Of a stretch of DNA of 64,000 nt, positions 1 to 64,000 are shown in pieces. Under the pieces are notes generated by a model, which was not told the origin of the DNA, ran no database searches, and was given only the letters and a program-made list of their open reading frames with translations. The position numbers and the translations under genes are program-made. Origin of the DNA: a virus; the IMG/VR virus record IMGVR_UViG_3300041809_000801, positions 1-64,000 of that record; one strand, given 5' to 3'. Each line of letters starts with the position of its first letter. Position 1 is the stretch's first letter.

Positions 1-71
1 ATAGGCGTAATGTCACGACCGCAATAACTGCCGGTGTGTCCAGTGAACGGGATGTACCAGTGAAGTTTCAT
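1..71 (-). CDS. Start of an unidentified CDS cut by the left window edge
   Basis: An ATG on the minus strand at 69-71 opens a frame that stays open to the window edge. It begins MKLHWYIPFTGHTGSYCGRD and starts two bases after the stop of the NAMPT gene, as expected for the next gene in the same leftward operon. The 23 visible residues are too few to identify a family. A purine-rich AGGAGG lies about 20 nt upstream in the end of the NAMPT gene, farther than a usual ribosome site. Confidence 0.5.
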   Translation of the reverse strand, partial: MKLHWYIPFTGHTGSYCGRDITP

Positions 72-72
72 G

Positions 73-1500
73 TTACGCTGTCGCTGCGGCCTCCTGCATG
101 TACTCATCGTATTTCGCGGCAGTTTCGCGAACTTCCGCCAGCGTATAATCCTTCTTCAACACGCCGTCGATAAATACAGTGTGCATGATGTTGCCGTAGC
201 ACTCCTCCTCCGTGCTCTCGATGGTGTGGATGTCGTTGCCCAAATCCACGGTGCAAAAACGTCCGCCCATCGAAGCCTTGGTGAGGTCGGTCTTCGGGTT
301 CTTGTTGACGTTGTGCCAAACCCCTGCACGATCAATTGCGGAGCACTTAATGGCGAAGCGCATCGTGTCACGGTTCTGCTGCTGCAATAGGGCACCGCCC
401 ATGCCATAGCCCCAGTTGTCCATCGACCACCCCGCCCGAGTAAGGGCCGAATTGATGCGAAGGATGTTCTGGTAGTTCACACCGTCGCCCTGAATGACGC
501 GAATCTGCTGCGGAAGAACTTTCCAGCCCTTGGTGTTGGTCTCGAAGCCGAACTTCTCGGCCACCGCGTTGAAGATGTCTTCAATGACCACAACTGGGTC
601 GCCCGAGTCGGGACGAAGAACCACCGTGCCGGGACGGCGAAGAACCTTCTCGCGAAGTTGGCTACCAAAAATCTCGACGACGGCGTTGTGCGTGTCGTAG
701 CTGTCGATAACACAAGCGGTCAGCGGCGTTGGCGACTTGTCAAGCATGTTCTCGTAGGCATCCTTCTCGTGATCCTCACCCCATGAAGTCACAGTGCTGT
801 GCTCCATGGCCGAGATGGAGAACCCCGGCATACCCGGCTCATTGTAGAACTGCCGGAGCATGGTAATGGCCGCGAGAGTATCAGTGCCCATGAAGTTCAC
901 CAGATGGGCTCCACCGCCGATAGCCGCCGTCTCACGCGAAGAGACGCCGCGATAGCCAAAGTCGTGCAGCTTGAAAGGCAACAGGCTTGGGTCGCCTGTG
1001 CGAACGAGGTCCTTGCCAATCTCCTGCTTGATTTTCCACGACAGAGTGCCGACCGTGATAGGGTACCAGACCTGCAACAGCAAAGTCTCCGCCCAATTGG
1101 TGAGCCATGGGAATTCAGGGTCGGTGTTCTCAATGGTCATGAGCGCGTTCTTGACTGGGACAACCGTGCCCTCGGGAACTGCACGAACCTTGAGAGGCAA
1201 CATACCGCCGTGCTTTTCGAGCAGCCGTGTCCAGCCCACCGTATTGAACACCTTGTCGGTGCCGAAGTGCAAGGCCGAGAGCATCTGAGCCTCGTCAATG
1301 TCTTCCTTGGTGAACACCTTGCCGACGAAGCAGGACTTCAGGATGTACTGGAGACCGAAGAACATCGTGTCTCTCCAGAAGCCGCCACGCGACATCAGGT
1401 GCGAGTAGACATGTCGAGCGTCAGGCGGATACTGCCACCAGTGAGAAAGTTTGTAGCTGTCGGTTTCGAGCAATGGGTTATAGCGAATTGCTTGCGGCAT
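73..1500 (-). CDS. nadV: Nicotinamide phosphoribosyltransferase (NAMPT)
   Basis: NAMPT joins nicotinamide and PRPP to give NMN, the first step of two-step NAD+ salvage in the cytoplasm. The 475-residue product has the usual family length. Visible signatures are FGYRGVSS (about 181-188), the EHST segment holding the catalytic His (about 233-236), the following WGEDHEKDAYEN stretch, and RPDSGD (about 296-301) in the phosphoribosyl-binding site. The gene overlaps the 3' end of the NMNAT-Nudix gene by 23 nt, so the two enzymes of the route are translated in tandem. It ends with TAA. Phage NadV homologues are well known, and the NAMPT plus NMNAT pair corresponds to the phage NAD+ reconstitution route described as countering NAD-depleting defences. 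The assignment is firm; the anti-defence role is inference. Confidence 0.97.
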   Translation of the reverse strand: MPQAIRYNPLLETDSYKLSHWWQYPPDARHVYSHLMSRGGFWRDTMFFGLQYILKSCFVGKVFTKEDIDEAQMLSALHFGTDKVFNTVGWTRLLEKHGGMLPLKVRAVPEGTVVPVKNALMTIENTDPEFPWLTNWAETLLLQVWYPITVGTLSWKIKQEIGKDLVRTGDPSLLPFKLHDFGYRGVSSRETAAIGGGAHLVNFMGTDTLAAITMLRQFYNEPGMPGFSISAMEHSTVTSWGEDHEKDAYENMLDKSPTPLTACVIDSYDTHNAVVEIFGSQLREKVLRRPGTVVLRPDSGDPVVVIEDIFNAVAEKFGFETNTKGWKVLPQQIRVIQGDGVNYQNILRINSALTRAGWSMDNWGYGMGGALLQQQNRDTMRFAIKCSAIDRAGVWHNVNKNPKTDLTKASMGGRFCTVDLGNDIHTIESTEEECYGNIMHTVFIDGVLKKDYTLAEVRETAAKYDEYMQEAAATA

Positions 1501-2473
1501 AGGTTGCCTTCCCTTCTGTTAAGTTGAAATGCTTTTTGACAAGGTTCCAAATGGGCTTGTGCGTGTCGATGAACATCGACTCTTCAAGTTCCGCCGCCTT
1601 GACCCACTTCACTTTGGCAATATCGTCGTTCGCCTTGCCACCCATAGTCATGGACGTGCCGGTAAAGACGAGTGTCTTGATTTGGTCGGGCTCTCCTGCC
1701 CAACGCCAGTCAGGAATGAGAGCGGAGCCAATGTACTTCAAATCCTCAATCGGCAAACCAGTCTCTTCCATAGCTTCCCGCACGGCGTCGAACTCATAAG
1801 TCGGAGTCGTGGGTTCGGAGAAACCGCCGATGAAACGCCACAGGTTTTCCCCCGGCTTCATACCGAGGAGGAAATACTGAACCCGTTCTTTGCCCCCAAA
1901 CACACCATCTTGACGCTTGCCGGTGCCGGGACCTTCCGCAACAGCCCAGTGGGTGATTACAACATCCACAGTGGCTTTGCACTGAGGGCGCAGATTGGTG
2001 ATGGCGTGGATAACACCGGCCCGAAAATCGGGAGACTGGAGAACGCTGTTGGTAATCTCTGCCCGGATGTCCGTGCCGTTGATGGTGCGAAGAGCATGGG
2101 GCATCGTTAATTCAACGGGTTTGTAGCTGCCGGTATAGTGGGCGGTGAAAGAATCGCGAGAGCCGTAGAGAGTCACATCGCCATAGTCGGCGAGTTCGCG
2201 GATACGATTGTCGAGGTTGCTCGACCACTGCTCATCTGTCTTCGTATCAGGCAGTGGGAGAATATTGAAATCGGGAAATTCAGCCTGAACCATCGCTTTG
2301 CGTGTCTCGAAGTCGAGAGGGTTCTTGTAGGTCGCTCCAATCGGGCGGACGCCGAGGAACAGAATGACGCGGTTGTGGCGAGATTTGACTTCATTGAACA
2401 GCCACAGATGCCCCTCGTGCAACTTATGCACTTGGCACCGGGCGACGAGACAACCGTAAGAGGGTCTTTGCAT
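1478..2473 (-). CDS. nadM: Bifunctional NMN adenylyltransferase / Nudix hydrolase
   Basis: The N-terminal half is a nucleotidyltransferase that converts NMN and ATP to NAD+. Its HxGH motif is HEGH at about residues 19-22, within CQVHKLHEGHLWLF. The C-terminal half carries a Nudix box (GGFSEPTTPTYEF then REAMEETGL), which in NadM-Nudix proteins hydrolyses ADP-ribose or related nucleotides. Length is about 331 residues, normal for this fusion. I chose the ATG at 2473 because AAGGAG lies 5 nt before it; a GTG codon directly upstream is in frame. It is the first gene of a pair with NAMPT downstream, so both NAD+ salvage steps are encoded together. Function is well supported by motifs; the Nudix substrate is not visible. 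Confidence 0.95.
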   Translation of the reverse strand: MQRPSYGCLVARCQVHKLHEGHLWLFNEVKSRHNRVILFLGVRPIGATYKNPLDFETRKAMVQAEFPDFNILPLPDTKTDEQWSSNLDNRIRELADYGDVTLYGSRDSFTAHYTGSYKPVELTMPHALRTINGTDIRAEITNSVLQSPDFRAGVIHAITNLRPQCKATVDVVITHWAVAEGPGTGKRQDGVFGGKERVQYFLLGMKPGENLWRFIGGFSEPTTPTYEFDAVREAMEETGLPIEDLKYIGSALIPDWRWAGEPDQIKTLVFTGTSMTMGGKANDDIAKVKWVKAAELEESMFIDTHKPIWNLVKKHFNLTEGKATYAASNSL

Positions 2474-2503
2474 CACTTCTCCTTTTTCTTGTACACTCGG
2501 GAT

Positions 2504-2818
2504 TCATGACTGTTTCCTCAATACAACAGTGAGTGTGTCATTCGTCAGTTCCCACGAGACAACATCTGCCTCATCAATTCCGAAGGAACCTAAAACATCT
2601 TGAGAAGTGATGCGTTGACGAGTGCCAACTAGACGTGGCTTGTCTACGCCCTCCCGCTGGTCGCGTTCAATGTGGTGTTTCCAGTGTTTCCTGATTTTCG
2701 GCCACAACAAACGGAAACCGAGATAGCCAATCACACCATCGAAAACAACCATCAGGAAGACTTCAAATTCCCAATGGGCAGCGTCGTGCAGTAGCGTCCA
2801 GAAGGTCTCAGGTTGCAT
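2504..2818 (-). CDS. Small membrane-anchored protein, unknown function
   Basis: The 104-residue product has one hydrophobic segment (about 18-40, VFLMVVFDGVIGYLGFRLLW) followed by a basic stretch (KIRKHWKHH) and a soluble C-terminal half. That looks like an N-out or N-in single-pass membrane protein with a cytoplasmic tail. An AAAGGTAG ribosome site precedes the ATG, and a phage-type promoter (2839-2871) lies just upstream, so this is likely the first gene of the transcript that includes the NAD+ genes. I do not recognise the family. Confidence 0.8.
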   Translation of the reverse strand: MQPETFWTLLHDAAHWEFEVFLMVVFDGVIGYLGFRLLWPKIRKHWKHHIERDQREGVDKPRLVGTRQRITSQDVLGSFGIDEADVVSWELTNDTLTVVLRKQS

Positions 2819-2838
2819 CAGGTCTACCTTTCATTTCC

Positions 2839-2871
2839 AGTATACCTGAACCAGCCGAGTTTTGGATACTA
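2839..2871 (-). promoter_or_regulatory. Phage-type promoter (CTAGCC-like, 19 nt, TATACT)
   Basis: Read on the minus strand, TAGTATCC and then AAAAC are followed after 19 nt by TATACT preceded by GG. The same arrangement recurs at six other places in this window (see findings). It sits directly before the leftward gene starting at 2818. It is inferred from recurrence, not measured. Confidence 0.6.
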
Positions 2872-2882
2872 ATTTTTTGGGA

Positions 2883-3092
2883 TTATGCGTCTTTCCACGA
2901 CCAGCCGTGGCACAGCCGGTAAATCTTTCGAAATGGCTGAGTTCCAGAACACCAGCCCTCGCCTTCCACATCGGATAGGCACCGAAAACACGCAAATGGG
3001 CTGGAGGAATCCACTGGGTCATAGGCACAGCCGAATAGCCAACAGGCGATTTTCACCTTTTCATGCCAAAACAGCCAACAGGTATCATTCAC
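2883..3092 (-). CDS. Small cysteine-rich protein, unknown
   Basis: A GTG-initiated frame overlaps the last codons of the helicase gene and encodes 69 residues with the pattern CWLF...CWLFGCAYDP...CFRCL...C. The Cys/His/Trp spacing resembles small phage proteins with a degenerate zinc knuckle. The stop (TAA) falls just before the promoter at 2839-2871. A competing frame (2831-3028) would run across that promoter and looks less likely. Start and reality of the gene are uncertain. Confidence 0.45.
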   Translation of the reverse strand: MNDTCWLFWHEKVKIACWLFGCAYDPVDSSSPFACFRCLSDVEGEGWCSGTQPFRKIYRLCHGWSWKDA

Positions 3093-5907
3093 TGAGCACT
3101 CCTGTCTCAACCAAGAACCGTGACGGCTTCTGCCGAATCGTATCCGTGCCATTCTGAGCCATCGCCGGAACGCAGAGAGTCAACCAATCCTTCGCACGGG
3201 TACAGGCAACGTAGAACAGACGCCGCTCCTCTTCAACTTCTTCCTCAGAGCCCATGGAGAAGCGGTGGGGTAGGGAACCTTCAACGATATTGGTCACGTA
3301 CACTCGTGTCCACTCCAGCCCCTTGGCTGAATGAATGGTGGACACTGTAACCATGCCGTCCTTGTCATCCTCACGCGCCCGGTCGAGCGTAAGCTGAAAC
3401 ACGAGGTCTTCAGTGGACATCTTCTGATCCTCGGAAAGATTCCGCACAAGTTCCCGGAAACGTTCGATATTTTCCAGCTTGGATTTTACCTTGTCCGGTT
3501 CCTTTTTGTACTTGGAGGCGATGTAGGTTTTGTAGTTCATGTAGTCAATGATTTTGTCAAGAGCCTGAACTGGATACTCTCCAAACTTCTGGATATTCTC
3601 CAACGCAGACACGAATGTTGACAACTTATCAATTGACGTACAACCCTTAATCAGGTCACCACCAAACTTCTCATTAGCCGTCTTGCGGATTTTCTCCAGC
3701 GTCACATCACCAGCGCCTGTCTTAGGAACTGTCACAGCACGAGCGAGGGCTGTGAAATCCTTGGGATTGGTCGCCAGACGCAAATAGGAGAGCACGTCAC
3801 GAATCTCTTCAGTCTGAAGCAAGCCACGACCGCCGCGAACTTGATATGGAACGCGGTGACGAACCAAGGCACTTTCGATGTCTGGAACCTGACGAGCGGA
3901 GCGGACAAGAATGCAGTTTTCTTTGTACGGAATCTGGTCACGCTTGCGTGCATTGTCCTTGTAAATCTCTCCCGCGATAATCATCGCAACGTCCAAAGGC
4001 AGCGAGGCCCGAGTGATTTCAAGTGTGCCCTTGGTCTCTGCGTCTCCACGGAAGACCTGCATCTTCAAGGGAATCGTTGCTGTCATTTTTGATTGAATGT
4101 GGTTAGCGAGATACACAATGCGGGGGAGACTGCGATGGTTACGAGCGATGCGATACAGCATGGGACTATGCCCACGCCAGCCTTCGCTGTAGTCCTTGAG
4201 AATCTTTGGCACGGCCCCATTGAAGGCATAGATACAGTTACCTACCACCAAACCATCAGCAATGTAGGTATGGTCTTTCTCAACGTCAAGAGAGTATACT
4301 TGACCCTCAAACCACGCACTGGTAACAGAAGATATGGGCGTTGATTGGTTCACTCCGGGTAATGGAATGTCTAACAGAGAAGCGATGGGAACAGCATTAG
4401 CGGCGATGGTTTTGAAATACCCACGCCATTTGCGATTGCACTGATTTACAGTCGCATCATTCGACCGCTCTACTAGTGGCGTGTTTACATCCAACCCATA
4501 ATCTTCCAAACACTGTACTGCCTTTTTGGGGTCAGCATGAGAAAATACAAGCTTAATGAAATCTTGAGTCTTGTTTACACAGGCATGTTCAGCGTTGAAC
4601 ACACTCTCAGGGATGCCATATTTAATTGAGACGATTTCTTCCCACGCTTCTGCTTCAGGTCGAGAATCACAAACCCTTAAAATCCAAGCCCGATTGCCTC
4701 GTTCACAATTGAGCCGACTACTTAAACCAAACCCTGTCTGGCTCATGTTCTTTTTGAATTTACTCATCCCGACACGGAAACCATAACCGTCCTTCTGCAT
4801 CAGATACACAATGTACTTATCTCGGGTATTCTTGTTAAACCGTACCCACAACCAATGGTTTGGTGTAACGCGAGTGGACAAATTGTTCGCGGCGTGGATG
4901 GTAAGCAACGGCCCCTTATAGAAACGACTAGCTGCACGCACACCACGTTCAGCCGCATAAGTGCGTTGGTCACACTTTGTCCAAGAAACCACCCCCACAT
5001 CTGCCAATTGAAGTTCTCCTGTAAACGATTCAATTGAGACATCCTTATAGGTGGCGGGGTGTGTCCCATGTCCCGGTTTGTCTAAAGTTCGTACCATAGT
5101 TCCGGCTGGTTGACACTGGCTCATGTCGCCGACGACATAGAAGTTCTTGTTCGTTGGTGAGAGCAAGGAGTTCACAAACTCCCATTGCACAGGGTTGGTG
5201 TCCTGAGCCTCATCCATAAGCACATGTTCAAATCGCTTTCCCATGGACTCGCGGTAAGAGTCGTCTGTGCGGAGACGGCGGACAACCAGATGTAACATGT
5301 CATCGAAATCCACGACAGAGTTCTTTTTCTTTTCCTCTTCGTAGGCTTTCCAGATTTGCATGTCTAGCGGTTCGAGAGCGTGGTAACCGGCGTGTTCTAT
5401 CTGAGCCCGTTCATGAACTTCGTCGGTGTACTCTTCAGAAAACCCAAGACCACGAGAGCGGTGGAATCCCACTTTCTCAAGCAGGTTGTACACATAGGAG
5501 CCGAGACTGATGCCTTTCTCCTTGATGTCCACTTCCCGCTCCACAATTCTGCGAAGCATCTGAGTCTGGTCGTAGTCGTCCAGTGGAGTTACCTTGTTCT
5601 GAAGTCCAAAGCCGGGAGGGCTCTGACGAATGGAGCCAAGAGCCAAAGAGTGGATGGTGGACACCTTGGGAATGTCGAAGGATGCCTCCTCCAGTTCAAG
5701 CCGTTCCAATAGCTCGTTTGCGGCTTTGTTGGTAAATGTCACGCAACAAATTTTTCTAGGTGGCACCCCTTGGTTGATAAGATACCGTACCCGTTCAGTA
5801 AGAACCCGAGTCTTACCACTACCGGCCCCTGCAATTAAACACGCTGGAGAATCCACAGGGTGTTGCACCGCCAGCATCTGCTCTTCATTCAATTGTATTT
5901 GCGGCAT
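3085..5907 (-). CDS. UvrD/Rep-like SF1 DNA helicase interrupted by an intein
   Basis: This is a superfamily 1 helicase that would unwind DNA 3'-5' during replication or repair. Visible motifs are Q-motif LNEEQMLAVQ, Walker A GAGSGKT (about 27-33), TFTNKAA (Ia), DEAQD (Walker B, about 232-236), motif III GDMSQ joined after splicing to CIYAFNGA, VSTIHSAKGLEW (V) and FYVACTRAK (VI). Residues about 265-557 are an intein with its own features. The spliced host protein is about 647 residues, short but normal for phage Rep-like helicases. I chose the ATG giving MPQIQLNEEQ; a TTG four codons upstream is in frame. A divergently oriented GIY-YIG gene starts 39 nt away. Confidence 0.95.
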   Translation of the reverse strand: MPQIQLNEEQMLAVQHPVDSPACLIAGAGSGKTRVLTERVRYLINQGVPPRKICCVTFTNKAANELLERLELEEASFDIPKVSTIHSLALGSIRQSPPGFGLQNKVTPLDDYDQTQMLRRIVEREVDIKEKGISLGSYVYNLLEKVGFHRSRGLGFSEEYTDEVHERAQIEHAGYHALEPLDMQIWKAYEEEKKKNSVVDFDDMLHLVVRRLRTDDSYRESMGKRFEHVLMDEAQDTNPVQWEFVNSLLSPTNKNFYVVGDMSQCQPAGTMVRTLDKPGHGTHPATYKDVSIESFTGELQLADVGVVSWTKCDQRTYAAERGVRAASRFYKGPLLTIHAANNLSTRVTPNHWLWVRFNKNTRDKYIVYLMQKDGYGFRVGMSKFKKNMSQTGFGLSSRLNCERGNRAWILRVCDSRPEAEAWEEIVSIKYGIPESVFNAEHACVNKTQDFIKLVFSHADPKKAVQCLEDYGLDVNTPLVERSNDATVNQCNRKWRGYFKTIAANAVPIASLLDIPLPGVNQSTPISSVTSAWFEGQVYSLDVEKDHTYIADGLVVGNCIYAFNGAVPKILKDYSEGWRGHSPMLYRIARNHRSLPRIVYLANHIQSKMTATIPLKMQVFRGDAETKGTLEITRASLPLDVAMIIAGEIYKDNARKRDQIPYKENCILVRSARQVPDIESALVRHRVPYQVRGGRGLLQTEEIRDVLSYLRLATNPKDFTALARAVTVPKTGAGDVTLEKIRKTANEKFGGDLIKGCTSIDKLSTFVSALENIQKFGEYPVQALDKIIDYMNYKTYIASKYKKEPDKVKSKLENIERFRELVRNLSEDQKMSTEDLVFQLTLDRAREDDKDGMVTVSTIHSAKGLEWTRVYVTNIVEGSLPHRFSMGSEEEVEEERRLFYVACTRAKDWLTLCVPAMAQNGTDTIRQKPSRFLVETGVLSE
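4237..5115 (-). mobile_element. Intein in helicase motif III
   Basis: The host sequence GDMSQ is followed by Cys1 of the intein (CQPAGTMVRTL). The intein ends in HTYIADGLVVGN followed by a Cys at the +1 position of the host, which resumes CIYAFNGA. Splicing chemistry is therefore Cys1, terminal Asn, +1 Cys. The insert is 293 residues. The TRVTPNHWLWV stretch is the block B-like Thr/His region. The middle part (RAWILRVCDSRPEAEAWEEI through PLVERSNDA) is probably a homing-endonuclease or accessory domain, but it lacks a clear LAGLIDADG or GIY-YIG motif and I cannot name its family. The insertion point is the catalytically critical QxxR-type motif of UvrD-like helicases, typical for inteins. Confidence 0.93.
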
Positions 5908-5920
5908 TACGATTACCAAT

Positions 5921-5933
5921 CCCTATTGTAGGG
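5921..5933 (+). promoter_or_regulatory. Hairpin holding the ribosome site of the GIY-YIG gene
   Basis: CCCTA, TTG, then TAGGG form a 5-bp hairpin whose 3' arm runs into AGGGAG, the ribosome site of the endonuclease starting at 5946. Five other endonuclease genes in this window have a similar arrangement. Confidence 0.45.
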
Positions 5934-5945
5934 AGCCTCTCATTT

Positions 5946-6596
5946 ATGAATACTGGTGTTTATCGAATTCGAAACCTGCAAAATGGAAAAGTCTACATCG
6001 GGAGCAGCAAAGACATTGAAGAACGTTGGCGGCAACACACGTTGAAACTCAATCGTGGAACACACCCTTGTCGCAAACTTCTAAATGCTTGGAAGAAGTA
6101 TGGCTCTTCTACATTTCAGTTCGAGATAATAGAGCTATGTAGCCTCGCTGAACTCCTCGACAGAGAGCAGCATTGGATAGATACCACGATGGCTTATACG
6201 ACCGGCTACAACAGCCGACCGAAAGCTGAGAGTTGCCTTGGATACAAACGGGGAGCCCCAACCGAGGAACACAAAAGAAAGAACGCAGAGGCTCACACAG
6301 GCTCAAAGAACTCTAACTGGGGTAAACCCCGTTCTGAACAAACCAAAGCCAAGATAGCCTCCGCTCAAAAAGGAAAACCACGGGCCAAACACTCAGAAGC
6401 AACCCGTGCATTGATGTCTCAAAATCGTAAACTTCGCTATTCAACAGGTGTGACCAAAGAGCACCGACAACAACTAATTGAGGCTCGAAAGAAACGAGTG
6501 TATCATCCCCACTCTGAGGAGACTAAGGCAAAGATGCGTGCTTCCCATACCGCTCGTTTAGCAGCGCAAAAGAAAACTACGCACTGTACTTCATGA
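5946..6596 (+). CDS. GIY-YIG homing endonuclease with NUMOD3 repeats
   Basis: The 216-residue protein starts with GVYRIRNLQNGKVYIGSS, the GIY and YIG motifs of a GIY-YIG nuclease, and has the conserved Arg in ERWRQH and a Glu in DREQHW. The C-terminal half has several NUMOD3-type DNA-binding repeats (GKPRSEQTKAKIASAQKGK, SEETKAKMRASH). It lies on the strand opposite to its neighbours, between the helicase and an unknown gene, and its 3' end overlaps the stop of the latter by a few bases. A small hairpin (5921-5933) holds its AGGGAG ribosome site. It is a free-standing mobile gene, and its target is probably near this position in phages lacking it. Confidence 0.93.
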   Translation: MNTGVYRIRNLQNGKVYIGSSKDIEERWRQHTLKLNRGTHPCRKLLNAWKKYGSSTFQFEIIELCSLAELLDREQHWIDTTMAYTTGYNSRPKAESCLGYKRGAPTEEHKRKNAEAHTGSKNSNWGKPRSEQTKAKIASAQKGKPRAKHSEATRALMSQNRKLRYSTGVTKEHRQQLIEARKKRVYHPHSEETKAKMRASHTARLAAQKKTTHCTS

Positions 6597-7346
6597 CGGT
6601 CCATCCGCAACTCCGGGTGCCATGGCGTCTTCATGTAGCTGTCGAATATAGGACTCTTCCGCGCTGACCGTCTTAGCCCCACCAGCCGCCTTCCACGCAT
6701 AGTGGGCAGTCTCTTTCAAATCTTTCAACGTGACGGGTTTGTTGCTGAACCAATTTTGATTGTTGGTGCTTGACCACCACGATTCAAAGGATGTGTCTGC
6801 GACTGTCGGCGGAGGCTCGACTTCAATCCTCGTTGCTTCGTGTATGCGATAGATTGTGCCATCAGAGCCCTTGATAACGCATGGAGTTGGCACCGGCTTG
6901 TCATTGATATGAGAGTTGTCTTCTCCCTCAATCGCAAACTTGCGATGCACGTCGTCCCTGACAAACTCGCAGAACTCACACTTGCACGGGCCAAAATCAT
7001 ACTTCGTAATGCGACCCTGACGGTGTTCTTCGTGTTGAGCAGCGATGGGTTTGCAGTAGGTTAGTTTTTCAGCATACGATGTGAAGAACTTAGGCAACTC
7101 ATCCATGGACTCCAACGCCAACAGCCACAGCTTGATGTGCGGGACTCTCGCCATTTCTTCGATACGTTCGTGGCAGATGCAGCCGCAACGCTGGTATAGC
7201 TCGTTGTCTGACCATGTGATGCAGCAAGCACAGTCGTAGGGAGACTCTTCAGAGTCCTCCCGTTCACCGTTCCAACACAGCAAATAACGGTGCTTATTTC
7301 CGTTGAGGATTTTTTCGAGGAGAAGTCCTGCTTTGGTACGATGCAT
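6591..7346 (-). CDS. Unknown protein with Cys/His clusters
   Basis: From the ATG at 7346 (MHRTKAGLLLEKIL) the product is about 251 residues. It has Cys-rich stretches early on (CACC, CGCIC) and later KCEFCEFV, which suggest bound metal, and a hydrophilic C-terminus. A longer frame reaching 7448 would run through the hairpin at 7369-7402 and the structured unit at 7412-7477, so I prefer the internal start. A GTG two codons upstream has an AAGGTGGG at good spacing and is also possible. I do not recognise the family. Confidence 0.7.
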   Translation of the reverse strand: MHRTKAGLLLEKILNGNKHRYLLCWNGEREDSEESPYDCACCITWSDNELYQRCGCICHERIEEMARVPHIKLWLLALESMDELPKFFTSYAEKLTYCKPIAAQHEEHRQGRITKYDFGPCKCEFCEFVRDDVHRKFAIEGEDNSHINDKPVPTPCVIKGSDGTIYRIHEATRIEVEPPPTVADTSFESWWSSTNNQNWFSNKPVTLKDLKETAHYAWKAAGGAKTVSAEESYIRQLHEDAMAPGVADGPS

Positions 7347-7368
7347 ATTCACTAATACCCACCTTAAA

Positions 7369-7402
7369 CGAAGAACTCCGGGAGTTACCCCGGAGTTCTT
7401 CG
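7369..7402. other. Perfect 14-bp hairpin between genes
   Basis: Two 14-nt arms (CGAAGAACTCCGGG and its complement) flank a 6-nt loop. Read leftward it is followed by only a short T run, so it may be a weak terminator or a processing site after the structured unit at 7412-7477 and before the gene starting at 7346. Confidence 0.6.
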
Positions 7403-7411
7403 ATGCTATTG

Positions 7412-7477
7412 GCGGAGAGTAGGAGACCTTTGTTTGATTAAGAGTCAAGTTTTAGAAGGAAGGGTTCCAATAGCCGC
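7412..7477 (-). ncRNA. Structured RNA unit, array-A family (isolated copy)
   Basis: On the minus strand the unit reads GCGG, CTATT, GGAA, CCCTTCCTTCT, a short variable hairpin, AGGT, CTCC, TACTCT, CCGC. The conserved boxes match those of the four units at 10.38-10.77 kb, while the closing stem differs. The 5' part overlaps the last codons of the GIY-YIG gene that ends at 7445. Orientation (minus) is chosen because neighbouring transcription is leftward and GNRA/UUCG-type loops appear on that strand in sister units. Confidence 0.6.
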
Positions 7478-8068
7478 GCAATGTCTAATAATACCACGAT
7501 TCAATCGAGATTGTCGTATTTTTTCTTTAGTTTCCTCAGATAGAACCTTGCCCTTGTTAGCGACACGTATCTTCTCTCTGGTATCTTGGGTACGTTCACC
7601 CAATACCCGACCTTCCAGAGCCTTCCGTAACTTGAGTTTTGTTTCTTCTGAACAAGGGTGAGAGCGTGGGTGCGCCACCAGACCTGCTTTGACCGCTTCA
7701 ATTCGCTTAGGGTTTAACCTGTTGTCAGCAGCCAGCCCGTTGGCATTTATGTAGTTAAACCCCGGTGATAGCCCCGCCTGATTGATGTAGTCGAAACCCC
7801 CGCTACCCCCTTGTCTCAGGTTATAGCATAGTGGGTCTTTTCGATACGACTCAATCAGTTCAAACTCTTTGGCGAAAGCTTCTTCGGCGTTGTCAAAGAT
7901 AAAGCACACATTCTTGATGAATGACTGCTCACCATACTTTTGAATCGCCGACCGGAGCACTTTACCCGACCCAAGGTACCCATCATACGGATTCCTAGTC
8001 TTGTGGACGCCGAGGTAATACTTGCCGTTTACAAGATTTTGTGTGCGGTATACCGTGTAAAATATCAT
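7445..8068 (-). CDS. GIY-YIG homing endonuclease
   Basis: The start is taken as ATG at 8068 (MIFYTVYRTQ), giving 207 residues. FYTVYRTQNLVNGKYYLGVH carries the GIY and YIG motifs, with KTRNPYDGYLGSG and a conserved acidic residue in KEFELIESYR. NUMOD-like repeats follow (SEETKLKLRKALEGRVLG, SEETKEKIRQSRLNRG). Its ribosome site AAGGGTG is buried in an 11-bp stem that touches the start codon (8069-8126). Its 3' end overlaps an array-A RNA unit, and part of its leader resembles the same unit, so the gene seems to be inserted at or next to such an element. Confidence 0.9.
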   Translation of the reverse strand: MIFYTVYRTQNLVNGKYYLGVHKTRNPYDGYLGSGKVLRSAIQKYGEQSFIKNVCFIFDNAEEAFAKEFELIESYRKDPLCYNLRQGGSGGFDYINQAGLSPGFNYINANGLAADNRLNPKRIEAVKAGLVAHPRSHPCSEETKLKLRKALEGRVLGERTQDTREKIRVANKGKVLSEETKEKIRQSRLNRGIIRHCAAIGTLPSKT

Positions 8069-8126
8069 GACTATCACCCTTAGTAGGAAGGGCTTCAATA
8101 GCCCCTCTAATTAGAGGGTGATAGTC
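8069..8126 (-). promoter_or_regulatory. Leader stem-loop occluding the GIY-YIG start
   Basis: Arms GACTATCACCC and GGGTGATAGTC pair perfectly over 11 bp. The 3' arm contains the ribosome site and ends at the base before the ATG at 8068. Two inner hairpins are visible, one CCCTCTAATTAGAGGG and one GGGC...GCCC that reads GGCTATTGAAGCCCTTCC, close to the array-A left box. I infer translational repression, as known for phage homing endonucleases such as I-TevI. Confidence 0.65.
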
Positions 8127-8134
8127 AAGAAAAC

Positions 8135-10357
8135 TTAGACTGCTACCGCCTTCTTCTTCACAACCGGAGCCTTTACAGCGTCAGCCATGAATTCCGAAGC
8201 GATACGGTCGAGTTCGAAGGGCGTTCCAGCTTCCACCGAGAACACCACATCCGCTTCCTCTGCCTCATCGACCAACGTGCCACGTGCTTCCACATGGAGG
8301 TTGAGCAAATCGTAGAGGTTAGGCTTCTTGATGTTAGTGAACGCCTTGCCCAAAAGTTCAATGGTTCCACGAGTGGACGCCACGTTGTTTCCACCACGCC
8401 AGCTATAACGGTAGTTGTTCCCAGTGGTCATAGTCGCATCAACCCAAATGACCTTGCGGTCAACGAGGTCGATAATCATCGGGACAACAGAGGTTGCCTC
8501 AGTCGTCACATCAGCCCGGTCAACTACAGTACGCGGGTCATAGACCTCGCCAGACTGCGGCTTCTCGCGAAGCATAAATCCAGCGAAGCACTCCGGCACA
8601 TCGGCGAACTTCTGTCCGGTGAAGCTGTGAACAGTCTGAACGATGTAACGCACACCCGCCTTTAGGGCTTTCGCAATGTCCACGTCGATGAACTCACTCG
8701 CACCCTTCGGTGCCGAAGTGATGTCGCCGCTGTGAACTGCGAACTGCTCACGCAAGTTGTAGTATGTCACCGCGCCCTTGCTCACCCAGTTCTCGTCATA
8801 GGCACACGCCGAGAGGTCAAGGTCAACACGATTCGAGTGATACCCGTAGAAGTTTTCTTCAAGGTCGCTGTCGGCCTTGCCAGACTTGCCTTCCTTCCAC
8901 CAGATGAAGAAGCGGACGGTGCCCTTCTCATCGCCGAACGGCAGCTTGGAGCCACGCACTAAGGTGCGGAACGTCTTGCTGGCCGAACGCTGCGAGAACG
9001 GCAGGAGACAATCCTGCAACGCAGAGTCGATGTACACGTTGCCCAACTCAGGCAGGATAGAGAACCGCTCGACCAAAACTGCCTTGATACCTGTAGCAAT
9101 CTTGCGAGTGACCGCCTTGGACATATTCTCCAAGGTCTTCTCCAGAGACATGACCTTCGCCACGTTCCCCTTCGGGAACACAACGCGCATGTCAGTCTCA
9201 TCGCGGTGCTCGAAGTGAGCCAGTACCTGCAACAGCACCGGGGTCGAAACATCGTGAGCAACAGCCAAGAAAGCATCCACAACACGGCCCTGCTTCGCCG
9301 GGGTGCCAGCCTGACGCAGAACGTGATCGAGACGACGAGCGAACTCGCCGGGGCGCTGAGTCAACAACGTGGTTGCCTGAAGAGCGTTGCCACTACGAAC
9401 AGCAGCTTCAACATGGGTGCGGAAAGTTTCCACAGTCTCATTGTTGCGAAGCGTAGTGAAAGCCTTCAGCGTAGTCGGGAAACGCTTCGCGAATTCGCCG
9501 GGATGCAGACGCTCACCGAGACGAACCCAACGAGCCGGGAAGCGGAGCATATCCTCTTCCTTGCTTCCTGCGGCTTCCAACAAACCAAGCAAGAACTTAC
9601 GCTCCGAACGCTTGAAGCTGCGGAACTTGGAGTCATCCTTGAGCGACACATCGCCGTTGCTCATCGCGGTCGCCAGACGCAGAACGTCCGTGGCCGTCTT
9701 GAAGTACGGGGCAATGTCAATCGCCGTGCCCTGAAGCAAGGCCCCAACATACGCGAGATTTTCCTTATTTGGAATCGCGGGAAAGATGTCGAGCAACTTT
9801 CCATACCCGTTCTTAATCAGGGTGGACAACTCTTCCTTGTCCGACGCTGACAGAGACGTATTGGACGTAGCCAGACGAGTGGTCAATGTGTCGATGTCTT
9901 CCGTGGTAGCAAGGTCAACAACACGCAACTCCACCTTTTCATCTAGCGGCTCACGCTTGTCCTTGACATACTTCGGCAACCAGATGTTGTCCGGGTTGCC
10001 CGTGATGTCTACGACCAAAAAAGAGAAGTAGTGGCAGATGGCGTTGATGTACAATTCCGCGTCCGAAGCCTCGATAACCTGCTTCGGGAAGTTCGGGTAC
10101 ATCGGGCGGTAGTTCTTCACGCCCTTAGCTTCCTTGAGTGCGGTAAGAATTTCATCGAAGAGAAGCACAGCGGACGCTTCGCCCAAACGCAGGAAGCCCT
10201 TGATGGCGTCGGGGGACAGAGTATAGCCAAGTGCTTGAATGTTCAGATTGAACGTGGCAACAAGCGCCGGGTATGGCGTGGGGGCAGACACACGCTTCCC
10301 TGAAACTGGAAGCAAAATCTTGTTGAGGCGGCGAAGAACAATCGACTGTACATTCAT
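8135..10357 (-). CDS. Large protein with C-terminal TerD-like domain
   Basis: The 740-residue protein has a helical N-terminal two-thirds, which begins with a stretch including YRPMYPNFPKQVIEASDAEL and continues through repeat-like helical segments. The C-terminal region (about 480-690) contains RFFIWWKEGKSG, RVDLDLSACAYDEN, HSGDITSAPKGASEFIDVDI and YIVQTVHSFTGQ. These resemble the Ca2+-binding TerD fold of tellurite-resistance and stress proteins. Such fusions exist in bacteria, but their role is unclear. A good AAAGGAG ribosome site precedes the ATG, and the structured RNA array at 10.38-10.77 kb forms its leader. Its 3' end is followed by the GIY-YIG leader. The domain match is from memory of motif patterns, so the function remains open. 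Confidence 0.8.
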   Translation of the reverse strand: MNVQSIVLRRLNKILLPVSGKRVSAPTPYPALVATFNLNIQALGYTLSPDAIKGFLRLGEASAVLLFDEILTALKEAKGVKNYRPMYPNFPKQVIEASDAELYINAICHYFSFLVVDITGNPDNIWLPKYVKDKREPLDEKVELRVVDLATTEDIDTLTTRLATSNTSLSASDKEELSTLIKNGYGKLLDIFPAIPNKENLAYVGALLQGTAIDIAPYFKTATDVLRLATAMSNGDVSLKDDSKFRSFKRSERKFLLGLLEAAGSKEEDMLRFPARWVRLGERLHPGEFAKRFPTTLKAFTTLRNNETVETFRTHVEAAVRSGNALQATTLLTQRPGEFARRLDHVLRQAGTPAKQGRVVDAFLAVAHDVSTPVLLQVLAHFEHRDETDMRVVFPKGNVAKVMSLEKTLENMSKAVTRKIATGIKAVLVERFSILPELGNVYIDSALQDCLLPFSQRSASKTFRTLVRGSKLPFGDEKGTVRFFIWWKEGKSGKADSDLEENFYGYHSNRVDLDLSACAYDENWVSKGAVTYYNLREQFAVHSGDITSAPKGASEFIDVDIAKALKAGVRYIVQTVHSFTGQKFADVPECFAGFMLREKPQSGEVYDPRTVVDRADVTTEATSVVPMIIDLVDRKVIWVDATMTTGNNYRYSWRGGNNVASTRGTIELLGKAFTNIKKPNLYDLLNLHVEARGTLVDEAEEADVVFSVEAGTPFELDRIASEFMADAVKAPVVKKKAVAV

Positions 10358-10379
10358 GGCGTTACTCCTTTCAAGAGTA

Positions 10380-10462
10380 AGGTTGGAGAGTAGGAGACCT
10401 AATTCGTAGCGATGCCCTTTCGGGCGTCAATGAGTAGAAGGAAGGGCTCCAATAGCCAACCT
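10380..10462 (-). ncRNA. Structured RNA unit A4 (nearest the TerD gene)
   Basis: The closing stem AGGTTGG/CCAACCT (7 bp) encloses CTATT, inner stem GGAG/CTCC, CCCTTCCTTCT, a variable insert with a GCCC-GAAA-GGGC hairpin (GNRA loop), AGGT and TACTCT. It ends 23 nt before the start codon at 10357, so it is the last unit of the leader of the TerD gene. Confidence 0.75.
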
Positions 10463-10468
10463 AGAAGA

Positions 10469-10592
10469 CTGGAAAGCATCAAACCTTTTTGAGACCGCTG
10501 TCCTACCATTGGACGACAACCCCGAAGGGAGGCCGGATTCGAACCGGATTCGCGGTTTTGGTCATTTGAGAAGGAAGGGTTGAAATAGCCAG
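10469..10592 (-). ncRNA. Structured RNA unit A3 with an embedded permuted tRNA-like insert
   Basis: The frame is as in the sister units: closing stem CTGG/CCAG, CTATT, inner stem TCAA/TTGA, CCCTTCCTTCT, and AGGT on the 3' side. The insert is tRNA-like but in the order 3' half then 5' half. It has GCG...CGC anticodon-stem strands at its base, a T arm (CCGG, TTCGAAT, CCGG), a C(TTCG)G-capped stem where the acceptor ends would be, and a D arm (GTCC, AATGGTA, GGAC). The D and T arms closely match the tRNA-Gln at 11059-11132. Confidence 0.7.
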
Positions 10593-10603
10593 CCTGTGTT
10601 ATA

Positions 10604-10684
10604 GAGCCGGAGAGTAGGAGACCTAACACCATCGAACCCGCCGAGGCGGGAATTGTTAGAAGGAAGGGCTCCAATAGCCGGTTC
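10604..10684 (-). ncRNA. Structured RNA unit A2
   Basis: The closing stem GAACCGG/CCGGCTC (one mismatch) encloses CTATT, GGAG/CTCC, CCCTTCCTTCT and a third stem CTAACA/TGTTAG. Inside that stem are a CCCGC/GCGGG hairpin and a TTCGATGG segment that looks like a T loop. Conserved boxes are identical to units A1 and A4. Confidence 0.75.
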
Positions 10685-10703
10685 AACTTGTGTTGCAAAA
10701 CTC

Positions 10704-10774
10704 GTGAGTCGGAGAGCAGCAGACCTAGCTCTGTCCATTAGATGTAGAAGGAAGGGCTGCAATAGCCGACTCAC
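10704..10774 (-). ncRNA. Structured RNA unit A1 (first of the array)
   Basis: The closing stem GTGAGTCGG/CCGACTCAC is perfect over 9 bp. The inner stem is GCAG/CTGC, where A2 and A4 have GGAG/CTCC, a compensatory change that supports a real RNA helix. Boxes CTATT, CCCTTCCTTCT, AGGT and TGCTCT are conserved. The unit begins a few bases after a putative -10 element (10780-10785), so a transcript could start at its first stem. Confidence 0.78.
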
Positions 10775-10779
10775 TGTGT

Positions 10780-10785
10780 ATAGTA
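10780..10785 (-). promoter_or_regulatory. Putative -10 element for the RNA array
   Basis: On the minus strand GTGG precedes TACTAT, six bases before the first stem of unit A1. No clear CTAGCC box is present; an inverted repeat CCACA/TGTGG lies just upstream. Weak evidence. Confidence 0.35.
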
Positions 10786-10820
10786 CCACAAACTCTGTGG
10801 AAAAATCTGAAAACTGCAAA

Positions 10821-10985
10821 TTATTTTCGCAGTCTCAACATCCAGATTACCAGACCGGCGACGAGCATCCAGAATCCAACAGTGCTCAACTCTTTGTTAG
10901 CAGTCATCTCCGATAGAACTAGGACAACAAATCCACCGCCAGCCATGTAGATGACATCTTGCCACCGCTTCAAAAAAGCAACCAT
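10821..10985 (-). CDS. Small two-helix membrane protein
   Basis: An AAGGAG ribosome site 6 nt before ATG opens a 54-residue frame starting MVAFLKRWQDVIYMAGGGF. It contains two hydrophobic segments (about 12-26 and 36-49) separated by a short polar loop (EMTANKELS) and ends in a basic RLRK tail. Its size and topology resemble many small phage membrane proteins of unknown role. It lies between the RNA array and tRNA-Gln. Confidence 0.7.
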   Translation of the reverse strand: MVAFLKRWQDVIYMAGGGFVVLVLSEMTANKELSTVGFWMLVAGLVIWMLRLRK

Positions 10986-11058
10986 GAGAACTCCTTGCAG
11001 GGTGCCGGGGCGTCTTCGCCTCGCTGTCTTTGCAGACCGGGACCTGTCTCCGCACCGC

Positions 11059-11132
11059 TGGCTCCGTCGCAGGGATTCGAACCCCGATAAACAGATTCAA
11101 AGTCTGCTGTCCTACCGTTGAACGACGACGGA
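11059..11132 (-). tRNA. tRNA-Gln (UUG)
   Basis: Cloverleaf: acceptor TCCGTCG/CGACGGA, D arm GTTC-GGAC, anticodon arm GCAGA CTTTGAA TCTGT (anticodon TTG), T arm CGGGG/CCCTG. CCA is encoded. U1-A72 and G73 match known GlnRS identity elements. Confidence 0.93.
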
Positions 11133-11133
11133 A

Positions 11134-11352
11134 TTAAATATTCCCAGCCATGAGTTGGTCTTCAGCGTCAGCCAGCTTCCTTACTTCTCGACACAGAAAC
11201 GACACATACTCGCGACAACTTTCAAATGACAGCGACTTTGCGATTTCTGCTCTTCCTGCCGAGGTCTTCAATGCCTGACCCACAGCCTCAAGACCGAGAC
11301 GATGAAACCGCTCCTGCCCCAACTCATTCAGCAATTCAGAAAGTTCCGACAT
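11134..11352 (-). CDS. Small acidic protein, unknown
   Basis: The 72-residue product (MSELSELLNELGQERF...) is predicted helical, with mixed charge and one Cys pair far apart. The ATG overlaps the stop of the upstream 59-residue gene (TGATG), which suggests translational coupling, and GAGGG lies upstream as ribosome site. Its stop lies two bases before tRNA-Gln. No recognised family. Confidence 0.65.
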   Translation of the reverse strand: MSELSELLNELGQERFHRLGLEAVGQALKTSAGRAEIAKSLSFESCREYVSFLCREVRKLADAEDQLMAGNI

Positions 11353-11531
11353 CAACCCTCTACGATGGCGACCGACGCCTTCTTCCGGGCCTTCCCAATT
11401 TCAACCGTCACAGCCTTGCCCGTGTTCTCAGCCTCAAGGATAGCGTTGTACAATTTTGAACCGAAGGATAGGTCACCGTTCAATTCCAATATTGCACTTC
11501 TCGGTATCTCGACTTGAATTGTCTTCGCCAT
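11352..11531 (-). CDS. Small protein, unknown
   Basis: The 59-residue frame begins MAKTIQVEIPRSAILELNGD and ends in a basic KARKKASVAIVEG. The IQVEIP start suggests a small beta-rich or ribbon-helix-helix-like fold, but no family can be named. It lies between the long-armed tRNA-Gln and the gene at 11134, which it overlaps by one base. A GGAG 20 nt upstream is rather far for a ribosome site. Confidence 0.6.
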   Translation of the reverse strand: MAKTIQVEIPRSAILELNGDLSFGSKLYNAILEAENTGKAVTVEIGKARKKASVAIVEG

Positions 11532-11551
11532 CTAATCTAATACTCCAAACT

Positions 11552-11640
11552 TGGCTAGGGAGGCCGGATTCGAACCGACAAGGAGCAATTACGCTCAACA
11601 GCTTCAAAGACTGCGGGGCCTACCAATGCCCGACTCCCCA
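11552..11640 (-). tRNA. tRNA-Gln-like (UUG) with long variable arm
   Basis: Acceptor TGGGGAG/CTCCCTA with discriminator G and encoded CCA, D arm GGGC/GCCC, anticodon arm GCAGT CTTTGAA GCTGT (anticodon TTG), T arm GTCGG/CCGGC. The variable region is about 18 nt and forms a GAGC/GCTC hairpin, as in class II tRNAs, although the anticodon and the U1-A72/G73 ends are those of Gln. Confidence 0.85.
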
Positions 11641-11647
11641 ATAAAAA

Positions 11648-11932
11648 CTAAAACCTCTCTACAATGTACGGCATCAAATCAACCGACACTTCTGAACTTG
11701 TGTTCCAGTTATCCCCGTCGCGGTTATCATAGTAATAGACTGTCCCGCACAGGGGGCACCAACCACCTTCGAGTGAATGCCTTCCAACTTTCCCCTTACT
11801 ACGTACATGCTGTAGTTTTTCACGAAACGGCAAGTCGTTAAAGTTGCTTGGCCAGTTGAACAAACTTGCAAAACGATCCGGCCACAGCCGATGCTTTTGT
11901 CTTTGCCACCACCAGCGCAACTCATCTCTCAT
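11648..11932 (-). CDS. Small protein with a CPLC zinc-type motif
   Basis: From MRDELRWWWQ the product is 94 residues, rich in Trp and Arg at the start, with GGWCPLCGTVYYYDN near the C-terminus. That is a half zinc ribbon or short treble-clef-like motif. The ATG overlaps the stop of the upstream membrane-protein gene (ATGA), so translation is probably coupled. It ends in TAG, shortly before the long-armed tRNA. Function unknown. Confidence 0.65.
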   Translation of the reverse strand: MRDELRWWWQRQKHRLWPDRFASLFNWPSNFNDLPFREKLQHVRSKGKVGRHSLEGGWCPLCGTVYYYDNRDGDNWNTSSEVSVDLMPYIVERF

Positions 11933-12144
11933 TTCCACACCCCGACCAACCAAACAACCGCAGTGAGGAGCAACCAAACAATATCTGCAACAGCGAAAAC
12001 TAAACAGTACGCCATAGCCGCATACCCCTCAGTACCAGTTCCACGGCCAGCAGCAAGTTCAGCCTTCTCGACGCGGGTAGTGTGAAGCACCCACAAAGCC
12101 TGTACAACCAAAGCAATCAACAGAGTAAGAAACATGAAACCCAT
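11929..12144 (-). CDS. Small membrane protein
   Basis: ATG at 12144 (MGFMFLTLLIALVVQALWVL) is preceded by GGGAG 7 nt upstream, which is inside the end of the RNA ligase gene. The 71-residue product has two hydrophobic helices (about 2-22 and 45-68) joined by a charged loop. It is the middle gene of a coupled trio with the RNA ligase upstream and the CPLC protein downstream. Role unknown. Confidence 0.7.
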   Translation of the reverse strand: MGFMFLTLLIALVVQALWVLHTTRVEKAELAAGRGTGTEGYAAMAYCLVFAVADIVWLLLTAVVWLVGVWK

Positions 12145-12148
12145 GACA

Positions 12149-12745
12149 TCACTCCCAGTACGGTCCGATGTTTCGCCCGTACACTTCACTCAGTTTGGCA
12201 AAGTACGCTTTGGTCTTTATCTTACACATCCAATCGTCGCCCTTGCAGACAACCCCCTCCCACACTGGGTAGCGTCCTTCACGAATATCCTCGATGAACT
12301 GCTTGTTTAGATTACCCTCATACACTACTTCAGCAGAGTATGGTAGGTCTCCAAACACTTTAACGAACTGCCGGGGCTTCATCAACCCCCGCTTGAACAG
12401 GTACACATCAAAGAGACGAAGTTCTTTTGGCTCTCCTGCTATGTGCGACCCGGTGAAACTGCTCGGCCCGAAAAACTCAGTGAACGCCGTGATTCGCTGC
12501 GGCTGTCGCTCTACACTTTTCACGCGGCGGACAATTTCGTCGCCCATCTTCATGAAGAGTGGAATCGCCTCTCCGAAAATCTCGTCCGACTGGTCAAACA
12601 ACTGGGTACGAGTGCCGAACTTGAACCAGCCCTTCTTCGGGTTCCATTCCCATCGAAGGTTCGAACCGTCGTACTTATAGAAGGCGATGCACGGCTGACC
12701 AAACGGTGCCTTGGAGCTATTCTCGATGCTTGGGTACTGTTCCAT
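12149..12745 (-). CDS. RNA ligase (nucleotidyltransferase family)
   Basis: The 199-residue protein has the covalent nucleotidyltransferase motifs in order. Motif I is KYDGSN (Lys about 24), followed by a KFGTRTQ segment (motif Ia-like), FTEFFG (IIIa), WEGVVCKG (IV) and CKIKTKAY (V). It would join RNA ends using ATP through a ligase-AMP intermediate. It is short, so it consists mostly of the catalytic core without the accessory C-domain of T4 Rnl1 or Rnl2. An ATG with AGGG upstream gives MEQYPS; a TTG four codons earlier is in frame. Its place in the tRNA region suggests tRNA or other RNA repair. The activity is well supported, the substrate is inference. Confidence 0.88.
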   Translation of the reverse strand: MEQYPSIENSSKAPFGQPCIAFYKYDGSNLRWEWNPKKGWFKFGTRTQLFDQSDEIFGEAIPLFMKMGDEIVRRVKSVERQPQRITAFTEFFGPSSFTGSHIAGEPKELRLFDVYLFKRGLMKPRQFVKVFGDLPYSAEVVYEGNLNKQFIEDIREGRYPVWEGVVCKGDDWMCKIKTKAYFAKLSEVYGRNIGPYWE

Positions 12746-12770
12746 ACATCCCTTCAATCATTTTTGACTA

Positions 12771-12793
12771 CCACTTCCCTAATCAGGGAGTGG
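12771..12793 (+). promoter_or_regulatory. Hairpin occluding the HNH ribosome site
   Basis: CCAC-T-TCCCT, AATC, AGGGA-GTGG form a bulged 9-bp hairpin. The 3' arm contains AGGGAG, the ribosome site of the HNH gene starting at 12797. TTTTTGACTA precedes it, a sequence also found before the HNH gene at 18100. Confidence 0.5.
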
Positions 12794-12796
12794 TTT

Positions 12797-13189
12797 ATGA
12801 ATTGCCTTCAATGCGACCGAGAAACGAGCAACCCAAAATTCTGTTCCAACAAGTGCCAAGTGGCCCTTCGAAAATCTAAAATCGTTGAGCGTTGGCTCAC
12901 CACTGGTGAGGCTCGGCTCGAAACCCATGCAGGGCATTGCTATCGCGAACACATCATGCAAGAGCAAAACAACCGTTGTGCTATCTGCCAAATGCCCAAC
13001 GTCTGGAATGGCAAGCCACTAACCTTCAACCTCGACCACATCGACGGCAACTCTACCAACAACCAGAGAGAAAACATTCGATGCATCTGCCCCAACTGTG
13101 ACAGCCAGCTTCCAACCTCCAAAGGTCGCAACCGGGGGAACGGCAGACACTGGAGACGGACTCGCTATGCTGAAGGCAAATCCTGTTAA
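12797..13189 (+). CDS. HNH homing endonuclease
   Basis: The 130-residue protein has an N-terminal Cys cluster (CLQCDRETSNPKFCSNKC), then CAICQMPNVWNGKPL, FNLDHIDGNSTNNQRENI and RCICPNCDSQ. This is the HNH fold with DHIDG as the catalytic His motif and CxxC pairs binding structural zinc. It lies on the plus strand opposite to its neighbours, between the RNA ligase and tRNA-Thr, with only 2 nt to the tRNA 3' end. It is a free-standing mobile endonuclease related to the one at 18100-18759. Confidence 0.92.
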   Translation: MNCLQCDRETSNPKFCSNKCQVALRKSKIVERWLTTGEARLETHAGHCYREHIMQEQNNRCAICQMPNVWNGKPLTFNLDHIDGNSTNNQRENIRCICPNCDSQLPTSKGRNRGNGRHWRRTRYAEGKSC

Positions 13190-13191
13190 AT

Positions 13192-13267
13192 TGGAGCCGA
13201 CGACGGGAATCGGACCCGTGACCTCTTCATTACCAATGAAGTGCTCTACCAACTGAGCTACGTCGGC
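13192..13267 (-). tRNA. tRNA-Thr (GGU), copy 1
   Basis: Acceptor GCCGACG/CGTCGGC, D arm GCTC/GAGC, anticodon arm CTTCA TTGGTAA TGAAG (anticodon GGT), T arm ACGGG/CCCGT, discriminator T, encoded CCA. Confidence 0.93.
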
Positions 13268-13272
13268 TTTTT

Positions 13273-13473
13273 TTACAAAATACGAAAAGAACAAGAGGAA
13301 ACTTCATCATAGCCATCATCGTAATTCGTTTTGAAAACGTTCCAAACGCATCCATCAGAAGACTTAGCCTTGAAACCCGGAGCTATAACTGTTTGAGGAA
13401 GGGACAACATACCAGTAGGATGCTGACTCTTCAAAATGGAAACCACTATGGCTTTGTAATCCTCTGCTTTCAT
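13273..13473 (-). CDS. Small protein, unknown
   Basis: The 66-residue product starts MKAEDYKAIVVSILKSQHPTG and has a Cys near the end. A good AAAGGA ribosome site lies in the tail of the upstream gene. It ends five bases before tRNA-Thr, so gene and tRNA are likely on one transcript. No recognised family. Confidence 0.65.
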   Translation of the reverse strand: MKAEDYKAIVVSILKSQHPTGMLSLPQTVIAPGFKAKSSDGCVWNVFKTNYDDGYDEVSSCSFRIL

Positions 13474-13486
13474 TTTTCCTTTCGAG

Positions 13487-13963
13487 CTACGGTAGCTTAA
13501 GGTGGGACTTAATTACGTGGATACAAAAGTCCGCACCCATCCAATCCCACTTGTCATTCGTCTCGTCGTTGTCCTGAAGGTCGCGAAAAATCTGCTCCAA
13601 CTTCTTAACAGCGTCTTCGACTGTCATGTGCTCCTCAACTGGAGGCACCCTGCAATACTGTCCGCCATGCGGAAAAGCGCAAGGCTGAGTTGCTGCCAAA
13701 TCTTCGGCGGTTGCCTGAGCCGCCCACTCATCAAACTCGCAAGCCAAACAAACCTTGCGACGGTCGGCCATTTGCTGCGCCCATGTTACGTAGTTCATTG
13801 AGAGGCACTCCCAACCAACATAGCTGGAATCCTCCCCGAAATCTTTTTCCTTCCTCGCACACTCAGTGCAGAAGGGGTGAGTACCGGCGAACTGCGTGTG
13901 ACGAATCCACGTGGCTTGCTTGCCACAACCGTTAATGCACGTTTCAACAGCAACAGTTGCCAT
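13487..13963 (-). CDS. Zinc-binding protein, unknown
   Basis: The 158-residue protein has CINGCGKQATWIRH then HPFCTECARKEKDFG, later CLACEFDEW, and finally a charged helical tail. The CxxxC/CxxC pairs suggest a treble-clef or ribbon zinc domain at the N-terminus. A good AAGGTGA ribosome site precedes the ATG. It ends in TAG, and the next gene follows 13 nt later. It is likely a phage-specific small DNA- or protein-binding factor, but nothing shows the target. Confidence 0.75.
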   Translation of the reverse strand: MATVAVETCINGCGKQATWIRHTQFAGTHPFCTECARKEKDFGEDSSYVGWECLSMNYVTWAQQMADRRKVCLACEFDEWAAQATAEDLAATQPCAFPHGGQYCRVPPVEEHMTVEDAVKKLEQIFRDLQDNDETNDKWDWMGADFCIHVIKSHLKLP

Positions 13964-13981
13964 GAAATCACCTTCAAACTT

Positions 13982-14055
13982 TGGAGCCGATAACAGGAAT
14001 CAAACCTGTGTCTACTGCGTACCAAGCAGTTGCACTGCCACTATGCTATACCGGC
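13982..14055 (-). tRNA. tRNA-Thr (GGU), copy 2
   Basis: Acceptor GCCGGTA/TATCGGC, D arm GCAT/GTGC, anticodon arm ACTGC TTGGTAC GCAGT (anticodon GGT), T arm ACAGG/CCTGT, discriminator T, encoded CCA. It is diverged in sequence from copy 1 but has the same anticodon. C38 in place of A is unusual. Confidence 0.88.
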
Positions 14056-14259
14056 TTACTTACAACACAATCCATTTGTATGTGCTCGAATCACTTCTTC
14101 GACCGTGCCCTGTTTCACAACCCCGTCATCAGTCCACGTCATCGCACCATCGTTCACAGTTGCAAAATGCTCCGGTCCGTGATCTTCATGCCCATCACAT
14201 TGAGTGCCCTGATACTCCGACTGGCAAAGTGCCATCCCAAACTCATCTTCTCTTTTCAC
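14056..14259 (-). CDS. Small His/Cys-containing protein, unknown
   Basis: A GTG start with GAGGAG 6 nt upstream gives a 67-residue protein with CQSEYQGTQCDGHEDHGPEH, a Cys/His-rich stretch that could bind a metal, followed by TWTDDG. It ends directly at the 5' end of tRNA-Thr copy 2. Unknown family. Confidence 0.6.
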   Translation of the reverse strand: MKREDEFGMALCQSEYQGTQCDGHEDHGPEHFATVNDGAMTWTDDGVVKQGTVEEVIRAHTNGLCCK

Positions 14260-14402
14260 AAATGCTCCTCACACCACCAGCGGAAACGGTCGATGGGATA
14301 CGTCACTGGTTCCCACGCCGACTTAGGTAGAACATACCATAATGACTGGGCAAACCGATAGGGTACTCACCATCGCGTTCAATGTCATCTAATACCCAAC
14401 CT

Positions 14403-14478
14403 TGGAGCCGAGTAGGAGAATTGAACTCCTGACCTTCTCGTTACAAGTGAGACGCTCTACCAACTGAGCTAACCCGGC
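14403..14478 (-). tRNA. tRNA-Thr (UGU)
   Basis: Acceptor GCCGGGT/ACTCGGC, D arm GCTC/GAGC, anticodon arm TCTCA CTTGTAA CGAGA (anticodon TGT, with an A-C mismatch next to the loop), T arm AGGAG/CTCCT, encoded CCA. Confidence 0.9.
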
Positions 14479-14484
14479 CAATCT

Positions 14485-14567
14485 TGGAGCCACGGGAGGG
14501 ACTCGAACCCCCGATGTTTGTATGACGGTTTACGATACCGTTGCAGTCGCCGCTGAGCCACCGTGGC
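14485..14567 (-). tRNA. tRNA-Thr-like (CGU) with extended variable loop
   Basis: Acceptor GCCACGG/CCGTGGC, anticodon arm ACGGT ATCGTAA ACCGT (anticodon CGT), T arm GGGGG/CCCTC, encoded CCA. The variable region is about 12 nt (CATACAAACATC) and the D arm is weak (GCT opposite TGC). Confidence 0.82.
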
Positions 14568-14580
14568 AAAATCAAATTGT

Positions 14581-14663
14581 TGGAGCCGGTGAAGGGAATC
14601 GAACCCCCGGTGTTTGTATGGCAGTTTACAAAACTGCTGCTGTCGCCACTGAGCCACACCGGC
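14581..14663 (-). tRNA. tRNA-Thr-like (UGU) with extended variable loop
   Basis: Acceptor GCCGGTG/CACCGGC, D arm GCT/AGC, anticodon arm GCAGT TTTGTAA ACTGC (anticodon TGT), T arm with TTCGATT loop, encoded CCA. The variable region CATACAAACACC is nearly the same as in the neighbouring gene at 14485, so the two are paralogues. Confidence 0.82.
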
Positions 14664-14852
14664 TTAATGCTTCTTGTTCTTTCTCGGTCCCTTTCGAGAC
14701 CAAGACATGTCCGCGTTCTTACCCGCTACATACTCGCGACATGCGGCGTACTTCTTACACAGTTCACGAATATAAGAGCAGTCATCTTTGTGCAGCCGGA
14801 GATTCCCTCCGGCTTTCTCACCACACGCGAAACATGGACGTTCTTCCAACAT
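14664..14852 (-). CDS. Small Cys-containing basic protein, unknown
   Basis: From MLEERPCFACGEKAGGNLRL the frame gives 62 residues with CFACG, two further Cys and a very basic tail (RKGPRKNKKH). It fits exactly between tRNA-Ile and a Thr tRNA, starting three bases after the tRNA-Ile 3' end. No ribosome site is clear. It could be a small zinc-binding nucleic-acid protein. Confidence 0.55.
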   Translation of the reverse strand: MLEERPCFACGEKAGGNLRLHKDDCSYIRELCKKYAACREYVAGKNADMSWSRKGPRKNKKH

Positions 14853-14855
14853 ACT

Positions 14856-14932
14856 TGGTGGGCGAAGGTGGGCTCGAACCACCGACCTCAGTCTTATCAG
14901 GACTGCGCTCTAACCAACTGAGCTATTCGCCC
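14856..14932 (-). tRNA. tRNA-Ile (GAU)
   Basis: Acceptor GGGCGAA/TTCGCCC, D arm GCTC/GAGC, anticodon arm CAGTC CTGATAA GACTG (anticodon GAT), T arm around TTCGAGC, discriminator A, encoded CCA. Confidence 0.94.
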
Positions 14933-14933
14933 A

Positions 14934-15329
14934 TTACAACTCGAAATCTTTTGCCAAAGTCACTCTCTTGCTCTGATGGTTCTTTGAAGCTTCGAATCGC
15001 AAACTTATCGACCGTCGTTTTCCAAACACCACCATTGGCACGAGGTAGCATTTATCCAACTCAGTACAATAAGCAGCTATGTGGTCTACCTGCCCATGAT
15101 ACCAATTTGTGCCTTTAGTAGAGACACTTTTTGCATCAACCACTACAGCACCGCTAATGATACGCCCGGTCTTTACTTGGACTCTTTCAAAAGTCCCCTC
15201 GTTATCAATGACCAAATCGTATCGCTCATTATCTCCCCATGGGGTTAAAACCACATACCCCCGCTTCAACAGAGCAGCCAATACAGCCGCTTCACTCACA
15301 TTACCTACACGCTTTGTATCTTGAGGCAT
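14934..15329 (-). CDS. PD-(D/E)XK nuclease of the group-I-intron endonuclease type
   Basis: From MPQDTKRVGNVSEAAVLAAL the protein has 131 residues. The pattern SEAAVLAALLKRGYVVL, PWGDNERYDLVID and RVQVKTGRI matches the PD-(D/E)XK family that includes the tRNA-intron homing endonuclease I-Ssp6803I: a Glu, then D of YDLVID, then QxK. It is expected to cut DNA. It lies between two tRNA-Ile genes with no recognisable intron. It may be a free-standing homing enzyme aimed at tRNA genes or a relic of an intron endonuclease. A longer frame upstream would overlap the tRNA at 15350, so this ATG is preferred. Confidence 0.82.
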   Translation of the reverse strand: MPQDTKRVGNVSEAAVLAALLKRGYVVLTPWGDNERYDLVIDNEGTFERVQVKTGRIISGAVVVDAKSVSTKGTNWYHGQVDHIAAYCTELDKCYLVPMVVFGKRRSISLRFEASKNHQSKRVTLAKDFEL

Positions 15330-15349
15330 GTGGTCTAATACCCTAAACT

Positions 15350-15423
15350 TGGTGCGCCTTATAGGAGTCGAACCCATGTCTTCCGCTAATCGGGCGGAGG
15401 CTCTACCGTTAAGCAAAAGGCGC
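15350..15423 (-). tRNA. tRNA-Ile-like (GAU by position), unusual anticodon loop
   Basis: Acceptor GCGCCTT/AAGGCGC, D arm GCTT/GAGC, anticodon arm TCCGC CCGATTA GCGGA, T arm ATGGG/CCTAT, discriminator A, encoded CCA. Standard numbering gives anticodon GAT, but position 33 is C, not the near-universal U. Identity is therefore uncertain. Its first 15 bases overlap the end of the gene at 15409. Confidence 0.8.
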
Positions 15424-15669
15424 AAAAACTTTTCGACACTTGCACTCGGCGACGTTATCTCCGCCGAACCCGAAACAATCGGGGTTAGTTGCTATCAAAC
15501 TCTCGGCTTCCACTGGAGGAGGCGTCTCTTTCAACTTCTCCTGCAAATCTTCAAGCGCCGAGATTGCTTTCTTGTACGTGGATATTAAAGCACCCGCGTA
15601 CCCAAATCCGTCTCCGCGTACTGCATTTTTCTCAGCCCGGAGTTGACTGATAACTGCATCAATGTCCAT
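15409..15669 (-). CDS. Small helical protein, unknown
   Basis: From MDIDAVISQLRAEKNAVRGD the product is 86 residues: a helical first half with a likely coiled coil (SALEDLQEKLKE) and a C-terminal CKCRK. The ATG overlaps the end of the upstream gene. The stop codon TAA lies inside the D loop of the tRNA at 15350-15423, so the last five codons are also the tRNA 5' end. Processing of the tRNA would therefore cut the mRNA. Confidence 0.65.
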   Translation of the reverse strand: MDIDAVISQLRAEKNAVRGDGFGYAGALISTYKKAISALEDLQEKLKETPPPVEAESLIATNPDCFGFGGDNVAECKCRKVFAPFA

Positions 15670-16045
15670 CGCTGTCCAACGCCTTCCGGGCTGCGGTGTC
15701 AAACTTCTCCGCATTCCAAAACCCTGCAAAAGAACCGCTGGAAGTGATGAGCAATTCACCTTTCGAAACTTTCAAACTGATGCCGAGGCTATCAACTCTT
15801 TGCTCCTCCCAATCTCGCGTCGAAGGCACATGTCCACAATCTTTCATGATGTGAACGATTGCTGCCTTGCGACCGAGAACCCCAAACAATTTTTCTGCCT
15901 CATCAACCCCACGTGAGTGGTGTCGCCAAAATCTGTGCAACGGACCAAACCGTTTGAATCCCGCATCCAACCAATGATTCACTTCTTCGCATCGGTCGCC
16001 GAGGATGCGTTCACAATCTCGACAATGCTCATCGAATGACGCCAA
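15659..16045 (-). CDS. Conserved small phage/bacterial protein (DUF6915-like)
   Basis: The product (about 128 residues from a TTG, MASFDEHCRDCERIL) includes HRFWRHHSRGVDEAEKLFG, resembling small proteins in which a His-rich FRHHALRHHxxGI-like helix is followed by ExxFG. The strong AGGGGGAG ribosome site 5 nt upstream favours this TTG start; a GTG at 16063 is in frame. A C-terminal region (GISLKVSKGELLIT) looks beta-rich. Function unknown. It overlaps the next gene by 11 nt. Confidence 0.6.
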   Translation of the reverse strand: MASFDEHCRDCERILGDRCEEVNHWLDAGFKRFGPLHRFWRHHSRGVDEAEKLFGVLGRKAAIVHIMKDCGHVPSTRDWEEQRVDSLGISLKVSKGELLITSSGSFAGFWNAEKFDTAARKALDSDGH

Positions 16046-16067
16046 AACTCCCCCTAAAAACACTAAA

Positions 16068-16085
16068 GCCGCCTGTTCAGGCGGC
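16068..16085 (-). terminator. GC-rich hairpin followed by T-rich sequence
   Basis: GCCGCCTG/CAGGCGGC with a 2-nt centre is followed on the minus strand by TTTAGTGTTTTT. It lies between the hairpin array at 16.24-16.41 kb and the next gene and probably ends or attenuates transcription of the array. Confidence 0.6.
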
Positions 16086-16234
16086 TCATCGCATCTCAGA
16101 TTGAATCTTTTCAGATTCGTACGAAAACACGAGGCCGCAGAACGCTGGTTTGCGTTGTAGTGGTAATTCGTGTTTGGTTTGTGAGACGCATTGATGATTC
16201 CTTCTTGGTACCTTTCAGAAACTTAATGCTTGGT

Positions 16235-16406
16235 CGGTGGGGACAGACGTTAGCCTACCCCCACCGATGGAGCCGGTCGAATAGTTTCCCACTCTCCCGG
16301 CTTGGCCCCCGACCCAAGGTTGCCCTCAGGCCGGAGTTGGCACCCGGCTTAAGGTTTCCCTCGAACCGGGTATGGTGGGTGACTCAAGGTTTCCCTCTAA
16401 TCACCC
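16235..16406 (-). ncRNA. Tandem short-hairpin RNA array (array B, five hairpins)
   Basis: Read leftward: hairpin 16377-16406 (GGGTGA/TCACCC), 16342-16371 (ACCCGG/CCGGGT), about 16305-16336 (CTCCGG/TCGGGG), 16271-16302 (AGCCGG/CCGGCT) and 16235-16266 (CGGTGGGG/CCCCACCG). The first three share an inner AGG-GNAA-CCT hairpin flanked by small internal loops (TTAG/TGAG, TTCG/TAAG, CCTG/TGGG). The fourth is a looser version, and the fifth has a 16-nt loop. Outer stems differ by compensatory changes. A phage-type promoter ends at the first hairpin. About 150 nt further left no gene or clear element is visible (16086-16234). Confidence 0.7.
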
Positions 16407-16414
16407 TCATCTAC

Positions 16415-16445
16415 ATAATACCAGCGAAAGTTGGTTTTTGCAACT
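16415..16445 (-). promoter_or_regulatory. Phage-type promoter for array B
   Basis: On the minus strand AGTTGC, AAAAACC, and after 19 nt TATTAT preceded by TGG. The first hairpin of array B begins 8 nt after the -10 hexamer. Confidence 0.5.
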
Positions 16446-16458
16446 AACTTGTGAATTA

Positions 16459-16482
16459 TTTTTCCACAGCTTTATGGAAAAA
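16459..16482 (-). other. AT-rich hairpin
   Basis: TTTTTCCA and TGGAAAAA pair over 8 bp. It lies between the terminator of the secreted-protein genes and the array-B promoter. A role in termination from either side is possible. Confidence 0.45.
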
Positions 16483-16489
16483 TGTCTGT

Positions 16490-16546
16490 GGGGTGAGTAT
16501 CCCACCCCCTAATCGGACATGAAACCAGACATCGTGTCCGATTAGG
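16490..16546 (-). terminator. Double hairpin after the secreted-protein genes
   Basis: The first hairpin (16508-16546) has perfect 12-nt arms CCTAATCGGACA/TGTCCGATTAGG and includes the stop codon of the upstream gene. The second (16490-16508, GGGGTG/CACCCC) is followed by ATTTTT. Together they probably terminate leftward transcription. Confidence 0.65.
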
Positions 16547-16958
16547 TGGCGCTCAAAGTCCCAAGGACAGGAGCCGCTGGATGAAACGGTGTTGTAATGG
16601 TAGCACAATTCGACGGGGCAGAATTTGCAGCAGTGTTTGCGGTCGGGGCTGCTTCCACATCGTAACTGTACTGAGTCGTTGGGCTCACTGTGTTGTCCAA
16701 ATATTGCGTAGCCGAGGGGACGGCGACAGTTCCCAACACAGTCCAACCGGCTGATGCAGCCAGCGTTGAAGGACAAGTTCCGGCGATACGGTAAACAGCC
16801 AGCAAGCAAGTATTCGTGGATGTGCAGGAAGTGTCGGTGACCGGAACAGTCACAGAGCTAGTTGCTGCCCCCGGCAGATTGGTTGTTTGAGCATGAACTG
16901 ACGATATGGTCAAACCGAAAACCATCAGCAGTGCGGTTGAAAGAAAAAGTTTCTTCAT
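16542..16958 (-). CDS. Secreted fibronectin-III-like protein 3
   Basis: MKKLFLSTALLMVFGLTISS followed by VHAQ is a clear signal peptide with AxA-type cleavage near residue 23. The mature part (about 115 residues) is a single beta-sandwich with VYRIAG...GWTVLGTV...YSYDVEA, a pattern of FnIII domains, and two Cys likely in a disulfide (CTSTNTC). It has an AAGGAG ribosome site and follows two homologous genes. Such secreted domains may bind the cell surface or decorate the virion; which one is unknown. Confidence 0.8.
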   Translation of the reverse strand: MKKLFLSTALLMVFGLTISSVHAQTTNLPGAATSSVTVPVTDTSCTSTNTCLLAVYRIAGTCPSTLAASAGWTVLGTVAVPSATQYLDNTVSPTTQYSYDVEAAPTANTAANSAPSNCATITTPFHPAAPVLGTLSAT

Positions 16959-16971
16959 GTGTAGCTCCTTT

Positions 16972-17400
16972 TTATGTGGCGTGCAAAGTTCCAATAACAG
17001 GTGGAGTGGGAACAAACAACGTAGCGGGAATGGGTACAGTTACTGTGTTCGAGGGAACGCTCGTAGCTCCCGAGGCGTCCACGCTTTCAACATAGTAAGT
17101 ATACGTATTGCCCTCTACAACAGTTGAATCAGTGTAGGCGACAAGTGTTACAGGTGTGGCATTCAACAAACCACCAGTTGGTGAACGATAAACGTTGTAA
17201 CCGGCAACAGGGTCCCAACATGGGTCGGAGGCCGCAATTAGTTGTGTGGTGCATGTGGGTAAATTAGCCGAGTTGACTGGAGCATTCCAAGTCAAACCAA
17301 CCCCGTACCCTGTTACCCCTTTAGGAAGTGCGACAGTTGACTGTGCCTGTGCGGTGAGCCCACACAAGAACAGAACCATTAAATATGAACGAAGCCCCAT
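16972..17400 (-). CDS. Secreted fibronectin-III-like protein 2
   Basis: MGLRSYLMVLFLCGLTAQAQ is a signal peptide. The mature domain has GLTWNAPVN...YNVYRSPTGG...TYTYYVESVD...PSNTVTVPIP, the usual run of an FnIII domain (Trp in strand B, Tyr in strand C, YYVxxVD in strand F). GGAGTGG precedes the ATG at 17400. It is the middle of three adjacent secreted paralogues. All lie in one leftward transcript behind tRNA-Val. Confidence 0.82.
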   Translation of the reverse strand: MGLRSYLMVLFLCGLTAQAQSTVALPKGVTGYGVGLTWNAPVNSANLPTCTTQLIAASDPCWDPVAGYNVYRSPTGGLLNATPVTLVAYTDSTVVEGNTYTYYVESVDASGATSVPSNTVTVPIPATLFVPTPPVIGTLHAT

Positions 17401-17437
17401 GCAGTCCACTCCATACTACAGACTTCCAGAGTCAAAA

Positions 17438-17803
17438 TTATGGTGCGATGAACGTACTACACGAGGACGGACCGGAAGTAGGAATACTGCCAGCCCCTGA
17501 CTCCACATCATAACTGTACTGTGTTCCTGACACCACTGACGTATCGGTGTAAGACGTTACCTGAGTAATAGGGGTAGTGGTCAAAAGAGTCCAGCCGGGA
17601 GAGCCACTCAAACCCAAAGGGCAAACACCCCCAATTCGATACACCCAAAAATTGCAAGGCGTGGTTGAAGTACAGCCCGGAGGTAGTTGCCACGGCACCA
17701 CGATACCTGAGATGGGTGGTGGGGGAGGGGGAGGCGGTGGTGTAACTACTTTACACCCAACGCAGCATCCAAGAAGAATCAAAAGAAAACTGAACCGCTT
17801 CAT
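17438..17803 (-). CDS. Lipoprotein with proline-rich linker and FnIII-like domain
   Basis: MKRFSFLLILLGCCVGC ends in a lipobox-like LGCC/VGC, so the mature N-terminus is probably lipidated. VVTPPPPPPPPP follows as a linker and then a FnIII-like domain (FWVYRIGG...GWTLLTTT...YSYDVESG) with CTSTTPC resembling the 16542 protein. A GAGG ribosome site precedes the ATG. It is likely anchored in the host envelope, possibly acting in superinfection exclusion or surface modification; this is inference. Confidence 0.8.
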   Translation of the reverse strand: MKRFSFLLILLGCCVGCKVVTPPPPPPPPPISGIVVPWQLPPGCTSTTPCNFWVYRIGGVCPLGLSGSPGWTLLTTTPITQVTSYTDTSVVSGTQYSYDVESGAGSIPTSGPSSCSTFIAP

Positions 17804-17820
17804 AATACGACCTCAATAAT

Positions 17821-17898
17821 TGGTGCGTCCTGAGGGAGTCGAACCCCCGACCTTCTCTGCGTCAAAGAGTTGCTCTAAACCCACTGAGCTAAGGACGC
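17821..17898 (-). tRNA. tRNA-Val (GAC)
   Basis: Acceptor GCGTCCT/AGGACGC, D arm GCTC/GAGC, anticodon arm ACTCT TTGACGC AGAGA (anticodon GAC; the outer pair is A-A), T arm GGGGG/CCCTC, discriminator A, encoded CCA. Confidence 0.88.
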
Positions 17899-17916
17899 AG
17901 GTACAGCATATCATAA

Positions 17917-17994
17917 TGGTGCCCCCGGTGGGACTCGAACCCACGACTCGCAGAAATTTAGAGTTTCCGGTTCTACCAACTGAACTACAGGGGC
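17917..17994 (-). tRNA. Suppressor tRNA (CUA), predicted to read UAG
   Basis: Acceptor GCCCCTG/CGGGGGC, D arm GTTC/GAAC, anticodon arm GGAAA CTCTAAA TTTCT, T arm GTGGG/CCCAC, discriminator A, encoded CCA. The anticodon loop CTCTAAA is the same as in the amber suppressor supF and gives anticodon CTA. The amino acid is not evident: A73 argues against Gln. A phage-type promoter (18014-18044) lies directly upstream, so it and tRNA-Val form one transcript. Confidence 0.9.
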
Positions 17995-18013
17995 GCTGGA
18001 AACCTTCATTCTT

Positions 18014-18044
18014 AGTATACCTAATTAAATGAAAGTTTGGCTAG
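18014..18044 (-). promoter_or_regulatory. Phage-type promoter for the suppressor tRNA
   Basis: On the minus strand CTAGCC, AAAC, then after 19 nt TATACT preceded by AGG. It is the best match to the motif in this window together with the one at 57543. Confidence 0.65.
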
Positions 18045-18054
18045 TTTTTGACTA

Positions 18055-18099
18055 TTGAACCCTAGAGCAGAAGCACACTCTGAATGCAATGGGGTTCAA
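18055..18099 (+). promoter_or_regulatory. Stem occluding the start of the HNH gene
   Basis: TTGAACCC (18055-18062) pairs with GGGTTCAA (18092-18099), which ends at the base before the ATG at 18100 and includes the only G-rich ribosome-site-like sequence. It is the same design as at 8069-8126 and is again preceded by TTGACTATT-like sequence. Confidence 0.55.
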
Positions 18100-18759
18100 A
18101 TGGAAACAACAGATGCGGAATTCATCGAAATCGTGAAACAGGCAACCAGTATTTGCGGGGTACTTAACCTCCTCCACAAGGCACGTGTGGGCACCAACTA
18201 CAAGATGGTGCGAGAACGGTTGACTAAACTCAACCTACAGCCGCACTGGGTAAAACCAACGCCCAAAAAAGTTCCTCTGGAGGAACACCTGTGTAAAAAC
18301 AGTACGTATTCCCGTAATCGGCTGAAAAAACGACTAATTGCTTTGGGTATTCTAAAGAATATCTGTGCTCTGTGTGGTCAATTGCCTGTGTGGAATGGTA
18401 AACCCCTCGTTCTTCGACTCGACCACATCAATGGGGTTAACGATGACAACCGCATTGAGAACTTGAGACTGCTTTGTCCTAATTGTGACAGCCAAACCGA
18501 TACCTTCTGTGGTCGGAACAGAAAAATGGTTGAAATAGAAAAAGCACAACGCACCTGTGAGGACTGTAGGACAAACATCTACGCCCGTTCCAAGAGATGC
18601 CGATCCTGTCAAAACAAACAGCGGTATCAGTCGCCCAAAATCAACTGGCCCTCACTTCCTGACCTTCTAAAAATGATCGAGGAGACCAGTTATCTTCAAT
18701 GTGGTAAGCTGCTTGGAGTATCCGATAATGCGATACGAAAACACATCAAGACGTGCTGA
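18100..18759 (+). CDS. HNH homing endonuclease
   Basis: From METTDAEFIEIVKQATS the protein has 219 residues: an N-terminal helical DNA-binding region, then CALCGQLPVWNGKPLV, LRLDHINGVNDDNRIENL and LLCPNCDSQTDTF (HNH with DHING and CxxC zinc pairs). A further zinc pattern follows (CEDCRTN...CRSC), and the C-terminal region (CGKLLGVSDNAIRKHIKT) looks like a helix-turn-helix. It is homologous to the endonuclease at 12797 but longer. Plus-strand orientation, between the suppressor-tRNA promoter and the structured RNA at 18750-18863, whose outer stem overlaps its stop codon. Confidence 0.93.
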   Translation: METTDAEFIEIVKQATSICGVLNLLHKARVGTNYKMVRERLTKLNLQPHWVKPTPKKVPLEEHLCKNSTYSRNRLKKRLIALGILKNICALCGQLPVWNGKPLVLRLDHINGVNDDNRIENLRLLCPNCDSQTDTFCGRNRKMVEIEKAQRTCEDCRTNIYARSKRCRSCQNKQRYQSPKINWPSLPDLLKMIEETSYLQCGKLLGVSDNAIRKHIKTC

Positions 18760-18863
18760 GGGGTTGGCTAAACCTGAGGCACCGGGTTCCCGCGTTACCG
18801 CAGGAGGCCGTCCGGTCTTCGCTGAACACCTATTCGGTGCAGACCCCGCTTCCTCAGCACGTC
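18750..18863 (-). ncRNA. Isolated structured RNA, about 114 nt, own promoter
   Basis: A perfect 12-bp closing stem (GACGTGCTGAGG/CCTCAGCACGTC) encloses CACC-GAATA-GGTG, a CCTGCG/CGCGGG hairpin with a GTAA (GNRA) loop, and GGTC/GACC. A phage-type -10 (TATCAT) ends 6 nt before the first stem base, so a transcript would begin with the stem. It is not a tRNA, tmRNA, RNase P or SRP RNA by any motif I can see. Its 3' stem arm lies in the last codons of the convergent HNH gene. Confidence 0.65.
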
Positions 18864-18869
18864 ACTTAC

Positions 18870-18900
18870 ATGATACCGGGGTCTACTTGGTTTTGGCTAG
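18870..18900 (-). promoter_or_regulatory. Phage-type promoter for the isolated RNA
   Basis: CTAGCC, AAAACC, then after 19 nt TATCAT preceded by CGG, on the minus strand. It lies within the last codons of the gene ending at 18883. Confidence 0.6.
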
Positions 18901-19227
18901 TAATTTTTTGCCCAAACCCATAATCTCTTCCACCCTGCGTTTTTCTTCCTCGGGTATATCGAGATGGTTCCAAACAGATACCGGGCGACCGTAACAGTCG
19001 TTAAACACGTCTTGCCCACAGATTCCGCATACTTTATATGTACACGCTTTCTGTGAGCCCCGCTTTGGTTGCCGTTTCGTCTTCAGCCACAGCTTCCCAT
19101 CGGGCGTGCGATGGTCGCACTCCCGTTTCAGTTCGCTGAACCTGACTTCCAAGTCGCACCACTGCTCATGGGCTTTTTGGGCACGCTTCGCCAGTACAGT
19201 AGTTTTCGAGATGAATGTTTTGTTCAT
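18883..19227 (-). CDS. Zinc-binding protein, unknown
   Basis: From MNKTFISKTTVLAKRAQKAH the product is 114 residues: a helical N-terminus, a basic middle (KTKRQPKRGSQK), then CTYKVCGICGQDVFND with three Cys and a C-terminal helix. The ATG overlaps the upstream stop (GGTATGA) with AGGAGG before it. It ends in TAG. It may be a small nucleic-acid-binding protein. Confidence 0.7.
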   Translation of the reverse strand: MNKTFISKTTVLAKRAQKAHEQWCDLEVRFSELKRECDHRTPDGKLWLKTKRQPKRGSQKACTYKVCGICGQDVFNDCYGRPVSVWNHLDIPEEEKRRVEEIMGLGKKLLAKTK

Positions 19228-19415
19228 ACCTCCTCTAATACTCGTTGGGCGACGAGAACAGGGCATTCGCTATCGTGCTCAATTTCTGTAATACTGGGCA
19301 CTCCATAACCGCCACAGTAGTGACAGGTGTAGAATGTCCGTCCGCTGTTTCCCGATTCATACTGGTCGTACCAGTTGTTGAGAATTGCCTCGGCAAGAAT
19401 CTTGCTGTTTTCCAT
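19224..19415 (-). CDS. Small protein with CHYC zinc motif
   Basis: The 63-residue product has FYTCHYCGGYG and, 20 residues later, DSECPVL, a plausible zinc site (CxxC...H...C). The leader is unusually purine-rich on this strand (repeated AAGGAAGG), with AGGAA before the ATG. It is coupled to the downstream gene by a 4-base overlap. Unknown family. Confidence 0.65.
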   Translation of the reverse strand: MENSKILAEAILNNWYDQYESGNSGRTFYTCHYCGGYGVPSITEIEHDSECPVLVAQRVLEEV

Positions 19416-19525
19416 TTCCTATGTCATTTTGTTTTCCTTCCTTCTTGTTTTCCTTCCTTCCTTCGTTGTGTTAAATTGAAGTTGATGCTGACTCGGGCTT
19501 CATCCTTTCACCGAGTGCAGCAGGA

Positions 19526-19581
19526 GAGGGGCAGACGGTGATGCACCTGTACTTGCGTTAGACTTCGGTCTTCTGCCCCTC
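19526..19581 (+). promoter_or_regulatory. Long hairpin upstream of the secreted nuclease
   Basis: Arms GAGGGGCAGA and TCTGCCCCTC pair perfectly over 10 bp around a 36-nt loop. It ends 19 nt before the ATG at 19601. No other element is evident between 19416 and 19600 except a TTCC-repeat tract (19430-19465). Confidence 0.45.
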
Positions 19582-19600
19582 AAGTTTTTCGAGGACGCCC

Positions 19601-20229
19601 ATGAAACGATTTTGGCTGCTACTCCTGTCTCTCGTCATCATGGTTCTGTGTCTCCTGTGTCTTTCATGGTTTTTGGATCACCGCCCAGTCCTCCTCCATG
19701 TGTACAGCCGGAATTGTCCGTTATTGAAAAAGGCCCGGGACGCTTCTATCACCACGAAGACGTTCTTCTCCCCAACCCCCAAATCTCGCCCGGTGCCATT
19801 CGCTCTGATGCAACCGAGACTGAAGTTTGCACTGACTCCACCAAAGAATTCCGGCACACATCCAAAAAAATGAAGGATGATGTGTACGCCGCCTACTTTG
19901 TGATGCCCCACTCTGGCATCTGTGCGGATGTTTACCGCACCACCAAAACCGGCAAGCAAGTCAAAGAGTCGTGCGAGGTTGACCACATCATTTCTCTCGA
20001 ACTCGGCGGTGCCGACGACGAGAAGAATTTGTTTCCTCAACCATACGACCCACCCAACGGGGTGCCCGGTGCCCACGCTAAAGACGCCGTGGAAAACTGG
20101 CTGCACCGTCAGGTATGTGTCACGCACACCATGAGTCTTCAAGAGGCTCAAAAAGAAATCTCGACCGATTGGTATCAGGTCTACTTGGACAATCATCTTG
20201 CCCCCGAAGACGACACCAACGAGAACTAA
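19601..20229 (+). pseudogene. Secreted HNH-type nuclease, signal peptide and body in different frames
   Basis: ATG at 19601 with GAGGAC upstream opens a signal peptide (MKRFWLLLLSLVIMVLCLLC). The conserved body is in the -1 frame: ISPGAIRSDATETEVC, RHTSKKMKDDVYAAY, CEVDHIISLELGGADDEKNL, GAHAKDAVENWLHRQVC. That pattern is an HNH nuclease (DHIISLELGG) with disulfide Cys, common in secreted bacterial proteins. The frames meet at a T5 run in TGGTTTTTGG near 19670. A single-base indel, an assembly error or -1 slippage would join them. Translation could also start at ATG 19666 in the body frame, giving a cytoplasmic protein without a signal. It is opposite in strand to its neighbours. Confidence 0.65.
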
Positions 20230-20301
20230 TCTTTCTTTTTCAACTCCCAATACCCAGTCCAACAAATTGCAACTCGGTCGTCCCATTCTGACTCACGCCG
20301 G

Positions 20302-20349
20302 TCAGGCTACGAACAACACAATGAACGCAATGACTATCAATACGCTCAT
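20302..20349 (-). pseudogene. 15-residue truncated copy of the small membrane protein at 21825
   Basis: The first 48 bases after the ATG (MSVLIVIAFIVLFVA, then stop) are the same as the start of the gene at 21825-22007. They are part of a 67-bp duplication. The ATG overlaps the stop of the coiled-coil gene at 20346 (ATGA), so this may be the original position of the gene or a remnant of a recombination. Confidence 0.6.
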
Positions 20350-20369
20350 GCCTTCACCCCCTGAACAGC
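20303..20369 (-). repeat. 67-bp direct repeat, copy 1
   Basis: Identical over 67 bp to 21961-22027. This copy holds the end of the gene at 20346 and a truncated start of a membrane-protein gene. Confidence 0.95.
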
Positions 20370-20834
20370 TTCAAGCGTGGCAACAAACTCCTCGCGGGCC
20401 TGCTGCTTGATGGCGGGACGCATCATTTCGATGGTCTCCATAACCTTCGCCTGAGTAAGCCGGTCGGATTCGGCTTGCTTGGCAGCGAAGAAATCATTGA
20501 CAGACTTCTCCCACCGAGTAACCTCGGCTTTGAAGTACGTCTGTACAGCGTCCTTGACGAGGCTTTCGATGATGGCTTTAGCCTCGGGTGGGAACTTGTA
20601 CGTGCTGGTGATGCTCTTGTTGAATTCGGCGATGGACTTATTGATAGTAGCTTGCATCTCCGACTCAAACTTGTCGAGTGAGATTTTCTGTGCCTTGCGC
20701 TTGAGTTCCTCGGCAATCTTTTCGATAGCCATGGTCTGAAGCTTAATACGAACTTCCGGCTCTTCGTCAAGAATCTTACGAAGCGTTGCGGTGCGAACGA
20801 GAAGTTCAACGGGTGCGATTGTTGTCGTAGACAT
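20346..20834 (-). CDS. Coiled-coil protein, unknown
   Basis: The 162-residue product is almost wholly helical with long heptad-like stretches (LDKFESEMQATINKSIAEFN, AKQAESDRLTQAKVMETIEM). A GGGAGAG ribosome site precedes the ATG. It lies two bases after the gene at 20836 and is in the same leftward operon as the PTH2-like gene. It may be a scaffold or DNA-organising protein, but no motif decides. Confidence 0.75.
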   Translation of the reverse strand: MSTTTIAPVELLVRTATLRKILDEEPEVRIKLQTMAIEKIAEELKRKAQKISLDKFESEMQATINKSIAEFNKSITSTYKFPPEAKAIIESLVKDAVQTYFKAEVTRWEKSVNDFFAAKQAESDRLTQAKVMETIEMMRPAIKQQAREEFVATLEAVQGVKA

Positions 20835-20835
20835 A

Positions 20836-21354
20836 TTACTCTCCCTTCCGTGAGAACGTCGTGATAACCATGGACTGAGCCGGTGAGGTCTTCTGCTCGT
20901 CCGCCTTCTGGCCCTTCATCGTGAACTTGAGGTTGCGGCCATCGTACTTGTTCTTGACACCGCTGAACGTGTGTGGCGATGGTGACTGAGCATCGAGCCA
21001 CACATCCCAGTTAACGACCACTGGAAGATTTTCATCCATGGCCTTGTAAATGGTGTACTCCCAATCGGGGTACTTTTCCTTCCAGTACACCATGTCCTTG
21101 TTCGCCCACGTCCAAGCGTCGAGATTGTAGTAGGTGCTCGACCAGTAGAGAAACGTGCGGTTGGGCTCAACACCGAGGCTTAACGAATTCTCAACCGGAC
21201 CGTAAAGCTGGTCGTCGTTCGGCTTCTTGATGAGGATGATGTATCCGGCCTTAGCAACCTCCATGAGGCGGTTGTTCCGTGCCACGTCCTCGTCAGTAGC
21301 GACAAGGGGCTCCTGCGGCTCGATGAGACGCACAACTTCATTAGGCTGCTGCAT
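20836..21354 (-). CDS. Unknown protein
   Basis: The 172-residue protein has a Trp/Tyr-rich middle (RTFLYWSSTYYNLDAWTWAN, VYWKEKYPDWEYTIYKAM) and a basic C-terminus (NKYDGRNLKFTMKGQKADEQ). The pattern suggests an alpha/beta domain. A GGAGG ribosome site lies in the 3' end of the PTH2-like gene, which it overlaps by 14 nt. No recognised family. Confidence 0.7.
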   Translation of the reverse strand: MQQPNEVVRLIEPQEPLVATDEDVARNNRLMEVAKAGYIILIKKPNDDQLYGPVENSLSLGVEPNRTFLYWSSTYYNLDAWTWANKDMVYWKEKYPDWEYTIYKAMDENLPVVVNWDVWLDAQSPSPHTFSGVKNKYDGRNLKFTMKGQKADEQKTSPAQSMVITTFSRKGE

Positions 21355-21685
21355 AGCAAACCTCCGGCGACCAGAGGCGATAGGTGCCCATGGCTTTGCG
21401 CTGCTTTTTGTTTTGGATTGGGTAGGTGGAGACCGCCGTCAAGCCGAGGTCATTGTCAGGCTCATAGAAAGCCTCGTAGTCAATGCCATAGCGTTGGAGC
21501 CGTTCAATGACGGCCTCAAGTTCTGACTTGTCGGGAACTCCGATAAGAACGACCGATGGAGTCTCGGTGCGTTCGGAAAGGCGGGATGCCATCTCAAAGG
21601 TGGCGTGGTTGGACTGCACGATTTGTTGAGCGAGACTGATGTCAGTCCGCACGAAAACGAAAGTGTGGTTGCTTACCTAGTGCAT
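21341..21685 (-). CDS. Peptidyl-tRNA hydrolase (PTH2)-like protein with in-frame TAG at codon 3
   Basis: PTH2 enzymes cleave peptidyl-tRNA to recycle tRNAs. The pattern HTFVFVRTDISLAQQIVQSN, HATFEMASRL, VVLIGVPDKSEL and FYEPDNDLGLTAVST fits a short phage PTH2-like protein (first strand, Gln/His helix, FxEPD strand, TA). The only ATG with a ribosome site (AGAAGG, 21683-21685) is followed by CAC and then TAG (21677-21679), after which the frame runs on to the stop at 21341. The alternative GTG at 21652 would delete the first beta strand. Readthrough by the CUA tRNA at 17917 would give an intact 113-residue protein. A sigma70-like promoter (21742-21771) lies upstream. Confidence 0.75.
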
Positions 21686-21741
21686 TTTCCTTCTCCTCAT
21701 TACTGGATTTGGTAGTTCTCGGATTTCTCCGACTTGCGCTT

Positions 21742-21771
21742 ACTCTACACGGAAGAGTCGCCGGTTGTCAA
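21742..21771 (-). promoter_or_regulatory. Sigma70-like promoter
   Basis: TTGACA, 18 nt, TAGAGT on the minus strand, upstream of the PTH2-like operon. It differs from the CTAGCC-type promoters and fits the host vegetative consensus. Confidence 0.55.
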
Positions 21772-21783
21772 GAAAATTTTTCA

Positions 21784-21806
21784 GGGGCGGTCTGTCAACC
21801 CGCCCC
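21784..21806 (-). terminator. Rho-independent-like terminator
   Basis: GGGGCGG/CCGCCCC with a 9-nt loop is followed on the minus strand by TGAAAAATTTT. It lies after the membrane-protein gene at 21825 and before the sigma70-like promoter, so it separates two operons. Confidence 0.7.
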
Positions 21807-21824
21807 CAGTTTTGGATGATGAAG

Positions 21825-22007
21825 CTACGCCGCATCTCGTTTCCGGGGATGTCCAACGTTGTTCACGCAGACCTCCACTTCCCCTGTCGGGTCTTCTTCC
21901 AACAGCTTAATGAGTTCCTTGATACCACGATTGTACCCAAGCCTGTCTGCCATAAACAAACAGGCTACGAACAACACAATGAACGCAATGACTATCAATA
22001 CGCTCAT
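21825..22007 (-). CDS. Small single-pass membrane protein
   Basis: MSVLIVIAFIVLFVACLFMA is a membrane helix, followed by a basic turn (DRLGYNRGIKELIK) and a soluble tail to 60 residues ending in RKRDAA. The ribosome site GGGGGTGAAGG is inside the 67-bp repeat shared with 20303-20369. A phage-type promoter (22061-22091) lies upstream. It ends in TAG. Function unknown. Confidence 0.75.
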   Translation of the reverse strand: MSVLIVIAFIVLFVACLFMADRLGYNRGIKELIKLLEEDPTGEVEVCVNNVGHPRKRDAA

Positions 22008-22027
22008 GCCTTCACCCCCTGAACAGC
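21961..22027 (-). repeat. 67-bp direct repeat, copy 2
   Basis: Identical to 20303-20369. This copy contains the ribosome site and first 47 bases of the intact small membrane-protein gene. Confidence 0.95.
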
Positions 22028-22060
22028 CCATCGTGCGGCTGGTCTTCCGCGTACAACCAT

Positions 22061-22091
22061 ATAATACACGGGGGTGGCAAGTTTTGGCTAC
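22061..22091 (-). promoter_or_regulatory. Phage-type promoter
   Basis: GTAGCC, AAAAC, then after 19 nt TATTAT on the minus strand, preceding the membrane-protein gene at 22007. It overlaps the stop codon of the upstream gene (TAG at 22088). Confidence 0.6.
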
Positions 22092-22306
22092 ATTTTTTTC
22101 AACAAATCGTTTTTTCTTTTGAGAACCTCAGAAGCGTAAAGCGCGGCCCACTGCAAGTCACGCTCTGTGAGTCCAACTCCTTCAACATCCACGTGGATAC
22201 TGCCGAGAGGCATATCCTGTCGCAAATGAATGATGTGCTCGACGCCTTCTTTGGTGTTGCCATCCAGCCAGACCTGAGTAACACCCGTCCAGCCGTTGCC
22301 ATCCAT
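22088..22306 (-). CDS. Small protein, unknown
   Basis: From MDGNGWTGVTQVWLDGNTKE the product is 72 residues: a short beta-rich start, then a helical LTERDLQWAALYASEVLKRK. A longer frame begins further upstream in sequence that looks non-coding, so the internal ATG is preferred; the ribosome site is weak. It ends in TAG. No family recognised. Confidence 0.55.
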   Translation of the reverse strand: MDGNGWTGVTQVWLDGNTKEGVEHIIHLRQDMPLGSIHVDVEGVGLTERDLQWAALYASEVLKRKNDLLKKM

Positions 22307-22354
22307 GATACATCTCAGGGTCAAAACAAGTACAACGCATTCTACCCTCAATTC

Positions 22355-22442
22355 GGTACGCTGGGCAGGGCCTCTCCTGCGACCTCCCCATTACCAATGG
22401 GTGCTCTTGGCTTTTACCTCTCCCTCCGGAGTCGTGGGTACC
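22355..22442 (-). other. Possible tRNA-like or structured relic
   Basis: GGTAC/GTACC ends enclose an arm CCCAT TGGTAA TGGG closely resembling the anticodon arm of tRNA-Thr copy 1 followed by AGGTCGCAGG, with GCAGG/CCTGC at the T-arm position. A full cloverleaf with TTCRA loop cannot be drawn. This 181-nt stretch (22307-22487) has no gene. Confidence 0.3.
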
Positions 22443-22487
22443 CCCCTCGTCCGTCCCTTGAGGCGTAATTCTGAGCTACCAGCGAGA

Positions 22488-22886
22488 TTAAACTTTGTTG
22501 AACTCCCCTCCATCATACATCACGGCGAAAGCCAAAGCACCACGAAGTTCAGTATACTCTTCGTCAGTACCAAGGTTGAACTCTCGCATCACTTTATTTT
22601 TGACGTAGGCTTCCACCTTGTTGTATTTGAGCCCGTCGATGAAAGCCTTCACAGATTTCAAGAAGGGATACCGCTTGCGTTTTTCTACAATGCAATCAAC
22701 GATGGCTTCGGCGTCCCTTTGATAGCATCCGCATACCTCGCAGGGTGCGGGGTCCCCCGGTCCGCTGAAACGAAAGACTTGAACCTCAGAGCCACAGTGA
22801 CATTTTACTGTAGCGTAGCCCTCTTGCAGAGTGTCGTACTCCGCCCTTGACATCGTGACTTCGGAACCGTCCTCAGACCACTTCAT
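22488..22886 (-). CDS. Zinc-ribbon protein, unknown
   Basis: The 132-residue product has TVKCHCGSEVQVFRFSG then APCEVCGCYQRD, a CxC...CxxC zinc ribbon near the N-terminus, followed by a charged helical region (IVEKRKRYPFLKSVKAFIDG). AAGGAG precedes the ATG, which overlaps the end of the gene at 22873. A small regulatory or nucleic-acid-binding protein is plausible, not shown. Confidence 0.7.
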   Translation of the reverse strand: MKWSEDGSEVTMSRAEYDTLQEGYATVKCHCGSEVQVFRFSGPGDPAPCEVCGCYQRDAEAIVDCIVEKRKRYPFLKSVKAFIDGLKYNKVEAYVKNKVMREFNLGTDEEYTELRGALAFAVMYDGGEFNKV

Positions 22887-23013
22887 CTTTTGACTCCTTG
22901 GTCTCGGTCAAATCTACGCGAAAATATGTGGCCTCATCCTCCGTCCAATGCACAGACATGGACGGGTAGTGAGAATTCTCAAGTCGCGTTCTTGTTCCAA
23001 CTCTACGAGACAT
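22873..23013 (-). CDS. Very small protein, unknown
   Basis: The 46-residue frame MSRRVGTRTRLENSHYPSMS ends in the acidic TETKESKDEVV and overlaps the next gene by 14 nt, typical of phage gene packing. It starts 22 nt after the tmRNA terminator hairpin. The ribosome site is poor (GGGCG). Confidence 0.5.
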   Translation of the reverse strand: MSRRVGTRTRLENSHYPSMSVHWTEDEATYFRVDLTETKESKDEVV

Positions 23014-23034
23014 ATTGACGCCCAAAAATCGGTA

Positions 23035-23055
23035 GGGGTCGCTTTTGGCGACCCC
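23035..23055 (-). terminator. Terminator of the tmRNA
   Basis: GGGGTCGC/GCGACCCC with loop CAAAA, followed on the minus strand by TACCGATTTTT. Confidence 0.75.
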
Positions 23056-23326
23056 ATCCTAGTGAACTATTCTTTCACAGAGTCAGCCCACGAACTCCGA
23101 GTAGCTGGTTATTAAGCAGCCGCTGCAAGTGCCATTGGTTCGGCAGATGTTATTTTTCCCACCATATAACGGATAGCGAGAGAACGAGTTGTTGACGGCT
23201 TCCTTCCAAAACATCTGTCGAAATCTTGGCGGGCCCATAGATTTTATTGGTGGACCCGGTGGGAATCAAACCCACGTCCAAATGCTGGTTAGAACGTCTT
23301 CAGCCTCTTGCGAAGCACACAACCAT
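23056..23326 (-). ncRNA. ssrA: Circularly permuted (two-piece) tmRNA
   Basis: tmRNA rescues stalled ribosomes and tags the nascent peptide. Here the acceptor piece comes first: 23248 to about 23326, ending in a T arm GTGGG TTTGATT CCCAC, CGGGTCC and ACCA. After only 11 nt the coding piece starts at 23236 with GGGCCCG, which pairs with CGGGTCC (one G-U), followed by GATTTCGACAG, a hallmark of tmRNA 5' ends. The tag reading frame ends GCACTTGCAGCGGCTGCT then TAATAA (stops 23109-23114). If translation resumes at GCC (23142-23144) the tag is AEPMALAAAA. A pseudoknot-like CAGC...GCTG region and the terminator follow. A normal, unpermuted tmRNA would have the order reversed. Confidence 0.85.
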
Positions 23327-23332
23327 ATACCA

Positions 23333-23361
23333 ATAATACCCGTAGTCGGGAAATTCTGCAA
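23333..23361 (-). promoter_or_regulatory. Promoter of the tmRNA
   Basis: TTGCAG, 17 nt, TATTAT (preceded by GGG) on the minus strand; a start about 7 nt later coincides with the beginning of the acceptor piece. Confidence 0.55.
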
Positions 23362-23364
23362 GAG

Positions 23365-23730
23365 CTACGTGCGTGCAATATTCTGAGGAAAGTACGTTTT
23401 CATCAATTGCGTTCCAGTCGTCATCGCCGGGTCGTAGGGGTAATCAATCCAAAGTCCAGTCCATTCGCCTTCCTTATTCTCATGAAGGCACCAGCGGCAA
23501 CCCAACACTGGGGAATCTGGTCTGCCGTTACACCAGACGTGGTGATACGGGCGGGGCGGGGGAGTGAGTGCTTCTCCGGTGAAGGCAACTCTTTGACAGG
23601 CTACGAGGATTCCACACTCGCACACCATCGACACTGACTTAAGCTTCTCCTGTTCCAACTCTGGACGCAGGATTCGCTCATGACATTTTGGGCACAACCC
23701 AATCCAGACGATTCGTGTCCTTCTATCCAT
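23365..23730 (-). CDS. Zinc-binding protein, unknown
   Basis: The 121-residue protein has GLCPKCHERI, MVCECGILV and later WCNGRPDSPVLGCRWCLHEN, i.e. several CxxC/CxC pairs for one or two zinc ions, and a Trp/Tyr-rich C-terminus. It is in the same frame as the upstream membrane-protein gene, separated only by TAG and three codons. It also ends in TAG. Both amber codons are potential targets of the CUA tRNA. Function unknown. Confidence 0.7.
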   Translation of the reverse strand: MDRRTRIVWIGLCPKCHERILRPELEQEKLKSVSMVCECGILVACQRVAFTGEALTPPPRPYHHVWCNGRPDSPVLGCRWCLHENKEGEWTGLWIDYPYDPAMTTGTQLMKTYFPQNIART

Positions 23731-23739
23731 ACAACAATA

Positions 23740-23988
23740 CTACTCCTCTTTTTTCACTTCTGTTCCGTGAACAAATGCCCGGTGCATAGACACCAACTGT
23801 ACAAGCGGCCAAATGAGAATAGTGAAGAATGAGTATAGGTGGATGACGAATCCAAACGCCGGGTCTTGGTCTATCCTTTGTCGATAATCAATCTCGATGA
23901 TTGCCTGATTCACACGCCATGAGAGCCACATCCCGAGGAGCCAAATGACCAGAGCAACGTACCAGCCAAACAAAGGTATAGTCATCAT
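23740..23988 (-). CDS. Small two-helix membrane protein
   Basis: MMTIPLFGWYVALVIWLLGM is one membrane helix and FVIHLYSFFTILIWPLVQLV the second, with a short basic loop between (RQRIDQD) in the 82-residue product. The ATG overlaps the stop of the ADP-ribosyltransferase-like gene (ATGA-type). Its stop is TAG, in frame with the next gene; readthrough would add a zinc-binding domain to the membrane anchor. Confidence 0.75.
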   Translation of the reverse strand: MMTIPLFGWYVALVIWLLGMWLSWRVNQAIIEIDYRQRIDQDPAFGFVIHLYSFFTILIWPLVQLVSMHRAFVHGTEVKKEE

Positions 23989-24788
23989 AGAAAGTCCACA
24001 TCCACATCCTGTACGTTCATATCAGTACCACCCCTCTGCCATTTGACGTGGAGACGCCATTTAGCTCCCGGCTTAATCCAAGTTGCTGCTGCGGGAAATT
24101 CTTCCAACATGTGTTCAATGTTCTCACGCTTCATGATGACGCCCTTCATCCCGTCAGACTTTCTGCGAACCTTAGCCCCAACCTCACCGGGCTTCGCGAG
24201 AGAAGCACTGATTTCATAAATGCGATTCGGATCGTAAACACAAATCTGGTCGCCATCGAGCAGTTTGCGAATTCCCTGTCCCTTGTACCACACCGCATTC
24301 CACTTAGACTTCAATACTGCCGTTAGCCTCTTTGTAGCCTCAACTCGATTCTTTTTTGCCAAGTCAGGCTCATATCCATTCTTTATCCACCACTGCATCA
24401 TCGTATTCGGAGCGCCGAAATTGATAGTCTCGTAGTTGGGAATGTCCAAGTAGTACGTTCTAATCCCGGCTCCGCCGAAGTTGAATTCCTTGGCGATGGC
24501 TTTCTTGGTGGTGAAGTATACTCCGTACCCTAGATGATGTACGGGGGCAGGTACGTGGGGGTGCTTTGTACTATAGTCTTGGTATCCAGAGTAGCCATTC
24601 TGAATATCCCCCGAGCCTTCCTCACCCTCGAATATCTTGAAACCCTCGCGGTCGATGACCTCACGGCGGTCATTTGTGGTGCCGTGGTAAACCGGACCGA
24701 AGTAACCACGGTCTTGTGCTTCCTGCAAGCTGATGACATGGCTGCTGGGAAGAGCGACTTTTGATAGGAACCCTGACTTAAATTTCAT
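23985..24788 (-). CDS. ADP-ribosyltransferase-like protein
   Basis: From MKFKSGFLSKV the protein has 267 residues. VYHGTTNDRREVI (His about 35), then LGYGVYFTTKKAIAKEF (Tyr about 88-91) form the H-Y part of the ADP-ribosyltransferase fold of the PARP/diphtheria-toxin class; a Glu in the third motif is not assigned. Such enzymes transfer ADP-ribose from NAD+ to protein or nucleic acid. T4 packages the related Alt and injects it. The N-terminal MKFKSGFLSKV resembles the starts of the next upstream genes, possibly a capsid-targeting peptide. The NAD+ salvage genes at the left end could sustain it. Assignment from motifs only. Confidence 0.7.
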   Translation of the reverse strand: MKFKSGFLSKVALPSSHVISLQEAQDRGYFGPVYHGTTNDRREVIDREGFKIFEGEEGSGDIQNGYSGYQDYSTKHPHVPAPVHHLGYGVYFTTKKAIAKEFNFGGAGIRTYYLDIPNYETINFGAPNTMMQWWIKNGYEPDLAKKNRVEATKRLTAVLKSKWNAVWYKGQGIRKLLDGDQICVYDPNRIYEISASLAKPGEVGAKVRRKSDGMKGVIMKRENIEHMLEEFPAAATWIKPGAKWRLHVKWQRGGTDMNVQDVDVDFL

Positions 24789-24920
24789 CTGTCCCCCTTC
24801 CAAACTTCACGAAATTTGGGCTTCAACGCTTCAATGTTCCCACTCACGGTCAACGTTCCATACGTACTCAAAGTATCCTCCCACGAATTCGGTTCAGGGT
24901 CGCGAGGCTGTAAACTTCAT
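24785..24920 (-). CDS. Possible short protein requiring +1 frameshift at CCC-TGA
   Basis: ATG overlaps the upstream stop (TAATG) and opens MKFTASRP, then TGA. In the +1 frame the sequence continues EPNSWEDTLSTYGTLTVSGN and on to FREVWKGDR, and its stop overlaps the ATG of the next gene (AGATGA). The total length, 136 nt, is 45 codons plus one base. CCC-TGA (24894-24899) is a typical +1 slippage sequence. The start MKFTAS resembles the N-termini of the neighbours. A sequencing indel would give the same picture. Confidence 0.45.
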
Positions 24921-26299
24921 TAGACCCTCGCAACGATCATCTGACCTTGGACTTCAGCATCGCCGAATACCTGCTGTACTTCTTCGAGGTAAGTCTTGAT
25001 GGGGCGGTTTTCTTGCCAACCATTACAAGTCGGGCCGGAGCACTCGCCCCTGCCGCGATAACACATGACGTAAACGAAGCCACCCGGCTTGACAAGCCCC
25101 CTCACTTTTCGCATGACCTGTTTGCGAATCTCAGGCTCCTTAATGACGTTCAACACATTAGCAATCGTTGCAGTGTCGGCTTTCCGCTTCTTCAACTTGT
25201 GCATGATGTCCTTGTTGTGCTCCGCCGCACGATTATATGGGTCAAACACGAGGTTGGTGACACCTTTGCCTTTTAAGAACTCAACCGCGTTATCGAATCG
25301 GCCACCGCCGTAATCAAGGTTCACCGTTTTCGGTTGCCACTCTACGCGATTGAACACCGCAGGAAGCTGATTCACAGAAGTGCGCTCCGAGGTATACTCC
25401 TGCTTGGGTCTTTCAGCAGCGACGTGTTGCTCCACCGGAACGTACGCAAAATCAGGTGAAATGCGGATGATGTCCTTCTTCGGGGGCTCCTTGCCTTCAG
25501 GCACGAGCGACAACTCATACCACTCTGCCCCCAGCACAACGGGGTCTGCTCCAGTGTTTCGAGCAACTTCCTGAGGAGTGTACCAACCCTGATATGCTCT
25601 CTTCTTTTTCTTGAGTTGCGATTCAAGGTATTCTTTCTCTTCGGTGAGGTCATCCATCCAGAGTGGCTCCCCGAACTTCTCCATATACAACCTCAGATTG
25701 AGACTACTTGGAACGGCGTGCTGATTGATGAAGTCAAGACGGGCTTGTATGTCTGCTCTCCGCTCGTCTGCCTTGCTGGGCTTGTCAGATTTCGGGCGTG
25801 GCGGACGCGGTTTGGACTCCTTCTTGGTGGGGTTGACAAGGTTCTTCGTGAGACCAGCAAAAGTGTTGGGTGCCATGATTTCCCAACTCTCTTCAGGAGT
25901 CAGAATGTAGACATCCATGTCTTCAAACCCCATACGGAGCCGCTTCTTCGCTCGATGGTTGCCGTCGATGAGGATGTAATTGGTTGATTGTTCAGGAAAT
26001 GATTTTGACGGTTTGAAGGTGATGACGGCTACGATACCCGGCTTGTTCTCATCTACCTCATCAACATGCTCCTTCTTCAACCCTACGTTGAGCATACTGA
26101 ATGTCCCGGTCTCTTCTTCTCTCTTATCCTGCTCTATTGAACCAACAAAAGCTTCGAGGAATTTCTTGGGGGCCTTCTGTGATGGGCGTGGGTGGGCAGC
26201 GATTATTTGCTCCGCTTTCTCAATGTCGAACACCATACCGACATAAGTGAAGAGTTCGCCCTCCCACGCTTTTTTGAGAAGCTTCGATGTGAAAGCCAT
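24920..26299 (-). CDS. ParB-like domain fused to a SAM methyltransferase-like domain
   Basis: The 459-residue protein begins MAFTSKLLKKAWEG. Residues about 75-150 contain VAVITF...YILIDGNHRAKKRLRMG, the DGxHR motif of ParB/sulfiredoxin-like domains. A charged, proline- and lysine-rich linker follows. From about 330, TVNLDYGGGRFDNAVEFLKG and VTNLVFDPYNRAAE look like SAM-binding motifs I and II of a class I methyltransferase, and CYRGRGECSGPTCNGW is Cys-rich. ParB-like plus methyltransferase fusions occur in phages and mobile elements, where they often modify DNA. The target here is unknown. A GAGAGGAAG ribosome site precedes the ATG. Confidence 0.75.
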   Translation of the reverse strand: MAFTSKLLKKAWEGELFTYVGMVFDIEKAEQIIAAHPRPSQKAPKKFLEAFVGSIEQDKREEETGTFSMLNVGLKKEHVDEVDENKPGIVAVITFKPSKSFPEQSTNYILIDGNHRAKKRLRMGFEDMDVYILTPEESWEIMAPNTFAGLTKNLVNPTKKESKPRPPRPKSDKPSKADERRADIQARLDFINQHAVPSSLNLRLYMEKFGEPLWMDDLTEEKEYLESQLKKKKRAYQGWYTPQEVARNTGADPVVLGAEWYELSLVPEGKEPPKKDIIRISPDFAYVPVEQHVAAERPKQEYTSERTSVNQLPAVFNRVEWQPKTVNLDYGGGRFDNAVEFLKGKGVTNLVFDPYNRAAEHNKDIMHKLKKRKADTATIANVLNVIKEPEIRKQVMRKVRGLVKPGGFVYVMCYRGRGECSGPTCNGWQENRPIKTYLEEVQQVFGDAEVQGQMIVARV

Positions 26300-26301
26300 G
26301 A

Positions 26302-26709
26302 TTACTTCCTCTCATAGTTGTGGTAGCCCACAACCACCCCGCCAACATTCTTCAGTGCAAATTGTTTGACTCTATCCGCGTCAAAAGACTCACAAGAAAA
26401 AACGTTGATGAACACCTTATTGAGTTCGTCAATTGCATGGATAGTGATACTGCTGGAGTGCAAGAACTGAATACAGCTTATCCCGTCTATTTTGGGCTTC
26501 TCAGGATGAGCATGGAGGTCTTTCTTCTCCCCGCCCCATGTGTACATCGGTCCCCGAATCATGCCAATCTCATCGCATAAGGTCTCTGCGAACTGCCGCA
26601 CCGTCTTCAGTTGAAAGAACTCGTCGGGGACATCGTGTATGTCCAGTACAGTTTCCTGTCCATAGTTTTCCTCGCGAACTTTCCTAAGCAACTTAGATTC
26701 AAACGGCAT
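26302..26709 (-). CDS. S-adenosylmethionine decarboxylase-like (SpeD-like) protein
   Basis: The 135-residue protein has ISCIQFLHSSSITIHAIDEL then NKVFINVFSCESFD, which resembles the pyruvoyl SpeD core (self-cleaving Ser in HSS, catalytic His, then DIFTC-type strand). The usual E-S cleavage pair is not obvious. It would decarboxylate SAM for polyamine synthesis if active. It begins MPFESKLLRKVREE, similar to neighbouring genes, which argues for packaging in the virion. The family guess is tentative. Confidence 0.5.
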   Translation of the reverse strand: MPFESKLLRKVREENYGQETVLDIHDVPDEFFQLKTVRQFAETLCDEIGMIRGPMYTWGGEKKDLHAHPEKPKIDGISCIQFLHSSSITIHAIDELNKVFINVFSCESFDADRVKQFALKNVGGVVVGYHNYERK

Positions 26710-26711
26710 AT

Positions 26712-29354
26712 CTATATCTCTTTGTACCCAGTGGTGTTGTCGCCGACATACACACGAGGAGTTTTGACTTCAGGAAGTTGTTCATGTAGTGCTGGCTTCA
26801 CTCCCCCCCCCCTAACCACAGGTGCCTCGACCTGCAAAGGAAAATCCAAAGCTGGCTTAACCACGTTAGCCGGTGCTTGCTCTACGATTGCTGGTGGAGG
26901 AGGGGTGGGTGGAAGTGCTGCTGCCATCTTATTTCCTTTCGCCACATACTGCTTGCATGTGTCAGGGTGATTTTTGCATTCGTAGTAATCCTCGCCACCA
27001 TCTTCATACGAAACCCGGTGGTCGCCCTTGTCGCAGCCACAGTTAGCACACCTGTAGGCATCATTCACTGTAGCCACGGAAGCCTTGGCTTTTTCATCGT
27101 AAGGAATGACATGCACCCCTTCACAAATGAACTGCCCGACCGGCGTATCAAAAATGTCACCCTCTTTAAGGTGGTCATTGATTTGGAATTCGTCATAGAG
27201 CGATGAGTAAAGCCCCGCCGTCAATCCAACTGCATTGGCAGTGGAGTAGTTCATGCCGGGAATGATGAAGGTGTCTGGTACTTCCTTGACAACACCTTGC
27301 TCATCGGTGGAGGCGCTCCAGTCCCTGCTTGGAAGCCCTTTGATGTACCACTCACCGCCCTCCTTAACGACTGAATAGACGGCTGCGGTTTTCACAGCAG
27401 CTTCCTTATCAAACACTGGCTCCCACTTTCGTTCATCGCTAACGCGATTTTCCACTTCATCTGCCGCTCTTGGCTCTCGTTCATTTAGCAACACATTACT
27501 GCCGTCATTCTCCTTACGGAACTTCTCAGCATCCTCAGGTGAAAAGAAGGACTTTTTGGAGGTTGGGTTATTGATCCCGTCTACAATGCCGTGATCCCAA
27601 TTCTTGCCGCACTCTTCGCACTTGGCGGTTTCAAAGTCAGTCGGCATGAGCGCATACTTGGTCGAGCCACAGTGAGGGCACTTGGGTTTTTCTGAACTCA
27701 GTTTTGGTTTTCCACTGGATGCAAATGAACCCGTTTCGTGGCATCCACAATGGACACGACGAGCGTGGCTCAACGCGCTTCTGATATGACCGACACTCTC
27801 CTGCCAAAACGGTTTGTTTAAGCACCCTTGAGCAGATTCCGCCTTAGAACATTTTCCAAGGAACGTGCCCTTTGCATCTTGACGAAGCTTATTCAAGAAC
27901 TTTTGAGCGTCATCCAAGGAGTTGATAGAGTTAAGAACAAACCCCTCGAAGTGAGCATCTCTAGCATAATCATGCTCACTTAACACACCAGCGGCACGCA
28001 ATGTTTGTTCGACAGTCGCCAAATTGGATTGCGGTGGGATCGGGGGAACTTGAGATGCGGACTTACTACCCCTAATCCCATTGTCCCTTAAAAATTTGCT
28101 GTCGAACTTCTTTACATCCTTTTTACGCTGCTTCACTTCAGAAACATCGGCGTCAGGTGCGATACCTATGCTGCGAAGTTCACTATTGTCCTCCGACGTG
28201 AATTCCATACCAGCGTCTTCCCGCTCTTCAGCCATGAGGTCTTCATCATGGTCAACCATGTTCTCGGGAACACCATACTCTTGTGCCATCTCCTTGGCTG
28301 TGGTCTCTGCAAACCCCAGTAGACGCTTATACTCGATAGCGTCGTTGTCGGTGCGGTTGAATTGACTCGTAGAATCGAAGGGTGAGTTACCGCCGTTGTA
28401 CTCATCAATGGTGCTGTTACCCCGCATGACACGAACCGTGTAGCTCTCTGGACCGGCATCATAGAGAACGTGAGTAGCCTTCGCGGCTTTCTTTGCGAGA
28501 CTCCCCATCTTGTCCAATGTGCGGTTACTAACTACTACTACCTTGGCAATCTCCTTCACCGCAGCCTCATGAGCCGAGGCACGCTTTGGAACATGGCGGC
28601 GGTTCAGCGTACAGTTGATACGCACCACTGTGTCCTTAAGATAGTTAATCGCGGCGACGTTGGCATTCTTGGTAAAGCTGTAACGATTCGCGGAGAATTC
28701 AAGCATCCCAGCACGAATGGCTTTATCCCATATCGGCTGAAGAGAGGCTTCAACGCCGAGGCCGTGAAGAGAAATTTTATCACCCTCACTGAACTCTGGA
28801 GTCTTACGAATTTTCTTATCGCGTGGAGTCTTAAAGATGTCACCCAAGGTTCTCTTTCTTGGCTTGGGTTTGTTGGGAAGAACCGAGAGAGCCGCCTCGA
28901 CCGCGCCATTCTCATCATCGTGAAAGAAGGCATTAGACTCGTTATGCGTTGCTTCATTCCACACCGTCGCCATACCTCCCTCTTCCACGGTGATGAAGAG
29001 GCGACCTTGGTCAGTGTCAATGTAGGGACCTTGGTATTGATCGAAGGGCTCGACAGTCCCACCTACAGCGTCGGCGATTGCAAAATGGATTGGGTACGCT
29101 TCACGAGTGACTTCCGAACGAGACATCTCACCCGTGGCAAGCTTGGAACGACGCTGACCCGTTTTCACAGAGCCAAAAATAACCTTCTTGGCATATTCAC
29201 GCATCTCGGGAGGGAAGTCTTTTCCATCCTCAAAGAGTCCACCCCGATACTTGTTGAGGTAGACTTTGGACATGCTATTTCTCAGCTTTGAATCCCACCA
29301 ATCCGCATCGGGATAGGAAAAGCGATTTGCACTTTTGAAAAGTGGATTTTTCAT
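26712..29354 (-). CDS. Large multidomain protein with zinc ribbons, unknown
   Basis: From MKNPLFKSANRFSYPDADWW the protein has about 880 residues. No enzymatic motif is clear. It includes helical N-terminal sequence, CHETGS...KCPHCGSTKY...CEECGKNW (zinc ribbon, about 580-620), RCANCGCDKGDHRVS...CKNH...CKQY (second zinc site near 800) and a proline-rich tail (PPTPPPPAIVEQAP). A tract of ten G encodes VRGGGV near the end. The FKSANRF start fits the motif shared with the three preceding proteins. It is probably an internal virion or injected protein. Ends in TAG. Confidence 0.75.
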   Translation of the reverse strand: MKNPLFKSANRFSYPDADWWDSKLRNSMSKVYLNKYRGGLFEDGKDFPPEMREYAKKVIFGSVKTGQRRSKLATGEMSRSEVTREAYPIHFAIADAVGGTVEPFDQYQGPYIDTDQGRLFITVEEGGMATVWNEATHNESNAFFHDDENGAVEAALSVLPNKPKPRKRTLGDIFKTPRDKKIRKTPEFSEGDKISLHGLGVEASLQPIWDKAIRAGMLEFSANRYSFTKNANVAAINYLKDTVVRINCTLNRRHVPKRASAHEAAVKEIAKVVVVSNRTLDKMGSLAKKAAKATHVLYDAGPESYTVRVMRGNSTIDEYNGGNSPFDSTSQFNRTDNDAIEYKRLLGFAETTAKEMAQEYGVPENMVDHDEDLMAEEREDAGMEFTSEDNSELRSIGIAPDADVSEVKQRKKDVKKFDSKFLRDNGIRGSKSASQVPPIPPQSNLATVEQTLRAAGVLSEHDYARDAHFEGFVLNSINSLDDAQKFLNKLRQDAKGTFLGKCSKAESAQGCLNKPFWQESVGHIRSALSHARRVHCGCHETGSFASSGKPKLSSEKPKCPHCGSTKYALMPTDFETAKCEECGKNWDHGIVDGINNPTSKKSFFSPEDAEKFRKENDGSNVLLNEREPRAADEVENRVSDERKWEPVFDKEAAVKTAAVYSVVKEGGEWYIKGLPSRDWSASTDEQGVVKEVPDTFIIPGMNYSTANAVGLTAGLYSSLYDEFQINDHLKEGDIFDTPVGQFICEGVHVIPYDEKAKASVATVNDAYRCANCGCDKGDHRVSYEDGGEDYYECKNHPDTCKQYVAKGNKMAAALPPTPPPPAIVEQAPANVVKPALDFPLQVEAPVVRGGGVKPALHEQLPEVKTPRVYVGDNTTGYKEI

Positions 29355-29365
29355 TTTTACCCTTC

Positions 29366-29968
29366 TTACCCGACATACCAATTCACACCATCACTCCATA
29401 CAGGCATAATGTAACTCCCGCCGCCTGTATAGACAGCGCCAAATGTGTTAGCTGTCGCATCAAGTACAAGTGCTCTTTCTCCAATTGCAGGGGGCGGAAT
29501 CGGCGAGGGAGGGCTTCCAATGCTGCTGTAAATTTGACTGGTGCCGATTCCCGCCAGAATATTCCACTTGGAGAGATTGGAATCCGGGGGCACATCAATG
29601 ACACCGCTGGAGATGCAGATGTAAGAATTGCCATCGACGTAAGATACGCAATCGTAGGCATTGTAGGTGACGGTGGAGAGCCACGCATTACGCCACGTGA
29701 ATCCCTGTCCGGTCGCCCCCGGTACTCCGGGGTTGCCTTGAACTCCGGGGTCTCCCTGAACTCCGGGATTGCCCGGAATCCCTTGTTCACCCTGAGGGCC
29801 GGGAGAACCAACTGCAAATGTATCCCAAATTGTTCCGATGTTAGCCTGTATCGGGGCTTGGTTGGTGTTAATGTCCAACGCGACATACGAAACTGTAAGG
29901 TAAAAAACTACATCGTCAATTTGATAAGTGGCACCCGCATTCCACGGTCCACGCCAGTTCAATGCCAT
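29366..29968 (-). CDS. Collagen-repeat tail or capsid decoration protein
   Basis: From MALNWRGPWNAGATYQIDDV the 200-residue protein has a small sugar-binding-like module (WRGPWNAGATYQIDDVV resembles CBM5/12-type repeats), then GPQGEQGIPGNPGVQGDPGV-type Gly-X-Y repeats (about 68-94), then a second similar WRNAWLSTVTYNAYDCVSYV module and a C-terminal VWSDGVNWYVG. Such proteins trimerise through the collagen stretch and decorate fibres. GGGGGAT lies upstream of the ATG. Confidence 0.8.
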   Translation of the reverse strand: MALNWRGPWNAGATYQIDDVVFYLTVSYVALDINTNQAPIQANIGTIWDTFAVGSPGPQGEQGIPGNPGVQGDPGVQGNPGVPGATGQGFTWRNAWLSTVTYNAYDCVSYVDGNSYICISSGVIDVPPDSNLSKWNILAGIGTSQIYSSIGSPPSPIPPPAIGERALVLDATANTFGAVYTGGGSYIMPVWSDGVNWYVG

Positions 29969-30080
29969 AGCAGGAATCCCCCTATTAGTAGGTGTCAATA
30001 GTTCAGTTTAGGGGTATTTTTGAGGAATTTTTTGTTGGTTGGGGGACTTCTGAATCCAGTGTTAGGTAGGAGAATAAACT

Positions 30081-30275
30081 ATGCTGCATCTCATCATTTC
30101 ATTGATTGTGATTGGAATTCTGCTTTGGCTCGTCAACACGTACATCCCAATGGACGCCAAGATTAAGAACATACTGAATATCGTGGTGGTAATCGCGGTA
30201 GTTCTGTGGTTGCTAAGTGCCTTTGGCGTGCTCGACATTAGCTCCGTAACCCATCATCCACTCTTCCACAACTGA
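30081..30275 (+). CDS. Small membrane protein (two helices)
   Basis: The 64-residue plus-strand product has two hydrophobic helices (LHLIISLIVIGILLWLVNTY and ILNIVVVIAVVLWLLSAFGV) separated by PMDAKIKN. The IPMDAKIKNILN turn is typical of a conserved small membrane-protein family in bacteria and phages of unknown role. TAGGAG lies 8 nt before the ATG. It faces the Dps-like gene, with only two bases between their stops. Confidence 0.8.
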   Translation: MLHLIISLIVIGILLWLVNTYIPMDAKIKNILNIVVVIAVVLWLLSAFGVLDISSVTHHPLFHN

Positions 30276-30277
30276 CT

Positions 30278-30763
30278 TCAAGCCTGAAGATGCGCCTGAA
30301 GGAACCACAAGTCCTTGTCCGCTTCTCGGACGAGTTCGATGAAAATATCACCAGAAGCTTGGTCGCCGAGATTGATACAGTCGTCAATGTTCCGACGCAT
30401 GGCATTTGCTGCTTGAGCGAGGCGCGTGGAAAGAGCAAGAACGTGGTCGGAGCCCCTGACAGCTTCCATCGGGTACTCGGGGATAGACGACCTCGCGGCT
30501 GTTTGCCGTGCCGTGCCTTCAGCAACCCCGCCCAAAGCAGTTACACGTTCGGCGAGTAGGTCGGATGCACTTTCAAGATGTCCCGCCACAGAGTCGAACA
30601 GAAGATGAAGTTCATAGAAGGCCATGCCTTTGACGTTCCAATGGGCTTGCTTCGCCTGAGTCTTCAGGTCGATTGAATCCGCCAGACGAGCATTGAGAAT
30701 TTGGATTATCTGTACCCGCTTATCCTCGGGGATGCTCACTGAAGTTGGAAACATACTTGCCAT
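30278..30763 (-). CDS. dps: Dps/ferritin-like protein
   Basis: The 161-residue protein has the Dps pattern: QAKQAHWNVKGMAFYELHLL (ferroxidase His and the HWN motif), then FDSVAGHLESASDLLAERVT (conserved D and E of the di-iron site) and RRNIDDCINLGDQASGDIFI. Dps forms 12-mers that oxidise iron and can bind DNA. Phage-carried Dps could protect DNA from oxidative damage or be packaged. Motifs are complete, so activity is likely. Confidence 0.92.
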   Translation of the reverse strand: MASMFPTSVSIPEDKRVQIIQILNARLADSIDLKTQAKQAHWNVKGMAFYELHLLFDSVAGHLESASDLLAERVTALGGVAEGTARQTAARSSIPEYPMEAVRGSDHVLALSTRLAQAANAMRRNIDDCINLGDQASGDIFIELVREADKDLWFLQAHLQA

Positions 30764-30779
30764 GGGGAACAGCCTCTAT

Positions 30780-31262
30780 TTAGGTGATTCGAATTTGGTA
30801 ATTCGGAGTAGTGCGGGTGAGTCCGGGGAATCCGCTAAAAAGAGGACAAGTAAGGTCAAAACTCCCGGCAAACTGAAGCCAGAACCCTCTCAAAGGGTCG
30901 TACCCGGAGTTGAGCAGGGTCATGATGCCGAAAGCTACTGGGGGCGGTGTCTGCGGAACTGGAATGAGATAGATGCGAGAACTTTGAAGGAGTGGGTTAG
31001 GCGGCGGGGCGCTTAATTGGTCCCACTCGTAGGGCTTGTTATAGAACTGCTTACAGAAAAAGGCGAAGGAATCCTGCACAGTAAGTTGACCCACATCATA
31101 ATGAATCATGTACAGGGTTTGACCGTAACACGTATAAGTTGAAGTGTCAGCCCGAATGAAATTGACAGCCAACAACGCCCGGAGCCCCATATCAATGCCA
31201 CCGTTGCCCAAATTCTCCGGTGGGGCGAGACGGACTGCCAAAATGTTTGCGGGTTGTCCCAC
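30780..31262 (-). CDS. Structural-region protein, unknown
   Basis: A GTG start (31260-31262) overlaps the TAG stop of the upstream gene, with GAGG 8 nt before it, and gives 160 residues beginning MGQPANILAVRLAPPENLGN. It is rich in aromatic and Pro residues (YEWDQLSAPPPNPLLQSSRI, FGIMTLLNSGYDPLRGFWLQ) and probably all-beta. Its position at the start of the tail module suggests a virion protein. No family recognised. Confidence 0.65.
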   Translation of the reverse strand: MGQPANILAVRLAPPENLGNGGIDMGLRALLAVNFIRADTSTYTCYGQTLYMIHYDVGQLTVQDSFAFFCKQFYNKPYEWDQLSAPPPNPLLQSSRIYLIPVPQTPPPVAFGIMTLLNSGYDPLRGFWLQFAGSFDLTCPLFSGFPGLTRTTPNYQIRIT

Positions 31263-31531
31263 TAATCCCTCACTTCTGGAAGTTCTGGAGGAGGAATTTT
31301 TAGCCACCAACCGCCAATATCTTCACACCAGCGACACCACAAACTGTGTTGTTGGGGGTCGCCACTCGCTCTCTCATAACTCTGAACAAAACACCGACCA
31401 CCAGCAGTTCCACTCACCATAACCGAATAAATAAACGGGGCGTCATCGAGGTTACCATTCCAATGCCAGTACCACGCTTGCTCAGTTGGGGGCTCTTGTG
31501 TCCAGTTTACTCGTTTGTTTTTGCGTTTCAT
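31262..31531 (-). CDS. Small Trp-rich protein, unknown
   Basis: The 89-residue product contains EQAWYWHWNGNLDDAPFIYS and SLWCRWCEDIGGWWLKIPPP, many Trp and a CRWC pair, resembling short single-domain phage proteins with the WYW/CxxC layout. TAGGAA precedes the ATG. It ends in TAG overlapping the next GTG. Unknown function. Confidence 0.65.
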   Translation of the reverse strand: MKRKNKRVNWTQEPPTEQAWYWHWNGNLDDAPFIYSVMVSGTAGGRCFVQSYERASGDPQQHSLWCRWCEDIGGWWLKIPPPELPEVRD

Positions 31532-31538
31532 ATCATTC

Positions 31539-32279
31539 CTACCTAGAATTCAATACTCGTAAATTATCCAAAGCAAGTTCTTTTGCTAAGCACCCACAAC
31601 TTTTCTTATGCCCGGTACGAAGGAGAGTTGTGGTTGCTATAGTTGTACCACCACAAGAGCACTGACAATTCCACTGAATCAATCCACGTTTATTACGACC
31701 CACTTCAGATTCAACAGTGAGACGTTCAAAAATTTGACCAACAAGAGAGTGAGTGCTCCAGCGTTTGGCGGAACTCTTCTTGAAGGCTTCACTGATAGCT
31801 GTGTGCCCTGCGGGGGACATCCTGTGCTTCATGCCGGTGTGGGTTACAGCGGCCCTCTTACGACGTTCAGCACCGTGCTCAGCTTCAAACTTACGGTAGC
31901 CTTTGAGACGATGGATTTCGTCTTGGTTAGCTCGTGCCCTTCTCAGCTTATCTTGTATTTCAGCAGTGGGTGTAACCCCGCGACCCCCAGCACATAGGTT
32001 GTACCCATGTTTCTGCGCTCCCAACATTTCTACCAACAGTTTCTCTAACTCGAACAGTTTTTCGTCAGATTGGACATTAGAGATGAGAGGGTAGATTGAA
32101 AATTTATCCCACCCATATTTTCGCACTGCATTGTACAAATAGGGCTTAGCAGTGCTAGGTTTGTCGCTTCTAAAAATACTGCGCTTTTGTAGCCGCCAGT
32201 ATTGCTGCAAATCTCGGTTACGAGTTTTCCCGATGTAATACTTACCATTGACTTGGTTAACTATGACGTAGACAAACAT
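31539..32279 (-). CDS. GIY-YIG homing endonuclease fused to a CxC zinc domain
   Basis: MFVYVIVNQVNGKYYIGKTR carries the GIY/YIG motifs of a 246-residue protein. The middle has NUMOD-like basic helices (IQDKLRRARANQDEIHRLKG). The C-terminal 75 residues (VGQIFERLTVESEVGRNKRG, then WNCQCSCGGTTIATTTLLR and KKSCGCL) form a zinc domain that is nearly the same as the free-standing protein at 56410-56793. A 7-bp hairpin (32281-32305) sits in its leader. It is inserted between two structural genes in the same orientation. Confidence 0.92.
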   Translation of the reverse strand: MFVYVIVNQVNGKYYIGKTRNRDLQQYWRLQKRSIFRSDKPSTAKPYLYNAVRKYGWDKFSIYPLISNVQSDEKLFELEKLLVEMLGAQKHGYNLCAGGRGVTPTAEIQDKLRRARANQDEIHRLKGYRKFEAEHGAERRKRAAVTHTGMKHRMSPAGHTAISEAFKKSSAKRWSTHSLVGQIFERLTVESEVGRNKRGLIQWNCQCSCGGTTIATTTLLRTGHKKSCGCLAKELALDNLRVLNSR

Positions 32280-32280
32280 A

Positions 32281-32305
32281 ATGGGCTCCTACTTAAGAAG
32301 CCCAT
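32281..32305 (-). promoter_or_regulatory. Leader hairpin of the GIY-YIG gene
   Basis: ATGGGCT/AGCCCAT pair around an 11-nt loop that holds most of TAGGAG; the 3' arm ends one base before the ATG at 32279. Confidence 0.5.
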
Positions 32306-32340
32306 ATTTTATTTTGTATGTAAGTTGTTGAAAACAAAGG

Positions 32341-32979
32341 TCAAAAACTTAAGACCCAACTGAATATGATGTTCACGCCGGGTGGGAGCAATAAGGGGGG
32401 TAGAGTTTTGTAGTTGATGAGCGTAATTGTGCTTTGTGCGGCGGACACGCTCGGATAGTTCGAAATGTTGCCAGTGAAATAGGGAGCAGTCTGCATGTTA
32501 GTTACAGGCGAGGTTGTGTTTGTGCCACCACCGATGAGACCCATTTCACGGATGCTCTGTGTGATGTTATCCGTCGTTGCATTTACGACGCACTCAAAGT
32601 CAACGTAGGTCGAGAGTGTATTGACAGAAGTCCACCCTCCACTATTGTTCGGCTGCACAAAGTTGATTGCAGAGAGCGGCTTGCGGAGGAACTCTTGAAC
32701 GAGAGCAGTCTGAACCGGGGTTTCCTGCGGCTGCGTCTCAGGAGCCCACGTAGGCGAACCTGCGCCAAGAGCAAGACCCCACACAGAGTACAAGGGCTCA
32801 TGACCGAGAGGGTAAGGAACGGAGGCGTCTGTGGGATTGGCGTTCGCCATCAACCGGGCGAACAACCACTTCACCACGTTCACGATGACGTTGTGCTTGG
32901 AGTATAGTACCTCTCCGGTATCCTCCCGCATGATGCGGATGTTACAGGTCGGGTAGTGCTTGGAGAAGTCTTCAATCAT
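32341..32979 (-). CDS. Probable tail or baseplate protein
   Basis: From MIEDFSKHYPTCNIRIMRED (GAGGG ribosome site) the product is 212 residues, with a beta-rich sequence (GLALGAGSPTWAPETQPQET, VDFECVVNATTDNITQSIRE) and a hydrophobic C-terminus NIIFSWVLSF. The phrase WGLALGAGSPTW and the terminal strand are like short tail-tube-initiator or fibre-base proteins in jumbo phages. I rely mainly on context. Confidence 0.6.
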   Translation of the reverse strand: MIEDFSKHYPTCNIRIMREDTGEVLYSKHNVIVNVVKWLFARLMANANPTDASVPYPLGHEPLYSVWGLALGAGSPTWAPETQPQETPVQTALVQEFLRKPLSAINFVQPNNSGGWTSVNTLSTYVDFECVVNATTDNITQSIREMGLIGGGTNTTSPVTNMQTAPYFTGNISNYPSVSAAQSTITLINYKTLPPLLLPPGVNIIFSWVLSF

Positions 32980-32989
32980 ATTCTGCCCT

Positions 32990-33211
32990 CTAGTTAATGT
33001 CCACGATAGTTCCAACACGCGATTTTGTTGGTAAATCGCTGAGATTCCTCAATGTGGTGAACACCCGATTCACCCGAAAGTATGGAGTCTCTTCACGAAT
33101 TCTGATTCCATGACCGGCCTTAAGCTTTGGTTGAGTGTTCAAATTGTTGTAAAGCCAGTAGACAAGGGGTTCGTCATTGCGTATAGAGACAAGTTCAACT
33201 TGGGTATACAT
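32990..33211 (-). CDS. Small protein, unknown
   Basis: The 73-residue product MYTQVELVSIRNDEPLVYWL has an extended beta-like region with TPYFRVNRVFTTLRNLSDLP. GGAGGG precedes the ATG. It lies between two virion-type genes. Both its own stop and that of the gene before it are TAG. Confidence 0.6.
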   Translation of the reverse strand: MYTQVELVSIRNDEPLVYWLYNNLNTQPKLKAGHGIRIREETPYFRVNRVFTTLRNLSDLPTKSRVGTIVDIN

Positions 33212-33213
33212 AG

Positions 33214-35556
33214 CTACCCTCCTGTTGACCTATTACTGGCTGCTTCGCAAATTTCGCAAATTTCATGAATCTGGTCACCAGATTGTTGCAACAGCTTCAG
33301 TACACCGGAGTGATAGTCGCCGGGGCTTGACTGTGTGTCCCGTTGCAAGTCGTCCCATGTGAACCATGCGATGGCGTCCGTTTCATCCGTGAATTGAAGA
33401 TTACTTGAACCGCCCTGCATGGGGTTGAGACTAAACTCTGACGGCACAAGCCCAAGAAAATTATGGTACTTGAACTTACCATGGGTGAACACAAAGGCTG
33501 GAATGAGGCGAATACTCCCGTGGTACCCTACTTCCTCTTTCAACTCTTCTTGAGCACTCTCCGCAGGAGACATCCCAGCTTGAATGGCTCCGCCGACAGT
33601 CCCCCAGCAGTCGCCCTCGTCCACGTAGCTGCTCCGCCACGCGAGACAGATGCGTCCCGTGGTAGTGCAGATGGGAAGAATGCCCGAGGCTCCCCCACCG
33701 GCTCCAGCCCAGTACCCATTCTCATCAATGTGGTCTGCTTTCTTCTTAGCGGCTGATGATTCTCGTTTAACACAAGCAGCATCCTGCCTAGAGATAAATA
33801 TTTCTTGCCCAGTTGCACGTCTAAACAAATCTCCATCATCTTCACTGCTTAACCATTTCAGCTTTTCACCAATCCTCAACATTTGTTGCCATTGTCGTTT
33901 CGGGAGGGGTTGAACCACCACATAAATTCCCCCACGTGACTGATTACTGGACTCCTTGATGCCGAGCGACTTCATGAAGTCCTTATCGTAATCTGTCTTA
34001 GTTGTATCCTGCTTTGCGGGGTTGGCATATCGCAGAGCCTCGATGAGAGTTTGACGGGTCGGGATTTTCTCCCAGTCTCGAACCACATTGCCTTCCGAGT
34101 CAGTTGCTCGGCCCTGACGTGGAAAGAACGGGTCAACTTTGAGCACCGCTTGCCAGAGAGTTAACATACCCTCTCCACGAATAATGACAGAACACGCATC
34201 ATTCCAAGTTTTTTTATTTGGAGTTCTGAGGACACGTTCCAGCTTTTTACGCATGTCAGGTTTCAGCTTTCCCCATACGTTAGTTAGCGGATCAATGTAT
34301 TGGGCTGGGTCGAACTTTCCCTCGTCTTCCTTCCGTTTACGCAGAATGGCTTGCCATGATTCACGAGATACGCCGGGTGGGCGCTTGGTATAGTCATCGT
34401 AGTAGCCAGAAGTTTTTTCCTGTCCCTCTAATGCTTCGTGTGTCTCTTCCACACCTTCCTCAAGCTGTTCGTTCTTTTCATCATCTGGCTTGAGGTCAGC
34501 AACCGGGTTGGTTTCCGTCTCTGTTCCTTCGATGACCTCGGTGCCACGTTCGTCTACAGCTTCGCTGTCATCTGAAGACTCAGGTACCGCATCCTTAGGA
34601 AGCATTGTCCAATTGGTGTAAACGGTCGGCACTGGGTAGTTCTCATCCTTTAGTTGCCCGACCGTATGAAAATCCGTGAATGCAACACAACGACCATCCG
34701 GGAATTTTACAATGTACTCATCCTGTTCACTGGAATAGAGAGCCATGTCATCGCTGATGGTAGCGACCGGGGTGTACTTCTCATCCCCCACTAAAATACT
34801 TTTCGGGACGCCCTCGGCGTTGGTTGTCTTCATCTCAATGTCGTTATCAAACTTGATCGTTGGAGTGAACTCAACTTTCGATGAACCCTTTTTATAGACG
34901 GTGTTGAGCAATTGATTTTTGAAGTTCGGGCCGATGGGAATCGTGCCACGCGGCTTGCCGAACGAATCATACACAATGACGTACATTGGAGAGGGCTGCG
35001 ACTTTATACTGCGATTGCGAAACTGCTTAATGACCGAACGCGCATCCTGCACTGTAGTCTTCGAAGGCTTCTCGTAGGTCAATTCAAGATGACGATGAAC
35101 GGGTGGACGCTTGATATTCTTCCCTGCGGCGGTTACCACCTTGTCATACGTTTCATTGATGAAATCCATGGGGAGTTTGAACGTGCCCTCAAAGGTTTTC
35201 ACTGTTGGGTCTTTGCTGATAGCCGACTGAGACTTGTTGGTGTCAGCTTCGCCGGTCATTCCCTTGAAACAAGTCAAGACAGCAGCATAGATGTTCACGA
35301 TAATTTTCTCTTCGTACCCGAGAGAAATCATAAACGCCGACATCTCATCCAGCAGCACGTGAACCGCCTCAGCGACGAGTTCGCTCATAGTCGAAGGCTT
35401 GTCTTCAACAAGCGGAAACTTGAGAGAAAACACAGTAAAATTGGGAATTCCGAGGTCTAAAGAGATGGTCGCATAGGGGCGTGAATCTCGAATAACCGAG
35501 ATGTCAAGAGACCCATTCGCTGGGCTAAGGTACGCTTGCTTTGTTGTATCATTCAT
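33214..35556 (-). CDS. Large protein with C-terminal Nudix domain
   Basis: The 780-residue protein has a beta/alpha N-terminal half, an acidic central region (SSDDSEAVDERGTEVIEGTE and EKNEQLEEGVEETHEALEGQ), a helical segment, and from about 630 a Nudix hydrolase domain (WGTVGGAIQAGMSPAESAQE, ELKEEVGYHGSIRL). In the Nudix box the usual RE is QE, so one Arg is missing but the EExG metal-binding part is intact. A short repeat (EICEIC) near the end comes from a DNA direct repeat. It could be a virion-associated enzyme; nothing shows the substrate. Confidence 0.7.
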   Translation of the reverse strand: MNDTTKQAYLSPANGSLDISVIRDSRPYATISLDLGIPNFTVFSLKFPLVEDKPSTMSELVAEAVHVLLDEMSAFMISLGYEEKIIVNIYAAVLTCFKGMTGEADTNKSQSAISKDPTVKTFEGTFKLPMDFINETYDKVVTAAGKNIKRPPVHRHLELTYEKPSKTTVQDARSVIKQFRNRSIKSQPSPMYVIVYDSFGKPRGTIPIGPNFKNQLLNTVYKKGSSKVEFTPTIKFDNDIEMKTTNAEGVPKSILVGDEKYTPVATISDDMALYSSEQDEYIVKFPDGRCVAFTDFHTVGQLKDENYPVPTVYTNWTMLPKDAVPESSDDSEAVDERGTEVIEGTETETNPVADLKPDDEKNEQLEEGVEETHEALEGQEKTSGYYDDYTKRPPGVSRESWQAILRKRKEDEGKFDPAQYIDPLTNVWGKLKPDMRKKLERVLRTPNKKTWNDACSVIIRGEGMLTLWQAVLKVDPFFPRQGRATDSEGNVVRDWEKIPTRQTLIEALRYANPAKQDTTKTDYDKDFMKSLGIKESSNQSRGGIYVVVQPLPKRQWQQMLRIGEKLKWLSSEDDGDLFRRATGQEIFISRQDAACVKRESSAAKKKADHIDENGYWAGAGGGASGILPICTTTGRICLAWRSSYVDEGDCWGTVGGAIQAGMSPAESAQEELKEEVGYHGSIRLIPAFVFTHGKFKYHNFLGLVPSEFSLNPMQGGSSNLQFTDETDAIAWFTWDDLQRDTQSSPGDYHSGVLKLLQQSGDQIHEICEICEAASNRSTGG

Positions 35557-35559
35557 CTA

Positions 35560-38208
35560 TTATTCCATCTCATAGCTGTTGAACATGTCGTTGCCACCAA
35601 TCTCCCAAACGAGGTCCGTTCTCGGAGCGAGTAGACCCATCTGGTGGTTTACATCCCAGTTCGCTACCTCTCCCGTTGGAGTGTTAGCGTTACCTACCAC
35701 CTGAATCCATTTGGCCGGATTGTTGATGTAATTGGAACCAAGGAACTGCCACAAGACTGTCCCATCATAAGTCGGCACGTCGTTGGTTGTACTGAAAGCG
35801 ATGCGAACGATGGCGCTTCCCTCGGAGTTGGTTCCCGAGCTATAATCCGCGTGAACAAACGGCATCGAGATAGAATTCACTGGAGGACTAAGCGCCGTGC
35901 CAACCGCAACAACGGGCAATGTGAGGTTGTTCAAGAATGTGGAGAAGGCGAAGTTCAGAAGAGTCACACTGCTAACCCCGGCGACGAGTCCCATCTGTGC
36001 CAAAGTGCTTGCCACATTCACAGTAAGTACATTGTTCGAAATCGTGACTGCCGAGGGGGATGTCAACACACTTACTACTGGAGCGGTCGTTCCTCCGATG
36101 ACAGCAAGTTCCAAGTTACCGTTGTTGTCAATAGCGTATTGCCCCGTGTAGAACGAGAGTCCCGGAGTCCACTGCTGTAAGTTGCTGGCTATGTACTGCC
36201 CATTCGTGGCTAGATAGTATGCTTGATACACAGAAGGGGCGAACTGTCCACCAACACCAGCCAGAGGAATCCAGTAGGTTGGACTGGTCAGCGGGTTTTG
36301 AACCCCACCAGCGGACCCAATTCCATTTTTCTTCAACGCTCGATACAACTGCCAGCCACCCGGCGTCCATACCCCTAAGCTAAAGCTGCCGGGGGTTGAT
36401 GCACTCACGGCACGCACTAAAGTGCCCTTGGAATAGGTGCCTAAATCGTTCCACACCTGAGGGGTGTTTTGCAGCGCCAGCCAATTTGCCGAACTCAACG
36501 GCGAAAGAAGCATACGACCATACGCAGCTAGTGTAGTAGTCGGGTTGTTCACATCGAAGATAGGAGCCTGATACAGCATTGGGTCGAACGGCGGCTCCTC
36601 GTACTGCTGAATGATGATGCGAAGAGTGTCATTGATTCCCGTGCCAACGCAGTTCAAATCTTGATAGTAACCCTGATAGTGCGGCTTTTGAGACGCGGTA
36701 AGAGCAGCGTATGCGGCGATTGTAATTTGTGGTGTGCCAATGTTGACCCATGTCACTTGACCGTCTGTGGTCACACCCTGAAGACTCGCGTTCCAAACAG
36801 GCTGGGTCACCCCTGATACTCCGCCTGTTACAGCGAGTTGGATGTTTCCATTGGTGTCCTGAATGGTGGTGCCCACCACATAGTTGGTGGATGTAATCCA
36901 AGCAATCTCGGGCGAACCTATGTTTTCCCATTCTGCCAGATTGTCAGGAGTCACCGCATCGAGTATGGTCGTCCAATCCGGTTCCACTGCTCCTGAGACT
37001 CCGGCAGTGATTACTCTCTGGAGATACCCATTCGAGTCCTGAATAATGGTTCCCAAGGCGTAAGATGTGTTCGCTGCCCATGAAATCGGGGCTGCAACGT
37101 ACGCGATAAGAACATAGTAAACTTGTTGACTACTGGGCAGCGTATTCAACTGTGCCTGTGTCAAATATTGGGGACTGATGAAACAATCAATGTTCTCATC
37201 AGAACCAAACACCGTAGTGAATTCCAATCCAACGTGAGCCGGTTTTGAGAGGTCGATAGCCCCATACAGGGAGTTGGTAATCTGTTGCAACTCTTGGAGA
37301 CTCTCAATGTCAACCAGTGGGTCGTCACCGCCAACATTGACGCTGACCTTTACTGCGTTACGGTCGCTCTGGTCATAGAAGCCTTCAGATATTAGCTTGT
37401 AGAGTTCTTCTACAACGATGTTCTTCCCGGTGTAAGCATAGATGACATCCTGAATGGACTTAGGTGTAGCTCCTTCCTGATAAGCCGCCAGAAGGTCTAC
37501 AAGCATATCACGATACCCAATCGGATAGGCGAGAGTGGCCGGAGCCGCTCCGGCATTTGTCCAAATCACAGAACCATCAATGGTCGTCGCTCCGGTTGTA
37601 AGAGCCCACGAAGGTTCCACACTCCCCGTTTGACCGGCTGTGGTTGCTATCTGGACGTTTCCATTACTGTCCAGAATCGCCGTGCGGAGAATCATTCCGG
37701 TGTCTGCTGCCCACTGTCCAAATGAAGCGCCAAAATCCCCCGAATCAAACTGAGACAACTGTTGAAAGTTGCCTGTAACAAAAAGAGGATTGGCATACTC
37801 ACGCTTGATGTCTGGAGGCGTAAGATATTGGGGATTTTTTGCAACGACATCGTATGAGTACATGTACTCAATGCGTGCCAATTCGATAGCCACGGCACGC
37901 AAGAATGAACCCCAAATGCTCTGGTCATTACGCATGGTATAGTAGTTCGCCATGGCGTTAATGAGGGATTGATACCGAGCGTCTTCGTACTGAAGCAAAT
38001 CTTCACGGGAGCGAAGATAGTATTGGTCTTCCTGCGTTACGATAGGCATCGGTACCCATACTGTCAAATTCTGGCTGGGCTCCTGATTCAAAGAGCCCAA
38101 GGAATCCACGCAAATATAGGTGACCTTGCTGTAGGTCACTGCATCGAGGTAATTGTACTGTATCGTGGAGGACCAAGTTCCCCGCGAATTGTAAAGTGGC
38201 GAGGCCAT
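35560..38208 (-). CDS. Baseplate or tail-fibre protein with repeated WxxNG modules
   Basis: The 882-residue protein has an N-terminal region RGTWSSTIQYNYLDAVTYSK (carbohydrate-binding-like start), a helical DQYYLRSREDLLQYEDARYQ to REYANPLF stretch, and three copies of a module with pattern W..(S/T).Y..GT.I.D.NG..Q...T.G.SG...P.W....T.DG...W.N.G (about 160-230, 375-440, 445-505). A C-terminal half of beta repeats follows. The modules recur once in the J-like protein next to it. A GGGAG ribosome site precedes the ATG. Confidence 0.78.
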   Translation of the reverse strand: MASPLYNSRGTWSSTIQYNYLDAVTYSKVTYICVDSLGSLNQEPSQNLTVWVPMPIVTQEDQYYLRSREDLLQYEDARYQSLINAMANYYTMRNDQSIWGSFLRAVAIELARIEYMYSYDVVAKNPQYLTPPDIKREYANPLFVTGNFQQLSQFDSGDFGASFGQWAADTGMILRTAILDSNGNVQIATTAGQTGSVEPSWALTTGATTIDGSVIWTNAGAAPATLAYPIGYRDMLVDLLAAYQEGATPKSIQDVIYAYTGKNIVVEELYKLISEGFYDQSDRNAVKVSVNVGGDDPLVDIESLQELQQITNSLYGAIDLSKPAHVGLEFTTVFGSDENIDCFISPQYLTQAQLNTLPSSQQVYYVLIAYVAAPISWAANTSYALGTIIQDSNGYLQRVITAGVSGAVEPDWTTILDAVTPDNLAEWENIGSPEIAWITSTNYVVGTTIQDTNGNIQLAVTGGVSGVTQPVWNASLQGVTTDGQVTWVNIGTPQITIAAYAALTASQKPHYQGYYQDLNCVGTGINDTLRIIIQQYEEPPFDPMLYQAPIFDVNNPTTTLAAYGRMLLSPLSSANWLALQNTPQVWNDLGTYSKGTLVRAVSASTPGSFSLGVWTPGGWQLYRALKKNGIGSAGGVQNPLTSPTYWIPLAGVGGQFAPSVYQAYYLATNGQYIASNLQQWTPGLSFYTGQYAIDNNGNLELAVIGGTTAPVVSVLTSPSAVTISNNVLTVNVASTLAQMGLVAGVSSVTLLNFAFSTFLNNLTLPVVAVGTALSPPVNSISMPFVHADYSSGTNSEGSAIVRIAFSTTNDVPTYDGTVLWQFLGSNYINNPAKWIQVVGNANTPTGEVANWDVNHQMGLLAPRTDLVWEIGGNDMFNSYEME

Positions 38209-38210
38209 CC

Positions 38211-41200
38211 TTAGCTCCCTGTTGTCACGTAGTTAATCGTAATGCGTCCGGGCACAAGATACTCTGTCGAAGACATAGTAATGTCGCTTGCCCCGCCCTC
38301 TCCATATACCTGATACGTGACAAAGAAGGAAAGAAGGGAAGGATTCGTCAAAGTTTGTGGCAATGTGATGATGACCTTCTGGTTGTACGCGGAACTCAAA
38401 GCCGTTGTTGTATTGATTTGGTCATTGGTTCCAATGATGTAAAAATAGCCATTACCAGACACAGTTGCCGGAGCGGTTGCGGTAGTCAAAAATTGCTGAA
38501 CCGAACTGGTGCGGGTGTAAGCCTGACCCTGATATAGGAACCCAACAAACGCATCTGCTTGACCGCCTGAAGGAAGCGTACTGTCAGGAAGGACTGGGCT
38601 CTGCGTTATGAAGCTGTGCGCCGGGGTCGCAACTCCAGCAAAAGCTGGGTCAGAGGACAGAGGAATCCACGTAGTCGCGGTCGGAATGACCACTCCAATA
38701 TCGTAGGAACCATCACTCTTAGCACACTTAACCAGCGGAAGGTTGACTGTTTGCACTCCGGTGACCCCCATGACTTGTTGAACAAGTTCCGATTGATACA
38801 AAGTGCCACTGGCATTATCGAGAACAAGGTCTATGGTGCTGCGAATAATTGGGTCAACCACATCCGCTGAGGCGTTTGATTGCAAAGTCACAGTCATGGT
38901 GATGTCAACCGGATTGGCAATCATCGCCTTCACAAGGACATCAGCCGCAGCGTGCTTAAACGTATCAATTTGGTTAGCAAGAACCTCTACGAAAGCGGGG
39001 TACTCGGTGGCAAATGTGAATGCCTCAGTAATGAAATAGGACACGCTCACCGCTGCCCCATCCGGGATACGGGTGGTTCCAATATTCGCCGCCGAGCGTG
39101 CGATTGCTGCTGTGCCTGAAACTGAATCCACCGTGAGAACGAAATCCTGATTCTCCACCATCACGGTGCCGTTGTAAGTAACCTTGATGTAGCGATTGTC
39201 GTGTGGAATCAACGCCCCCACCAACCCAGTGGAGGCCGAAAGATTGACCGTTCCATCAGGGTTCAACGAGGCACCATCCAACGTGAGCGTTGTGTTTCCA
39301 TAGCTTTCAGGGAGCCACGTGTTATGTACGAATCCTTGATTGTCAAGAGTGGAGTATGTTGTACCTGAGAGGGTCTGAGATTCGTTCGATACGAACGTCA
39401 AATTTTCAGCTACCTCAAACTCATTGTAGGTCACTAGAAGCTGCTGATTATTTTGAATGCTGCTTCCCGTAACTGTGCCTGTAGTGGGGATAACAGCAGT
39501 GTTCAGGGATGACGTGAAGGTCACCGTAAAGGACGTTCCATTTGAAGAAGAAACAGTCAGGACTGTACCAGAAGGGAACTGAGTTGCGAGTTGTGGGTTC
39601 GTCAAATTATTGACAGTAATCTGAGCCCCGATGCCAAACAGGTTATTGCAGGTAAAAATTGCCTGACTGGTAGCGCCCAAAATCTGAATTGCCGTAACCG
39701 GATAAGTCACTGTCAACGGCTGAATGCCATAGGTGTGATACGGTCCTGTCGAAACGATAGTGTAATCTGCACCGAATCCATATAAAGTAGATTGGTCAGT
39801 GGAGCGCACCGATACCACATTACCAAGAACCCCGTTAATACCTACCGTCAAACTCATAGCCGAGGCGATTGTCACAGGAGTGCCAGTGATGGCTGTAACT
39901 GTTGTTGTGACCGGGGCAGTTGTCGTGGTGGAAACATCAACCATGTCTCCGGCTTGGTTGGAACCGCCATTCAACAAGAAGTCAGAAGTATGAATGAGGT
40001 CTATGAGGTTTGTAGCCACCGTTCCCGTTTGATTTTCCTGACCTATGACAGAATTCACCGAAATGACTGGCTGAAAAGCGGGGGTATCAGTAAGAGGAGA
40101 CTGGTATCGAGCCAACAACTGATACGTTGTGCTCCCCGACTGAGTGGACAAGCTGGCGATTGCCGCCTTGTTAGTCGCCGGGACGCCGTTGAGCACTAAG
40201 GGAACAGAAATTTGAGAAAGCGAATCGCCAACAATCTGATAAGCCAAGTCAGTTGGGCTCAAAATGATATACCCAGCGACGTTATCAAACTGAGAATTCT
40301 CCAAACCAAGATAGAAGCTGCCGTTAGAGCCAGTGACAAGAAGCTGCACAGCTTGATACAACGGGTATGAGAGCGATGAGTTCGGAATTTGAGCGTTCAG
40401 CGTGTTTCTATTGAATGCGTTAAGCGTGATGTAGGTCGAGGGTGTTCCAAAAGTGCCTGTATTTTGGTATTGAAAAGCGATGACCTCATCCTGCTCAGAG
40501 AAACTAACACCCTTTGTGTAGATGTCCACACAACCATATACATGTTTCTGACGGATTGGGTCCCAATCGCGGAGCATCTCAGTGTCCCCGGCAGCTACCA
40601 CAATCGCGTCAACAATTCCGGGCGTAGCCAGAGCCGTGGTGCGGTATCCGTTGCGAGTACCGGAGTCAACCCCTGTATCAAGTCGAATGAGGATACGAGC
40701 AGCGAAACTGGAATTGATTTCGTCATCTTGTCCAAAAGCGGCGGCTGTCAAATTGGTGCAATACCATCCAGAGGGGGCTCCAGTGCCGATATTGTTGATA
40801 GTCCCCGCCCCCACGTTCGTATTACTGCCTGTGGATTGACACGAAGCTGGAACACTAACTGCCCACCACCCATTAACCGGGTCGTAGTAAGTGTTGATAG
40901 AGTTGGCTGCGATACTAGCCGAGCCTGTTGTCACAAAATTCAAGGCTGGGGTTTCTGCGTCAGCAACCGTTGAGACAACAAGGCCGATAGGGAAGGTTAC
41001 CGAAGAAGTAGGCTTAACATACGTGTAGAAAGTGATGTTGACAACAGAACTAGTCGCTCCCTTACGAGTCAACCCAGCCCGTTCGCCCAGCACATCGAAC
41101 TGGTTGTCGATGAATGTTTGAGTGTCAGCGGAGTTTAACCCATACGCACGCGAAATCTGTTGCTTTATTGGAGAAGAATTGAATGGATCACTGATGCCGT

Positions 41201-42395
41201 TCCCACTCGTATTATCTATCTGTGCAAGCCCCGATACTGATTGACTCACACGAGAGAACCATTCGCGTACGCTCATGTTCGAGAGTTCAATCGAAACCGG
41301 ATCAATCATAAGGTCGCGGAGTTCGGAACGCGGTGACAGGTCGAGATTCGGATAGTTGCGGTTGACCTGCGTAATCATCCGACCTGCGATGTCTTCTTTA
41401 CGCTGAAGGGCAAGAAAATCCGTAAGCTGTACAAGCTTGAGATTTACATAGCCGCATGTAATCGGACCGTTCTGTTGTGATTCGAAAATAGCCTGAGTGT
41501 TGGGGTCTTGAATCACCGTGGAGAGCATCGCATAGAATATGTCCGCCCCAGCCACATCTGACTGTGGGACATCCACGTAGTTGTAGTTGTTCTGTTGAAC
41601 CGTGTTGATAGTCGTCACAGTTTGAGTTCCACCAAGCCCGTCGTAAGAAGTGGCAGACTGAGTAGACAGTACAGAAGTATCCGACCGGCTCAATTGTGAT
41701 GGCGGAACAACGTCTCCATATTGAACATAGGTGGGGTTGATGCCATCCGAGTCAGTGCTCAACAAAACACGGGTACCAACGGTTCCGGGGTATGTTGGTT
41801 CTAGCCATTCAATACGACAGATGTTTTGTGCCATGTAGGAGCGCACCGCAGAGGGAGGACCGATAACAATCCCGGAACCACTCACGTAAGGAATGAGGAT
41901 GAACTTCAATGTAGGAGTGACAGCAATGTAGCCGAGATTCTCCCACACCACCCCATTGTCCGTTGTAGAAGCACCAACGGTTGTATTGAAGTTTGGAATG
42001 ATTAGACCCGAGGTTCCGGCTGTAGTCACAAGCTGAACATATCCGTTGGGGTCAACCAGCCGAAAGTTGAGAATGTACGCTGTGCTTGCTGCCCATGAAG
42101 CGGCGAGTGGGTCGTAGTTGCGACCAAGAATTTGAACGGTAAGGTCACCCTGCGTGGGATCAATCGTTATAGTTCCACCGAACTGGTTTTGCCCATTGAC
42201 CAGAAGAGGGTCTTTGTTGTAGGTGATTTCATTGTACGCAAGAACCTCAATCTGGCTCGTATTTGCATCGGCGTAGATGATGTAAGGAAGGGCTGTCGTA
42301 TCAACAGAGATAGAACTCGTCTGTCCCTGCGTGATTGTGGGCAGAATTGGAGTCACCGATATGAGAGCCGTCAATGAAACATCTGGTGTGGGCAT
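38211..42395 (-). CDS. Baseplate J-like protein (baseplate wedge)
   Basis: The 1394-residue protein has an N-terminal region with a WxxNG module (WAASTAYILNFRLVDPNGYV). It continues with a Baseplate_J-like core: DFLALQRKEDIAGRMITQVN, SPRSELRDLMIDPVSIELSN, FDVLGERAGLTRKGATSSVV, then DDEINSSFAARILIRLDTGV and GYRTTALATPGIVDAIVVAA. These features (E.. domain entry, long Ser/Thr-rich insertions, TTALATPGV) are typical of T4 gp6-like wedge proteins and Mu gpJ. The large middle insertions are rich in Thr and Val. It is translated from an ATG overlapping the stop of the next gene upstream. Confidence 0.87.
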   Translation of the reverse strand: MPTPDVSLTALISVTPILPTITQGQTSSISVDTTALPYIIYADANTSQIEVLAYNEITYNKDPLLVNGQNQFGGTITIDPTQGDLTVQILGRNYDPLAASWAASTAYILNFRLVDPNGYVQLVTTAGTSGLIIPNFNTTVGASTTDNGVVWENLGYIAVTPTLKFILIPYVSGSGIVIGPPSAVRSYMAQNICRIEWLEPTYPGTVGTRVLLSTDSDGINPTYVQYGDVVPPSQLSRSDTSVLSTQSATSYDGLGGTQTVTTINTVQQNNYNYVDVPQSDVAGADIFYAMLSTVIQDPNTQAIFESQQNGPITCGYVNLKLVQLTDFLALQRKEDIAGRMITQVNRNYPNLDLSPRSELRDLMIDPVSIELSNMSVREWFSRVSQSVSGLAQIDNTSGNGISDPFNSSPIKQQISRAYGLNSADTQTFIDNQFDVLGERAGLTRKGATSSVVNITFYTYVKPTSSVTFPIGLVVSTVADAETPALNFVTTGSASIAANSINTYYDPVNGWWAVSVPASCQSTGSNTNVGAGTINNIGTGAPSGWYCTNLTAAAFGQDDEINSSFAARILIRLDTGVDSGTRNGYRTTALATPGIVDAIVVAAGDTEMLRDWDPIRQKHVYGCVDIYTKGVSFSEQDEVIAFQYQNTGTFGTPSTYITLNAFNRNTLNAQIPNSSLSYPLYQAVQLLVTGSNGSFYLGLENSQFDNVAGYIILSPTDLAYQIVGDSLSQISVPLVLNGVPATNKAAIASLSTQSGSTTYQLLARYQSPLTDTPAFQPVISVNSVIGQENQTGTVATNLIDLIHTSDFLLNGGSNQAGDMVDVSTTTTAPVTTTVTAITGTPVTIASAMSLTVGINGVLGNVVSVRSTDQSTLYGFGADYTIVSTGPYHTYGIQPLTVTYPVTAIQILGATSQAIFTCNNLFGIGAQITVNNLTNPQLATQFPSGTVLTVSSSNGTSFTVTFTSSLNTAVIPTTGTVTGSSIQNNQQLLVTYNEFEVAENLTFVSNESQTLSGTTYSTLDNQGFVHNTWLPESYGNTTLTLDGASLNPDGTVNLSASTGLVGALIPHDNRYIKVTYNGTVMVENQDFVLTVDSVSGTAAIARSAANIGTTRIPDGAAVSVSYFITEAFTFATEYPAFVEVLANQIDTFKHAAADVLVKAMIANPVDITMTVTLQSNASADVVDPIIRSTIDLVLDNASGTLYQSELVQQVMGVTGVQTVNLPLVKCAKSDGSYDIGVVIPTATTWIPLSSDPAFAGVATPAHSFITQSPVLPDSTLPSGGQADAFVGFLYQGQAYTRTSSVQQFLTTATAPATVSGNGYFYIIGTNDQINTTTALSSAYNQKVIITLPQTLTNPSLLSFFVTYQVYGEGGASDITMSSTEYLVPGRITINYVTTGS

Positions 42396-43168
42396 TATTG
42401 ATTACCTACTAACTGGGATGACGTGGTTAATGAAAAACTGACCGGGGTTGCATTGGGAGTGCCATAGGATGTAATGTCCGCCGAAACAGCAATGGAGTTC
42501 GGGTCGATTGTGTTCGTCTGCAAGTTCTGTATGTCTTTCAGCATCTCCTGTGGGTCGAGAGACTGCACTGTTCTTTGGGCCGATTGGATGCTCTTCAAGT
42601 TCTGAAGAGCGGTCAAAATCTGGTTCGAAACATCGGCATCTGTAATCGTCACTCCCCATTTCTTTCCGACATACGTCTTAATCGGACAAGTGAACTGCGG
42701 GTAAAACTGACATTGGGAGGTCAGCACCATCTTCAGCACTCGCTGAACCATTTTGTCGGTGCCAACGATGTGAATAACTGAACCATTGCTGGCTGGTTTA
42801 ATGTCGTTCAACTGCCCCGCCGTACCACACTTCAAGCAAAAGTTTTTGATGGTGGTGTAGGAGACTTCAATGAGCGGCACATACCAACGAACCGGCTTCC
42901 TGAACATGATTTTGTAAAACTGGTCAGAAGTTGTAACTCGGTTAATGTCCGGGGTCACAGTGTACCCATACGTCGGGTCATCCGCCTGAACCAACTGACC
43001 TCCAATGTAAACCTGCACCTGACTAGCCCCATTGATAGGCGCACGCATGTTCAATGCCACGTTGCTGGCAAGATGGAAAGTCATAAAGTCCTGCCAGTCA
43101 ATGACATACCTTTCAAATGACTGCTGATGGTTACATGGAGCTAACCGAATATTGAAGTCATAACTCAT
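42395..43168 (-). CDS. Baseplate wedge-associated protein (gp25-like candidate)
   Basis: The 257-residue protein includes LMMK-type beta strands and a CLKCGTAGQLNDIKPASNGS segment in the centre, an RMFRKPVRWYVPLIEVSYTT-type strand region, and a Gln/Asn-rich C-terminus. The position between the J-like gene and a helical gene and the size suggest a gp25- or gp53-like wedge subunit. The assignment rests on synteny with known myovirus baseplate modules; no decisive motif is visible. Confidence 0.55.
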   Translation of the reverse strand: MSYDFNIRLAPCNHQQSFERYVIDWQDFMTFHLASNVALNMRAPINGASQVQVYIGGQLVQADDPTYGYTVTPDINRVTTSDQFYKIMFRKPVRWYVPLIEVSYTTIKNFCLKCGTAGQLNDIKPASNGSVIHIVGTDKMVQRVLKMVLTSQCQFYPQFTCPIKTYVGKKWGVTITDADVSNQILTALQNLKSIQSAQRTVQSLDPQEMLKDIQNLQTNTIDPNSIAVSADITSYGTPNATPVSFSLTTSSQLVGNQ

Positions 43169-43854
43169 TAAGTTTCGACGGCTCCTTGTTCCTTGATAGA
43201 AATTGGCAGTCCCAATGATGGGTCAGAGTGGTTCATCTGCTCCAACTCCCAAATGGTTGGAGTGTCGGCCTGATTGACGCGGAAGTACGGCTGACCCTTA
43301 TACAGGCTGTTAATGTCGTCTACTAGAACAGCCACGTACTCAGGTTTCGAGAAATAACTGTTGATTTTTGTCAAGAGCGGTTGAAGCGTGTCAGGAATAC
43401 CATTCGCGGTGCTAGTGGCTGGCTGGATGAAATCGTGAGCATACTGGGCCCTGTCTTCACTTTTTTCAATCAAACAGCGAATTTGGTTCATGTGAAAAAC
43501 AGCCTCTTCATCTCGTTGAAGCATGTCTTTGAACTGAGTCTTAATTTTGCTCATCAACACCATGGGCAATTGGTCATTATCATAGGGGTAAGCGAAATGC
43601 CCATACTGCCCCGGCTTCCATAGGGTCTTAGAGAACGTTGGAGCAAGCGGCTGGTCGTTGACGGTGCTGTAATATTTTTCCAACACTCCCGCCGTTTTGC
43701 GAAGTTGCTGTGCTCGAATCTGATGAAACTGAGAGATGGGAGTGAGGTTATTTTGACGAGCGGAGACCCATGCTTGGAAGGCATTCCACTGGCTGGCCGA
43801 AAAATGCCCCAAGAAATGAAATGGAGGATGTGCGTAAGCGTATTGAAATGCCAT
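43168..43854 (-). CDS. Structural-region helical protein, unknown
   Basis: From MAFQYAYAHPPFHFLGHFSA the product is 228 residues: a Trp/Phe-rich start, then mostly helices (WVSARQNNLTPISQFHQIRA, MLQRDEEAVFHMNQIRCLIE) and a short C-terminal IWELEQMNHSDPSLGLPISI. Its place in the tail module suggests a baseplate or tail assembly component. A TTG one codon upstream is in frame. No family recognised. Confidence 0.6.
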   Translation of the reverse strand: MAFQYAYAHPPFHFLGHFSASQWNAFQAWVSARQNNLTPISQFHQIRAQQLRKTAGVLEKYYSTVNDQPLAPTFSKTLWKPGQYGHFAYPYDNDQLPMVLMSKIKTQFKDMLQRDEEAVFHMNQIRCLIEKSEDRAQYAHDFIQPATSTANGIPDTLQPLLTKINSYFSKPEYVAVLVDDINSLYKGQPYFRVNQADTPTIWELEQMNHSDPSLGLPISIKEQGAVET

Positions 43855-46049
43855 CAATCTGTCTCGTAGTACGTCGTCGTTGTGTAAGAGCAGGTCAACC
43901 CGCCCACTTCATTTGTTGCGGTATATCCCAGCGTCCCGTTGTAGTCGGAGTATCCGCCTTGACCATCGCTGGTGCTCTCAGGAATAATGTTGCTTGCTAT
44001 GGCGGTGATGGAATAGGTCTGCAAATACCCCGACTGACCGCCGACTGTGGCGGGAGTGGATGAGGTTGGAGTCGAACTAGTTCCTATATCCTGAGTGTAG
44101 TTACTGCTGCTGGTATCCCCAAAGTCATCACTGTAGTTCAAGGTTATGTTGGCAGAAAAATCTACCGACAGCGGATCGTTGCCCCCCGGCGTGAAAACTT
44201 GAGCCGTGATCGTAACAGGGGTTGAACTTGTCCAGAATGATGGGTTCACTGTGAAGTTGTACGGCACAGGAGCAACATACGTCACACCAGTTGCTGTGAT
44301 AGTCCCGACGTTGCCGTTAATGTAGGTCACCGTGCCGGTTGTGAACGCATTGCCGCTCAAATATGTGAGCGTACCTGAGACCATAAGGCTGACCGTCAAG
44401 GTCTGATTTGTGGTTGATATGGGGGCGACGAATGGAACATTCCATCCTGTGAGCCAACCATTAGAATCCAAATTGGGAACAGGTGTGCCGGTCGAAGTCG
44501 CTCCCGCAATTGCACAAGAGCAATTGACCGTGTTCCCTGTTCCAAACGCGCCCTGCTGCTGTGGAGAGAACGCCTTATTCAAAGAGATGACCAGTGTGTT
44601 ATTACCACCATTCGCTGTGGTTGTAGATGGCGATACAGCAGCGACCGCTGGCATGTTCATGTAATCCACTTCGAAATTGAACGTGTTTCCACCTGTTGAA
44701 CCCGAGGGCACAAAGAGGTCAAAAGAGTTGTTGGCGCTATTGAACCAAGAAACATCGTCCGCCGTGACTATCAAACTAGTGGAGAGCACACGAGATGTAC
44801 TAATGGGGTTGGCGGTATACCCATTGTAGTTTAGAGTAAAGTTTGTGCCATCATACCCGACCGAAAGCAGCCCTAAGTAAGCTGTATTATCGGATGAGGA
44901 AAGTTGAAACCCTGCTGGGAAATACGCCGTCTTGCTAACAGGTTGTCCATTGTATGTCTGGAACGTGTACGTGTTAGAACTGGCACTGTTGTACAAATAC
45001 AAGGTGCCTGTCGTCCCTTCGAGAATGGGGCAGTAGGACTTCGAAGTGTACACAATGCCGGAGACATTGACCGTCAACGTAATTGGATTGCCGGTCAACT
45101 GAAGATTGGTCGGGCCTCCAGCCGGGGTAATCGTCAGATTTCCAGTGGGTGTGCTTGCTGCCGGTGCTGAAATCAAAATAACTGGGTCGAGTTCGCCAGA
45201 ACCAGATTGGATGTGCAGCACACGTCCACTGTGATACCAGTAATCCCAGTCAGCCTCAATTGGATACACTCCGGGTTGAGGGAACGTCACTGAGACTGAA
45301 CTGGTACCGATGTAGCCACCCGAGCCGCTTGTTAAAGGAGGAGCAGGAAGCAGTGGGTACCCATTAACGACAGTCATGGTTTGGTGCGAACCACCCAAGA
45401 CTGAACCCTTCCCTGACCATGTTGGGAGTCCGCCTGTGGCTGAAGCACCCAAGCCCCATATTGAACTATCCTTGTAGGTATGGGTCAGGGTGTAAGCACC
45501 GGCTGCGGGTACCAAAATGTAACCAGTGATGCAAACGTTGAAATTCTGAGTATAGGGAGGGAAGCTAACATAACTGGCTACAGTTCCTGTTGCAGTCAGA
45601 GTAGCCCAGTTCGGGTCGCTCCCGTTTCCCACGCCGCTTACGAAGGCGTCAAAGGCCAGAGAATTGTTTGTTCCTGTGGCGGTCGCTGTGCTGATATAGC
45701 GAACTGTAGCCCCGTAGCCGATGGCTGTTGAGTCACTCGGATTACACCAAATATACGAAGCAACTGGACCACTCGTAGGAGAGTCACCCCAAGCGGCGGC
45801 ATTCACGATGCTTCCAACTTGAATGAACCCATTCGTTGTTTGCCAGTTGACCTGCGCTACAGGCGTCGTGTAGTGCGTCCCGGCAATGGTTGCAGCCCCC
45901 GTGAGGTTATCCGTACCACCATTCGCCCCCGTGTAGGAGAACGTTGCTGACCCAGCACCTGTGGTTGTATCAACAGGCACCGAAACAGAAATGGTTTGAG
46001 GGTTTGCTCCCCCTACTGTGACTGTAATTGTTTCGTATTGAGTTGCCAT
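43854..46049 (-). CDS. Adhesin-like protein with PA14-like and Ig-like beta domains
   Basis: The 731-residue protein is almost all beta and very rich in Thr, Ser, Gly and Asn. Residues about 150-290 (YTQNFNVCITGYILVPAAGA, YTLTHTYKDSSIWGLGA, GVYPIEADWDYWYHSGRVLH) look like a PA14 sugar-binding domain. The rest consists of Ig-like sandwich repeats (PNLQLTGNPITLTVNVSG-type strands). Such proteins form tail fibres or spikes that contact the host surface. AAGAGG precedes the ATG. Confidence 0.78.
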   Translation of the reverse strand: MATQYETITVTVGGANPQTISVSVPVDTTTGAGSATFSYTGANGGTDNLTGAATIAGTHYTTPVAQVNWQTTNGFIQVGSIVNAAAWGDSPTSGPVASYIWCNPSDSTAIGYGATVRYISTATATGTNNSLAFDAFVSGVGNGSDPNWATLTATGTVASYVSFPPYTQNFNVCITGYILVPAAGAYTLTHTYKDSSIWGLGASATGGLPTWSGKGSVLGGSHQTMTVVNGYPLLPAPPLTSGSGGYIGTSSVSVTFPQPGVYPIEADWDYWYHSGRVLHIQSGSGELDPVILISAPAASTPTGNLTITPAGGPTNLQLTGNPITLTVNVSGIVYTSKSYCPILEGTTGTLYLYNSASSNTYTFQTYNGQPVSKTAYFPAGFQLSSSDNTAYLGLLSVGYDGTNFTLNYNGYTANPISTSRVLSTSLIVTADDVSWFNSANNSFDLFVPSGSTGGNTFNFEVDYMNMPAVAAVSPSTTTANGGNNTLVISLNKAFSPQQQGAFGTGNTVNCSCAIAGATSTGTPVPNLDSNGWLTGWNVPFVAPISTTNQTLTVSLMVSGTLTYLSGNAFTTGTVTYINGNVGTITATGVTYVAPVPYNFTVNPSFWTSSTPVTITAQVFTPGGNDPLSVDFSANITLNYSDDFGDTSSSNYTQDIGTSSTPTSSTPATVGGQSGYLQTYSITAIASNIIPESTSDGQGGYSDYNGTLGYTATNEVGGLTCSYTTTTYYETD

Positions 46050-46060
46050 TTTTAGACCTC

Positions 46061-49000
46061 TTAAGCCTCAGTAAATTGCGTCGGGAATGCGTTGCTGGCC
46101 GCGATTCGAAGAACCCCGTCGTTATAAACCAACCACTTAAAGGTTCCAGTAGCCGTTACACCTGAATCCGTTACCGAAATTCCAAATGTGTTATCTCCAG
46201 CGGTTCCTGAAGAAAACGGACCAGTGACAGCGATGTAAGCAACGCCACCGCTCAACGATGTAACCGCAGCGGTAAACCCGGAGTTGCTAATCACAATCCC
46301 ACTTTGCAGAGTGGTGGGACTTGTTGTAATCACCCCAGTCGCTACCACATAGAATGAGTAATTAGGACGCGGGTTAATGGATGAAACACTGCCTGTGTCA
46401 ATGTACCCGAGGTAGTTGGTTGAAAGGCTATCTGTGTAATCAATGCCCGTGTACAGCTTAAGACCACTGATGACAGTAAGCGGGAGTATCTTATCAACAT
46501 GCGACCCAATGTTATCGGTCACACGGAAAGTGATAGGAAGCGCACTAACAACCTGACTAGTTGTACCGGAAATTATTCCAGTTCCCGAAGCCAAACTCAA
46601 CCCGGATGGAAGCGGGTTAGCTGACGCCGGGGAGATTGACCACGTATATGGTGTGGCTCCTCCAGTTGCTGCCAATGCTGTGGTGTACGCAATTCCTGCC
46701 GTGCCCTGAGGCAGAGAGACAGTTGAGATTTGCAAAGTAGACGCTGAAATAACAAGACTCAATATCGCTTGAGCCGTATCAGCGGGGGTCAAACTATCCG
46801 TAACTTGGAAAGTCACATTGCTATTGAACGCCGAACTGACAGTGCCAGACAAAGTGGCGCTCGTCGTCGGGCTATTGGGGGTGAGTGTGAGCCCGGAGGG
46901 CAACCCAACCGAAGACCACGCGAACGGAGTGTTATATCCCGTGGCAGTCAATGTTGTAGTGTAGAACACCGATACAACCCCTTGCGGCAGCGAGGTTGTA
47001 GTTATGGCAAGACTGGAATCGGTGCTTAACGAAAGCGTAGCTGACGCCGGGTTTCCGATAGAGTCTGTTGCATCTACAATCACAGCATAATCAGTCAACA
47101 CACCAGTGTATGACCCCGAGATTGTAGCGGTGGCTCCCTGATTACCCGAGTTCGCCTGTAGAATGAGACCCGTAGGAAGTGGGTTCGGGCTGGCGGGATC
47201 GACCTGCCATGAAACAGGAAGGTTCGGGACGCCAACAACCGTGCCAAGGGCTTTCAACGTTCCTTGGTAAGGAGCGCCACGGTCGATGGGACCAACACCG
47301 GAGTCATCAATGTACATGCCACCCTGTGCTCCTGTCTGAAGCGTAAATACTCTTGGGAATGTGCCCCCAAGGTGGTCAGTGACTGTGACTGTAATCAGTG
47401 TGGGGATAATGATGCTGGATGTAGTGCCTGATAGCACACCTGTGGAAGCATTGAGTGAAATTCCGCTGAGGGGCAATTGAGGACACGACCAAGTATAGGG
47501 GAGAGTGCCTCCGACCGCTTGAATGGTGAAAGAGTAGGCGGTGCCCACCTGAATCGTCGGCAGTGTTGTTGTTGTGATAGTCACAGAATTGATTACTGTG
47601 AATGGAATGGCTGCTGATGCCGTAACTCCCCGTGAATCTGTAACTGTGAAGTTCAGAGTGGTGGTGCCGATTGTTGTCGGCGTGCCTGACAAAGCACCCG
47701 TACTGGTATTGAAAGACATACCTGAGGGGGTTGATGCCAAAGACCAAGTGTACGGTTGAGCCGGTGGCGAGAATGGTATGCCGCCAAACCCCTGAAGCTG
47801 GAAGCCACCTACAACACCATTGTAGATTTCTCCTACAACCCCTGTTGGCAGAGATGAGGTCAAAACGACAAGTGGGTTGATGTAGTCAATAAAGAGACGA
47901 TGATACAAGAACGCCGTCTGGTTGCTTGAGTTAGTGAGGGTGAACCAGATGTCAAAGTACCCCGCTTCAAGTGGTGTACCAACGATAGAGACATAAGCAC
48001 CCGACCCAGCAACTTGCGTTGAAAGACCGACAGGAAGACGACCGCGATAGATACCACACCCGGTGATAGTAGCTGACGATGAGATGGTACTCGTACCTGC
48101 GACAATGGTAGTCTGCACTTGTCCATCAAGAATGTTGTCATTAACCTGAAATGCACTAGCCTGTGTATCCCATGTGATTGTAACTGTCCCTTGAATTACA
48201 TTGTTCACATCAACGTATTCGATGACGCTCTGAGTCAATGCGGTTGAAATGAGCGTGCCATAAATCAACATGGTGTTGACATCAAAAGAGAGTCCGGGTG
48301 GCAGCGATGACCCAACTTGAACACGAGCAGTAAGCCCGGTCAAATTCACGGTTGGAGAGTTGAACCATGGCTTCAATGGATTCAAACCAACGAAACTACC
48401 CACAATGTATGGGCGAGTGAAACACTGCGTCGTGCCGATGTTGGTTGTTCCGTTGTGTGACAACAAAGTGTACTCGCGGGTGATGGTAGCAACCTGCGTG
48501 CTGCCCTGAAGAATTGGAAGTTGAATTGGCTGTTGAATATTTGAAAATGAAGTCGGTGGTCCGCTCACGGCCACAGTCGGCGGAGTTGAACCGTTGATAT
48601 TCAAAACCAGACCATCGCTCAACGTTACAGTGCTCGATTGAATCGAGAACCCAGCCAAATTCCCAATGACGTTGTGAGTCACAGTTGTGCTATCACTCGA
48701 ACCCCAAAAATTGTCGAAGAACGCCTCTTCAATGTAAACGGCGCTGACTGGTTCCTTGACACGATACTGAACTGGTCCAGATGCAACGGCTGGGGTGGGG
48801 CTGCTATCGAGTGCTGTGACGTTGAATGAAACCAAGTTGCCAACATTTTGAGTTGTGGGAATGACAAGATATTCAATCTGACCATTCACAAGACTGACAC
48901 CCGAACTTGTGGGGGCACTCAACGAGTACGGGTAGTGACCGCCGTAGATTGGAACTGCCAGTTTGAACTGTTCACTTGCGGAGACGGTAAGCTGGTCGAT

Positions 49001-52000
49001 TGGCCCAAGCGAAAAGACAGCGGGAGCAAGTTCGAGAGTAAAATTCTGCGAAGCTTTTGCATTGATAGCATCCGTTACTTGCACAACAAACGTGTAGGTT
49101 TCGGTGTAATCCGAGTTGGGGAATTCTGAGGTATAAGTACAGGGAACCCCGCCCAAAATCCCTGAGACTGGATTGATGGTCATGCCAATAGGAAGCTGAC
49201 CGGCGACGACTGCCCAAGTATATGGAGCCAGACCGCCAGTGTTTGTAATCTGTGTGGAGTTGCCCGGATACGGCACACCCACAACTGCGTCAGGCAGGGG
49301 AAGAGAAACAATCTGCAAGTCAGTCGGAATTGTGAAAGTCAGGATGGTCTCTGCAATGTAAGCGGGGCTGCTGCTGTCCATACAGGCGAAGTTCACCGTG
49401 TACGCACCTAGTGCGGTCGGCGTACCACTGATAGTGCCATCCACATTCATCTTTAAACCGGGCGGTAGCCCCGTGGAGAACCAACTATACTGAAGCGTTC
49501 CGCCTGTTGCTTGCATCTTGAATTCTGTCATCGGCTTGCCAACGTAGGAGTTCGACGGCAGCGTAACTGTAGTAATCGTCACAGGAACGGAGGACGTTGC
49601 TGAGTTCGTTTCAAGAATGTAAATAGGTTCGATAAGTTCCTTGGCATGTGGACGGCCCATCATCGGAAACACATCAATCGCCATAGTGTTGAGTAACGAA
49701 CTGGCGTTGGAGAACCGAGAGGTTGCTACCATCAGTTTGAGTTCATTTGTGACCGTATCACGAGCGACAGAACGAACGACCACTTCATACGGCTGCGGAG
49801 TAACGGCGGTGGTGGAGGCATCCACAATTTCGAACATGACATTACCACCGATGCCAAGTGTCCCAGTCAATGCTCCCTCTGTGGCTGCGCCGGGGTTGTA
49901 TTGTTGGTCAAGCACGTAAATCTGCTGCGTGAATTGACGGCGGAGTTTTACAGGCGGGTTGGCCGTTCCAAAATCATTCTGAGTCTGAACAATGACATTC
50001 TGAGCCCCCGGTGTATTGAACGACTTCGCTACTGAACGGCTACTGAGAGGCAACCATCCAGTTGAAGTGTTGTCAGGGAACAAAATCTGCCATGCTCCAG
50101 CCACATCATAGTTTGCATTCAATGTGATAGTCAGCGTCTGACCGAGCAACAGATTTGTGTTGTCGAAGGTCACATTCGCCGCTTGCAAAGAAGCTGGAAA
50201 TACGTGACTGAAATCCCATGGAGCGGAATTGAGAGCTACTGAGCTATTGGAAGACAACGCCGTCATATTCATGGTGTAATCGCCAGTAGCCAATTCCTCT
50301 TCGAACACACGAGCAGAAGCAGTTCCGCCATTCTCTAAACCGTCCGTGAACACCGTAACTGGAGTTCCAATGCCCGGTGGTGTTTGAAGAACAATGTTCC
50401 ATCCCAAATAGGCTGTATACACGCCATTCACTGTGTAAGGTTGCCAGTTCGCCGTCAGGTTGTAGTTTTCATCAATGACAGCGATAGTGGGCGCTGGTAG
50501 AAGAGGACTTGCCTGAGCGATGGAACTGGAGATAACAACCAGCGGTATCGAATAGGACGTACCGTAGTAGTTGTTGCCATACACTCCATACACATTGGAG
50601 CCCACCTGTTGCACAGTTGCTGAGTTGTTACCAGTTACTGTGGTCACGGGAGTGACAGAGGGTTCTTGTGCGAGGTAAAGGTTTGTAGCCGTTCCCGATG
50701 TCGCCCAAGAAACAGTAAACGTGGTGTTGTCTTGAACCGAGTTGACAGAAGTCGTTGGGTTTGTAATTTCCAACTGGGTGCCAACAGCAGTCACAGTCAT
50801 GGTAACAATCTGACTGTAGCTGCGCTGAAAACCTGCGGCTATAGAAGCAACGACAAACTTGTATGTGCCGGGTGTTAGCGCGTTGCCAGCAATCTGATTC
50901 GAACTATTGATGTACAACCCATCCGGGGCTCCACTGATAACGCCCGGACCAAACTCTGAGCCCCCAATCAACTCGAAAGTTGCGCTTGGAACTACAGCAC
51001 TCGTCAGGAAGTTGGTCGCTGACAACTGAATTGGGGTAATGTTTGTGCCTGTGGACGTATTGAGAGTGGGAAGTACACCACCCACAACCAAGGGAGTGTT
51101 CCCCAAGCATTCGAACAAAACCTGAGCATACCCCTGTCGAGTTGGGGAACTAGCTGAGTTCGCGACATCAATCTCCAATACCCACTTGTTACCAATTGCA
51201 ACACCGGCGGGAAATTGGAAAGAAACTGTAGTGGTTGGTGCGCCTGAGTTAATCACCAATCCCGTGTTTGTAATTAAAGGGGAGGGGAGGGCTGACTCAA
51301 TCGGAGACTGATTCTGTGTAGTCAGTGTGATGTAGAGAGTCTCCGAAACGTTGAATCCATCAGGAGAAGAGAGTGTGATAGTGAGAGTCTGACCAAAATA
51401 CCCCACCACTTTATCTGGCGTGGAGCCAACAGGGGGAGCAATACCAACTTTAATGGCCGGTGTCCCCAACCAGCTACCGCCACCACTAGGGCCTAATGAA
51501 TTGAAGTCAATGATCTTAAGTCCACTCGCAACTGGAAGAGAATTGCTATCCAGAATCTGAAGACTTACAGAACCGGATGTGGTCGGGGCAGAGATGGTAT
51601 ATGTCGCAAATGTGCTGGTAAGTGTACCGCCACTATTAAGTGTAAGAGGACTTGTCCACTGATATTGAAGTGGAAGAGCAACTGGAGAGCCTCCCGACTG
51701 TAAAAGACCAAGAAGCACATCAACTTCAGCATCTACCTCAAGAAGACCAGAGGTTGTATTGAAGTATGCTCCAAGACCAAAATCTAAAGTACCGGCCTTT
51801 TGCGTCTGAGAACTAATGATGAGATTGAGTTGATAAGCCCGGTCGGGCTCATCATACATAGAGCCGGGTTGGTATGCTTGAATCGTAAGGGGGACTGTAA
51901 CCGGCGACGTGGTGTAGATTTGCAAACCACCTATAAGGTCAATAGTTTCTAACGGAGCGTTTCCAAAATGCGGCTCCGACACACGAAGTACCAATTGGCT

Positions 52001-52513
52001 TTCGTTTGAAGTGACGAAGTTCAACCCTGTGGGAAGACTTGATGGAAGAATAAAATTGCAACCAGTTGTTTGCTGTACCCCATTCAGTCCATAACCGAAG
52101 ATTTGAATGTCACTGACTGTGCTGTCATAAGAGGGAATGGTCAGCGTCGTCAATCCACTTGCAGTGGCAATTGAGAATGGTGTTCTGACTTCCATGAAAA
52201 TCGGGAAAGAGACAGCGGGGTTAATACCATCGGTGCAGGACACAAAAAATTCATAAGGATTCGACTGATACTGCGCCCCCGCAAAAGACAAAGTGCAGAT
52301 GGTACCTGCGGAGTTAACCGTGGAAGTGACCCACGAGGGCGCTGCGGGGCTCAACGTCCATGTGGCTGTCCCTTCGAGGCCGGTTACACTCAAGGTTCCG
52401 AGTGTGGCTGATCCAAGCGATGCAACACGGACAGCCAGCCCATTGTTGCTCGATGCTAGAGGGAGAACCAAATTGACTTGCGTTGCGAAATTTGCTGTTA
52501 GTGTGAGACTCAT
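46061..52513 (-). CDS. Giant adhesin with about ten putative-Ig (He_PIG-like) repeats
   Basis: The 2150-residue protein is built from beta-sandwich repeats. At least ten copies of the pattern LPxGL......G.(I/L)SGTP can be seen, e.g. WFSTGLPPGLKMNVDG, LASTPSGMSFNTSTGALSGT, LPSGLSLASGTGIISGT. This is the putative-Ig/He_PIG domain found in surface adhesins of bacteria and in phage fibres. Composition is dominated by Thr, Ser, Val, Gly and Leu. No signal peptide is present, as expected for a virion protein. Its N-terminal part (SLGSATLGTLSVTGLEGTAT) is a further sandwich. It is probably the long tail fibre or whisker that binds the host. Confidence 0.82.
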   Translation of the reverse strand: MSLTLTANFATQVNLVLPLASSNNGLAVRVASLGSATLGTLSVTGLEGTATWTLSPAAPSWVTSTVNSAGTICTLSFAGAQYQSNPYEFFVSCTDGINPAVSFPIFMEVRTPFSIATASGLTTLTIPSYDSTVSDIQIFGYGLNGVQQTTGCNFILPSSLPTGLNFVTSNESQLVLRVSEPHFGNAPLETIDLIGGLQIYTTSPVTVPLTIQAYQPGSMYDEPDRAYQLNLIISSQTQKAGTLDFGLGAYFNTTSGLLEVDAEVDVLLGLLQSGGSPVALPLQYQWTSPLTLNSGGTLTSTFATYTISAPTTSGSVSLQILDSNSLPVASGLKIIDFNSLGPSGGGSWLGTPAIKVGIAPPVGSTPDKVVGYFGQTLTITLSSPDGFNVSETLYITLTTQNQSPIESALPSPLITNTGLVINSGAPTTTVSFQFPAGVAIGNKWVLEIDVANSASSPTRQGYAQVLFECLGNTPLVVGGVLPTLNTSTGTNITPIQLSATNFLTSAVVPSATFELIGGSEFGPGVISGAPDGLYINSSNQIAGNALTPGTYKFVVASIAAGFQRSYSQIVTMTVTAVGTQLEITNPTTSVNSVQDNTTFTVSWATSGTATNLYLAQEPSVTPVTTVTGNNSATVQQVGSNVYGVYGNNYYGTSYSIPLVVISSSIAQASPLLPAPTIAVIDENYNLTANWQPYTVNGVYTAYLGWNIVLQTPPGIGTPVTVFTDGLENGGTASARVFEEELATGDYTMNMTALSSNSSVALNSAPWDFSHVFPASLQAANVTFDNTNLLLGQTLTITLNANYDVAGAWQILFPDNTSTGWLPLSSRSVAKSFNTPGAQNVIVQTQNDFGTANPPVKLRRQFTQQIYVLDQQYNPGAATEGALTGTLGIGGNVMFEIVDASTTAVTPQPYEVVVRSVARDTVTNELKLMVATSRFSNASSLLNTMAIDVFPMMGRPHAKELIEPIYILETNSATSSVPVTITTVTLPSNSYVGKPMTEFKMQATGGTLQYSWFSTGLPPGLKMNVDGTISGTPTALGAYTVNFACMDSSSPAYIAETILTFTIPTDLQIVSLPLPDAVVGVPYPGNSTQITNTGGLAPYTWAVVAGQLPIGMTINPVSGILGGVPCTYTSEFPNSDYTETYTFVVQVTDAINAKASQNFTLELAPAVFSLGPIDQLTVSASEQFKLAVPIYGGHYPYSLSAPTSSGVSLVNGQIEYLVIPTTQNVGNLVSFNVTALDSSPTPAVASGPVQYRVKEPVSAVYIEEAFFDNFWGSSDSTTVTHNVIGNLAGFSIQSSTVTLSDGLVLNINGSTPPTVAVSGPPTSFSNIQQPIQLPILQGSTQVATITREYTLLSHNGTTNIGTTQCFTRPYIVGSFVGLNPLKPWFNSPTVNLTGLTARVQVGSSLPPGLSFDVNTMLIYGTLISTALTQSVIEYVDVNNVIQGTVTITWDTQASAFQVNDNILDGQVQTTIVAGTSTISSSATITGCGIYRGRLPVGLSTQVAGSGAYVSIVGTPLEAGYFDIWFTLTNSSNQTAFLYHRLFIDYINPLVVLTSSLPTGVVGEIYNGVVGGFQLQGFGGIPFSPPAQPYTWSLASTPSGMSFNTSTGALSGTPTTIGTTTLNFTVTDSRGVTASAAIPFTVINSVTITTTTLPTIQVGTAYSFTIQAVGGTLPYTWSCPQLPLSGISLNASTGVLSGTTSSIIIPTLITVTVTDHLGGTFPRVFTLQTGAQGGMYIDDSGVGPIDRGAPYQGTLKALGTVVGVPNLPVSWQVDPASPNPLPTGLILQANSGNQGATATISGSYTGVLTDYAVIVDATDSIGNPASATLSLSTDSSLAITTTSLPQGVVSVFYTTTLTATGYNTPFAWSSVGLPSGLTLTPNSPTTSATLSGTVSSAFNSNVTFQVTDSLTPADTAQAILSLVISASTLQISTVSLPQGTAGIAYTTALAATGGATPYTWSISPASANPLPSGLSLASGTGIISGTTSQVVSALPITFRVTDNIGSHVDKILPLTVISGLKLYTGIDYTDSLSTNYLGYIDTGSVSSINPRPNYSFYVVATGVITTSPTTLQSGIVISNSGFTAAVTSLSGGVAYIAVTGPFSSGTAGDNTFGISVTDSGVTATGTFKWLVYNDGVLRIAASNAFPTQFTEA

Positions 52514-52521
52514 TTTTTACC

Positions 52522-55500
52522 CTACGAAAGCAAAGTTACGGTGTTTGAAGATGAGTCGGCTGTAACTCCACCCAAGAATGGGTTGATAGTGACAGTACGA
52601 GCCAAGGTTGAATTCGCTGAAAGCACTGCGGCTCCATTAGTTTGAAAATCCGACGTAACAACCACGCTTGAGTTAAACTCCACCTGAGCGACCACAGTCG
52701 TATTCAAAACGTTTGTTTCCTCAAGATTGGTTGCAGAGTGTGCCTGAAGATTCAGGGTTGAATTCCGTTCACCAATGAAGAACTGACCGGGAATCGCTCC
52801 TACATCCACTGCTAGATTCATGTTTGAAGCTGTAATCTCCGATGAACTAGCTACCATGCCGGTGCCGCCGTCTGGAAGAGTGATGCTGCCTCTATCGAAG
52901 ATGGCGTTGCATCCCTGTGAGAATGCACCGGCCTGAAGATTATTCGTGAATATGCAATCCACAAAATCAACATCCGAGTCAATGGCGTAGATGGCTGGAT
53001 TTGAAAACCCTTGGAACGTTATGTTGTTGAAAATGACGCGGCTGTTGTCTATAAAGAAGGCTGAAGTCGGTCCATTGCCAAATCCTGTAAATCCGGTAGC
53101 GTCAATCACCACTGGATTTGTCGCCCCGGCGACCGCCGTGATGACCAGACGACCAGCTTCCTGAATTGTGAAGGCAAGGTTGCCCAACGCATAGTAAACC
53201 GCTGACCGAATATCCCCATCCCCCAAAGCAATCTCTTGTAGGGTGCTTTGAAGATTCGTAATCGAAAACGGCACATTTGTGTCCACAAGCTGAATCGAGC
53301 ACGGGTCGCGAAGGACTGGCGGCAGAGCGTCCAGAGCCGCTGTAATCGTAGCCTTCGGTGTGTTCAAACTCAGACCATCGTTACTGTCGTTCCCGGCTGG
53401 TCCATTGTTGACATATAGAACAATGGGGGCTGTCGTGGCCTGAAGGTTCTGACCCAACACAGTGCGAGGAGCCGGAGGAGCAATAGCAAAACCAACGTGT
53501 GGTGTCGCCTGAGAAAAACCACGCCCCCCGCCAGCATTGATAAACTGAATCTCCTTACGAAAATCCTTATTCATTGGCGGGATGAAATCGTTAGTGTGAA
53601 GCGGCACTTCGAAAGTGTGCTCCACGTTGTTCTGTCGCATCGCCACATAGTTGGAATCAAACAAGGAAGCCAACGGGGTGTTTATCAGCGTAGCATCCGA
53701 CCAATTCACCAAAGCCGGTAGCGTAGTCGCGATTGGAATTTCACGATTGTACGGGTACACATCCTCAAGACCAACGAGTGGTGCAGCCCCGGAGCCGTTT
53801 GTGGTAACCAAAGCGTTGTCGTCGTTGTGAATGACTTCATAATTGCGACTCAGCACTCCTTCACCTTGGTAGGGGATGTAGCGTTCAACTATCGTCAAAC
53901 TGGAGGTCGGTGTGAACGCAGGAAGAATCGAGCCGCAGAACATAAATTGGTTGAGGGGCTTGGCTGGTACTAACCCAGTGCCAAGGACATCGCCAATTAC
54001 CGTAATTGTCGCCAAACCACTATTGAAATTCACAGTTGAACAAACTGTAGAGTTCAGATTTCCTGTAGAATCGAGTATCCAGATTAGCCGATTCGAATCG
54101 TTTCCAGAGATTCCTTTGATAATGGCGTTACTTGCTGCCACCACGATTGTGGTGAGGTTTGTGGTGGCGTTGTAACAAGTGGTGTCGTATTGGGAAGATG
54201 GTACCTCCACCACCACTCGACTATCCATAGGAAGAGTAGAGTCGGCGGTGTATGTGCCGAACAGCACTGTCTCTTCAACCTCAGTCACGCCTTTAACAGG
54301 AGCGTTGTATGCAAGCTGCGCCGTATCTTGAGCAAGGAAGGTCATAACAAGGGTCGATGTAGAAGGAACAAGTTGACTGAGAGTGATAACGCAGTTCGGT
54401 CCCTTTACCAACATGCCGGAGATTGTGTATGGAACTCTGGTGGCCGCGTCTACGACGCTGATGGGATAAAGACCGTTGACTGTGGAATTCAAGTTGGTAC
54501 GATTGACAATAAACACCATCGTAGTTCCGAGCGCCGTCCCAGTCGAACCCGGTACGAGAATTTCAATTCTTGTACCAAAAACAAGGTTGGAATATTCAGG
54601 ATTGTATGCTGTGACGTTGTACGCCTGAACTGCCAGTGGGTTAGTAAAAATTTCGTACTCAGATACGCCGTACACTGGCAGGTTCTTGCCTGAAGTTGCA
54701 TCCGAGACAATGCCTCCATCGACTGCAATAGGGGTCTTCTTCAAATCCGAGCCGGAGTTTGCAGGATACTGAACGCCGAGGGTGCAGTACATTTTGTTGC
54801 TGCCGGGATCAAATGGTGTGCCCTGCAAGTTCTTGATAAGAGTCAAAGTCACCGACTTGGTACCAACTCCGTTGACTTGAAATTGCCCATCTGTCGCAGG
54901 GTAGATTGCTACAGGCATGTTGATGGGGGTCTTTGCAATGATGCCTGAGTTAAAACTCTGTACCGTGACAGATTGAATCGTTGCATTTGATGAAGTCGGG
55001 AGCGTAAAGGTGAAAGCATCTCCCTGCATCCACGGGCCACTTTGAGCACTGGAAGAAAACCAAGCGGTCTTCATGCTAGTTGTAACCTGCTTGGTCACGT
55101 AAAAAGTGCGAAGGTCGGAACTGAATCCGTTCGCAAAACCATCCCAACCACCAGAAAGAGTATTTGTGTTGGGGACGGCTGTTGGAGCCACTGAAATGTA
55201 GTAATCCAATGCCGAGCCGAGCCCTTCCGTTTTGAGACCGTAACCATCACCACGACCGATTGCGATTCGACCATGACCTGTAATTAAGTCCACAAACCCT
55301 TCCCGCATAATCTTGTCCAAGTCCCATGCATCGAGAGTCACCGTTTGACGAGTATCTACCACGTCGTCCGGGAAAATCTGGTCAGCCAATCTCCCATCAA
55401 ACCGACCTGAAACGCCAGAAGCCCCCGGCGTGGTTGATTGAAGAAGACCTGAGCCCGAAACCGAAGGGTCGCCACAACCGAAAATGTTGTTTACAAGGCT

Positions 55501-56409
55501 GAACGGACCGTAGTTACGCTGGAACATGACAGCGACGGGAAAGGCATAGGTATAGCCATCCATCGTTCCCATGGAGTTGTTTACATTGCCATCACCCGCA
55601 CGCCAAATTCCAGTGTCACCGTTGATGGCTCCCATGTTGGTGAATTGATAAGTTGAATCGACAATAGGGGCTAGGTTGGTCGCAGTACCTTGACCATACA
55701 CAATCTCCGTGGGGATAGCGCCGGGGTCTAAACCAAACTGATACTTTGTAAAATTGTAGGTTAGAGCAACCCGCTGAATGTTGAACCGCCACTGAATCTG
55801 AGCACGCTCTGTAGTCAGGAGCCCCGTCCCTGCGGTTGTAGTTGCAAAGATGTCAACGGAGTCATCCGGCATAGTTTCTGCGTTGGCTTGGTCAGGTGAG
55901 GTACAACCATACGGGTAAAAGTAGCGAAGCTGAGTCACGGGGTCGAGGTAGTAACCCTGTCCCGTCGTCGGGTCGAGAGACTGATACCAAACTTCAAGGA
56001 AGATGACGTAAAGACGCGCATCCTCATCAGTGAACCCGTTCGCCCAATATACCGGCTTCTGAGCCGTGGAGAGCGTAATACGATTTTGCGTGAGGTCGGC
56101 GGAGTTGAACCCGGAGATAGAGACAACCTCTCCATTGAACAAGACATCGAAAGCTGGGATGACAAAGGTGTTGGAAACCAGTGGCGTGAATGTCAGTGGA
56201 GCATAGGTCAAACACCCGGAAGTTGCTGACTTATCTGCGAGAAGAAGATGACGCTTGTAGTCTTGAAGGTCCTGAATCAGGTTTACGTCTGCATCAGAGA
56301 GTTCGTGGTCATGTAGTCCCACAATTGTTCGGAGTGAACGACCGAACGGGTCGAGAGTACGACTTACGACAGAAGGATACTGAAATGAAGCGTCGTCTAT
56401 ATTTGCCAT
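52522..56409 (-). CDS. Tail fibre/spike protein with C-terminal beta-helix
   Basis: The 1295-residue protein begins MANIDDASFQYPSVVSRTLD with a helical HDHELSDADVNLIQDLQDYK segment, a pattern seen in phage tail-spike bases. The middle is a beta-rich series. From about 960, LYVNNGPAGNDSNDGLSLNT PKATITAALDALPPV and then short repeats with DNSRVIFNNITFQGFSNPAI look like a right-handed parallel beta-helix of the pectate-lyase type (DG.s...a.t...A). Such spikes bind or cut polysaccharide. It ends in TAG. Its ribosome site (AGAGGA) lies inside the homing-type gene that ends at 56410. Confidence 0.8.
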   Translation of the reverse strand: MANIDDASFQYPSVVSRTLDPFGRSLRTIVGLHDHELSDADVNLIQDLQDYKRHLLLADKSATSGCLTYAPLTFTPLVSNTFVIPAFDVLFNGEVVSISGFNSADLTQNRITLSTAQKPVYWANGFTDEDARLYVIFLEVWYQSLDPTTGQGYYLDPVTQLRYFYPYGCTSPDQANAETMPDDSVDIFATTTAGTGLLTTERAQIQWRFNIQRVALTYNFTKYQFGLDPGAIPTEIVYGQGTATNLAPIVDSTYQFTNMGAINGDTGIWRAGDGNVNNSMGTMDGYTYAFPVAVMFQRNYGPFSLVNNIFGCGDPSVSGSGLLQSTTPGASGVSGRFDGRLADQIFPDDVVDTRQTVTLDAWDLDKIMREGFVDLITGHGRIAIGRGDGYGLKTEGLGSALDYYISVAPTAVPNTNTLSGGWDGFANGFSSDLRTFYVTKQVTTSMKTAWFSSSAQSGPWMQGDAFTFTLPTSSNATIQSVTVQSFNSGIIAKTPINMPVAIYPATDGQFQVNGVGTKSVTLTLIKNLQGTPFDPGSNKMYCTLGVQYPANSGSDLKKTPIAVDGGIVSDATSGKNLPVYGVSEYEIFTNPLAVQAYNVTAYNPEYSNLVFGTRIEILVPGSTGTALGTTMVFIVNRTNLNSTVNGLYPISVVDAATRVPYTISGMLVKGPNCVITLSQLVPSTSTLVMTFLAQDTAQLAYNAPVKGVTEVEETVLFGTYTADSTLPMDSRVVVEVPSSQYDTTCYNATTNLTTIVVAASNAIIKGISGNDSNRLIWILDSTGNLNSTVCSTVNFNSGLATITVIGDVLGTGLVPAKPLNQFMFCGSILPAFTPTSSLTIVERYIPYQGEGVLSRNYEVIHNDDNALVTTNGSGAAPLVGLEDVYPYNREIPIATTLPALVNWSDATLINTPLASLFDSNYVAMRQNNVEHTFEVPLHTNDFIPPMNKDFRKEIQFINAGGGRGFSQATPHVGFAIAPPAPRTVLGQNLQATTAPIVLYVNNGPAGNDSNDGLSLNTPKATITAALDALPPVLRDPCSIQLVDTNVPFSITNLQSTLQEIALGDGDIRSAVYYALGNLAFTIQEAGRLVITAVAGATNPVVIDATGFTGFGNGPTSAFFIDNSRVIFNNITFQGFSNPAIYAIDSDVDFVDCIFTNNLQAGAFSQGCNAIFDRGSITLPDGGTGMVASSSEITASNMNLAVDVGAIPGQFFIGERNSTLNLQAHSATNLEETNVLNTTVVAQVEFNSSVVVTSDFQTNGAAVLSANSTLARTVTINPFLGGVTADSSSNTVTLLS

Positions 56410-56793
56410 CTATTTCCTCTTTAAGCAACCGCAACTTTTGGTCTTCCCCGACCGAAGACTACTCCCTGCTACACTGACAACCGTTCCGCAATCGCATCGG
56501 CAGTCCCATATCATTGACCGCCCATTCTTTTTCTTGCCCTTCCAGAGAACCAGCAACCTACCAAACCTTTGATTGACCAAGCTATACTTCTTTTCAGCCT
56601 TGGCCTGTTTGAGTTGCAATTGCACACAACCACAGCTTCTGGTTCGACCCTTCAACAAATCTTCTTGACGGACGTTAGTTCGACCGCCGCAACGGCAGGA
56701 GCACACCCATTTTGAACGCCCACCTTCAGTCACTCGGGTGAGAGCTACTAACAACCCAAACTGTTTACCAGCGAGATTATGTGGTTGCCGCAC
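56410..56793 (-). CDS. Mobile-gene zinc protein (two CxC/CGC domains)
   Basis: A GTG start gives a 127-residue protein made of two zinc modules with pattern FGxLxxLxR...WxCxCxCGxxxxVxxxxLxxGxxxSCGC: LLVALTRVTEGGRSKWVCSC, RCGG, RTRSCGC, then FGRLLVLWKGKKKN, DCRCDCGTVVSVAGSSL, KTKSCGC. The same domain ends the GIY-YIG protein at 31539 and is common in homing-endonuclease-related phage genes. It lacks a nuclease motif of its own. Its stop (TAG) is one base before the ATG of the tail-spike gene, whose ribosome site it supplies. Confidence 0.85.
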   Translation of the reverse strand: MRQPHNLAGKQFGLLVALTRVTEGGRSKWVCSCRCGGRTNVRQEDLLKGRTRSCGCVQLQLKQAKAEKKYSLVNQRFGRLLVLWKGKKKNGRSMIWDCRCDCGTVVSVAGSSLRSGKTKSCGCLKRK

Positions 56794-56806
56794 ACTGTAT
56801 TCCCAT

Positions 56807-56826
56807 GCCCCTACTACTCAGGGGGC
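56807..56826 (-). promoter_or_regulatory. Leader hairpin of the CxC mobile gene
   Basis: GCCCC/GGGGC with a 10-nt loop, preceded by GACTATT as in other homing-gene leaders, ends about 13 nt before the GTG at 56793. Confidence 0.45.
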
Positions 56827-56880
56827 AATAGTCGGAGAACTTCTTTGACTTTCGAAAATCCTTTTGTAGAGAGGAATTTG

Positions 56881-57525
56881 ATGGCAACTGTCCCTTATAA
56901 TTACATCAATCAGTCCATAGTGGCTTCGTGCTTAATCCAGCCCAAGGACATCGACTCCTTCTATAACCCTGTTCTTTTGTCGCACACGGGTTACGCCTCA
57001 GATGGCACTCTGTACTCCGCTGGGGTGCAACAGCCCGGACCTATTTATGCCTCGTGGTACTCAGAATCGCCGGGATCGTATCGAGGGAGTCTCGCCACTT
57101 TTCCTCAAACCGGGCTTGTTCTTCTTTCGAACACCGCAATGACTATTCTCGATGGGAGCAGCCTTGCTCTAAATCTATGGATGCTCTTTCTACTTCAAAA
57201 TGTGATAGTCGCCCCCGTGCCGCCGCCACTTTCACCGCCGCTATCTCCTCCGTTGTCTCCACCACTTTCACCGCCGCTGTCCCCTCCGCTTTCTCCTCCT
57301 GTTTTTGCGGGTGGGTATGCGCTTGTAGACAATTTCAATAGTGAAGTCAATGGGTGGGTGCCCAGCGGGTTGGCTTACGCAGATGGAGTCGTTTCTGTTA
57401 TCTTTGCCCCCGATTTTGGCAATGAGAGCAGAAATATCACAGGAGACAATTACGACATCGGCTCCAATATGGTTGTTAGCATTGACTTTTCTCAAGATGC
57501 GGTGTATCTCGATGTTGCTGTGTAA
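56881..57525 (+). CDS. Structural-type protein with (PPLS)n linker
   Basis: From MATVPYNYINQSIVASCLIQ (GAGAGG 7 nt upstream) the product is 214 residues: a beta-rich N-terminal region (VLLSHTGYASDGTLYSAGVQ), a PPLSPPLSPPL-type linker of seven PPLS-like units (57210-57302) and a C-terminal beta domain (YALVDNFNSEVNGWVPSGLA). The same linker appears near the C-terminus of the protein at 60974-63991. It is on the plus strand, facing away from the tail-spike gene. It may be a virion accessory or fibre protein. Confidence 0.75.
   Translation: MATVPYNYINQSIVASCLIQPKDIDSFYNPVLLSHTGYASDGTLYSAGVQQPGPIYASWYSESPGSYRGSLATFPQTGLVLLSNTAMTILDGSSLALNLWMLFLLQNVIVAPVPPPLSPPLSPPLSPPLSPPLSPPLSPPVFAGGYALVDNFNSEVNGWVPSGLAYADGVVSVIFAPDFGNESRNITGDNYDIGSNMVVSIDFSQDAVYLDVAV
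57218..57302 (+). repeat. 12-nt coding repeat (PPLS)n
   Basis: Repeats of the form CCG-CCG-CTG-TCC with synonymous changes encode Pro-Pro-Leu-Ser. A related repeat lies at 61061-61141 on the other strand. Confidence 0.85.
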
Positions 57526-57542
57526 CAAAAATTTCTCAAAAA

Positions 57543-57573
57543 CTAGCCAAAACCATGGCTAAACGGGTATACT
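57543..57573 (+). promoter_or_regulatory. Phage-type promoter
   Basis: CTAGCC, AAAACC, after 19 nt TATACT preceded by GGG, on the plus strand. The -10 ends 6 nt before the ATG at 57580, so the transcript would start at or next to the start codon (leaderless). Confidence 0.65.
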
Positions 57574-57579
57574 ACAGTT

Positions 57580-58614
57580 ATGGACGAGATTCTTTCCACA
57601 CCCTTTGTTGACGCAGCCATTGCCAATGACCCCCGACGCCAGATGAAGTTCGAAGAGGGAAAGCAAACTTTGGTGGACGGCATTGCCAGTCATCAGATTT
57701 ACAATCCCGAATACGTCCAAGCCAAGGATGCCATTCGTCGGGCACTGGACGATACCTTCCGCAAGGCGCACGACGCCATCGTTACGGCTCAACGTTTGAA
57801 TAACTTCGCCGGAACTTATGACTACTGGGATTTCGGCATGAGTTTCGATTCAGCCTCCGTCCCCAAGCAGTACCGTACTCTGACCAAAAAATTCGATAAG
57901 TACACTCCCGGCAAGGTGGCCGAGCCGCATCAGGTCGGTCTGAACGTCATTTACCGTTACATGGACATCCTCAGTGACGCCGTGAAGATGGTCAACCTTC
58001 TCAAAGAAGCAAAACCTTTCATCATCAAAGGCCGCAAACCTCCGGTTCTAACCGAGGCACAGCGAGTGCAGCAAGAGGCCGACCTGAAAAACACAGGCAT
58101 CTGCCCAGTTTGCATGAGGCGGCAGAAGCTGACCTTTGAGAGCACACTGGTGGCTCACGGATACACTATCCCTCGCGGATGGGGTGGTCGGAATGGAATG
58201 TGCGTCGGTCGTGGACATCAAGCGTGGGAACTCTCTCCTGAGGGGGCTGTAGCCTACAAAGAGATGCTGGAAAAGTATCTTGTGGATTTGAAAAAGCTGC
58301 TAGTCAACTTGCAAGACAGCAAGTCCCCCACTCTCTCGGAGATGGTTCAAGTACGTAAGCCGAAGACTGTTGGCGGGTTTACATCGCTACAGTATCAGAA
58401 TGAGCAGCGTACCTACGACAAGGGCACGCCTGAGTATGACCGTGTACGGCGCACGGAACTTCGCAAAACCGAAATCGCCATCGAGGGCATCAAGGCCGAA
58501 ATTGAAGCGGTCAGCGGACGCATTGCCAATTGGAAGGCGGAGCCGCTGAAATACGGCGGTGCCGAAACTCAGGAACGTTGGCAGTCCCGATTACTTAAGA
58601 AAACCGATAAATAA
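57580..58614 (+). CDS. Unknown protein with zinc-type CxxC...C motif
   Basis: The 344-residue product has a mostly helical N-terminus, then GICPVCMRRQKLTFESTLVA, HGYTIPRGWGGRNGMCVGRG and HQAW (CxxC...H...C...H), a small zinc domain seen in uncharacterised bacterial and phage proteins. After that come coiled-coil helices (RTELRKTEIAIEGIKAEIEA). No catalytic motif is visible. A phage-type promoter sits directly upstream, with no separate ribosome site. Confidence 0.75.
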   Translation: MDEILSTPFVDAAIANDPRRQMKFEEGKQTLVDGIASHQIYNPEYVQAKDAIRRALDDTFRKAHDAIVTAQRLNNFAGTYDYWDFGMSFDSASVPKQYRTLTKKFDKYTPGKVAEPHQVGLNVIYRYMDILSDAVKMVNLLKEAKPFIIKGRKPPVLTEAQRVQQEADLKNTGICPVCMRRQKLTFESTLVAHGYTIPRGWGGRNGMCVGRGHQAWELSPEGAVAYKEMLEKYLVDLKKLLVNLQDSKSPTLSEMVQVRKPKTVGGFTSLQYQNEQRTYDKGTPEYDRVRRTELRKTEIAIEGIKAEIEAVSGRIANWKAEPLKYGGAETQERWQSRLLKKTDK

Positions 58615-58655
58615 CGGCAAAAACGCAGTTCGCAAAAAAGCAGCCTGAAACAAAA

Positions 58656-58679
58656 CCTCTACCAAACTCTTGGTAGAGG
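58656..58679 (+). promoter_or_regulatory. Hairpin occluding the endolysin ribosome site
   Basis: Arms CCTCTACCAA and TTGGTAGAGG pair over 10 bp around ACTC. The 3' arm contains AGAGG, the ribosome site 4 nt before the ATG of the endolysin. T4 gene e early transcripts are held silent by a similar hairpin. Confidence 0.65.
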
Positions 58680-58683
58680 CTCC

Positions 58684-59199
58684 ATGGCTGACTTTCAAAC
58701 CTGCTACAAATTCATGCTACCGAACGAAGACGCGGTTCCGACGTACGCGGTCGCGCCTGACCCGCCTCCCGGTGCGTATGCTATCAGCGGGATTAACAGC
58801 TTCTCGTTCCCCACACAATATGCTGCCATCGCTGCAATTCCACAGGCTGAACGCGGTCCAGCGGTGATGCAGTTCTATCTGACAACCTTCTGGAATCAGT
58901 GGCTCGAACAACTGACCTCGGATGCGGTCGCAATGAGGGTCTTCGATGCTAGTGTCAATATGGGAGTGAAGGAAGCGATTGTTCTTCTGCAACAGGCGGT
59001 GAATTCTCTCTCCACTACACCCCTTGTTGTAGACGGTAAGATAGGACCAAAAACTGTAGCTGCTGCGAATGCCTGTGTAGACACGAGTCTCGTATCTGCG
59101 TTTCAACATGCCAGAGTCAGTTATTACGAAGAGATTGTCGCCAAGAATCCTGCGGATGCAATCTACCTAAAAGGCTGGACGGCTAGAGCCCTCAAATAG
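58684..59199 (+). CDS. Endolysin (GH108-like muramidase with C-terminal peptidoglycan-binding part)
   Basis: The 171-residue protein has an N-terminal Glu (about residue 15, FMLPNEDAVPTYAVAPDPPP) in the place of the GH108 EGG motif, followed by AISGIN, FYLTTFWNQWLEQL and FDASVNMGVKEAIVLLQQAV, GKIGPKTVAAANA, and a C-terminal YYEEIVAKNPADAIYLKGWT, AR. This is the order of GH108 (catalytic) plus PG_binding_3. It would cut the peptidoglycan glycan strand at lysis. No signal peptide or membrane segment is present, so it needs a holin. Translation is probably controlled by the hairpin over its ribosome site. It ends in TAG. Confidence 0.85.
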   Translation: MADFQTCYKFMLPNEDAVPTYAVAPDPPPGAYAISGINSFSFPTQYAAIAAIPQAERGPAVMQFYLTTFWNQWLEQLTSDAVAMRVFDASVNMGVKEAIVLLQQAVNSLSTTPLVVDGKIGPKTVAAANACVDTSLVSAFQHARVSYYEEIVAKNPADAIYLKGWTARALK

Positions 59200-59201
59200 G
59201 A

Positions 59202-59549
59202 CTAACGCTGCTTGTGGTTTCTCTTCTCTTCAGCTTCACGTGCGGAAATCCAACTGGTTTTACATTCATCGAGCCATGAGCCCGACTGAATTTCTGCGTG
59301 ACTTAAACGATGTCGGAGAGTCCACCACTCCAGACCTGTCGCATCCCTATCGAAAATATTCTTCAAGCCGTCGTTGAGTATTTCAATGGCGTTGCAGCAA
59401 CTGGAATAGTTCCCGTTGGCTGAGTCACGCAAATAGTCCATCGCATGAACTACCATTATCATCAGTCGCACACGGTCGGATAGGTTGGGCAACAACCTCT
59501 CAATGGTTTCTTGAGGCCACTGTTCGTTGTATAGGCTAGAAGAGTTCAA
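59202..59549 (-). CDS. Helical small protein, unknown
   Basis: The frame is open from 59597, but the upstream part overlaps the membrane-protein gene; a TTG at about 59549 with AAGGA some 10 nt upstream is a possible start. The product includes ETIERLLPNLSDRVRLMIMV, SCCNAIEILNDGLKNIFDRD and a basic EKRNHKQR tail. It is predicted helical. Ends in TAG two bases after the convergent endolysin stop. Function unknown. Confidence 0.55.
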   Translation of the reverse strand: MNSSSLYNEQWPQETIERLLPNLSDRVRLMIMVVHAMDYLRDSANGNYSSCCNAIEILNDGLKNIFDRDATGLEWWTLRHRLSHAEIQSGSWLDECKTSWISAREAEEKRNHKQR

Positions 59550-59742
59550 GGTAGGCAAAGTCCTTTTTATTGCGGAATCTCTCCATCCACAGAACATACG
59601 GGATTACAGACGCGACGAAGCCAAGAGCCCAAAGCAGAGCAAGAATATTGCGGCGGAACCACCCACCCTCATTACAGTAGTGGGCAGAGTAGAAGCACAG
59701 CCGGATACACCCTTCCCATAGATTGTAACGCCCATTCTTCAC
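59536..59742 (-). CDS. Small single-pass membrane protein (holin candidate)
   Basis: A GTG overlapping the upstream stop (GTGA) starts a 68-residue protein with one membrane helix (ILALLWALGFVASVIPYVLW) and a basic tail (RFRNKKDF). The site near the endolysin and size would fit a holin or spanin partner, but topology is not typical and this is speculation. Ends in TAG. Confidence 0.55.
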   Translation of the reverse strand: MKNGRYNLWEGCIRLCFYSAHYCNEGGWFRRNILALLWALGFVASVIPYVLWMERFRNKKDFAYLELF

Positions 59743-59972
59743 TGTGGTGCAATCTCGATGGAGTAATGTTTACGTTTGCTCTCTCGTCTCTGCTCTCCTT
59801 CAATCTCAAGAAGGAGAGAGTTGTCTTGAGGAATGAATAGCCAATCGACATTAGTATAGTTGGAGAGCACCAACCCCATCTCTTGTGGAGTGAGCCCAAC
59901 CAAAGAATGACAGAGAGGGTTAATCTCGGCATCTCTCAACGCTGTCGGTATTTCATTCATTTCATCAAACAT
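59739..59972 (-). CDS. Small acidic protein, unknown
   Basis: GGAGG precedes the ATG at 59972, which overlaps the upstream stop. The 77-residue product MFDEMNEIPTALRDAEINPL ends in a basic stretch (QRRESKRKHYSIEIAPQ). Probable alpha/beta. No family recognised. Confidence 0.6.
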   Translation of the reverse strand: MFDEMNEIPTALRDAEINPLCHSLVGLTPQEMGLVLSNYTNVDWLFIPQDNSLLLEIEGEQRRESKRKHYSIEIAPQ

Positions 59973-60196
59973 CAAACCTCCGGGTGTGTGCCCATCCCAT
60001 CAGAGATGGGACCAACCTCAGTTGCCTTGATTTTAGCGACCTGTGCCTCATCCACCGTTTGGACACTCTTGAGTGCTTGATTGAATTGATAAACAGCGAG
60101 AGCCTCTTCCGGGTCTATCCCATTACTGGTGTACGCCCGGAAGATGTGCTGGAGATAGCCAAACAGGTCGTCCTGCAAAATCAAAACCTTCATCAT
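59972..60196 (-). CDS. Small helical protein, unknown
   Basis: From MMKVLILQDDLFGYLQHIFR (TTGAGG upstream) the product has 74 residues and is helical, with an acidic tail (ATEVGPISDGMGTHPEV). It lies in a run of four small overlapping genes behind the 3D-domain protein. No family recognised. Confidence 0.6.
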   Translation of the reverse strand: MMKVLILQDDLFGYLQHIFRAYTSNGIDPEEALAVYQFNQALKSVQTVDEAQVAKIKATEVGPISDGMGTHPEV

Positions 60197-60201
60197 AAAC
60201 C

Positions 60202-60846
60202 TCAATCCCCTAATACTCCCTTAAATGGGGAATTCAACATAGAAATGTTGACAGCGTAGTAGTCTGACCTGCGCCCCCACAAAATGGCTTGTCGGGCATC
60301 AGTGAAAAAGACATCCACTACTGGTCGTGTTTCGGCTGGCGACGTGAGGTCAACAAATCGAGCAATAGTCTGACGGTGACTCCTCTTGTGAATGAGAACG
60401 AGGTAATCATTCATCCGAGCGTGAAGCTTGGCTGCTGCGGTCGGCGACAAGGCCACATTCACCACCCTATCTTCTGGTAGTGTGTGCTGCGGGACCGAGT
60501 ATGCATGAGTAACGCTCTTCCCGTCAGCAAAAACTGCTGACTGAGACGACCGTGTGTAGGCGGTTACCTGCACTGCTGTTTTGTATTTTTCGAGGAATCC
60601 GAGTTGTCTTTCAGCAACCGCGAGGCGGATTTGGATTTGCTTTAACTCAGTTTGTGAAGACGAAAGTTGGTTGGTTTTTTCGTTCAGTTGACGGGCAAGT
60701 GCGTGGTTCTGCTCATGCAGAATTCCAATGGTCGCACCAAAGGCGAGGGCAATGAGTAGTGCTACTCCTAGCTTGAACTTTTTCATAGCGAGTTTGGTAA
60801 GGTGTTGCTTCCCGAACGCTCGTATTGCTCCTTTCGCCGAAGTCAT
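60202..60846 (-). CDS. Membrane-anchored 3D-domain (MltA/RlpA-type) protein
   Basis: From MTSAKGAIRAFGKQHLTKLA the product is 214 residues with a membrane helix (about 23-42, FKLGVALLIALAFGATIGIL), then a coiled coil (LNEKTNQLSSSQTELKQIQI, RLAVAERQLGFLEKYK) and a domain VQVTAYTRSSQSAVFADGKS ... RVVNVALSPTAAAKLHARMN ... RFVDLTSPAETRPVVDVFFT, DARQAILWGRR. The last part follows the 3D-domain order (VTAYT, VAVsP, Dxxxxxxxx DIFF, A.xxGR), although the third Asp is displaced. Such proteins bind or cut peptidoglycan, so a lysis or envelope role is likely. Confidence 0.7.
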   Translation of the reverse strand: MTSAKGAIRAFGKQHLTKLAMKKFKLGVALLIALAFGATIGILHEQNHALARQLNEKTNQLSSSQTELKQIQIRLAVAERQLGFLEKYKTAVQVTAYTRSSQSAVFADGKSVTHAYSVPQHTLPEDRVVNVALSPTAAAKLHARMNDYLVLIHKRSHRQTIARFVDLTSPAETRPVVDVFFTDARQAILWGRRSDYYAVNISMLNSPFKGVLGD

Positions 60847-60877
60847 TCTAATAGAATACCTCAACGGCGTGGTTTTT

Positions 60878-60908
60878 GGTATAAAAAAATGTTAAGGTTT
60901 TTGGTTTC
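60878..60908 (-). promoter_or_regulatory. Phage-type promoter (weaker match)
   Basis: GAAACC, AAAAACC, after 19 nt TATACC on the minus strand, 31 nt before the start of the 3D-domain gene. Confidence 0.45.
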
Positions 60909-60973
60909 AGTTAGTTAACTGAGCCACGTAAAAAGCATTGCATACCTATAGTTTGGTATTGTGGAAACTCGAC

Positions 60974-63900
60974 CTAGAAAGTACCGAGGTTCGTCAGATT
61001 CGGAATGTGCGGCTCGTAAACGAACTGGTTAGAACTGATTGCTCGACCGACGATGACTGTCCACTGACACGGAGGCAATGGGGGCGACAGGGGTGGTGAG
61101 AGTGGAGGGGATAGTGGGGGTGACAGGGGTGGTGAGAGCGGTGCGGAACCGTTAATCAGAAGCGCGTAGTTTTGCGTGAGCACGCCACCCGGTCCAGCAT
61201 AGATGAGCCCACCTGTAGTGAAGTTGGCACCATCATACTCATACACACCACCAAAATATGTAGCCACAATAATGCTCTCTCCCGCGACTGCCGAAGAAAG
61301 CGCAACGCCTGTAACAATGGGATAGATGGGGTCACCATAGCCATCTGTTTGAACAGTAGTTGGGTCGATGGCTGACACATTACCATCGGGAGAGACTGCC
61401 ACGGCTGTGAGCGGACCAATCGTGGAATCTGCGATGAAGGTACGAGTGGAACTCGTGCCAGTGTTGGAAGGAACACCGCCGCTTGAACTGGGCGTAGTGG
61501 TATCAGTGAGAGTGGCTGCAACATAGCTCCCAACAACAATGTTTTGAGACACTGAGAGATTATGTGTGGCCACGACTGTCATGACATCCCCGACATTGAA
61601 ATATGGGGCGAGAGATATTTGGAGCGAGGTTGGACCGGATTGAGTTCCATCGGTGGAGGATGTGGCAAGCACCGTGCCATTCAAGAACACTGTACCAGTA
61701 CGAACCCCGGCGAGACCCGTGTCCCAGTTCAATAGAACAGTCACAGCGTAATTACCTGCTGTCTGAATTGTGAACGTGTTGGGACTTGTGACGTTCCCAC
61801 TCATGTCGAAATCAACTTGGTCAAAAGATACTTGGAGCCCTGTCAATCCGGGAGGGACTACGTTTATAGCCGAAACAACTTCTACCTTGAAGCCAACGTT
61901 TTGAAAAGTCTTAATGATGGACTGGCTCTGCTGAATCGAATTTTGAATAGCATTGCTGACCGTTGAGGCCATCTGAAGAGTCGCCGCGTAGCTCAGGTTA
62001 GTGCGAAGCATAGCAAGCTGCGTCGGGATAGGAAGTTGCTGAATATCGGGACGGTTCAGATAGGTGGCGGGATCAAAAGAAATACCATCCCAACCATTCT
62101 CAACACCGGGACCAAGAGTGGTGGTGTAGCTGACAACAGGTACTTCTGGAATCGTAAGCAGGTCGCTTCCCGGCAACCAATTGCGATTGCGTGTAGCTGC
62201 ATCGGATTGAATCTGGTTGTAAATTGCCAGACTGCCTAAGGGGTCAATAGCCGAATCCAAAGCAGCCGAATAGGTAACAACAAACGAGATGAGATACGGG
62301 TCTTGCAGCAACAACGCTTGAAGGTTCGCATTGAATGTCCGCCAAAACTGCGTGAAGCGGTCAACCTCTGTGGCAACAGCGAACTGATTGAAGATGTACT
62401 TGAACTGCGGACGGTTCGTGGTGTAATTGGGGGTGTTCTGAATGTTGATACTTGCGATGTCAATGACTTCTTGCAACACAGCACCGATAGCAGAGGGGAA
62501 TGTGCAGTCAACCGGGTACTCGGCAGTAGTGGCTCCAAGTGTAACCGTGCTTGTGACCGTTGCAGCAACCGCTGTTGCCTTGTAGTCCAAATCAGTTCCA
62601 GTAAATCCCGACACATAGTTCCCACTCGCATACGCATCCCATGTCGTGTTGCGGGTGTAACCAAGAAGACTAGCCTCAATGTATGACAGCATCCAAAGAA
62701 GATTTCCCCTTACGAAAGGAGAAGCCCCCGTGAGTGTCACCAAAAGAGGAATGGCGTGTGGAGCATCATTTACTGTAGTGCTTGGCAAAACGCAGTTCCA
62801 AGGCACCGGATTATCCGCCAAGTAAGTAAGCGACGGTGTAATGTATGTTGTATAAGCTGTCTGAAAACTAGTCAACCAATTACCAGCGCGACCGATGCGA
62901 TTGAGGTTCAAATAGAACAGCCACTCTGCCGTGAGATTGGGATCAAAATTGGATGCAACAATCTGCCCGAGATTGACAAACTCCACCAGCGTCCTCTGCA
63001 AGTCCGTGGGGTCTGTAACATAACGAGTTTGGGGCACCACGCAGACGATGTTGTCTTGATACGTGGTAGAAGGCATCTGATAGTTGGAGATAATCGTAGA
63101 GGGGTCAGGCACTGAGCCCAACATCGAACTATTCACATTGAACGGCGTAGCGTCGTTGTATGCTTCATCTGCTGGAGAGAGATAATTGGGTGTCGCAATA
63201 GTTCCCTGCATCAAAGATACATAAGCCGGGTCAGCAAGGTTCTGCCCTGTCGGGGAAATCGTCCCACTCAACGGCGGGGCAATCAAAGTTGTGCCAAGGG
63301 TCAACCCGCTATATGTTGTAATGCTTGCTGGTGGTGTCTGAGACGTAGGGCCTGTAGTGGCTCCAGTGCTTGTACTAGGCGGGGACGGGCTTATGAAAAT
63401 ACAGTTGCTGAACTGAAAGTTGGACAACAAAGAAGGAATGGCGTTCAGGTTGCTGAGTGACCCCAAGCTTTTAATCGTGTTGAGAAGAATGTTGAAAGAA
63501 GTCAGAGGAGCAAAGACGACCCCATTCCAATGCCAGATCGTATCCTTAAACTGCGACCCGAGATAATTTGGAAGTGAGGCAAGCGAAGGCAAATGCCAAT
63601 TACAAATTTGCTGTAGAAGATTTGCCAATGAGTTGAGATTCTGAGACACCAAACTCAACATACTCGACTCTATGCCCTTAAGTATAGCGATGTTCTGGTT
63701 TACCGCCAGAATGAGATTGGTGATTTCATTCTGGAATGTGTTGATGTCTCTGATGATTGTGCCGGAGTCGATGGCGTACTTGATAGCTCTAGCAGGATTC
63801 GACAACTGCCCGTTTACCGCGAGAGAGTTCATGCGAGTGTGGGTAAGAATTTGCCGCATGAGTTCTTTTTGTTTCTGAGCCAGCCAGTGTTGTGCGTCTG

Positions 63901-63991
63901 CGATATTCCGCTCAACGAAACGACCTTGCTCCATCGCTTGATGGTAGAACTGTTCAATCTCAGGGTCACCGAGCGGGTTTAGACGCTGCAC
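60974..63991 (-). CDS. Large structural protein with (PPLS)n tail, probably cut at the window edge
   Basis: The frame is open from the last bases of the window. A GTG at 63991 starts MQRLNPLGDPEIEQFYHQAM, but the frame continues into AAG-GGC-GCG upstream, so the true start may lie outside. The 1005 visible residues have a helical N-terminal third (HTRMNSLAVNGQLSNPARAI), a Thr/Ser/Asn-rich beta region, a C1q/TNF-like part (PNTFTIQTAGNYAVTVLLNW), and near the C-terminus APLSPPLSPPLSPPL-type repeats before CQWTVIVGRAISSN. It is probably another tail or capsid fibre component. Ends in TAG. Confidence 0.75.
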   Translation of the reverse strand: MQRLNPLGDPEIEQFYHQAMEQGRFVERNIADAQHWLAQKQKELMRQILTHTRMNSLAVNGQLSNPARAIKYAIDSGTIIRDINTFQNEITNLILAVNQNIAILKGIESSMLSLVSQNLNSLANLLQQICNWHLPSLASLPNYLGSQFKDTIWHWNGVVFAPLTSFNILLNTIKSLGSLSNLNAIPSLLSNFQFSNCIFISPSPPSTSTGATTGPTSQTPPASITTYSGLTLGTTLIAPPLSGTISPTGQNLADPAYVSLMQGTIATPNYLSPADEAYNDATPFNVNSSMLGSVPDPSTIISNYQMPSTTYQDNIVCVVPQTRYVTDPTDLQRTLVEFVNLGQIVASNFDPNLTAEWLFYLNLNRIGRAGNWLTSFQTAYTTYITPSLTYLADNPVPWNCVLPSTTVNDAPHAIPLLVTLTGASPFVRGNLLWMLSYIEASLLGYTRNTTWDAYASGNYVSGFTGTDLDYKATAVAATVTSTVTLGATTAEYPVDCTFPSAIGAVLQEVIDIASINIQNTPNYTTNRPQFKYIFNQFAVATEVDRFTQFWRTFNANLQALLLQDPYLISFVVTYSAALDSAIDPLGSLAIYNQIQSDAATRNRNWLPGSDLLTIPEVPVVSYTTTLGPGVENGWDGISFDPATYLNRPDIQQLPIPTQLAMLRTNLSYAATLQMASTVSNAIQNSIQQSQSIIKTFQNVGFKVEVVSAINVVPPGLTGLQVSFDQVDFDMSGNVTSPNTFTIQTAGNYAVTVLLNWDTGLAGVRTGTVFLNGTVLATSSTDGTQSGPTSLQISLAPYFNVGDVMTVVATHNLSVSQNIVVGSYVAATLTDTTTPSSSGGVPSNTGTSSTRTFIADSTIGPLTAVAVSPDGNVSAIDPTTVQTDGYGDPIYPIVTGVALSSAVAGESIIVATYFGGVYEYDGANFTTGGLIYAGPGGVLTQNYALLINGSAPLSPPLSPPLSPPLSPPLSPPLPPCQWTVIVGRAISSNQFVYEPHIPNLTNLGTF
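61061..61141 (-). repeat. 12-nt coding repeat (PPLS)n
   Basis: Counterpart of the repeat at 57218-57302, on the opposite strand and in an unrelated protein; encodes five to six PPLS units. Confidence 0.8.
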
Positions 63992-64000
63992 CGCGCCCTT

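What the first reader, a model, noticed from the sequence alone, without database searches (positions are those of the whole stretch)
10380..10774. Array of four related structured RNA units with conserved internal boxes and compensatory stems
Each unit has closing stem, CTATT, inner stem, CCCTTCCTTCT, a variable insert, AGGT, inner stem, TACTCT-like, closing stem. The boxes are nearly invariant while both stems change in a paired way: closing stems GTGAGTCGG, GAACCGG, CTGG, AGGTTGG; inner stems GCAG/CTGC, GGAG/CTCC, TCAA/TTGA. A fifth copy lies at 7412-7477. The units do not match any RNA family I know (tRNA, riboswitch, ribozyme, HEARO, GOLLD, ROOL). They form the leader of the TerD-domain gene and start at a putative promoter.
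Basis: seen in the sequence. Interest (0 to 1): 0.9.

Follow-up and report, generated by a model that had tools for sequence, protein, structure and literature searches.

The report
Y-RNA-like RNAs paired with TerD protein
A phage carries an array of small folded RNAs next to the gene of a little-known TerD-domain protein, and the same RNA and protein are found side by side in many unrelated phages and bacteria, which points to an undescribed RNA–protein particle resembling the Ro60–Y RNA particle that has been linked to RNA repair and decay.

Summary
Four units (10380-10772) and a fifth (7411-7478) lie on the minus strand, around a 740-aa gene (8135-10357). Every unit has a closing stem, a CYAU/xxUUU internal loop, a 9-bp stem, an invariant UCCUUCU box and a variable insert. 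In 47 diverse units, 96.7% of cells pair (59% shuffled) and the covariation score is 0.95 (0.18 shuffled). No Rfam 15 family covers the unit.

Units sit beside homologues of the same gene. A covariance model finds 132 hits in 64 protein-selected phage loci, all on the gene's strand. In 26 whole bacterial genomes, 31 of 33 hits lie within 1 kb of the gene. Six unselected bacterial gene copies all have units. The protein (NCBIfam SCO0854/MXAN_6230 relatives) has an alpha-helical N-terminus and a TerD C-terminus; TROVE/Ro60 similarity was tested and not found.

About 20 units carry a tRNA in permuted order, the architecture of the Y RNA YrlA, though the YrlA scaffold is absent. One relative adjoins rtcR, another an RNA ligase. 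Best explanation: an RNP that works like Ro60–Y RNA, with TerD replacing Ro60. Binding and function are inferred; the RNA class and its pairing with the gene are shown.

The parts
10706..10772 (-). Unit A: closing stem GAGTCGG/CCGACTC, CTAT loop, 9-bp stem with mismatches, TCCTTCT box, 26-nt insert
   Evidence: (52.7 bits, E 3e-12), fold (z -2.5)
10604..10684 (-). Unit B: 40-nt insert with a GC-rich hairpin
   Evidence: 42.1 bits
10466..10595 (-). Unit C: 89-nt insert that is a tRNA-like module in permuted order
   Evidence: structural search; YrlA model 21.8 bits at 10473-10572 (below its cut-off of 69, and two adjacent real tRNAs score 22.3)
10494..10556 (-). tRNA-like module of unit C: ACCGC (anticodon-stem 3' strand), T arm CCGGTTCGAATCCGG, short acceptor-like stem capped by TTCG, D arm GTCCAATGGTAGGAC, GCGGT (anticodon-stem 5' strand)
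   Evidence: read from the sequence; intact counterparts fold as expected in L008 and L254
10380..10462 (-). Unit D, ends just before the ribosome-binding site of the TerD gene
   Evidence: (44.2 bits, E 7e-10), fold (z -2.9)
8135..10357 (-). 740-aa partner gene: alpha-helical N-terminus (about 1-470) and C-terminal TerD domain; relative of NCBIfam NF041916 (MXAN_6230/SCO0854), without RING
   Evidence: pLDDT 90; TerD 3ibz, E 1.5e-6; E 2e-131, 440 bits, cut-off 600
7411..7478 (-). Unit E, downstream of the TerD gene; its 5' part overlaps the 3' end of the GIY-YIG ORF
   Evidence: 43.4 bits, E 1.2e-9
8069..8126 (-). 12-bp hairpin that encloses a partial unit (GGCTATTGAAGCCCTTCCT, 8085-8103); probably a remnant
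   Evidence: read; not found by R1
7445..8098 (-). GIY-YIG/NUMOD3 homing endonuclease ORF between the TerD gene and unit E; neighbour, probably not part of the system
   Evidence: phrog_314, E 1e-40

Best explanation
The units are genes or processed segments for small non-coding RNAs of a family not in Rfam. They are the RNA subunits of a ribonucleoprotein whose protein is the neighbouring alpha-helical/TerD protein. The conserved part (closing stem, CYAU/xxUUU internal loop, 9-bp stem, UCCUUCU box) would be the protein-binding scaffold, as the basal stem of Y RNA is for Ro60. The insert would be the exchangeable effector module: a short hairpin or loop in most units, and in roughly one unit in twelve a tRNA mimic joined through its anticodon stem with its acceptor capped. 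By analogy with Ro60-Y RNA, the particle would bind or present RNA for repair or decay, or decoy tRNA-acting enzymes, under stress, and in phages help protect tRNA and translation during infection. Shown: the RNA family, its covariation, the gene-RNA pairing, the modules and (by prediction) the protein fold. Inferred: binding, processing into separate RNAs, and function.
For: Covariation far above controls. Pairing with the gene from both directions: protein-selected phage loci give 132 RNA hits, all on the gene's strand, in 55 of 64 loci; with filters off, most of the remaining loci also show marginal hits at the expected place. RNA-pattern-selected virus records encode the protein in 41 of 62, and nearly all the rest are coding false hits or fragments. 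In 26 bacterial genomes 31 of 33 hits lie within 1 kb, same strand, including second paralogues. All six unselected bacterial gene copies have units. Boxes stay invariant over Bacillota, Pseudomonadota, Bacteroidota and others while stems vary. At least 12 loci have units only downstream, and L008 has seven or more. tRNA-like modules match YrlA significantly in L008, L009, L010, L055, L254, L252, L228 and L105 (30-47 bits; best E 1.9e-7) and fold as cloverleaf mimics. RNA-repair neighbours: rtcR beside the Variovorax copy, RNA ligase and a kinase-like protein behind the Aliikangiella copy, RtcB near two phage copies. In Salmonella rsr (Ro60) and Y RNAs lie in the RtcR-controlled rtcBA operon (PMC7790460).
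Against: No expression or binding data. The protein N-terminus matches no solved structure significantly, nor TROVE by profile comparison. Most units lack a tRNA-like module. RNA-repair neighbours are a minority; most inspected bacterial neighbours are unrelated. The tRNA-like module in the window itself is degenerate and its fold is no better than shuffles (z -0.97).
Confidence: 0.66

Rival explanations
1. The units are cis-acting autoregulatory leaders: the TerD protein binds copies of its site in its own mRNA and controls its translation or stability.
For: Most units lie in the few hundred bases upstream of the gene on the same strand, the last often within 30 nt of the start codon.
Against: At least 12 phage loci and several bacterial ones have units only downstream; arrays of up to seven or more; exchangeable tRNA-like modules are not needed for a binding site in a leader.
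Confidence: 0.15
2. The units are new bacterial Y RNAs in the strict sense, bound by Ro60.
For: Same overall architecture and a tRNA module that the YrlA model recognises.
Against: No TROVE protein in the window's virus record; the partner is not TROVE by sequence, profile or fold search; the YrlA hits fit mainly the tRNA-like part and stay below the cut-off; TROVE loci contain YrlA at one locus but no R1 unit.
Confidence: 0.04
3. The units are ribozyme-like or processing elements that circularise or mature the insert, for instance to make functional tRNAs from permuted tRNA genes.
For: Closing stem brings the ends together; some inserts are permuted tRNAs; in L010 ACCA follows one 7-bp acceptor stem.
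Against: More than 90% of the units carry no tRNA; most acceptor stems are capped by a tight loop without CCA; no known ribozyme family matches.
Confidence: 0.05
4. The UCCUUCU box base-pairs with Shine-Dalgarno-like AGAAGGA sequences, making the units antisense regulators or ribosome decoys.
For: The box is complementary to purine-rich ribosome-binding sites.
Against: The box is equally invariant in Bacteroidota, which rarely use Shine-Dalgarno pairing (general knowledge); the CYAU/xxUUU loop is conserved too, more like a protein site. Co-variation of the box with local ribosome-binding sites was not tested.
Confidence: 0.04

Closest known systems
Bacterial Y RNA YrlA (Rfam RF02553) with Ro60/Rsr (TROVE, PF05731)
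   Same: Small RNA with a basal stem formed by its ends and, in a subset, a tRNA-like module attached through the anticodon stem with a capped acceptor; encoded beside its protein; sporadic distribution; sometimes next to RtcR, RtcB or RNA ligase
   Different: Different conserved scaffold (UCCUUCU box, CYAU/xxUUU loop); most units lack the tRNA module; partner has TerD and no TROVE or vWA domain; TROVE loci have no such units
MXAN_6230/SCO0854 family RING domain protein (NCBIfam NF041916)
   Same: The partner protein belongs to this broad family (E 2e-131); Streptomyces, Deinococcus, Vibrio and Variovorax homologues also have units
   Different: Window protein scores 440 bits against a cut-off of 600 and lacks a RING; no RNA partner is noted in any source found
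Ter (tellurite/phage resistance) TerD proteins (PF02342; 3ibz, 2qz7)
   Same: C-terminal TerD fold
   Different: Fused to a 470-residue helical domain; no other Ter gene noticed among the neighbours looked at

Membership tests
YrlA / bacterial Y RNA | Match to the Rfam YrlA model above its gathering score | tested here: not met
   21.8 bits in the window, at most 47.1 in relatives, cut-off 69
YrlA / bacterial Y RNA | tRNA-like module with T and D arms in permuted order and capped acceptor | tested here: met
   about 20 units in phages and bacteria; significant YrlA hits to this part; folds. Degenerate in the window and absent from most units
YrlA / bacterial Y RNA | Encoded with and bound by a TROVE/Ro60 protein | tested here: not met
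   no TROVE in the record; partner is not TROVE; binding itself not testable
Ro60/TROVE protein | TROVE domain plus vWA domain | tested here: not met
   Pfam, PDB profile, Foldseek and hhalign all negative
TerD family | TerD beta-sandwich domain | tested here: met
   Foldseek to 3ibz E 1.5e-6; Pfam TerD in 6 of 51 homologues
NF041916 MXAN_6230/SCO0854 | Score above curated cut-off, with RING | tested here: not met
   440 of 600 bits; homologous over most of its length
cis-regulatory leader | Located in the 5' leader of the regulated gene | tested here: inconclusive
   true for four units here and for most loci, false for unit E and for at least 12 phage loci

The most novel reading that the evidence does not exclude
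A previously undescribed class of small RNAs, spread over many bacterial phyla, and a TerD-domain protein form an obligate ribonucleoprotein that parallels Ro60-Y RNA with an unrelated protein, carries exchangeable effector modules including tRNA mimics, and acts in RNA repair or quality control in bacteria and as counter-damage equipment in phages.
Probability: 0.6. Interest if true: 0.95.

Novelty: categorically new. Interest (0 to 1): 0.9.

Why it matters
Few protein-partnered structured RNA classes are spread over many bacterial phyla and phages, and finding one with an almost one-to-one protein partner is uncommon. It would give the large but functionless SCO0854/MXAN_6230 family a role, connect TerD domains to RNA, and suggest that an RNP with a tRNA-mimicking RNA was built twice on unrelated proteins. 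It also makes open questions about Ro60–Y RNA and about TerD directly testable in laboratory strains.

Tried and rejected
Known RNA: Rfam at gathering and relaxed thresholds gives only tRNA, tmRNA and sub-threshold YrlA, plus chance hits. TROVE homology of the protein: rejected. The YrlA score in the window alone was not accepted as evidence, since two neighbouring real tRNAs score the same. Coding explanation: units are 67-130 nt with inserts of any length, and their stems covary. Selection bias in the covariation test was avoided by locating the 3' side by sequence only. A profile search of genome contigs with A1 was impossible. Papers naming SCO0854, TerD with Y RNA, Prok-RING with TerD or RtcR with TerD: none describes such an RNA; bioRxiv and most subscription journals were not searchable, so a prior description cannot be excluded.

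Full report
What is there. The window belongs to a virus record of 88,934 bases. On its minus strand four units stand head to tail at 10772-10380, directly upstream of a 740-aa gene (10357-8135); a fifth lies at 7478-7411, beyond a GIY-YIG endonuclease ORF. A search of the whole record with model R1 finds no others.

Anatomy. From 47 diverse units (A4) the consensus is: closing stem ending GG/CC; CYAU on the 5' side against five bases (usually xxUUU) on the 3' side; a 9-bp stem whose last pairs, C-G and U-A, are nearly invariant; UCCUUCU; a variable insert; then the 3' strands. The ten freely varying stem positions each take all four Watson-Crick pairs. 96.7% of cells pair (59.2% shuffled); the covariation score is 0.952, against 0.177 shuffled and 0.15-0.20 when partners are slid. 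To avoid circularity, 129 units whose 3' side was found by sequence alone were also tested: inner-stem pairing is 93%, re-pairing mean about 47%, maximum of 500 re-pairings 52%.

Partner gene. The protein has no Pfam match itself, but 6 of 51 homologues match TerD, the AlphaFold model (pLDDT 90) matches TerD structures over its C-terminus, and NCBIfam places it with the MXAN_6230/SCO0854 family. The N-terminal 470 residues are helical and have no significant structural match. TROVE is excluded as far as Pfam, fold search and profile comparison can tell, and no TROVE gene is in the record.

Pairing of RNA and gene. From the protein side: 64 distinct phage loci give 132 RNA hits at E up to 0.1, every one on the strand of the gene; 55 loci are positive, and unfiltered scoring shows marginal hits at the expected place in most of the others. 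They include the cultured Xanthomonas phage XacN1, with three units. From the RNA side: of 62 virus records holding the 5' box pattern, 41 encode the protein; nearly all the rest are coding false hits or fragments, with a few exceptions such as G010 and G050. In bacteria the box pattern leads to the same gene in Paenibacillus, Brevibacillus, Niallia, Pseudomonas, Achromobacter, Lysobacter, Bacteroidota, Armatimonadota, Acidobacteria, Cyanobacteria and Myxococcales. Whole-genome searches of 26 genomes give 33 RNA hits, 31 within 1 kb of the gene and on its strand; the other two are on contigs without the gene. In an unselected sample (349 Pseudomonadota, 300 Bacillota) about 1% have the gene, and all six newly found copies have units. 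TROVE loci, as a control, have none.

tRNA-like modules. 25 of 295 distinct units have a T arm in the insert, some 20 of them followed by a D arm, in permuted order. The Rfam YrlA model matches such units with up to 47.1 bits (E 1.9e-7), below its cut-off of 69, and in several only over the tRNA-like part. Minimum-free-energy folds of L008 and L254 units show T arm, capped acceptor and D arm mounted on the unit's stem. The window's own module (10494-10556) has the order and the arms but a weak acceptor and an unconvincing fold.

Mechanism. The parts resemble Ro60–Y RNA: a basal stem bound by the protein, and an exchangeable effector domain that may be a tRNA mimic. In Deinococcus, Rsr is tethered by Y RNA to PNPase, and in Salmonella rsr and Y RNA genes lie in the RtcR-controlled repair operon (PMC7790460, PMC8058203, PMC8394870). 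Here a Variovorax copy lies beside rtcR, an Aliikangiella copy before an RNA ligase and a kinase-like gene, and phage copies near RtcB or tRNA nucleotidyltransferase. A leader-only role is disfavoured by units that lie only downstream in at least 12 phage loci. Binding, processing and function are inference.

Known or new. No Rfam 15 family covers the unit, and no paper in the searchable library describes it. It resembles Y RNA in design but fails two defining features of that family (scaffold match, TROVE partner). I therefore rate the system as new, and 'works like Ro60–Y RNA' as the best-supported, unproven explanation.

Noticed in passing
23021-23340 (-): Permuted (two-piece) tmRNA in a phage record: Rfam RF04321 59 bits and ARAGORN, tag AEPMALAAAA
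   Followed up: no
11059-17994 (-): Cluster of eleven tRNAs including one with anticodon CUA (labelled Pyl by ARAGORN; possible amber suppressor)
   Followed up: no
73-2476 (-): NAMPT-like phosphoribosyltransferase followed by a NUDIX protein: a possible NAD+ rebuilding pathway, which would counter NAD+-depleting defences
   Followed up: no
3085-5919 (-): UvrD-like helicase with a probable intein insertion (Intein_splicing, weak, residues 330-561)
   Followed up: no
8069-8126 (-): 12-bp hairpin enclosing half of an RNA unit just before the GIY-YIG endonuclease ORF; the endonuclease gene may have entered a unit array
   Followed up: partly
L105:6028-6373: A phage locus with these RNA units also carries an ordinary tmRNA (156 bits)
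   Followed up: no
L010:245-384 and L010:95-239: In two tRNA-like inserts the acceptor stem is complete and followed by (A)CCA before the cap loop, as if derived from two neighbouring tRNA genes
   Followed up: partly
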